Source: Chrysochromulina tobinii (taxonomy: Eukaryota; Haptophyta; Prymnesiales; Chrysochromulinaceae). From it: a stretch of 31,819 nt of DNA. Location of the stretch: positions 1 to 31,819 of the forward strand of contig JWZX01002395.1 of assembly GCA_001275005.1 (NCBI GenBank), given 5' to 3'. The position numbers and the translations under genes were made by a program. The stretch's first letter is position 1. Each line of letters begins with the position of its first letter. The notes beneath the pieces are model-generated. The model was not told the DNA's origin, searched no databases, and saw only the letters and a program-made list of their open reading frames with translations. Shown here in pieces: positions 1-31,819 of this stretch.

Positions 1-542
1 GCAAGCGTGGGCGGCGGCGGCGGCGGCGGCAGCTCGTGCTGTCGCTGCGTTCGGAAGGTGGCGATGCCCGCCATGAAGTCGTCGCGGTGGAGCTGCCGGC
101 AACGCCGTTTGTCCATGTTCATCCCCTGGCCCATGTCGGCACAAGTCTTTGGCGCACTGTACCAGCCGTCTCTGGGCGTGTTGTCGTCTTGGGAGCGAAC
201 GACGTCAGCCGACTTTCCGCCGCAGGTGCCGGCCACGGGCACGACGAGCGCGACTCCGCGAGGCGGTGCCGAGGAGGCACGAGGCGCGGGCGGTGGAGGG
301 CGCTTGCGAACGTTGGCTGTGCTCACGAGCACGTCGAGGAGCGCTCGATCGAGCGCTCCGTCCGGGCGACGCACCGGCGGCTCCAGCCCGAGCTCCGCTT
401 CGAGCTTTGTAAACTCATCTTGCCAAGAGCAGCCGTCGGCGGTATCGGACTCGAGCCCCACGCACTCGTCCGACTCGATGCCGCCGCAGAGGTCGTGCGT
501 GGCCGCGTCGTCGTCGTCGAAGCAGTACGAGGCGAGCACCAT
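1..542 (-). CDS. Unknown protein, 5' part only (runs off the window edge)
   Basis: Read on the minus strand, an ATG at 542-540 opens a frame without stops to base 1, about 180 codons. The product starts MVLASYCFDDDD, has scattered cysteines (DLCGG, DECVG, DGCSW), an acidic N-terminal third, a Pro/Ala linker, a GWYSAPKTCADMGQG stretch and a poly-proline run next to the window edge. I recognise no family. It faces away from the GT77 gene, with 153 bp between the two ATGs, so the pair may share a promoter. Stop-free frames are common in this GC-rich DNA and plus-strand frames are also open here, so the call rests on the balanced, cysteine-containing composition and the divergent arrangement. The 3' end lies outside the window. 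Confidence 0.4.
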   Translation of the reverse strand, partial: MVLASYCFDDDDAATHDLCGGIESDECVGLESDTADGCSWQDEFTKLEAELGLEPPVRRPDGALDRALLDVLVSTANVRKRPPPPAPRASSAPPRGVALVVPVAGTCGGKSADVVRSQDDNTPRDGWYSAPKTCADMGQGMNMDKRRCRQLHRDDFMAGIATFRTQRQHELPPPPPPPTL

Positions 543-695
543 GATGTGCCGAAAAAAAATCAAACGCGAAGGAGGTCCTCTGTTCATGTGAACGCGCACG
601 CTTCTAGCGAAAAAGCGTCTCTTTGGTTCATCGAACAGAAAATCGTTTAGGGTCACAATCGAAGCAGCCGTGGGTTGCGGAATTCACGACCCGCA
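543..695. promoter_or_regulatory. Intergenic spacer between divergent starts, putative shared promoter
   Basis: A 153-bp gap between the ATG of the minus-strand unknown gene and the ATG of the GT77 gene. It holds an A8 run at about 552-559 and is less GC-rich than its surroundings. No TATA box or other motif can be assigned; the promoter role is inferred from position only. Confidence 0.3.
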
Positions 696-3600
696 ATGGC
701 GAAGCGTCTCTCTCTCGTGCTCGCCATCGGCCTCACGTCGCTCACGCTGCTCCGAGAATATTCGTCACTGTCGCGCGATCTCTCACCGGCCGCCACCGCC
801 GCAGCAGCAGTGACCTTGATTTCGACGCCCGAGTCCGATGCCTATGCGGCATCACTCTCCGCCGTCCTCGCAACGCACTCACTGCCACGGCGGCCACCCG
901 ACGGCCAGCAGCACGACGAACGGCTCTGGCAGCGCAGCGTGCCTGCCGCCGTGCCTGTCGATGCGCCGCCTGCTGCGCCCTGCGTGCCGCTCGATGCGGC
1001 TGCCGTGGGCGCCGCGAGCGCTTCCAACGAGCTCGGCGTCACGTTCGTCACCTTTGCCAACCACGCGCAGCTCGACTTTGCGCTCAACTGGTACGCGCAC
1101 CTGGCCGCGCTCCAGCTGGGGTCTTCGTCGCTCGTGGGTGCGACCGACACGCCGACGGAGCGTGGGCTTGCGGCTGCGGGCGTGCGCTGCTACCCACTAC
1201 GCTCGGCGCTGGGCGCCGCCGAAGCCAAGTGGGGAAGCGAGGGGTTCTCGCACATGGGACGCACCAAGGCACGGCTGCTACGCACGCTCCTCGAGCTCAA
1301 TGCGACGGTCCTCTTCGCGGACGCTGACGTCGTCTTCCTGCGCGACCCGCTGCCCTTCCTCCGGCGCCAGCTGCATGCGGGCGCCCAGCTCCTCTTCCAC
1401 ACGGACGGTTTCGGCTCGTCCGCGCGCGCGCTCGCGGCACAGCCCGAGGGCCTCGAGGACCCCTCCTTTGGTCTCACCCCCGAATTGAACACGGGCCTCT
1501 TTGTGGCCCTTCCGGCGGCGCGCAAGCTCGCGATCGCGTGGTGTGAAGCACTCGACGCCGATGGCGCCTTCTCTAACTGGAAGAACGACCAGCAGAGCCT
1601 CAACCAGCTCGTACGCCGAGGGCTGCGCACCCGCCCAGGCTCGGCGCTCATGGGTGCGTTCGACGGCACGCTCGAGCTCGGCTTGCTGCCCAACCATTTG
1701 TTCCCGTCGGGCCACGTCTTCTTTCTGCAGCGCGCGCTGCGCGGCGCGCACGCGCCGCCGTACGCCGTCCATCTGACCTTCCAGGCACGCGCCGCCCTAC
1801 GCCGTCCATCTGATTGCATGCCGTACGTCGCCCATCTGATTGCATGCTGATTGCATGCCGTACGCCGCCCATCTGATTGCATGCTGATTGCATGCTGATT
1901 GCATGCCGTACGCCGTCCATCTGACCCTCCAGAACTGCGATCAGTCGGGCAAGCGCCATCGGATGCGTGAGGCGGGCTTGTGGCTCCTCGACCCTCCCGA
2001 GCATTATGAGCCCGATGGCGGCCTGCTCTCGTACGAGCCCGACCTACCTGCCGAGCTCACGACGGCGCCTTCGCTCCTCTCGGGGCGTGCTTTCGCACCG
2101 CTTGAGCGCAACATGCGCGTGCCCGATCCGCTCCGAACACGATTGCGTCTCTGAGTGCATGCTGAGTGCATGCTGAGTGCGTCTCTGAGGACATGCTGAT
2201 TGCGTCCCTCATCAGGCGCGTGCCCGATCCGCTCCGAACTTGATTGCGTCTCTGATTGCATGCTGATTGCGTTCCTCATCAGGCGCGTGGCCGACCCGCT
2301 CGTGCATGCGCACTTCCGACTGATCAACCATCAGCTGCTGCAGGTGCGCACGGCGCTCGCATCTCGGAGTGCATGCTGATTGCGGCTGATTGCGCCCCTC
2401 ATCAGGCCCGTCAGCTGTGCGGCAGGTGCGCACGGCGCTCGCGCTCGCGCAAGTGCTCAACAGGACGCTCGTCCTCCCGCGCTTCCTCTGCGGCGTCGAG
2501 ACGGTGACGAACTTTGCGCACTTCCGACTGATTGCATGATGATTGCATGATGATTGCATGCTGATTGCATGCTGATTGCGTCCCTCATCAGGTGACGAAC
2601 TTTGCGCACTCGGGCGTCCGCTGTGTGGGCTCCAACGGCTGTGCGATGGCGCTGCCCTACTGGTGCCCGGCCGACCACGTGCTGCGCATGCATTACTTGA
2701 GAGGCGTGATGCCACAGACCCCTCAGCTACCGGTAGGTGATCGCGAGTTCTCGCTCTTTGCATGCAAGTGCCCATCACGGCGCCCTCACCTCCGCACAGG
2801 TACGTTATCGCGAGTTCTCGCTCTTTGCGAACGCGCAGGCGCGCCGAGCCGGGCGCGCGCTGCCCTGGGCGACCGCCCACCTGCCCGAGCAGACGGTTCT
2901 CATCAGCGTACCCGACGCACCCGTATGCCGCTGCGAGCCTTGCTGATGAGCCCTGATGAGCATGCCGCTGCGAGCCTTGCTGATGAGCCCTGATGAGCCC
3001 TGATGATGAGCCCTGATGAGCACTGATGAGCACTGATGAGCCCTGATGAGCTCTGATGAGCCCTGATGAGCCCTGATGAGCCCTGATGATGAGCCCAGAT
3101 GAGCACTGATGAGCCCTGATGAGCACGGATGAGCCCTGATGAGCACTGAGTGCAATCGAGAGACCAATGGAGATGCAATGGAGTGCCTCTGAGGACCTCT
3201 GATAGCTGTGCTCATCAGTGCTCATCAGTGCTCATCAGGACCTCTGATAGCTGTGCTCATCAGGTACGCCGATGCGAGCCCGCATGTGTGCCGTCCACCC
3301 CCGACACGTACGTGGGCTCCCGCCTCGAACGCCTTCGATCGAACCTCTGGGCGCTGCGGGCATGCAAGTGCTCATCACGGCGCCCTCACCTCCCCACATA
3401 GGTACGTGGGCTCCCGCTCGCTCGAGCCGACGCCACGCGCTCTGGGCGCGCGTGCTCGTGAGCGCCTCGAGCTACCGGCGACCGTTACGGACGAGGCCGC
3501 CCTGCGCGCCAAGCTGCAGCCCTATGCACAGCGCCGCCATCTGCACTTTGCCTCGCTCCGCCCCGAGGGGTTCAGTGTGCGCCTCTCGGCTGTGCGGAGG

Positions 3601-3867
3601 GGTCCATTCGACGAGACGATCCGCCATTTGGGTGGCGGCTTCTGCTGCGTCGAGGCGGAGCGGCGCGGCGGCTTCGGTCATTTTTGGTATGTGCTCTTCT
3701 TCTGTGCATGCTGGCCAGCTCGCCCCTCCGGGAGAGGGAATGCATGCTGATTGCGACCGATTGCGTCCCTCATCAGGTATGATCTCCTGTGGGACCAGCC
3801 GCACACTGATCGCTGGGGGCGTGTATGGACCGTTGAGAAGCCGTGGACGCCCACGCCTGGCCCGTGA
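696..3867 (+). CDS. GT77-family glycosyltransferase, XEG113-like arabinosyltransferase (9 exons)
   Basis: Proposed exons: 696-1784, 1933-2114, 2283-2343, 2426-2503, 2592-2732, 2800-2922, 3264-3307, 3402-3686, 3777-3867. They sum to 2094 nt, giving 697 aa in one frame. The N-terminus (AKRLSLVLAIGLTSLTLL) is a likely type II signal anchor, placing the enzyme in the Golgi lumen. Exon 1 carries the nucleotide-diphospho-sugar transferase domain: the metal-binding DxD is D209-A-D211 (FADADVVFLRDPL), followed by LNTGLFVALP and WKNDQQSLNQL. Later exons give YAVHLTFQ, GKRHRMREAGLW, HFRLINHQLLQVRTALALAQ, LNRTLVLPRF and ALPYWCPADHV, an order I know from plant XEG113, which arabinosylates hydroxyproline-rich proteins; its length is similar (about 640 aa). 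The exact acceptor is inferred. Introns 1 and 2 need GC-AG splicing. ATG 696 is the first in-frame ATG after a non-coding leader. The stop lies inside a 60-bp minisatellite. Confidence 0.85.
1785..1932 (+). repeat. GT77 intron 1: exon-end copies fused to TGATTGCATGC units
   Basis: The exon 1 tail (about 1758-1784, ending CTGACCTTCCAG) is copied almost exactly just before the acceptor (about 1906-1932, ending CTGACCCTCCAG). Between them are further partial copies of the same tail (about 1795, 1829 and 1857), each running into CTGATTGCATG units. CTGA is shared between the exon tail and the repeat, so the junctions have microhomology. The intron as modelled starts GC and ends AG. Confidence 0.7.
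2115..2591 (+). repeat. GT77 introns 2-4: downstream-exon copies plus family A 3' module
   Basis: Three introns (2115-2282, 2344-2425, 2504-2591) each begin with a copy of the start of the next exon: GCGCGTGCCCGATCCGCTC for exon 3 (diverged, and repeated again at 2216), GTGCGCACGGCGCTCGC for exon 4 (17 nt identical) and GTGACGAACTTTGCGCACT for exon 5 (19 nt identical). The copies are followed by TGATTGCATGC or GAGTGCATGC units. The module TGATTGCGTCCCTCATCAG, or a near match, ends at 2215, 2282, 2405 and 2591. Confidence 0.8.
2733..2799 (+). repeat. GT77 intron 5 with family B module
   Basis: This 67-nt intron begins with a diverged copy of the next exon's first ~28 nt (both contain ATCGCGAGTTCTCGCTCTTT), followed by CATGCAAGTGCCCATCACG, a pyrimidine-rich stretch and CACAG. 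The module matches those at 3361, 5847-5920 (minus strand), 11512 and 21252. Confidence 0.8.
2923..3263 (+). repeat. GT77 intron 6: CTGATGAGCC array with inverted GCTCATCAG tail
   Basis: The intron starts GTATGCCGCTGCGAGCC, a diverged copy of the next exon start GTACGCCGATGCGAGCC. From about 2940 to 3150 it is filled with CTGATGAGCC/CTGATGAGCA units, and near the acceptor (3208-3263) it carries GTGCTCATCA units, the reverse complement of the 5' units. It ends GTGCTCATCAG. The two halves could pair as a long imperfect hairpin. Confidence 0.8.
3308..3401 (+). repeat. GT77 intron 7 with family B module
   Basis: The intron starts GTACGTGGGCTCCCGC, identical to the first 16 nt of the next exon. 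It ends with CATGCAAGTGCTCATCACG, a pyrimidine-rich tract and CACATAG. The module is almost the same as in intron 5, although the flanking coding sequences are unrelated. Confidence 0.8.
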
Positions 3868-4047
3868 CCGTTACGTGACCGTTACGTGACCGTTGAGAAG
3901 CCGTGGACGCCCACGCCTGGCCCGTGACCGTTACGTGACCGTTCCGTGACCGTTGAGAAGCCGTGGACGCCCACGCCTGGCCCGTGACCGTTACGTGACC
4001 GTTCCGTGACCGTTGAGAAGCCGTGGACGCCCACGCCTGGCCCGTGA
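3829..4047 (+). repeat. 60-bp minisatellite over the GT77 stop codon, about 3.7 copies
   Basis: Units begin at about 3829, 3889, 3949 and 4009 (last partial). Each contains the bases coding for the last GT77 codons (VEKPWTPTPGP), its TGA, and two CCGTTACGTGA or CCGTTCCGTGA sub-units. The first copy is the real coding tail and the others lie downstream. Copies 2 and 3 share a single-base variant relative to copy 1, which shows recent expansion. Confidence 0.85.
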
Positions 4048-4049
4048 TA

Positions 4050-4890
4050 GGCCCGTGAGACCTCGACGTCATTCCGGCGGCGCTGACCGCTGGTCCGCTG
4101 AATGATGGTACTTTTCGGAACTCGAAGCCACCCAGCACCCGCACCCCGCGTACGGGCCACGGCAGCCGCGACTGGACGCGGACCGGACCCGTGCTGCTGA
4201 TGGCGCACCCCCGCCGGGCGTTGCCGTTACGTCACATGCGGCACCTGAACACGTCAGCCATCTTCGTGTTGTCTTTGGGTAGTCTTTCGGGAGCAACTAT
4301 TTTGATGGTAGTGGCGCGTGCCACGATCAGCAGGTCGCCATGCACCTCTGGAGGCGCAGGTTTGAAGCGGCTTCAACAACGGCGCCTGATGCGATGCCCT
4401 CAGCGACGGCCCGATTCGATTTTGGTGCATGCACAACTGTCTCTGTGCCTGCGCGCCCGTTTGACGGTTTCGCCGGACGCCGGTGCGCAGCTGCGCTCGC
4501 GACGGCGTCCGTGGACCCGCGGCGCCTGCGCGACCCTGTAAGTTGCGGCTGTTCGCAGTGTTCTCGGCGGGAACGCATAACGAATGCGTTAACAGTCGTC
4601 GCAGGTACACACACGATCGATTCGCCACCCGTTCGACTTTCCGCCTGTCCCTGTGGAACAGCGAGTCCATGTCTCCAACTATGACCCAAGTTTTTCAATA
4701 CGCCGGATCGAGAACGACGACTCACAGTCACACTCCACTCGACAGGGATCAGGGTCGACACATGTCTCATCGCCACCTAAACCCCACCTGTGCGACGCCT
4801 CCGGCCTGTCAATTTCGGGTCTAGGGGCAAAATGGTAGTGACATCGAGACGGAATCTCAAAAGCAATCAGCTGGGATGCGCCACCCGGGG
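4050..4890. other. No supported gene between convergent genes
   Basis: About 840 bp between the two convergent genes. Open frames exist on both strands, but they overlap one another, have low-complexity Arg/Ser-rich translations and match nothing I recognise. It probably holds 3' UTRs and spacer. Confidence 0.4.
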
Positions 4891-4900
4891 AGCTCTCAGA

Positions 4901-5126
4901 GCGGTCGGCAGGTGCATGCGATCGCCACGGCTGAGGTGATCAGATGATTGCTGCCCTCATCAGCTGAGCGGTCGGCAGGTGCAACGGTCGCCACGGCTGA
5001 GGTGATCAGCTGATTGCTGCCCTCATTAGCTGAGCGGTCGGCAGGTGCAACGGTCGCGACGGCTGAGGTGATCAGATGATTGCTGCCCTCATTAGCTGAG
5101 CGGTCGGCAGGTGCAACGGTCGCCAC
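4901..5126 (-). repeat. 66-bp minisatellite over the 3' end of the membrane coiled-coil gene
   Basis: Units recur at 4901, 4968, 5034 and 5100 (66-bp period, first copy diverged). On the minus strand each unit contains the coding tail of the 5092-7061 gene (CGACCGTTGCACCTGCCG) followed by a stop, then a segment ending CTGATCACCTCAG just before the next tail copy. That segment resembles the family A 3' splice module, so the downstream copies could act as alternative terminal exons. Confidence 0.75.
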
Positions 5127-7061
5127 GGTCGATCATCTGGTAGCCAGAGGGGCAGCTCTTGCCCACGCACGCGCCCGCGGACGCGGCGGCGGCGGCGGGA
5201 GGCGGCGGCGGCGGCGGCGACGAGGAAGCTGTGGAAGCTGTGGAAGCTGTGGAAGCTGTGGAAGCTGTGGAAGCTGTGGAAGCTGTGGAAGCTGTGGAAG
5301 CTGTGGAAGCTGTGGAAGCTGTGGAGGCCAGGACGGAGGCCAGGGCGGAGGCCAGGGCGCTCAACGGCTGCGTCGTGTTGTCCGCGGCTGCCACAGCGGC
5401 GCCCGGCACGGCGCTCCCAGCGGTCGCCTCCTCGGCCTCCGGCTGAGCTTCCACAGCGGGTGTAACGGCCGCCGGGAGCGCCGTGTCGGGCGCCGCGCCC
5501 GCTGTCGCCGACGCCGTCAACGGCGCCGTCGTCGCTGCCGCACTCGCCCCCTCTGCCCGCGCTTGCTGCAGCATCGCCCAGATGGCTTGCTGCAGCGGCA
5601 GAGCAGAGGCGCCCGACACGGCGCCCTCCGCGGTCGTCGGCACGGGCAGCGGCGGCGGCGGCGCAGGCGGCGGAGGTGTCAAGAGCTCTGCCACACGCTT
5701 CTCGAGAGCGCTCACGTTGACCTCGAGCGCGAGGCGCTTCGAACGCTCCTCCTCGTACGCGAGGCCAAGCGACGCGTTCCGCTCCGCCGCCGCCTTAAAC
5801 TCGTCGAGCACCAGGGCGCGCACCTGTGTGGGGAAGGGGGTGGGGCGCCGTGGTGAGCACTTGCATGCTGGGCGCTCGTCGAGCACCCGGGCGCGGGGCG
5901 CCGTGGTGAGCGCTTGCATGCTGGGCGCTCGTCAAGCACCCGGGCGCGCACCTCGGACAGCGAGTCCTGCCATCTGGCCGCCTCCTCCTTCTTCTCGTCA
6001 CTGGACCACGAAGACGACTTGCCCTCGGGCTGCTCGAAGCCCTTAGTCGCATCCTCGATGGCGAGGGTGGTCCGGTCCGCGAGCTCGTCGAAGAGCAGCG
6101 CCGCGCGCTCCTCCACCTTCGGCGACGTCTTCAGCAGCAAAGCCTTGAGCGCGGCGGCGCGCCGCGCGGTGCGCATCTTTTTGGTCGTCTCGAGCTCTAA
6201 CGCTTTCTTCTGCTTCTCCTGCCCCTCTTCCTGGCTGGCGAGCTGCGCGGCGAGGTCCTTGAGCAGCCTGGGCAGCGCGCCGCCGCCGTCGGGCGCGCCG
6301 CTCGTCCCCGCCGTCGCCTGCAGCACCGCCTTGGTCAACTGCTCGGTCGACGTTTTGTCGTAGTTGATGACGGCGGGCTGCAGCTGCAAGAGCTTCTTCT
6401 TGAGAGCCTCGTGCTCGGTCTGCTGGCGAGCGAGCGCGGCGCCCAGGTCGCGCACGAGCTGCGGCAGCGGCCCGCGCACCTCCGACGGCAGCGCCGCCGC
6501 CATCGCCGCCTGCTGCAGCTCCGCCACGGAGTTGCGATCGTACCGAGGGACGGTCACGCTGGAGGCGGCGGAGGCAGCGGCGGGCGCGGGGCCAGCGCCG
6601 GATGCCGCGGGAGTGCGGCGCGCCGCCGCGCCGAGCTGCTGCAGCCGCTCCTCACGCGCCGAAAGCGTCTCGCGCAGCTCGGAGAGCGTCGCCGACACCG
6701 TCTCATCGGATGCCGAGCTCTGCAGATCGCCGATGAGCTTGTCGGTCCAGCGGCGCTCGACCTCGTCGGTCTCGGCGCCTAGCAGCGAGCGCGACGGGCC
6801 GCTACTCAGACCCTGCGGCCGGCGCGGCGGAGGCAGCACCGCCGTCTGCCCAAAGTTGACACCAAAGAGGTAAGCGCCGAGGCAGAGCAGCGCTGTCCAC
6901 ACAAAGAGCACGCCAACGGAGGCGAGGGCGAGCTTGTTGCCGACGCCGATGGAAGCGAGGACCGGAGACGGCGGCGACCGCGGCCTCTTGGACTCGGACT
7001 CGATGTCGTGATCACCAGCGCGCGGAGCCTCCGGCGTCTGATGGACAGGGCGCCTCTCCAT
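5092..7061 (-). CDS. Type II membrane protein with coiled-coil and low-complexity tail (2 exons), function unknown
   Basis: Proposed exons 7061-5952 and 5823-5092 (1842 nt, 613 aa, phase-0 junction [12 protein letters not shown]). A hydrophilic N-terminus is followed by one membrane segment (about residues 44-70, [20 protein letters not shown]), so the protein is probably type II and lumenal. The body is rich in Ala/Gln/Glu/Lys with heptad-like stretches ([47 protein letters not shown]), suggesting coiled coil. Two similar units, about [14 protein letters not shown] and [15 protein letters not shown], each followed by LP.L..DL...LA, form an internal repeat. The tail holds poly-Pro, an (STA)n run from a 9-bp microsatellite, and a cysteine cluster ([20 protein letters not shown]). 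I recognise no family. The intron starts with a copy of the exon 2 start. Confidence 0.7.
5224..5322 (-). repeat. 9-bp coding microsatellite, 11 copies of GAAGCTGTG (plus strand)
   Basis: Eleven perfect tandem copies with period 9, so the frame is kept. On the minus strand they encode Ser-Thr-Ala repeats in the tail of the membrane coiled-coil protein. Perfect copies suggest length variation between alleles. Confidence 0.9.
5824..5951 (-). repeat. Intron of the membrane coiled-coil gene: exon copy plus two family B modules
   Basis: On the minus strand the intron starts GTGCGCGCCCGGGTGCTTG, matching the exon 2 start GTGCGCGCCCTGGTGCTCG at 22 of 24 positions including the following GACGAG. It then has two tandem copies of a ~50-bp segment containing the CATGCAAGTGCTCACCACG module (one with AAGCGCTC). 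It ends CCCCACACAG. Confidence 0.85.
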
Positions 7062-7082
7062 GTGTCGTCTTCGTCACAAACT

Positions 7083-7199
7083 GCTGCTGCTGCTGCTGTG
7101 AAACACACACGCGCACAACCTCCGGACCCCCAAGCACGAGGGCCTCTATCGCTATGGACGGAGGTGCTGCTGCTGCTGTTCAACACAACGCGCAAACGC
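7083..7199 (+). repeat. CTG-rich ~75-bp minisatellite, left copy
   Basis: About one and a half units of a sequence containing (CTG)n, TTCAACACAACGCGC, CTCCGGACCCCCAAGCACG and CTATGGACGGAGGTG. It lies just upstream of the ATG at 7061 (minus). The segmental duplication starts inside it at 7164. The same unit is found at 15955-16185. Confidence 0.8.
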
Positions 7200-7282
7200 T
7201 CCGGACACGCGCGGGTAAAAATCTTTCGGGTTGACCTCGCCCTCTTCCCGTTTTCCCTCACGCTCGGCATGGGTGCCTACTA

Positions 7283-7859
7283 GGCGCCCCCATTCACAAT
7301 GAGAAAGGAGGGGCTGTTTGCCAGTGTTGCACAGCTCTGTCTTGTGGGTGACGAGTTTTTGACCATTTTCTGTGAAAATTGGTGAACTTCCGCAGCGGCC
7401 AAAGCCCAAAAGCCGTTTCGTACATAAAATCATAAATCACAAGGTTGCGGATCTTGGTGATCGAGGCCTTGCTCGCTTGCTACAAATCTACACGGCTCGA
7501 TCTTTCAATCAGTACCTCTACGGTGGGTAAGGAAAGCAGGACCAGATCACGAGATCAGGACACGACGCTACATGTTTTTAATGGAGCACGGAGGACAAGA
7601 ACACTTCATAACAGACATCTTGCCCCATTTGACATGCCCAGGATCCCAGGAAAGGAAAACACAGATCAATTCACAATTGAGAATAACAATAATTCTGAGA
7701 ATTGACAATTGAGTACATGTACGGGATCTGGGGAAGACTGTACGGGAAGCTTAACATGCAGATCGGGGATATGGAACTGAGTGTAAGCTCTCTCGAAATG
7801 GTTCTTGTGACAAAACGCTCGCGGCGACCCGTACTACGGTACACACTGCAAGCGACTTC
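7283..7859. other. AT-richer non-coding stretch, probable 3' flank of the ankyrin gene
   Basis: Visibly lower in GC than the rest of the window, especially 7660-7730 (ACAATTGAG and TTCTGAGAATTGACAATTGAG-like runs). The plus-strand frames here (7445-7705, 7702-8229) give unconvincing proteins, the second being largely antisense to the ankyrin gene. It lies downstream of the ankyrin stop at 7860, so 3' UTR or terminator is likely. Confidence 0.4.
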
Positions 7860-8921
7860 TCAGAGCTCATCCCCATGCTGCTCAGGCGCCATATGGAACG
7901 CGTGGAGTATCCTCTTCCTCATCCGTGCCCGCCTCTCCTCCGCCCGCTCCGGTCGCAACAACGTCGACCCTCTCGGAGACTCCTCATCCGTGCCTACGGG
8001 TTCCAAGGGTGGGATGCCGCTGGCCTCACTGTCAATGTCGGCGCCCTCCTCGACGAGGGCGACGACGCACTCAAAGCACTTGTATCGCACCGCGAGCTGC
8101 AGCGCCGTGGCGCCGTTGGAGGTGCCTTCGCCGTGGTGCGCCCGCATCTCGAGCTTCGCCCCCGCCCTGGCCAGCACGCGAATGATGGCGGGCTGCTCCT
8201 TGATGACGGCCAGGTGCAGCGGCGTGTAGCCGGTGAAGTCCTGCGCATTCAAGTCTGCGCCGACGGCCGACAGCGCGCGAACTGCGGATTGCTCGCCAGC
8301 ATTCACCGCCAGGTGCAACGCTGTGTGCACGGGGCCTATGATGGCCTGGAGGTCCGCACCCGCCTGTACCAAGGTCTTGATCGCGGTGGCAGATCTCCTC
8401 ATCTGCGCCGCCAGGTGCAACGGAGTGGCTCCATTGATGTCGCGTTGTTCGAGGGCATACCCGTAGCGACATAGGCAGGCGATCTTCTCAGCTCGGTGAG
8501 CGTCGTCCTTGTCCGATTGAACGGCGAGATGCAGCGGCGTCCGTCCGAACTTGTCACCACTGAGCAGGCTTACCGGCAAGGAAGCGCTCCCTGGCACGGC
8601 GACCTCCTCGGCAGAGAGGGTGGTCGCATAGCTCAGGAACCCTTCCAAGACGGCGGGCATGCCAGCGAGTGCGGCGTGATGGACAGGCGTTCGGCCGTCG
8701 CTGTCCTTGGATTCGAGCTGCTCCTTCAACTCGTGCGCCATGCGTTGCGCGCCCGCCATCATCTCGAGTCGTCTCTCGGCGTTCATCGGCACATCGGAGG
8801 TGTCGATCGACCGCGCGAGATCGCGAAGCGACCGTGGCTCTAGACCGTCCTCGTCGACCAGCGACGAGAGACCGGCAGCGATCGTCGCAAGGACGGCGGC
8901 GAAGAGCGAGTATGGAAACAT
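7860..8921 (-). CDS. Secreted or membrane-targeted ankyrin-repeat protein (intact copy)
   Basis: A single exon of 353 aa. The start MFPYSLFAAVLATIAAGLSS looks like a signal peptide. Six ankyrin units follow, with cores DGRTPVHHAALAG, FGRTPLHLAVQS, NGATPLHLAAQM, VHTALHLAVNAG, TGYTPLHLAVIKE and NGATALQLAVRYK, roughly from residue 70 to 300. The second unit has an insertion. The C-terminus is charged (ERAEERRARMRKR). Ankyrin repeats mediate protein binding; no enzyme domain is attached and the partner is unknown. The gene is divergent from HADHA, with 170 bp between ATGs. A second copy at 16841-17903 is frameshifted, so this is the functional one if only one is. Confidence 0.85.
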   Translation of the reverse strand: MFPYSLFAAVLATIAAGLSSLVDEDGLEPRSLRDLARSIDTSDVPMNAERRLEMMAGAQRMAHELKEQLESKDSDGRTPVHHAALAGMPAVLEGFLSYATTLSAEEVAVPGSASLPVSLLSGDKFGRTPLHLAVQSDKDDAHRAEKIACLCRYGYALEQRDINGATPLHLAAQMRRSATAIKTLVQAGADLQAIIGPVHTALHLAVNAGEQSAVRALSAVGADLNAQDFTGYTPLHLAVIKEQPAIIRVLARAGAKLEMRAHHGEGTSNGATALQLAVRYKCFECVVALVEEGADIDSEASGIPPLEPVGTDEESPRGSTLLRPERAEERRARMRKRILHAFHMAPEQHGDEL

Positions 8922-9091
8922 GCCGCCAGGAACCGGTAAAAAGACGCCAGGAACCGGTAAACTTCGTGTTCATAGGACAACTCGTGCTGGGGTTTTGTAG
9001 TTTTTTTCGCTGGTTCACACCTGGTTCACACTTCTGATTGCGGACTCCTCGGGGTACTTTGTGCCTTGATTGCATCAGAGCGTAGGCTTTC
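8922..9091. promoter_or_regulatory. Divergent spacer between ankyrin and HADHA genes with short direct repeats
   Basis: 170 bp holding two copies of GCCAGGAACCGGTAAA (8925-8940, 8946-8961), a TTTTTTT run (about 9001-9007) and a doubled CTGGTTCACA (about 9010-9030). The 14-mer ACCGGTAAAAAGAC at 8932 also occurs upstream of the membrane-protein gene, at 27838. A bidirectional promoter role is inferred from position. Confidence 0.4.
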
Positions 9092-12000
9092 ATGCTCGGC
9101 CTTCGTCGCGGGGCCTCCGCCCTGGTGCTCCAGCACGTCCGCAACAAGCACGTGACGGTGAGTGGCCCACCCTCTCGTCGCATCGTCGCACGCTCCGAGC
9201 GGCGTGCGTGCGCGCGAAGCCGCCCTGCTCCCTGGTGGCCCGTCCCGGCGGAGCGGGAGACCAACGCCTTGCCGCCTTCTCTCCCGCAGGTGAATGTGAC
9301 TTCCAAGGGAGTGGCCGTGGTCAAGATGGACGTGATCGGCGCCAAGCAGAACACGCTCAGCGAGGAGTTCAATGTCGACATCGAGGCGATGATCAAGAAG
9401 ATGGAGGCGGACAGCTCCGTCAAGGCTGTCGTTGTCATGTCGGGCAAGCCGGGCTCGTGGATCGCGGGCGCGGACATCAAGATGATCGAGGCGTGCGAGT
9501 CGGTGGAGGAGGCGGTGGGCAAGTCGGCGCAGGGCCAGAAGATCATGGATCAGGTCGCGGCCATGCAGAAGAAGAAGCCGTGGATCGCGGCGATCGACGG
9601 CGCGTGCCTGGGCGGCGGCCTTGAGACGGCCATGGCGATGTCGATGCGCATCGCGACGTCGTCGTCGAAGACGCAGCTGGGCGTGCCCGAGGTGATGCTC
9701 GGCCTGCTGCCGGGCGCGGGTGGCACCCAGCGCCTGCCCAAGATCGTCGGCGCCGCCAACGCGCTCGACCTGATGCTCACGGGCAAGATGCTCAAGGCAG
9801 AGAAGGCGAAGAAGATGGGCCTCGTCGACCTCGTGGTCGACCCGTCGGCGCTGGAGCGGACGGCGATCGCGGTGGCGGAGGAGATGATCGCCGGCACGTA
9901 CAAGCCGAAGAAGCGCACGCTGGGCTGGATGGACTGGTTCCTCGAGCAGACGAGCGTCGGGCGCAATCTGATGTTCAAACAGGTATGTGCTCGCTGGGAC
10001 GACGCTGCCTCTGATTGCCTCTGATTGCCTCTGATTGCATCTAATTACCGTTGATTGCATGCAGGTGCGTGCTGGCTGGGACGACGCCGCCTCTGATTGC
10101 AACTAGTTGCATCTGATTGCATCTGATTGCATCTGATGTTCAAACAGGCGACAGAGAAGGTCCAGAAGCAGACCAAGGGCAAGTACCCGGCGCCGCTCGC
10201 GATCCTCGAGTGCGCGAAGACGGGGCTGGCCGAGGGCCACGAGGCGGGCTCCAAGAAGGAGGCGCAGCTCTTCGGCGAGCTCTCGCAGACGACGGAGAGC
10301 GGCGCCCTCCGCGGCCTCTTCTATGGGCAGGTGAGATGGCCTCTGATTGCCTCTGATGACGTCTGATTGCCTCTGATTGCCTCTGATTGCCTCTGATGGC
10401 CCTCCGCGGCCTCTTCTATGGGCAGGTGAGATGGCCTCTGAATGCCTCAGATTGCCTCTGATGGCGTCCGATGGCCTTGATGGCGTCTGATGGCCTCTGA
10501 TGACGGCTGATGGCCTCTGATGGCCTCTGATGACGGCTAATGACGTCTGATGACGGCTGATGACGTCTGATGGCGGCTGATCGCGGCTGATGACGGCTGA
10601 TGACGGCTAATGACGGCTGATTGCGGCTGATGACGGCTGATGACGGCTGGTGACGGCTGATGACGGCTGGTGACGGCTGATGACGGCTGATGACGGCTAA
10701 TGACGGCTAATGACGGCTGATGACGTCCGATGGCCTCTCCTGTGTCCAGACCGAGTGCAAGAAGAACAAGTACGGCAAGCCGGCGGTGTCGGTCGAGACG
10801 ATTGGCATCCTTGGAGCTGGCCTGATGGGCGCGGGCATCGCGCAGGCGTCGGCGAGCAAGGGGTTCCGTGTGCTGCTCAAGGACCGTGATGACGTGGGCC
10901 TGGGTAAGGGTGAGGCGTACATCAAGGTGAGAAAGCTGATGACCTCTGATGACCTCGGATGACCTCTGATTGCCTCTGATGACGTCCCTCATCAAGGTGA
11001 GAGAGCTCTCAAGCTGATGACCTCTGATGACCTCTGATGACTTCTGAGTGCCTCTGATGACCTCTGATGACCTCTGATTGCAATCAGAGCTGATGACCTC
11101 GGATGACCTCGGATGGACCTCTGATGACCTCTGATGGCCTTTGATGACCACTGGGTGCCTGCCCCTGATCCGCCCCTGATTGCCCCTGCCTGTCGCCCAT
11201 TGCCGTCGATGTGGCCACTGCTTGCAGGGCAACCTGGGCAAGAAGCTCCAGAAGAAGAAGATGACGATGTTCGACCATGACTCGACCCTCGCGCGGGTGG
11301 TCGGGTTGACGGACTCGATCCCTTCATGGACACGTCACTACGGCCAGGCGGACCTTGTCATCGAGGCCGTGCCCGAGGTGAGGGGCAGCGCTGATGACCT
11401 CTGATGACCTCTGATGACCTCTGATGACCTCTGATGACCTCTGATGACCTCTGATGACCTCTGATGACCTCTGATGACCTCTGATGAGGGGCAGCGACTC
11501 CTCCTGCCTGCCTGCAAGCCAGTGCTCACTACGGCGCCTCGCCTCTCCCCTCTCTCAGGTGCTCTCGCTCAAGCACAAGGTGGTCGCGCAGATGGAGGAG
11601 ATCGTGCCCAAGCACTGCATCATTGCGACGAACACGTCGACGCTCCCCATCGCCCACATCGCGCAGCACGCGAAGCGCCCCGAGAACATTGTGGGCATGC
11701 ACTACTTTTCGCCGGCCGAGGTGATGCAGCTGCTCGAGGTCATCCCTCACGCGAAGACGTCGGACGCCGTGTGCGCCGCCGCCGTCGACGTGGGCATCCG
11801 ACAAGGCAAGACGGTCATCTCCGTCAAGGACGTGCCTGGTGCGGATGCTTCTTCTCATGCATGCATACTTGCCACCCTAATTGCTCCCTACTTGCCTTCC
11901 CAACTGCCTAGCTAATTGCCACTCTGATTGCCACCCTAATTGCCACCCTAATCGCCACCCTCATCGCCACCCTGATTGCCTCCCTAATTGCCTTTCTCAT

Positions 12001-13024
12001 TGCCTCCCTACTTGATTGCCTCCCTCATCAGGCTTCTACGTCAACCGTTGCATTGGGCCGATGTCGACCGAGGCCCTCGCTGTCGTGCAGCAGGGCTGCG
12101 ACCCCATCAAGCTCAATCAGGCCATGCTCGACTTCGGGTACCCTGTCGGTCCCATCACGCTGCTTGACGAGGTGGGCATCGACGTGACGACCCACGTGGT
12201 CAACCACCTGATTGCCTCTGATGACACCACTCATGGCCTCTGATGACGCCGCTCATTGCACAGGTGGGCATCGACGTGACGACCCACGTGGTCAACAACC
12301 TCATCGGCGACCCCGCGAAAGGGTACCTCGGCGTGCGCATGGAGGGCGCGGACCTCAAGATCATGGACGACTTCGTGGCGGCTGGCCTACTGGGCAAGAA
12401 GACGGGCAAGGGCTTCTTCGACCACTCGGACAAGAAGGCCAAGGTGAGTGCCCCTGAGTGTCCCTGATTGCCCCCTGATTGCGTCCGATGTGCGATGGCA
12501 TCCTCCGATGGGATGATCTCCGATGGCATCCTCCGATGATCTCATCGCCTCTGAGTGCATCTCTTCGGATTGCCCCCCTCATCAGGTGAAGGCGATCCAC
12601 CCCGATGGGATCCTGATTGCCCCTGATTGCCCCTGATGGCCCCCCTCATCAGGTGAAGGCGATCCACCCCGAGGCGGCAAAGCTCATCAAGAAGTACCAG
12701 CACCCGACCAAGCGCATCGACCCGGCGACGCCGATTGAGGCCATCGTGGAGCGCGTCGTGCTGCGCTTCGTCATCGAGGCCATCCACTGCCTGCAGGATG
12801 GCATCATCGCCTCGGCGCGCGACGGCGACATCGGCGCCGTCTTCGGCGTCGGCTTCCCGCCCTTCCGCGGCGGCCCCTTCATGTGGCTCGACACGGTCGG
12901 CCCGAAGGTGATCGTCGAGAAGCTCAAGAAGCTCGAGGCGGAGCATGGCCCCCAGTTCGCTCCTCCCAAACTTCTTTTGGACAAGGCGGCCAAAGGCGAG
13001 CTCTTCCACAACGCCAAGCCCTAA
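9092..13024 (+). CDS. HADHA: Mitochondrial trifunctional enzyme alpha subunit (enoyl-CoA hydratase / 3-hydroxyacyl-CoA dehydrogenase), 9 exons
   Basis: Exons: 9092-9157, 9290-9982, 10148-10330, 10750-10926, 11228-11377, 11559-11838, 12032-12171, 12264-12443, 12653-13024. They total 2241 nt, giving 746 aa (human HADHA is 763). The leader MLGLRRGASALVLQHVRNKH is Arg-rich and mitochondrial in type. The hydratase domain has GACLGGGLE (Glu134) and GVPEVMLGLLPGAGGTQR (Glu156), with the 22-residue spacing of the catalytic pair in human HADHA. The dehydrogenase domain has the NAD loop GAGLMG (336-341), His471 (MHYFSP) and Glu483 (LLEVI), again with family spacing, then the C-terminal 3HCDH helices (FYVNRCIGPMSTEA, FGVGFPPFRGGPF). 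It hydrates and oxidises long-chain enoyl-CoA in mitochondrial beta-oxidation. No beta (thiolase) subunit is in the window. Most introns are filled with 10-bp repeats. Confidence 0.95.
9983..10147 (+). repeat. HADHA intron 2: exon-end copy and tandem duplication
   Basis: The exon tail CTGATGTTCAAACAG (ending at 9982) is repeated as the last bases of the intron (ending at 10147). Inside, a segment GCTGGGACGACGC followed by CTCTGATTGC units occurs twice, and an internal GCAGGTGCG offers a cryptic acceptor. The same structure is present at 18965-19129. Confidence 0.8.
10331..10749 (+). repeat. HADHA intron 3: 10-bp TGATGACGGC / CTGATTGCCT array with second donor copy
   Basis: This 419-nt intron is made almost wholly of 10-bp units. 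The last ~30 nt of exon 3 plus the donor (CTTCTATGGGCAG|GTGAGAT) are copied inside the intron, giving a second potential donor at 10426. Units then change to TGATGACGGC and its TAATGACGGC variant. It ends CCTGTGTCCAG. Confidence 0.85.
10927..11227 (+). repeat. HADHA intron 4: CTGATGACCT units with internal donor copy
   Basis: The exon end ATCAAGGTGAGA recurs inside the intron (about 10991). The rest is CTGATGACCT-type units, plus an 18-bp perfect palindrome CTCTGATTGCAATCAGAG at about 11074. It ends CCACTGCTTGCAG. Confidence 0.8.
11391..11480 (+). repeat. Nine tandem copies of CTGATGACCT in HADHA intron 5 (11378-11558)
   Basis: Nine perfect 10-bp units, flanked on both sides by TGAGGGGCAGCG. 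They are followed by a family B module (about 11512-11535, CCAGTGCTCACTACGGCGCC) and a long pyrimidine tract to CAG. The segmental duplication ends just after this array. Confidence 0.9.
11839..12652 (+). repeat. HADHA introns 6-8: repeat-filled with 33-nt exon duplication
   Basis: Intron 6 (11839-12031) is made of CTAATTGCC and CTGATTGCC units and ends TGCCTCCCTCATCAG. Intron 7 (12172-12263) begins with 33 nt identical to the start of exon 8 (GTGGGCATCGACGTGACG and on). Intron 8 (12444-12652) contains an early copy of the exon 9 start (GTGAAGGCGATCCACCCCGA, at 12586) behind its own CCCCCCTCATCAG acceptor, then a second acceptor at 12652 before the true exon. Confidence 0.85.
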
Positions 13025-13879
13025 ACAGGCAAGTGCGCGAGCTCCTCTCAATCTGGCGAGCGAGCTCCTCTCAATCTGGAATGCGAGCTCCGACGCGTGC
13101 TCGCTCCGCCTGCGCGAGACAGGACGCTCGGTACGGCGCTCCGAAGATGCTGATGATGCTCGACACGGCGCGCGCACGGTGTCGTTCGCACGCTGGGCGT
13201 GGGGTGATGAGTGACGTGAGGCTCGCGAGCGCGGAGGGGCACGAGAGAGGTCGTGTGTGCCTAGCCCCTCTCGCGGCGATCGGCGGCCATGTCGCGGCTG
13301 TACACAGCTGTAGAACCGCCGAGAGTGTGAATGGCGAGAGATGGCGCGGGAGTGGGAGGTGTGGACGTGTGGGTCTTTACCGGTCCGTACGGTACCTAAC
13401 GCCCGGGCGGGCGAACAATCGGGTGGCTATAACTCGTGAACTCCCCCGCCCCACGGGCGAGGGGCTGTTCGGTTCATTACGTCCGCCCATCCCCATGAAG
13501 CATGATCCGATCTGGCGTCCCCCCCGTACTACGCGGTACGGCACACCTCCGCGCGACGACCCTCGTACTATTACGGTACGGCCCGGGGTTCGTCAAGACT
13601 ACACATCTAAACTCACCTCCCCCCTCGCCCACCCAAAGCTTCGAACCCAGCGACGACGAAACGCAACACCCGCGCGATGCCGATGGCGACAACGTCAGCG
13701 CAGCGACAACGTACGCGCACACTCAGGAGGCAAGGGTGTGAACGATGACGAGCACGAGCACGAGCAGGTTCGCAGGGCGGTCAACTCGTGCACGCGCCGT
13801 GCCGGGCGTGCCGCGACTCCCTTGCGGCGCAACACTCACTGCAGGGCAGCATCACCAGTCATAATATCGACCGATCTCA
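13025..13879. other. No supported gene; 3' flank of HADHA
   Basis: About 850 bp. It contains a doubled GCGAGCTCCTCTCAATCTGG (13036-13080) and several short inverted repeats around CCGTAC/GTACGG (13385-13392, 13524-13541, 13564-13580). Long frames crossing it are Arg/Pro-rich and show no domain. Confidence 0.4.
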
Positions 13880-14983
13880 TCAGCCCCAATACCGGCATTC
13901 GGTTGAGGTTGAGAACCAGTAGGCGCGAGCCGCATCATCCGAAGACGACGGCTGGAATCCTGCTCTCCTTGCCTCCTCGAAGGAGAAGCCCACCACCTTG
14001 CATTGATATGGTACATAGCCAGCAGCCTTCATCTGCTCGATCGTGAAGCCCGCCGCCTTGGCTTCCTGCGCTGTATGAGTACCGGGTCCCGGGTGCCATG
14101 CACTGGTTAGCTCTTCAAGCGAGAAGCCCGCTTCCTTGCACGCCCACGGATCGTACCCAGCTGCTTTCATCTGCTCGATCGTGAAGCCCGCCGCCTTGGC
14201 TTCCGTCGCGCTATGAGCTTGCTTAAATTTCATTGGATTTACATGCCCCCAGCGCTGCCGCGTGGTGAGAGAGATTGGCAGAATATGGCTACGGACGATA
14301 TAGCGCTTGAACTCGTCGGCAGAGAGCATGGTCAGCTGCCAGGTTGGATCATGTGCAGCAGCGCGAGCGGCAGGACTCCAAGCTTTGCACACGAGGAGCA
14401 ACTTGCCCAACTGACTCAGATTCAGAAAGTGGCACACGCTCACACGAGCGTCGTGAGTAAGATCAGTGGTGCGATCGGCCGATTTCGCTCTGGCTGCCTC
14501 TTCTCTTACGCGCTTGAGTCTCTCTTGGCGCCTCATCTCCTCATCTCTTCGCCTCTGCTCGGCTCTCATCTCCTCATCTTTTCGCCTCTGCTCGGCTCTC
14601 ATCTCCTCATCTCTTCGTCTCTGCTGATTGCCTCTGATCGACTCATAGACGGCAAAGTCCTGGCTGCCGATTGCGACCAGGTTCTCCGGCTTCACGTTGA
14701 TCGTTTCCGGAGGATTCGCATGGATGACGAGGACTGCCCAGCGCTTGGATGGCAACAAGGACACTAGCTTCACAGCTGCCCCATTCAATTCCAGGCGACC
14801 TCGGAACCCCGCAATCTCCATCGACATCCCTGCGAAGAGGCCCGTCGCTGCGTCCGCTGGAGCTGCCTCCGCGGACGGCGGTGCTACGGCGAGGAGGTCC
14901 AGCGTATGGGTGCTGGAGCTGGCCGTACAACAACTTGCATTCGGTTTGGCCAGGAGTACGGCGGCGGCATCGTTCGCCGCCAT
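13880..14983 (-). CDS. F-box-like protein with AGF-type C-terminal repeats
   Basis: A single exon of 367 aa from the first in-frame ATG (14983); an in-frame TAG lies about 50 bp further upstream. Order: an N-terminal domain (about residues 55-115) with LELNGAAVKLVSLLPSKRWAVLVI and VKPENLVAI, a small module I associate with many algal proteins; a charged helix of three EEMRAEQRRRD-type repeats (about 120-165); an F-box-like helix pair (FLNLSQLGKLLLVCKAWSPA, about 185-205); and C-terminal repeats EAKAAGFTIEQMKAAGY (twice), with CKEAGFSLEEL and CKVVGFSFEEARRAGF. F-box proteins recruit substrates to ubiquitin ligases, but the match here is weak. It is divergent from the 15083 gene (99 bp). Confidence 0.7.
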   Translation of the reverse strand: MAANDAAAVLLAKPNASCCTASSSTHTLDLLAVAPPSAEAAPADAATGLFAGMSMEIAGFRGRLELNGAAVKLVSLLPSKRWAVLVIHANPPETINVKPENLVAIGSQDFAVYESIRGNQQRRRDEEMRAEQRRKDEEMRAEQRRRDEEMRRQERLKRVREEAARAKSADRTTDLTHDARVSVCHFLNLSQLGKLLLVCKAWSPAARAAAHDPTWQLTMLSADEFKRYIVRSHILPISLTTRQRWGHVNPMKFKQAHSATEAKAAGFTIEQMKAAGYDPWACKEAGFSLEELTSAWHPGPGTHTAQEAKAAGFTIEQMKAAGYVPYQCKVVGFSFEEARRAGFQPSSSDDAARAYWFSTSTECRYWG

Positions 14984-15082
14984 TTGGTGTGCTCGCGTAC
15001 GCGAAATTGCGAAGCATCGCGCGCTCACAATCAACTAATGATAAACTAGCCCGTTTAGGGTCGCGGCTGCCGCCACCGGGCA

Positions 15083-15856
15083 ATGCGGAGCGCCGCCGAA
15101 AAGACAGTGGGCCCGGACGCCTACCCGCTCGCCTTTGTCGACGGCGACCTCGCCTACTTTTACTGCGCGGAGGCTGGCAGCCATGTGCAGCCGCAGGGCG
15201 TGCGGCTCGTCAAGGCGGCGAGCGTGCTCGGCGACCGCGCCCGATGGGCGGCGTGGCAGGCCCTGCAGTGGTCGGTCGGCGCGGCGACGCTGCACTCCGA
15301 CGATGCGATTCTGCTGCTCTCGAACACGGACACATTCATGTGCGTCCAGGACGGCACGGTCGGCTTCGTCTCCTCGGATCCCACGGAAGCTCAGCTGCTG
15401 CTCGCCGTCCGAGTCGACGGCGGCCCTGCCTTTCTCGAGGTGGGCGCGGCCGTGGAGCTGCGCCTCACGAGCGACGTCGGCGGCGGCACGGCCAGCGGCG
15501 CACCTGCCCAGCGCTGCCTCCAGATGCGGGCGGGCGGCAGGATAGGCGTCGCCCTCTCGGGTGCTGCAAACACGACGTTCGTGATGCAGAGCGACGGCGC
15601 GCCCGAGGGATCGCCTCACTGGGCCAACCCGCGGTGCATCGGCTTCGGTCGGCTGCCCGCGCACGTGCCGCTGCGCTCGTACCGCTCGCGCGCCGCCGCG
15701 CTCGCGCGCGACGACCCTCGCCTCCGCCTCTCGGGCTGCTCGTGGGACTTTCGGCTCTTCCCGTGTCCGGCAGCGGTCGTCGCGGACGTGGCGACTTTTT
15801 TTTTTTGCCGCGGCGGCGCGCACGCGCGCACGCCGCGGTGGCGTCTCCCCCCGTAG
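15083..15856 (+). CDS. Unknown protein, possibly beta-rich
   Basis: A single open frame of 257 aa from an ATG 99 bp from the divergent F-box-like gene. The middle (about residues 60-190) alternates short hydrophobic strands (ILLLSNTDTFMCVQDGTVGFVSS, AQLLLAVRVDGG, AFLEVGAAVELRLTSD, IGVALSGAANTTFVM), which could suit a beta-trefoil or lectin-like fold; this is inference only. The end (after about residue 230) passes through a T13 run and becomes Arg/Pro-rich, so the real stop may be in an unrecognised exon. No family recognised. Confidence 0.5.
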   Translation: MRSAAEKTVGPDAYPLAFVDGDLAYFYCAEAGSHVQPQGVRLVKAASVLGDRARWAAWQALQWSVGAATLHSDDAILLLSNTDTFMCVQDGTVGFVSSDPTEAQLLLAVRVDGGPAFLEVGAAVELRLTSDVGGGTASGAPAQRCLQMRAGGRIGVALSGAANTTFVMQSDGAPEGSPHWANPRCIGFGRLPAHVPLRSYRSRAAALARDDPRLRLSGCSWDFRLFPCPAAVVADVATFFFCRGGAHARTPRWRLPP

Positions 15857-16185
15857 TAGAAGTGTCACCTGTCTCACATGCACCACGCGCGGCACCTCGG
15901 GTGGGGGTACATACCGCACCCGCGGCACCCCTTGCGCCCGTGCCGCAAGCACGGTGCTGCTGCTGCTGCTGTTCAACACAACGCGCGCGCGCGCGCACAC
16001 TCTCCGGACCCCCAAGCACGAGGGCCACTGTCGCTATGGACGGAGGTGTGGCTGCTGCTGCTGTTCAACACAACGCGCACCTCTCCGGACCCCCAAGCAC
16101 GAGAGCCACTATCACTATGGACGGAGGTGTGGCCGACACAGCCCGTGCTGCTGCTGCTGTTCAACACAACGCGCAAACGCTCCGG
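15857..16185 (+). repeat. CTG-rich ~75-bp minisatellite, right copy (three units from 15955)
   Basis: After ~100 bp of non-coding sequence, three units start at about 15955, 16050 and 16145. Each holds (CTG)n, TTCAACACAACGCGC, and in the first two CTCCGGACCCCCAAGCACG with TATGGACGGAGGTGT. The third runs into segmental-duplication copy B. It has more units than the matching place at 7083-7199. Confidence 0.85.
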
Positions 16186-19100
16186 ACACGCGCGGGTAAA
16201 AATCTTTCGGGTTGACCTCGCCCTCTTCCCGTTTTCCCTCACGCTCGGCATGGGTGCCTACTAGGCGCCCCCATTCACAATGAGAAAGGAGGGGCTGTTT
16301 GCCAGTGTTGCACAGCTCTGTCTTGTGGGTGACGAGTTTTTGACCATTTTCTGTGAAAATTGGTGAACTTCCGCAGCGGCCAAAGCCCAAAAGCCGTTTC
16401 GTACATAAAATCATAAATCACAAGGTTGCGGATCTTGGTGATCGAGGCCTTGCTCGCTTGCTACAAATCTACACGGCTCGATCTTTCAATCAGTACCTCT
16501 ACGGTGGGTAAGGAAAGCAGGACCAGATCACGAGATCAGGACACGACGCTACATGTTTTTAATGGAGCACGGAGGACAAGAACACTTCATAACAGACATC
16601 TTGCCCCATTTGACATGCCCAGGATCCCAGGAAAGGAAAACACAGATCAATTCACAATTGAGAATAACAATAATTCTGAGAATTGACAATTGAGTACATG
16701 TACGGGATCTGGGGAAGACTGTACGGGAAGCTTAACATGCAGATCGGGGATATGGAACTGAGTGTAAGCTCTCTCGAAATGGTTCTTGTGACAAAACGCT
16801 CGCGGCGACCCGTACTACGGTACACACTGCAAGCGACTTCTCAGAGCTCATCCCCATGCTGCTCAGGCGCCATATGGAACGCGTGGAGTATCCTCTTCCT
16901 CATCCGTGCCCGCCTCTCCTCCGCCCGCTCCGGTCGCAACAACGTCGACCCTCTCGGAGACTCCTCATCCGTGCCTACGGGTTCCAAGGGTGGGATGCCG
17001 CTGGCCTCACTGTCAATGTCGGCGCCCTCCTCGACGAGGGCGACGACGCACTCAAAGCACTTGTATCGCACCGCGAGCTGCAGCGCCGTGGCGCCGTTGG
17101 AGGTGCCTTCGCCGTGGTGCGCCCGCATCTCGAGCTTCGCCCCCGCCCTGGCCAGCACGCGAATGATGGCGGGCTGCTCCTTGATGACGGCCAGGTGCAG
17201 CGGCGTGTAGACCGGTGAAGTCCTGCGCATTCAAGTCTGCGCCGACGGCCGACAGCGCGCGAACTGCGGATTGCTCGCCAGCATTCACCGCCAGGTGCAA
17301 CGCTGTGTGCACGGGGCCTATGATGGCCTGGAGGTCCGCACCCGCCTGTACCAAGGTCTTGATCGCGGTGGCAGATCTCCTCATCTGCGCCGCCAGGTGC
17401 AACGGAGTGGCTCCATTGATGTCGCGTTGTTCGAGGGCATACCCGTAGCGACATAGGCAGGCGATCTTCTCAGCTCGGTGAGCGTCGTCCTTGTCCGATT
17501 GAACGGCGAGATGCAGCGGCGTCCGTCCGAACTTGTCACCACTGAGCAGGCTTACCGGCAAGGAAGCGCTCCCTGGCACGGCGACCTCCTCGGCAGAGAG
17601 GGTGGTCGCATAGCTCAGGAACCCTTCCAAGACGGCGGGCATGCCAGCGAGTGCGGCGTGATGGACAGGCGTTCGGCCGTCGCTGTCCTTGGATTCGAGC
17701 TGCTCCTTCAACTCGTGCGCCATGCGTTGCGCGCCCGCCATCATCTCGAGTCGTCTCTCGGCGTTCATCGGCACATCGGAGGTGTCGATCGACCGCGCGA
17801 GATCGCGAAGCGACCGTGGCTCTAGACCGTCCTCGTCGACCAGCGACGAGAGACCGGCAGCGATCGTCGCAAGGACGGCGGCGAAGAGCGAGTATGGAAA
17901 CATGCCGCCAGGAACCGGTAAAAAGACGCCAGGAACCGGTAAACTTCGTGTTCATAGGACAACTCGTGCTGGGGTTTTGTAGTTTTTTTCGCTGGTTCAC
18001 ACCTGGTTCACACTTCTGATTGCGGACTCCTCGGGGTACTTTGTGCCTTGATTGCATCAGAGCGTAGGCTTTCATGCTCGGCCTTCGTCGCGGGGCCTCC
18101 GCCCTGGTGCTCCAGCACGTCCGCAACAAGCACGTGACGGTGAGTGGCCCACCCTCTCGTCGCATCGTCGCACGCTCCGAGCGGCGTGCGTGCGCGCGAA
18201 GCCGCCCTGCTCCCTGGTGGCCCGTCCCGGCGGAGCGGGAGACCAACGCCTTGCCGCCTTCTCTCCCGCAGGTGAATGTGACTTCCAAGGGAGTGGCCGT
18301 GGTCAAGATGGACGTGATCGGCGCCAAGCAGAACACGCTCAGCGAGGAGTTCAATGTCGACATCGAGGCGATGATCAAGAAGATGGAGGCGGACAGCTCC
18401 GTCAAGGCTGTCGTTGTCATGTCGGGCAAGCCGGGCTCGTGGATCGCGGGCGCGGACATCAAGATGATCGAGGCGTGCGAGTCGGTGGAGGAGGCGGTGG
18501 GCAAGTCGGCGCAGGGCCAGAAGATCATGGATCAGGTCGCGGCCATGCAGAAGAAGAAGCCGTGGATCGCGGCGATCGACGGCGCGTGCCTGGGCGGCGG
18601 CCTTGAGACGGCCATGGCGATGTCGATGCGCATCGCGACGTCGTCGTCGAAGACGCAGCTGGGCGTGCCCGAGGTGATGCTCGGCCTGCTGCCGGGCGCG
18701 GGTGGCACCCAGCGCCTGCCCAAGATCGTCGGCGCCGCCAACGCGCTCGACCTGATGCTCACGGGCAAGATGCTCAAGGCAGAGAAGGCGAAGAAGATGG
18801 GCCTCGTCGACCTCGTGGTCGACCCGTCGGCGCTGGAGCGGACGGCGATCGCGGTGGCGGAGGAGATGATCGCCGGCACGTACAAGCCGAAGAAGCGCAC
18901 GCTGGGCTGGATGGACTGGTTCCTCGAGCAGACGAGCGTCGGGCGCAATCTGATGTTCAAACAGGTATGTGCTCGCTGGGACGACGCTGCCTCTGATTGC
19001 CTCTGATTGCCTCTGATTGCATCTAATTACCGTTGATTGCATGCAGGTGCGTGCTGGCTGGGACGACGCCGCCTCTGATTGCAACTAGTTGCATCTGATT

Positions 19101-20468
19101 GCATCTGATTGCATCTGATGTTCAAACAGGCGACAGAGAAGGTCCAGAAGCAGACCAAGGGCAAGTACCCGGCGCCGCTCGCGATCCTCGAGTGCGCGAA
19201 GACGGGGCTGGCCGAGGGCCACGAGGCGGGCTCCAAGAAGGAGGCGCAGCTCTTCGGCGAGCTCTCGCAGACGACGGAGAGCGGCGCCCTCCGCGGCCTC
19301 TTCTATGGGCAGGTGAGATGGCCTCTGATTGCCTCTGATGACGTCTGATTGCCTCTGATTGCCTCTGATTGCCTCTGATGGCCCTCCGCGGCCTCTTCTA
19401 TGGGCAGGTGAGATGGCCTCTGAATGCCTCAGATTGCCTCTGATGGCGTCCGATGGCCTTGATGGCGTCTGATGGCCTCTGATGACGGCTGATGGCCTCT
19501 GATGGCCTCTGATGACGGCTAATGACGTCTGATGACGGCTGATGACGTCTGATGGCGGCTGATCGCGGCTGATGACGGCTGATGACGGCTAATGACGGCT
19601 GATTGCGGCTGATGACGGCTGATGACGGCTGGTGACGGCTGATGACGGCTGGTGACGGCTGATGACGGCTGATGACGGCTAATGACGGCTAATGACGGCT
19701 GATGACGTCCGATGGCCTCTCCTGTGTCCAGACCGAGTGCAAGAAGAACAAGTACGGCAAGCCGGCGGTGTCGGTCGAGACGATTGGCATCCTTGGAGCT
19801 GGCCTGATGGGCGCGGGCATCGCGCAGGCGTCGGCGAGCAAGGGGTTCCGTGTGCTGCTCAAGGACCGTGATGACGTGGGCCTGGGTAAGGGTGAGGCGT
19901 ACATCAAGGTGAGAAAGCTGATGACCTCTGATGACCTCGGATGACCTCTGATTGCCTCTGATGACGTCCCTCATCAAGGTGAGAGAGCTCTCAAGCTGAT
20001 GACCTCTGATGACCTCTGATGACTTCTGAGTGCCTCTGATGACCTCTGATGACCTCTGATTGCAATCAGAGCTGATGACCTCGGATGACCTCGGATGGAC
20101 CTCTGATGACCTCTGATGGCCTTTGATGACCACTGGGTGCCTGCCCCTGATCCGCCCCTGATTGCCCCTGCCTGTCGCCCATTGCCGTCGATGTGGCCAC
20201 TGCTTGCAGGGCAACCTGGGCAAGAAGCTCCAGAAGAAGAAGATGACGATGTTCGACCATGACTCGACCCTCGCGCGGGTGGTCGGGTTGACGGACTCGA
20301 TCCCTTCATGGACACGTCACTACGGCCAGGCGGACCTTGTCATCGAGGCCGTGCCCGAGGTGAGGGGCAGCGCTGATGACCTCTGATGACCTCTGATGAC
20401 CTCTGATGACCTCTGATGACCTCTGATGACCTCTGATGACCTCTGATGACCTCTGATGACCTCTGATG
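16145..20468 (+). repeat. Segmental duplication, copy B (4324 bp)
   Basis: A copy of 7164-11486, with offset 8981 before and 8982 after the extra A at 17211. It carries the broken ankyrin gene and HADHA exons 1-5, including all intron repeats with the same unit numbers (nine CTGATGACCT units at 20373-20462). After 20468 the sequence is unrelated to copy A. Confidence 0.95.
16841..17903 (-). pseudogene. Ankyrin-repeat gene, duplicated copy with frameshift
   Basis: Identical to the gene at 7860-8921 except for one extra A at 17211 (GTGTAGACCGG against GTGTAGCCGG). The insertion falls in DFTG|Y at the start of the fifth ankyrin unit. The frame then reads about 56 unrelated residues to a stop at 17052, giving 283 aa instead of 353 and losing units 5 and 6 and the charged tail. 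The signal peptide and four ankyrin units remain, so a truncated product is possible. A sequencing error must be considered, since it is the only difference seen in 4.3 kb. Confidence 0.75.
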
Positions 20469-21975
20469 GCTCCTGCAGGCGGACGTGCTCGAGAAGCTCA
20501 AGGAGTTCATCTGCGGGTACAAGCCACAGTTGATGAGGTGGTACGAGCAGCATGACCCGAACGGCACCGGGGTCATCTCCCTGGGAGTGACCGTGCAGGG
20601 CCTTAGGGACGTGGTGCAGGGCGTGATGCCTTGGGAGGACTATATGAGCAGCCTCGCAACCATCGAACCGGACGAGACGGTGCTGTACCGCTCCTTCCTC
20701 GGACGGTACCGCATTGCGTCGGCGCAGCAGGGCTGGCAGACGCGCATGCTCTCCTCCCTGATGGAGTCGATCTCGTCACTCTCGCTGCACGATACTCTTG
20801 AGGTCTTCGACCCGAACCACGACGGCGTCGTCTCCTTCGACGAGCTCCGCACAGTTCTCTCGAGGTTCGCCATCGGACTCTCCTACGAGTCCATCGACGC
20901 GCTCACGAAGCAGCTGCTCGGCGGCAAGGAGTCGTTACGCACCGCCGAGCTGCTTGAGCTCCTCGACGTGCAGTACACCGAGAGCGGTAAAGATGGAGAG
21001 CCGCCGCGCACGCCGCCCGCTTGGGCCGCCCCTCTTCTCGAGGCCGTTGCCAAGCAGTGCGCCGTGCGCCAAGCTGACTCGATTGAGCTGTTCCAGCAAT
21101 TTGACGGCGACGGCGACGGTTACATCTCGGCCGCCGAGTTCCAGCAGGCGATGCTCAAGCTGGGCGCCCATGACGGCGCTCCGGGCACTCCCGAACAGCA
21201 CGATCGGGTGAGCTCGATGCTACTCGATCTCGCGCGAGCTGGACCTGCCTTGCATGCCAGTGCTCACCACAGCGCCGTGCGTGTTCCTCAGGTGAGCTCG
21301 ATGCTCCTCGACCTTGCGAGCTGGCTCGACAAGGACGGCGACGGCAAGATTGCGTATCTCGAGTTCATCAACGCGTTCAAGGTGGGCGCGAAAAGCACGG
21401 GTACTGGCGACGCCGCCGAGCCTGCGTCGGAGGCCAGCCGGGAGCGCACGAGCGCCATCTCGAGCGCCATCGTGCATGCGGCTGGGGGTGCCATCGAGGA
21501 GCTCCTCGAGCACCTGTGCGCCCTCTTCTACCGGCATCGCTGGTCCCTCAAGCATGCCTTCGAGTACTTTGATGCCAACGGCGACGGCGTACTCTCGCCG
21601 GAAGAGTTCGCGACGGCGCTCAAGGCGCTCTCCACGATGTCGCTGGACGACGAGGAGGGGATCGGCAGGAGCGCCAAGGCGGGCGAGGACCACAAAGAGG
21701 CACTGCGCCTCACCGACGATCAGGCTGACCGGCTCGTCGCGTCCCTCGATCGGAATTCGGACGGCGTGATTGACTATGACGAATTCCTCTCGGCTCTGCA
21801 GGCGAGTGCCTTTGAGTGCCACTGAAGACCTCTGATGACCTCTCTCTGATGACCTCTGATGACCTCTGATGACCTCTGATGACCTCTGATGACCTCTGAT
21901 GACCTCTGATGACCTCTGATGACCTCTGATGAGCTCCTCACGGCTCTGCAGGCGAGGGACACGGCGCAGATGTGA
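18074..21975 (+). CDS. Chimeric gene: HADHA N-terminal half (enoyl-CoA hydratase) fused in frame to a PPEF-like EF-hand region
   Basis: Exons 1-5 (18074-18139, 18272-18964, 19130-19312, 19732-19908, 20210-20359) equal those of HADHA. Then 20479-21207, 21292-21801 and 21952-21975 follow: 2532 nt, 843 aa, phase 0 at the fusion (AVPE|ADVLEKLKEF). The leader and whole hydratase domain (Glu134, Glu156) are kept. The dehydrogenase is cut at residue 423, so the GAGLMG loop remains but His471 and Glu483 are lost. The C-terminal half has five canonical EF-hand loops (about 534-545, 632-643, 679-690, 760-771, 819-830) and a degenerate one (HDPNGTGVISLG). The stretch ISL...MPWEDY...YRSFLGRY followed by EF-hands resembles the C-terminus of PPEF/RdgC phosphatases; no phosphatase domain is present. 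The last intron is GC-AG; without it the protein would stop at 21825. Expression is unproven. Confidence 0.7.
21208..21291 (+). repeat. 84-nt in-frame intron in the EF-hand region with family B module
   Basis: It starts GTGAGCTCGATGCTACTCG, copying the next exon start GTGAGCTCGATGCTCCTCG, then has CATGCCAGTGCTCACCACAG and a pyrimidine-rich end with CAG. Its length is a multiple of three and it has no stop, so retention would add 28 residues just before the third EF-hand. Confidence 0.75.
21802..21951 (+). repeat. Last intron of the chimeric gene: CTGATGACCT array between exon-end copies
   Basis: The exon tail CGGCTCTGCAG|GCGAG occurs at 21791-21806 and again at 21941-21956, with about nine CTGATGACCT units between. 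Splicing joins LSALQ to ARDTAQM and a TGA at 21973. The donor is GC. The array is the same family as the duplication breakpoint array at 20373-20462. Confidence 0.7.
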
Positions 21976-22980
21976 GAAGTTGCCGCGCCGGATCACCCCT
22001 CTCTCTCTGAATGCGTCGATGCGCAGTGGCGTCGTGGAGCACTCCGCAGCCTCGCCTTTGGGGGGGCGACGGGTGGGGGTGGCGCATCGATTGCGGCGGC
22101 AGCTGCCCGCAGCCGCATCGATGCGACGACTGACCAATCGGCCCTGATCGAGAAGAGCGCCGTGGCGAGCACCGTGGACGGGCCGAGAGGGGGGTGGGGC
22201 GTGTGAGCGCGAGCGCGTAATGTTCAGGTGTTCAGGTCACTGGTCAGGTCAGCGACTGCGAGGCCACCAGGTCAGTATCACGTGCATCATACTTTAAGTA
22301 CTAACACATCCCATCGTACTAATTATTTGTGCATGCAGATGCACAGGGCACGCAGTGCGCACATGAGAGATGAGTGCGCTGTGCGCACCGGACACCGCTC
22401 ACCGGTCGGGTCCCCGGTTTGATGCTCGTCTTCGCCGTCACGCCACCCGGGCGGCTCCGCGTACCGGCGCGAGCGCTCGCGCGCGGTCCGGCTAAGGTAG
22501 CCCTCAGGTTAGAGGTTTCGGTCGTTTGAGGATAAACACGGGCATAGGTAGCGTAGCGCGCGTTTACTTAGTTTGTATACGGCAGTTTTTGAAAGTCAAA
22601 GTCACAAAGATAGTGTATCCGATAGTTGTAGTTCTGGCACAAGTTCATACTAGACCTACTCCGAATATCCGTGTTGTCCGTGTTCGCGCCCCTACGCCCG
22701 TGGCCTTTTCCTAGTACGCCTACGCCGCCCTATTGCCTACGGATCTGTGGGGCGCCCTCGCCCGGGGACCCCCCCATCCCCATGCCCATCCCCCATTCCA
22801 TGCATGATCCCGCATCCCATCATGGATCAAGTAATACGGTGTAGTACAGTCAGTCCTAGTGGTATCCTTCCGAAGGTTTAGCATGTTAGCACAAGCTTCC
22901 ATGCCCCTCAATATTTTCTCGAAGAAGCGTTTGCGAGGCGTCCGACAGCGACACGTGTGGGTCTGCGATATTTCCGCGGA
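21976..22980. other. No supported gene; 3' flanks of convergent genes
   Basis: About 1 kb between the chimeric gene and the unknown conserved gene. It holds a doubled GTTCAGGT near 22220-22240 and a lower-GC part (22280-22720). Frames here are short and unconvincing. Confidence 0.4.
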
Positions 22981-25316
22981 TCAACCAAGGCGACCCTCGA
23001 GCATCGGCGTGGTCGCGCGCGGCAGCTGCTCGCCAGTGACTCGCCACGACGCAAACAGCACGCCATGGCACGCGCGCGTCATGGCGTGCGTGTCATTCGT
23101 ACCCAGCAGCGCCACCGCATGCCTGAGCAGCTCAGGCCGTGGCTTGCCACCAAAGGGGGCGCAGCAGGGGGCACTGGTTAGGGCACCGGTTCTCTCCCAG
23201 GCGAGCTTCTGGACGACCAGCCGGCACTCGTCCGCATACGCACCGTACCCAAACGGAAAGGGCAACCCGCCATTGGTGGAGGGGTACAGGGACAGGTGCA
23301 GCGACGTCCCTTGAGGCTCGTGAGAAGCGACGTGGACCAAAAGGGGGGCTTTACGAGCGGCGGCTGCTGTTGGAGGGGGTCGAGGTGGGGGGGTAAAGTG
23401 AGGGTTGAAGTCAGGGATGTTCCAGTATCGCCGGCCGAGCTGCATGCCTTGATAGGTTCCGTGCGTGGCTGCCGCCCACGTCCCCCCCGGCTGACCATCT
23501 GCCCTGAGAGCCTCGTGTAGCCTGGTCCAGACGGACGTGCTCGCTCTGGCTGGCATGCTCTCAGCGCTGCTCGCAGTGATCGACGTACTGGGCGAGGCGG
23601 TGGCGTGGCGCAGGCTCCGAACGGGGAGGCCAGTCTCGTCTTGCAAGATGGCCACGCTGCGAGGGAGGATCCATTCACCAAACCAGCGCGTTGTTGTGAG
23701 CTCGGCCGGCGCGGCCTTGATCAGGGTCACATAGAGCAACTCATCGAGCCCATCCTCAGCCGCAGCCGGCTCCAACGACGACGTGGAGCTTCCATCGTGG
23801 TCGACTGCGACGTAGCCAGATGAAACGACGTCTCTCCGCGGCGGCGGTGCTGTTGTTGCGATGGCGGCGCGCCCGCGGCCAGCGCTGCGAAGGATGTTGT
23901 TGAGAATCGCGGCATTCTCCTGTCCAATCGTCGTGCAAATGAACGTGCAGCGTAGCATGCCAGAACCCACCGTCACCCAGCGTGGCAGCAGTGGAGATGG
24001 GGATGATGCAGGGGGTGACGCCGCCTGCTTGGCGGCTTGCTGCGGTGAGGACGTGACGAGAGCGTGCCCGCGCGCTTGATGCACTCGCGTATCAAGTAAG
24101 CGTCGTGTGGAATAACTGCCGCTCCGATTCTTGCCTAGCAGCCACGAGCGGTCTACCGCATCAGCGGCGCTCTGTGGAATGAACATGGTCGTGGCATGCA
24201 CCGTCGTTGTCAAGCCATCGCTGCTGACCTCCCCGGCGGCGAGGCTATCGACGGTATGGCCGCCCAGGTGAAGGAAGAGCAGTAAGGTGGGCAGGCATCC
24301 CCCAGTGGAGCTTGCATGAAAGAGTGGCATCATTCGTCGAGTCTCGAGCCACGCCAGATGGTGCTGCACCCAGTTCTCGACGACCTGGCACAAGAAGGGC
24401 ACGCGCACAAGTCAAGGTGTGGATAAGAGATGGTTAAAGAGATGGGGCGCGAGGTGTGTGATGTGTGCAATCGAGAACGCGAGATCCATCTCGTGTAACG
24501 AGATGCATCGAAGCCACGTAGTTGGCAATAAGTAGAGAGGCGTTGGCACAGCCCACGCTAATTAAACCGCGCGCAGTTTCCATGATCTCTCTGCACGCAC
24601 GTGCTGTCACAATCGCGCACCTTGTACGCGGAACGGGAGGCCATCCGAACGCACTCATAGTCGGCGAAACAATCGAGCGGATCCACTGCACGCCTCCCCA
24701 GCTCAAGGTTGGCGAGGAGCGTGTATGACGACGCGTGCGGGAAAAAGTGCGTCGCAGTGAGGACATCCATCCCGCTGAAAGGATAGAGAACTGGCGTGCG
24801 CGGTGGCACGATGGAGGGAGGGAAGAGGCTCGACTGGTTCACGAAGCGTTCCACGACACGTGCGTGGAAGGCGATGGCCTGGCGAATCGTGGCGTCAAAG
24901 GGTCCTCCTAACGGAGTTAAGTCGACGCGCATCGAGCCTTGGTTTCGTGACGGCATGTCCAGATTGGTCTCCATTTTCTCGAGCCAGAAGCGTACAGCGG
25001 CGGCCTTGCCTCCCTCGGCTGCGACGGAGAGCACATCAGATGCGTTTGTGCAGTAGTAGAAGTACGCAGTATTGCAACCAAGTTGATGTGGCGGTGCTGT
25101 CGCTGGCGGCATCCTCAGCCTTGTGCTATGTTTTCGCTCCGTTAGTTCGGCTATTCTCGGAAGCGAGTTGGCGCCTCTAAGCACTTCCTGCAGGACCGAG
25201 GACCCGCGTCGCGTCACAATGCGCAATGGGCTGCCAGCCCCATTCAATGCGCCCGTCTTGGGCAACCGAGATTTAGGCATGCATTTCTGGGCATGCAATC
25301 TAAGAGGAACACACAT
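22981..25316 (-). CDS. Conserved protein of unknown function, 2 exons (YPFSG-type family)
   Basis: Proposed exons 25316-24621 and 24384-22981 (2100 nt, 699 aa), joined in phase 0 at SAYK|VVENWVQHHL. The start is uncertain: ATGs at 25316 and 25280 are possible. Exon 1 has CNTAYFYYCTNASDVLSVA, TPVLYPFSGMDVLTATHFFP and ASSYTLLANLELG; exon 2 has LPTLLLFLHLGGHTV, the acidic patch AEDGLDELLYVTLIKAAPAE, and near the end FNPHFTPPPRPPPT and an L/F-rich stretch. Motifs like YPFSG.D.L.A...FP followed by Y.L..LE are familiar to me from uncharacterised bacterial and algal proteins of unknown role; this is recollection, not a search. There is no obvious signal peptide with these starts. The intron has a normal GT-AG form without exon duplication. 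It is divergent from the oxygenase (130 bp). Confidence 0.65.
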
Positions 25317-25446
25317 TGGGTATGGAGAGTCTGCACCATACAATTCCGAAATGGTGTGCTCGTGTTCCTAGCTCAGGTTCACACTCATCGAGTCTTCGAG
25401 TGCTCGACGAGGAGGGAGACGAACGCGCGCGAGAGCTCCACAAACC

Positions 25447-26334
25447 ATGGCCAGCCCTCTCGAATGGCTCCACGACACAGCTGCCGTATCGGCGCACATG
25501 GCGGAGCATCGGGTCGTAGAACGCCTCGAGCAGGGAAGAGGATTTGCTCGGATCACCTCCTTTCTGCCCGCAGTTGTTGCTGAAGCGGCTCACACGATGC
25601 TCGTGGAACACGATGACTGGGAAAGTATGAATGATGGCGAGGTGGCGTACCGTAGTGACTCCGTGCAGCATTCCTTCCAATTCTCGGAGCCCGAGGATCA
25701 TCCCAATACTCTCGGACTGCTGGCCAATGCAGTCGCCCTCCTCTTCGACGACCTCCTACCTTCATTCTCAGCCGCCAAGTACTGCCAGGGCGACGGCATT
25801 TCGCCTCACGATGACAAGGCGCATGTGGTGGTGGCGCCCAAGGACGGTGGCCCAGCAGTTCTGCATTCGCGCAAATACGCGGGCGTCCTCTACCTCTCCA
25901 AGGGCTGGAAGCTCAAGTTTGGTGGCGCGCTCCTGGACATGGAGGCGTGCGTCGAGCACGTGCCAAGCTTCAACTCGTTTGTGGTCTTCACGGTACCACG
26001 CATGCACGCAGTCGCGCCCATCTTGCACGCGAGCCGGTCACGCCTGTCTCTGTTTGGCTGGTGGCTGCAGCCTGGGCGTCTCTATGAGCTCGACGACGAG
26101 GTGAGCTCTGATCTCGAGGCCGTTGAGTACGTGGACGTGGCTGAGCTGCGCGCAGCGGGTACCTCTGGTTCAGCCTCTGGCGCTGCAGCGCACCTCAAGA
26201 CGCAGCGTCGGCTCGACAACCAAGCTCGGTCAGCTCGGGCTCGACAAGGAGCCCGAGAGCGTCGTCATGGGCGCATACAAAAGCCCAGTACGGCCGATAG
26301 GCGAAAGGCATCGCAGCCATCGAAGCGGCGCTGA
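25447..26334 (+). CDS. 2-oxoglutarate/Fe(II)-dependent oxygenase (prolyl-hydroxylase-like)
   Basis: A single open frame of 295 aa. The double-stranded beta-helix signature is clear: H121-x-D123 (ISPHDDKAH), a strand AGVLYLSKGWKLKFGGALL, the distal His187 (VPRMHAVAPI) and the 2OG-binding Arg region SRSRLSLFGWWLQPG (Arg197/Arg199). These are the Fe(II) and 2-oxoglutarate ligands of the family that hydroxylates protein or small-molecule substrates; the substrate cannot be told. There is no signal peptide, so it is probably cytosolic or nuclear. After about residue 245 the product becomes Arg/Lys-rich, and another frame gives a less basic tail (KLGQLGLDKEPES), so the true C-terminus may involve a missed intron or frameshift near 26200. 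Confidence 0.8.
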   Translation: MASPLEWLHDTAAVSAHMAEHRVVERLEQGRGFARITSFLPAVVAEAAHTMLVEHDDWESMNDGEVAYRSDSVQHSFQFSEPEDHPNTLGLLANAVALLFDDLLPSFSAAKYCQGDGISPHDDKAHVVVAPKDGGPAVLHSRKYAGVLYLSKGWKLKFGGALLDMEACVEHVPSFNSFVVFTVPRMHAVAPILHASRSRLSLFGWWLQPGRLYELDDEVSSDLEAVEYVDVAELRAAGTSGSASGAAAHLKTQRRLDNQARSARARQGARERRHGRIQKPSTADRRKASQPSKRR

Positions 26335-26791
26335 CGCGCCCGGCCTTTTGTAACATGCCAGTAAATCTATGTGGTAGACAACTTTTCTCAACGGGATTGG
26401 GTGGACGCAAAACTCCCAAAGTTACGATTGCCTTTTCGCATACACGTCGCGTGCGATGTACAACGGTTCGGTTGAGTAGTACGCGCCGGGTACGGTTTAC
26501 CGGTAGCCGGATCTACGGAGGACTACGCCGACGCGAAGTAGATTTTGTGCTTGGCCGGGGGGGAAATCCGCTGCCCAAGGATTATACCCCCCTTTTTGCG
26601 GGAACTATGGCCGCGCCGGGCACCGGACGGGGCCGACGCCGACCGGACCGACGCGTGTCGCCCGGAGACGGAGGTCCGCGCGCGCGCGCGCGGCATGGCG
26701 CGCGGGTCGGGTGGGATCGCGGATCGGAGGGAACACAGCTAACAGGGATGAGGGAGTTTAGTTTTCCAGGTTCACACACCAGATCTACTCA
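26335..26791. other. No supported gene between convergent genes
   Basis: About 450 bp with a GCGCGCGCGCGC run near 26680 and no convincing frame. Confidence 0.4.
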
Positions 26792-27727
26792 TCACCGGCC
26801 TATGTTGTTCCAGTAGCCCTCAGGATCCGACACGACGCTCACCACGTTGAGTGCCGTCACCAAGATGCAGATGAGCGTGACGATCAACAAGGCAAAGACT
26901 TGCTCGAACCACCACAGCCAGGCGTCCGGCGTGTCCTCGAGGCCGGGCTTCCGGCGGATCTTCTCCTCCTCTGAGTAATCGCGCCACAGCGTGAAGCACA
27001 GGGCCCCGTAGTAGACGAACGCGGTCGTTAACAGCACCGAGAAGACGAGGGTTACCCAAAAGCTGTCCGTCTCTCCTCGAGGCAGCGCGACGACTGCGAC
27101 GATGAGCATCACGAGCATCGAGAGGGCAAAGGCCGCGTTCCCGAGCGCACACGTGCGCAGCAGCAGCGCATCACGACAGCGCATCGCATGTAGCAGCGTC
27201 ACCGACACGGCGATGAAGGACACTGCGATGATGCCCCGCGTGATCGCCCCAATAAACAAGTTCGATCGCTTCAAGCCGACCTCACCCCCGAACCAAATGT
27301 ACGCCAATTGGATGCAGGATAAAAAAATGACGACGGCGAACCAGCCCACGCAAGGCACGATCCACACCGTGCGCACCTCTAGCTCGCGAGCGCTCTCATC
27401 GTTGCGCACGGGGTCAGCCCAGGAGCGGCCTCCGCACGCTAGAGCGCGAAGCATAGCGCGTCCAACGAATGGGATGGACGAGAGTGCGGCCACGGCTGGA
27501 TAGTAGAGGAAGCACAGCCGGCATACCCATACATTCGTCCGCCACTCCAGAGCATCTGCCTTGGCTTGCTCGGGCGTCTTGAGGTTGCCGCTGGCGGCAA
27601 GAGCGATGCCAAAGACGGCTGCGTGGGACTCAGCCATGCTCTCATCCAAATCGAGGGCGAGCCCGCTGCAAAAGCCCGGAGGCGCGGACTCTTCAAGCAA
27701 GCCGGTGCTCTCCGATGTGGCCATCAT
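26792..27727 (-). CDS. Multi-pass membrane protein, about six segments, function unknown
   Basis: A single exon of 311 aa from tandem ATGs at 27727 and 27724. About 70 hydrophilic residues (ATSESTGLLEESAPPGF) are followed by hydrophobic segments around CRLCFLYYPAVAALSSIPF, VPCVGWFAVVIFLSCIQLAY, NLFIGAITRGIIAVSFIAVS, GNAAFALSMLVMLIVAVVAL, FWVTLVFSVLLTTAFVYYGA and FEQVFALLIVTLICILVTAL. Between the fifth and sixth is a charged loop DYSEEEKIRRKPGLEDTPD. No transporter or receptor signature is visible to me. The 14-mer ACCGGTAAAAAGAC lies about 110 bp upstream. Confidence 0.7.
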   Translation of the reverse strand: MMATSESTGLLEESAPPGFCSGLALDLDESMAESHAAVFGIALAASGNLKTPEQAKADALEWRTNVWVCRLCFLYYPAVAALSSIPFVGRAMLRALACGGRSWADPVRNDESARELEVRTVWIVPCVGWFAVVIFLSCIQLAYIWFGGEVGLKRSNLFIGAITRGIIAVSFIAVSVTLLHAMRCRDALLLRTCALGNAAFALSMLVMLIVAVVALPRGETDSFWVTLVFSVLLTTAFVYYGALCFTLWRDYSEEEKIRRKPGLEDTPDAWLWWFEQVFALLIVTLICILVTALNVVSVVSDPEGYWNNIGR

Positions 27728-28227
27728 GGCGGGCGGTGATCCGCAACCCTGATGTGTTGGGCGAGGGAGAGAGGGTCCTGAGATGCCTTCTCCAAGGGGC
27801 TCTCCTAAAACCAAATTTGGGCCAATATTCGACACCTACCGGTAAAAAGACACACACGGGACAGACACCTACCGGTATGTGCGGTCCCCCCAAGCACACA
27901 CCGTCTCAACGGACGGCTCCGCACCCCTCGGTCAACACAAGTACTGAGTATACTCGCTCGCTCGGGCTACTCAATTTCCCTAGTGAGGTCGACGTTCGTT
28001 TCGTTTCTCTTCTCCCCTTCCGAGAACACCAAGGGCCCCGGATCTTGAAGCTAGGCGCGACGCGCGCGCGGGCGCTTCAGCTTGCACCAGGGCTGGGTCG
28101 GGGCTGCAATCAAATTGCAAGCTCGAAAGCGCCACTGGTTAGTGGTTTGATTTTCGTTTGTTTCTAAGTACTACGCACTAACTACAAACTAGCTTGTGCT
28201 GATGAGGTATACAGCTGTGGGGGTCGA

Positions 28228-28455
28228 CTGTGGGGGCGGGTGCCCAGTGCACCATAAGTGCACGCGGTGCACCACAACAGAGAGCTCGATTACATGTAGG
28301 ACCTGGCGGGTGCCCTCTCTGTGGATGAGTGCCAGTGCACGTCCACATGAACAGAGAGCTCGATTCGGGACCGAATTCGGACCTGGCGGGTGCACTGGCA
28401 CGTGCCAGTGCACCACATGAACAGAGAGCTCGATTCGGGACCTGACGGCTGCACT
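28228..28455 (+). repeat. ~70-bp minisatellite, three units, with GTGCAC palindromes
   Basis: ACAGAGAGCTCGATT recurs at 28277, 28351 and 28421, each followed by GGACCTG and GCGGGTGC-type sequence (GCGGCTGC-like in the last). GTGCAC/CAGTGCAC motifs recur between the units. Confidence 0.8.
28389..28414. repeat. 26-bp perfect palindrome
   Basis: From GGTGCACTGGCAC to GTGCCAGTGCACC, reading the same on both strands. It lies inside the minisatellite. It could extrude a cruciform or bind a dimeric protein; neither is shown. Confidence 0.85.
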
Positions 28456-28534
28456 GAGTATGCGCAGGCGGGTGCACGGCGGAGCATTCGGAGGTTAGAC
28501 CTGAAGTTGGATCGTCACTGTATGCTGAGTTGCT

Positions 28535-29497
28535 CTAGAGCGCCCTCGTCTTCCTCGCCGCGGCCACCCTAACGGCCAGCGGCCCAAGATCATTGAGTGC
28601 ACGGCGAGTCTGTGGCCCCGTCATGGGCAGGGCGCCCAAACATCGCCGCTCCCACATGACCGAGTCCTCGGGGTATAATTGCCTCACCAGAGGGCAGAGC
28701 ACACTCGGCTCGTAGAAGGTGCGTATCGAGTTCAGATTCATGTCTGGCAGTTCGCGATTGATCTTACAGCCGGGAGCGTGTCGGCTGACGAGCTCGCTCA
28801 GTTCGTCGCGTAGGTGCGTCAAACACACCAGCTCGGTGCTTGGGCCGAGCCACCAGATCTGCTTCGCGATCATGAGCACGTCCTTCAGAAAGTGATTCCG
28901 CAGCCTGTACGCTTCGTCAGGCATCAGATCAGCCCAGTCTACTCGGCGATACGTAGCGTTCTTGAGCAGCGCCCTGGCCCACTCCACCGGACTGGCCATG
29001 GCGTGCACTGGATCGTTCGGCTTCAGAACATATTTCTTGGTCACAGTCACATTGCCTCTTGTGATATTGCGCTCTCTCTTCTTCCCGTACGTTCGGATGT
29101 AGTCGAACGACGATGCGAAGCGCTGGCACGGCTCGCGGATGACTGTGAACGTCGTCGGGGCGAGCATGCGAGCGTCCCGCAAACCACAGCGCCGTGCCAT
29201 TTCGTCAGTGGTCTCGTGGTCGTGCACCCTGATGGCGCCGCAAGTGTTCACGTGATCCGCATTCATGGCTGCAGCCAGCATTGCTGCTGTCAGCATTGCT
29301 GCGGTTGTGGTGGAGCCAGTTTTTGGAATCGTCAAGTAGTGGATGCGTATGCCGCTGCAATTGTAAGTATTGGCCGTCTGGGTCGATACATGATCCATCT
29401 GTCTCTCTCGGCGATCTACAGTCCCGGCCTCCACTAGTCGCGTCCACCCTGCTGGCAGCTGCTCGGGAGGGCTGGTACTATCGGAAGTACGTCGCAT
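28535..29497 (-). CDS. PAPS-dependent sulfotransferase (Sulfotransfer_2-like)
   Basis: A single exon of 320 aa from the ATG at 29497. The 5'-phosphosulfate-binding loop is IHYLTIPKTGSTTTAA (about residues 52-67) and the 3'-phosphate-binding segment is TFTVIREPCQRFASSFDYIR (about 116-135), with the expected Arg and Ser. These motifs fit carbohydrate sulfotransferases that move sulfate from PAPS to glycans. The N-terminus has no clear signal anchor, so an upstream exon may be missing, or the enzyme is soluble. It lies downstream of the MATE gene on the same strand with 286 bp between. A link with the GT77 enzyme (sulfated glycans) is possible but not supported by linkage. Confidence 0.8.
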   Translation of the reverse strand: MRRTSDSTSPPEQLPAGWTRLVEAGTVDRRERQMDHVSTQTANTYNCSGIRIHYLTIPKTGSTTTAAMLTAAMLAAAMNADHVNTCGAIRVHDHETTDEMARRCGLRDARMLAPTTFTVIREPCQRFASSFDYIRTYGKKRERNITRGNVTVTKKYVLKPNDPVHAMASPVEWARALLKNATYRRVDWADLMPDEAYRLRNHFLKDVLMIAKQIWWLGPSTELVCLTHLRDELSELVSRHAPGCKINRELPDMNLNSIRTFYEPSVLCPLVRQLYPEDSVMWERRCLGALPMTGPQTRRALNDLGPLAVRVAAARKTRAL

Positions 29498-29783
29498 GAA
29501 CTCCGATAGCCGCTTGACCGTCGTGACTGCGGAGCGCGCAGAACGGGTGATCCGTGTGTCCGCTTCGGGCGGGTAGGTCTCGGCGACTCCATGTGTCTCT
29601 CAGTTTGCGCAGAATTACGATAAGCGAGCGTTCGCGTCGCGTACAGAGAGTCACTGCGGATTCCTAATCCGCTCAAGTCTGCTTCGTCGCAAAATGGCAT
29701 TTCGTTCTTTTTTCGGAGGAACCTTACCACCAGACTAATCGCCAAAAATTGTGTGTGCGGAAATATGGAAGCGTTCCACACTT

Positions 29784-31611
29784 TCAGAGGTGCGGTGCCG
29801 CCGCCTCATAGGGACCGGCTTGGGGACCGGCGGTCGTGACGCACACCTCTCCTAGCACCGGCAGCTGGATGCACTCGACGCCCGCCGCTGGGACCGTGGG
29901 AGGCAGAGCCACCCCGTCTACCCGTCCAACCCCGTCCTCCCCCCGCGCCCCGTCGGCGTTTCGAACCTTCGCTCGACGCTCAGCACGGCGCGCGAGCGGC
30001 CCCAAGCGCAGGTGATGCACCATCACCCCCATGAGCTGAACGACGTGGAAGGCGAGCAGGGAGTACCAGACGCTTGAGACGCCCAAGCCAAGGCGCGCCG
30101 AGAGCGCGAGGCCTGCGACCATCACTGTGACGCCGACCGATGTGAGGCCGGCAAGGAAGCCGAAACCGCCCACGCCCATGAGAATGCCCTCCCCTGCCAA
30201 CAGGGGACCGTTTGTGAGCTGTACGAGCGCAGAGATCCTCGCGGGCTGGACGACGGCAGATTGGATCTCCGGCAGGGTCGAGAAGAGTGGGACGAGGTAC
30301 GGGATGGTCAGGACCTGGCCGAGGGTTCGGGTTAGGGTCAGGGTTAGGGTTAGGATTAGGGACTTAGGGTTAGGGTTAGGGCTAGGGTTAGGGTTAGGGT
30401 TAGGGACTTAGGGACTTCGGGTTAGGGGTAAGGTTAGGGTTAGGGTTAGGTAGTCATGGGACCTGGCCGAGCGCCATCGACACGGAGATGCATGTGGACC
30501 ATCCGAGGAGACGGTCGGCGACCCGCCGCGCCGCGTCCTCCCCGCCCGTTGCGAGTGCGGAGGGGACGAGAGTGGCGCCTGTCGCCTGCATCGCGAGGGT
30601 GATCACCAATCCGAGTGAGTAGAGTGTATTGGTGATCGAGTACACGGCCGCCGCCACTCCAGTCGAGTCCATAGCCTGCGTCATCCACGTGGCCGAGACG
30701 AAGGCGACATTCAGGGCGGCCTGGCGCAGGAGCATCGCTGAGCCCCCCCTGAGCAACGGGAGTAGCGACACGAGCTTCGGAGGTGTGAACAGCCGACCGA
30801 GCTTGAGCAGCTTGCGCTGGAGCAGCAACGCCACGTAGATCAGCCCTGCCCCCGCCTCGGAAGCCGCCGTTGCGAGCGCCGCGCCGGCGACGCCCATCTT
30901 GCACCCAAAGATGAGGAGCGGGTCGAGGACGAGGTTGAGCGCGTTGGACGCGAGGGAGACCTTGAGTGGCGTGACAGTATCGAGCATGCCTCGGAAGGCT
31001 GCAAAGCCGACGGCGGAGAGGAGCGCCGGGATGAGCGAGAGCGAGCGCAGTCGTAGGTACTCGATGGCATATGGGGCCGCCGGCGCGCCAGCTGGAAGGA
31101 CGAGGTTGAGGACGAGCGACGGCCTTAGGACGAGGATGAGGGTGCCAATGACGCCGAGGACGTTGGCGAGGAAGAGCGCCTCGCACACGCGTTCGCATGC
31201 GGCGTTCTGATCGCCACTGCCCGCCGCTTTTGCCACGAGCGGTGCCGTAATAGTCGGGATGAACGCGATCAAGAAATACATGCTAAAGAAGCATTGGTTG
31301 GCCGCTCCTTGCCCAGCCAGTGCCAGCGCGTCTCCCATACGACCAATCCAAAAGGTATCGACGGCACCTACTAGCGGAATCACCGCGAGATTGGCGATCG
31401 ACGGAACTGCCACGCCCAGAATCTCCTTGTCCAGTACATCATTCCCAGGGACCGCCTGCCTCCATCGTGGCCTCGTGTCTGCCGAGGTGCCGCTGTTGAG
31501 TTGCGGCGGCGCGGTGCGGATACGGTCCGAGACGGAGTGACTTTTGACCAATCGTGTTGCGTGAATGGCCGACGCGACTGGCAGGAGCAGGAGCAGCTGC
31601 ACCGGGATCAT
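29784..31611 (-). CDS. MATE-family multidrug/organic-ion antiporter, 2 exons split by a telomere-repeat intron
   Basis: Exons 31611-30463 and 30314-29784 (1680 nt, 559 aa), phase 0 at ALGQ|VLTIPYLVPL. The ATG at 31611 gives MIPVQLLLLLPVASAIHA, a signal-peptide-like start that in an alga could lead to the secretory system or plastid. MATE features: AVPSIANLAVIPLVGAVDTF, FIPTITAPLVAKAAGSGD, FAAFRGMLDT, NALNLVLDPLLIFG and GVAGAALATAASE, with about twelve membrane segments; the last two or three are in exon 2 (VGGFGFLAGLTSVGVTVMVA, VWYSLLAFHVVQLMGVMVH). MATE proteins export organic compounds in exchange for H+ or Na+. Without splicing the protein would stop two codons into the intron and lose its last helices. 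Confidence 0.9.
30315..30462 (-). repeat. Interstitial telomeric repeat forming the MATE intron
   Basis: On the plus strand 30327-30452 is degenerate (TTAGGG)n with GGGACTTAGGG interruptions. On the coding strand it is (CCCTAA)n. The intron is GTCCCATG...CTCGGCCAG, flanked on both sides by the same 13 nt CTCGGCCAGGTCC (exon 1 end plus donor, and intron end plus exon 2 start). Confidence 0.9.
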
Positions 31612-31736
31612 CGCACGTTTCAAACGAAGACCTCTCCGCGCGCGAGCGAAGGAAACCAGTGGAGAGAGGAAGACGAGAGGAAGTACAGTACATGTGAACT
31701 GTGTACCAAAAAAGGTCCTACCGGAATTAATACCGC

Positions 31737-31757
31737 GTGAGACCAGGATGGTCTCAC
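31737..31757. repeat. Short perfect hairpin upstream of the MATE gene
   Basis: GTGAGACCA-GGA-TGGTCTCAC: a 9-bp stem with a 3-nt loop, about 125 bp upstream of the MATE ATG. The role is unknown. No gene is seen from 31612 to the window end. Confidence 0.7.
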
Positions 31758-31819
31758 CCCTTTAAGTGAGGGAATACACACCACCAAGTGTCGGCGGCAT
31801 GCCTGGCATGCATGCGGGC

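Follow-up and report, generated by a model that had tools for sequence, protein, structure and literature searches.

The origin of introns has long been an open question, and most lineages offer few recent cases with good support. In intron transposition by reverse splicing no exon sequence is duplicated; this is not the pattern of the introns described here, in which exon copies flank the inserts. Introners are recognised as many similar introns at unrelated sites. Target duplications of 3-9 bp were reported for 49 of 130 introner families and terminal inverted repeats for 72 of 177 (PMC9860276). Introns bordered by direct repeats were also found in Daphnia, where new introns carry exon-end direct repeats of 4-12 bp and internal repeats (PMC4202315), and in a survey of 213 introns of many kinds, in which border repeats of 4-30 bp were read as insertion marks (PMC11782384).

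The window analysed here is a stretch of 31,819 nt from Chrysochromulina tobinii (contig JWZX01002395.1) with a GC content of 62%; the genome comprises 53 Mb. There were 58 light-harvesting matches; the one such protein compared with the PDB is nearest to LHCI chains of 9vfj and next mostly to fucoxanthin or chlorophyll a/c proteins, as would suit a haptophyte-like alga. In the unusual introns of the window a copied exon stretch of 12-38 nt (D) precedes an insert that closes with AG, after which D follows once more. Like the introners of Symbiodinium, they are many and similar, take the donor from a duplicated target and the acceptor from the insert and would leave the mRNA unchanged. Unlike in the Symbiodinium introners as described, D varies in length (4 bp there), no inverted ends were seen by eye in module B, and the inserts sort by gene and in part look locally templated (PMC9860276). 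The introners reported for a metagenome genome of Chrysochromulina, perhaps a related alga, likewise combine a target duplication with one recruited splice site; their duplication is 4 bp long, and the 5' site is carried and the 3' site recruited, as in the minority mirror form found here (PMC9860276). In the potato RdRp gene, an intron was gained by a tandem duplication that spans an intron/exon border; similar to our introns, a donor of exon origin was joined to a second copy of the 3' part of another intron, the parent. The published account concerns a single case, which lies next to that parent and involves an inserted exon, whereas the many sites found here mostly have no adjacent parent (PMC4974935). 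Recurrent acceptor modules separate our introns from those described in Daphnia (PMC4202315), and in the abstract of the 213-intron survey neither a recurrent module nor a local template nor a spread by gene is mentioned (PMC11782384). Tandem genomic duplication of AGGT, as outlined in PMC3443670, fits introns 1 and 3 of the first gene of the window in part; mostly, however, the AG lies in the insert and not in the duplicated exon. Among the papers listed in our literature searches, no description of such introns was seen.

Introns of the GT77-type glycosyltransferase gene

The first gene encodes a protein matching PF03407 (E 3.8e-28), and its reading frame is unbroken over all 8 junctions. 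Frames and homology suggest that the junctions of this gene and of the HADHA gene described below are spliced. The features are as follows.

696..3867, + strand: GT77-type glycosyltransferase gene, 9 exons, 697 aa
696-1784, 1933-2114, 2283-2343, 2426-2503, 2592-2732, + strand: exons 1-5
2800-2922, 3264-3307, 3402-3686, 3777-3867, + strand: exons 6-9
1785..1932, + strand: intron 1 with GC donor; the end of exon 1 (1757-1784) recurs at 1905-1932
2115..2282, + strand: intron 2, GC donor; exon start 2283-2301 copied at 2115-2133 and 2216-2234
2197-2215 (exact) and 2264-2282 (1 mismatch), + strand: module A in intron 2
2344..2425, + strand: intron 3; 17-nt exon-start copy, 2344-2360 = 2426-2442
2504..2591, + strand: intron 4; 19-nt exon-start copy, 2504-2522 = 2592-2610
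2515..2532, + strand: exon patch in intron 4, TGCGCACTTCCGACTGAT; coding exon 3 reads the same at 2307-2324
2573-2591, + strand: acceptor of intron 4, exact module A, TGATTGCGTCCCTCATCAG
2733..2799, + strand: intron 5, family B; 29-nt exon-start copy 2733-2761 / 2800-2828, 2 mismatches
2762-2799, + strand: module B of intron 5
2923..3263, + strand: intron 6; 17-nt diverged copy 2923-2939 / 3264-3280
3308..3401, + strand: intron 7, family B; 16-nt copy 3308-3323 = 3402-3417, module B to 3401
3687..3776, + strand: intron 8; GTATG common with the following exon (10/20 nt), module A 3758-3776, 1 mismatch

A copy of the adjoining exon was found in seven of the eight introns, namely the start of the downstream exon in six (15-19 of 20 nt) and the end of the upstream exon in intron 1 (19/20 at the intron end). 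Over 20 nt, the intron start agrees with the next exon start at 5, 17, 17, 19, 18, 15, 16 and 10 positions in introns 1-8, compared with a mean of 7.2 and a maximum of 13 for mismatched intron/exon pairs. The initial annotation had described such copies in introns 2, 3, 4 and 6, identical over 17-19 nt in introns 3 and 4 and more diverged in the other two, together with the shared GTATG of intron 8 and module A at the 3' ends of introns 2, 4 and 8, all of which was found again. It had overlooked introns 5 and 7 with their module B, the use of GC as donor in introns 1 and 2, and the copies of exon ends in GT77 intron 1 and HADHA introns 2 and 3 (19, 17 and 14 of 20 nt).

The introns differ in the source of their acceptor. 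In intron 1 the repeat spans 28 nt at a lag of 148, and the duplicated exon would supply the acceptor; in intron 3 the duplication includes the upstream exon end, so that the AG comes from the copy. On reading, both splice sites derive from the duplicated exon in introns 1 and 3 and not in introns 2, 4, 5, 6 and 7. Intron 6 contains CTGATGAGCC repeats and GTGCTCATCAG at its 3' end. In intron 4 the exon patch links D with the repeats and overlaps D by 8 nt.

At the first four intron positions, 16 other contigs align straight across without any break, and the closest of them carries an intronless paralog that forms a single open frame of 710 aa. Because of this, the GT77 introns look gained. The earlier proposal of intron gain with target duplication is supported. 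A DNA search with the unspliced window, which was swamped by repeats (39 of 2085 candidates scored), did not find a second GT77 copy.

HADHA and other sites in the window

Similar introns occur in a gene for the trifunctional enzyme alpha subunit, and intron-like stretches at two further sites.

9092..13024, + strand: HADHA (trifunctional enzyme alpha) gene, gene model with 9 exons, 746 aa
9983..10147, + strand: HADHA intron 2; exon end recurs at the intron end (17/20 nt), donor from the insert
10331..10749, + strand: HADHA intron 3; exon end 10304-10330 copied within the intron at 10399-10425
12172..12263, + strand: HADHA intron 7; 33-nt exon-start copy 12172-12204 = 12264-12296 (20/20), 3' end CATTGCACAG
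12444..12652, + strand: HADHA intron 8; internal unit bearing a copy of 20 nt (12586-12605 = 12653-12672), ends CCCCTCATCAG
21208..21291, + strand: family B intron-like stretch in the gene 3' of the second HADHA copy; exon start copied over 27 nt (21208-21234 / 21292-21318, 3 mismatches)
5824..5951, - strand: family B intron-like stretch; 24-nt exon-start copy

The HADHA product matches the trifunctional enzyme alpha structure 5zqz (E 7.6e-193), and the alignment has no gap longer than one residue close to any of the 8 junctions. For intron 7, the identity over 33 nt noted before was confirmed, whereas its 3' end is not the module. In intron 3 the inner exon-end copy is followed by the same donor, and the intron end is also similar to the exon end (14/20). 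The two HADHA copies of the window are 99.98% identical with 0 mismatches, as are contigs C101 and C235; since these pairs reflect either assembly redundancy or a very recent event, they are uninformative on intron presence or absence. The stretches compared between C1099 and C1205 gave no alignment. An Rfam search of the window returned no matches.

Acceptor modules in the genome

The genome search for the module that the initial annotation proposed gave 792 strict matches for module A followed by GT, and module B gave 493, compared with 0 for the reversed controls; these are sequence counts and not counts of confirmed introns. The strict matches agree with many similar introns at unrelated sites of one genome, the hallmark of introners. 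The many copies in the genome agree with the initial annotation, which is to be amended in other points: there is more than one acceptor module (A and B at least), a mirror geometry also occurs, and the inserts do not form a single cassette. Family B has a recurrent core of approximately 40 nt at many sites, whereas family A inserts are variable repeats. Inverted ends were not seen in module B by eye; by inspection and without statistics, complementarity between CTGATGAG and CTCATCAG was noted in some family A introns.

In the sampled loci an upstream copy of the following sequence (score at least 12) was found at 64 of 128 CCTCATCAG sites of family A and 26 of 75 YCCCACAG sites. The downstream control for the same sites gave 22 and 4, respectively; the value for A is probably raised by tandem units. 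Given the module counts and a copy at about half of the A and one third of the B sites, copy-bearing introns probably number several hundred.

We catalogued 99 D-insert-D cases (A 72, B 27). In a clean set of 53 cases from 25 loci, D measures 12-38 nt with a mean identity of 96% and is identical in 21. The repeat has a sharp edge at the AG. Of 139 acceptors with a repeat, 75 have this edge inside -6..+12, with 54 at -6..0 and 50 of these at -3..0; individual reading shows that most of the remaining 21 reflect indels or changes in D, or else nested units. The edge lies outside -6..+12 in the other 64, many of which read as tandem units. Such units within introns are seen in loci L032 and L044 and in GT77 intron 2. 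In a minority mirror form, the exon end is copied and the donor comes from the insert. The anatomy supports the earlier view of the module as a repeated 3' acceptor and branch region, in which D would yield the donor and the insert the branch point and acceptor.

Among 71 cases with a GT or GC donor, G is found at -1 in 56, R at +3 in 65 and G at +5 in 44, which fits canonical U1. Donors often read GTRCG, and an altered U1 was considered and rejected, as the U1 locus has a canonical 5' end. Of the 72 candidate introns of family A, 25 start with bases other than GT or GC; in family B this is true of 3 of 27. A test for open frames did not discriminate (open in 44 of 61 cases when spliced, 24 of 61 unspliced and 93 of 122 frame-shifted controls).

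The modules group by gene, strand and family, which is a new observation. It was made on the first 100 matches listed per family, those of B covering contigs up to C319. A same-strand neighbour of the same family within 2 kb was present for 62 A and 43 B among the matches listed (random expectation 3% and 2%), an opposite-strand one for none of either family. Only 7 of the 100 A matches listed had a same-strand B within 2 kb, and 4 of 100 had an opposite-strand A within 5 kb.

Some inserts look as if copied from introns of the same gene, and one clear case looks copied from an exon as well. Locus-private 12-mers of inserts recur within 3 kb in sense in 24 of 75 cases and in antisense in 2; the other 51 inserts contain no private local word. 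This sense bias is partly forced because an antisense intron piece would not splice. Matches of at least 14 nt spanning the junction of D and insert were found in the own locus in 12 of 73 cases (4 of tandem type by reading), compared with 0.55% of 1460 controls. In locus L020, two introns 1.2 kb apart have 52 nt in common, a stretch that overlaps D by 3-5 nt; in L022, a homology of 45 nt with 2 mismatches overlaps D by 5-6 nt and extends 7 nt beyond the AG. In a looser screen the overlaps with D were mostly negative, so that in most pairs this switch point lacks homology. Within genes, insert words coincided to an extent that 5, 46 and 206 of 2000 permutations reached for k=10, 8 and 6; the agreement is clear only for long words and weak for short ones. 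Homology of at least 5 nt past the AG was present in 6 of 31 same-gene pairs with a common private 13-mer (pairs alike over at least 15 nt excluded), compared with 17 of 439 pairs from one gene that lack such a 13-mer and 435 of 13,394 pairs from different loci. Nested sites account for two of the six, and no such homology is seen in the outer pair of L020; homology beyond the AG is only suggestive. Short homology at the switch points is clear for individual pairs and statistically modest.

Origin of the copy-bearing introns

We propose, with a probability of roughly one half, that the introns are spliceosomal and were gained by local templated insertion through short-homology template switching. 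DNA copying of the gene would leave its template past an exon stretch D and, by way of a short homology, move to a sequence close by, in most cases the 3' portion of an intron already present in that gene, from which branch point, pyrimidines and AG would be copied. Copying would then return to the start of D, upstream of the point of departure, giving exon-D-insert-D-exon. The first D, opening with G/GTRNG, would serve as donor and the insert would provide branch point and acceptor, so that splicing restores the original mRNA. We infer that the switching concerns DNA, during replication or repair, and is not RNA-templated. A new intron may template the next one, and introns would therefore spread inside a gene. 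That introns breed introns in this way, without a mobile element and with the target picked by homology to the AG/GTR... junction of the source, is a tentative suggestion.

The odds between local template switching on one side and insertion of the introner type or from RNA on the other are about even. Non-autonomous transposons of the introner type could carry the 3' splice site and take the donor from an unusually long target duplication, with the clustering due to insertion preference. The recurrent core of family B would suit them, donor recruitment from a target duplication is known, and introners were reported in the Chrysochromulina metagenome genome (PMC9860276). However, D is long and variable where 3-9 bp is typical, though not strictly defining, of introners (PMC9860276). 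The variable repeats of family A, the exon patch, the sharing of locus-private inserts, the sorting of A and B by gene and the fact that no inverted ends were seen by eye in module B also argue against such elements, which we consider unlikely. Reverse transcription of the 3' end of an excised intron, primed at a nick and accompanied by target duplication and 5' truncation, was favoured at first for the sharp AG edge, and would agree with the varying length of the duplication, some short overlaps at the 5' junction, the sense orientation and the like introns nearby. We lowered it to distinctly unlikely because an excised intron cannot give the exon 3 patch of GT77 intron 4 and because homology past the AG reaches into the source exon in 4 non-nested pairs, though a pre-mRNA might have been the template.

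The tandem units of L032, L044 and GT77 intron 2 indicate that introns do get remodelled, and old introns might have had their 5' part overwritten by copies of the next exon without any gain. This has little chance in view of the 16 contigs unbroken at the first four GT77 positions and the single open frame of the best paralog; intron loss in all those contigs is conceivable but less simple. Staggered double-strand breaks filled by end joining, with fillers of no particular origin, would explain direct repeats of exon ends such as flank the new introns of Daphnia. The Daphnia repeats, however, measure 4-12 bp (PMC4202315), and the same acceptor modules are found again and again in the fillers seen here, some of which match local templates, which makes this explanation very improbable as it stands; it is a neighbour of template switching rather than its opposite.

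In these introns the record of birth is probably readable as the duplicated target, the insert and at times the template too. Such records would allow DNA switching, RNA insertion and transposition to be told apart by sequence. If introns do breed introns in this way, every copy would be spliceable at birth and the intron number would rise gene by gene. It is also predicted that genes rich in introns would be those in which a first intron once arrived.

Exon copies at the intron borders of the GT77 and HADHA genes

The genome comprises 53.15 Mb in 2253 contigs. One of these contigs is the window, which has a GC content of 62%. The reading frame of the glycosyltransferase gene (GT77) is open through nine exons and encodes 697 aa with a PF03407 domain (E 3.8e-28). 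The gene for trifunctional enzyme alpha (HADHA) also has a frame open through nine exons (746 aa), and its product matches trifunctional enzyme alpha 5zqz (E 7.6e-193) with gaps of at most one residue near the eight junctions. The intron borders are thus predicted from reading frame and homology.

The first 20 nt of each intron and of the exon after it were compared, using mismatched pairs as control. GT77 introns 2 to 7 showed 17, 17, 19, 18, 15 and 16 matches, which bears out the exon-start copies claimed for introns 2, 3, 4 and 6 in the initial annotation. Intron 8 showed 10 and intron 1 only 5 matches, while mismatched pairs had a mean of 7.2 and a maximum of 13. In intron 1, the end of the upstream exon is repeated (19/20 nt). 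The 33-nt copy described earlier for HADHA intron 7 is present, with 20/20 nt in the border comparison. HADHA introns 2 and 3 have the mirror form, in which the upstream exon end is copied at the intron end (17/20 and 14/20 nt, with mismatched pairs reaching 9 at most). The five remaining HADHA introns show little or no signal at their borders, although intron 8 contains an inner unit.

A search with the GT77 protein revealed 16 other contigs with a single stop-free match across intron positions 1 to 4 (aa 363-470). The best paralog, a 710-aa frame on contig C506, aligns over residues 65-697 and therefore beyond all eight intron positions, with poor conservation around positions 5-7 (aa 517-573). 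The GT77 introns were probably gained; retroposition-type loss in all 16 is possible but would be less simple. Since the paralogs are old (30-45% identity to GT77 in the 16 matches), the comparison indicates that GT77 gained introns but not when. As many exon copies are nearly identical, some of the gains are probably recent.

Recurrent acceptor modules in the genome

The copied exon stretch (D) flanks an insert on both sides and would supply the donor, and the insert ends in an acceptor module, of which there are at least two families (A and B). The exact 19-nt module was counted 154 times across the genome and its reversed sequence not once. With strict patterns, family A plus a following GT gave 792 matches and family B 493, with 0 for each reversed control. 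In sampled stretches of 242 kb, mostly picked for holding modules and hence biased, an upstream copy was found for 64 of 128 CCTCATCAG sites, compared to 22 in the downstream control, and for 26 of 75 YCCCACAG sites, compared to 4.

The catalogue contains 99 D-insert-D cases (72 A, 27 B). Family A cases start with GT (41), GC (6) or other bases (25), those of family B with GT (24) or other bases (3), and the GT and GC donors are consistent with canonical U1. A clean subset, restricted to GT or GC starts, D of at most 44 nt and cases not directly following another A module, consists of 53 cases at 25 loci with D of 12-38 nt. Its D copies have a mean identity of 0.962, with 21 of 53 identical, and the median intron is 83 nt long. 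One D-insert unit at sampled locus L025 (1137-1190) starts with AT and is 54 nt long, divisible by three; it may be translated instead of spliced.

Chaperonin genes served as a small sample chosen independently of modules. In 8 of them, nearly the whole family was matched within one exon. From the contigs with split matches, C1728, C1710 and C1550 were inspected and C2008, C273 and C2068 left out. The four introns seen by eye in the inspected contigs comprise one ordinary intron, one with a D-insert-D unit, one with an internal exon-end copy and one with repeats only.

Possible local templates and the origin of the inserts

Clustering was counted for the 100 places listed first in each family, with B restricted to contigs up to C319, the end of the A list, for the A/B comparison. 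Within 2 kb, 62 A and 43 B places have a neighbour from their own family on the same strand (chance approximately 3% and 2%), and 50 A and 37 B places keep one when neighbours within 200 bp are dropped. Opposite-strand neighbours of the same family were found for none of these A or B places within 2 kb, and for 4 A places within 5 kb. A B neighbour lies near few A places, on the same strand only for 7 and on the opposite strand for 2 within 2 kb, and for 16 and 4, respectively, within 5 kb.

Inserts also share sequence with their surroundings. A 12-mer absent from other sampled loci is common to the insert and sequence within 3 kb in 24 of 75 cases in sense, some of them tandem units, and in 2 of 75 in antisense. 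The D/insert junction is spanned by an own-locus match of at least 14 nt in 12 of 73 cases (4 tandem-type), but only at 0.55% when other loci were searched instead (1460 comparisons). The clearest examples are GT77 intron 4, in which an 8-nt shared stretch leads from D to ten bases that belong to coding exon 3, locus L020, where two introns 1.2 kb apart contain an identical 52-nt stretch, and locus L022, with bases in common at both edges.

Among 139 acceptors with a nearby repeat, the edge of the second copy lies beyond -6..+12 in 64, many of which are tandem units. In the other 75 it starts at -6..0 in 54, including 50 at -3..0, as expected if D begins at the AG and the match extends upstream by chance or a shared G. 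Inspected singly, the remaining 21 mostly reflect nested units or else indels and changes in D, with GT77 intron 3 as a true exception.

Introner-type elements and RNA insertion are the main rivals to switching between DNA templates. The edge at the AG could be an RNA end, or copying could have returned there through homology around AG|GTR. At least 5 nt past the AG are common to 6 of 31 same-gene pairs with a shared private word (4 of them non-nested), compared to 17 of 439 same-gene pairs without one. This homology, together with the exon patch in GT77 intron 4, modestly favours DNA switching, to which we assign a probability of about one half. Introners are known to recruit a donor from a target duplication (PMC9860276), and in potato a donor derived from an exon is combined with a duplicated intron end (PMC4974935). 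For many introns, direct repeats reaching 30 bp have been reported close to the borders (PMC11782384). Our literature search found no description of duplications that are long and variable, surround recurrent acceptor modules and have local templates from the same family.

Further observations

7164-11486 and 16145-20468: 4.3-kb stretch present twice, the copies showing 0 mismatches and differing by a single 1-base gap
3828-4047: 60-bp tandem repeat (3.7 copies, 99% alike) over the last GT77 codons and the stop region
4899-5128: 66-bp tandem unit (3.5 copies), outside the modelled GT77 and HADHA genes
30322-30450: internal array of telomere-like AGGGTT repeats

The 4.3-kb stretch contains a minus-strand ankyrin-like gene, named by eye, and the first HADHA exons. 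In its second copy, the break lies within HADHA intron 5, inside the CTGATGACCT array, and another gene follows, EF-hand-like by eye. This arrangement may stem from misassembly at the repeat or from a fusion that is very recent. The 66-bp unit ends like module A, with CCCTCATCAG or CCCTCATTAG. A genome search with PF00504 yielded 58 light-harvesting matches, and a comparison with PDB entries covered one of these proteins.
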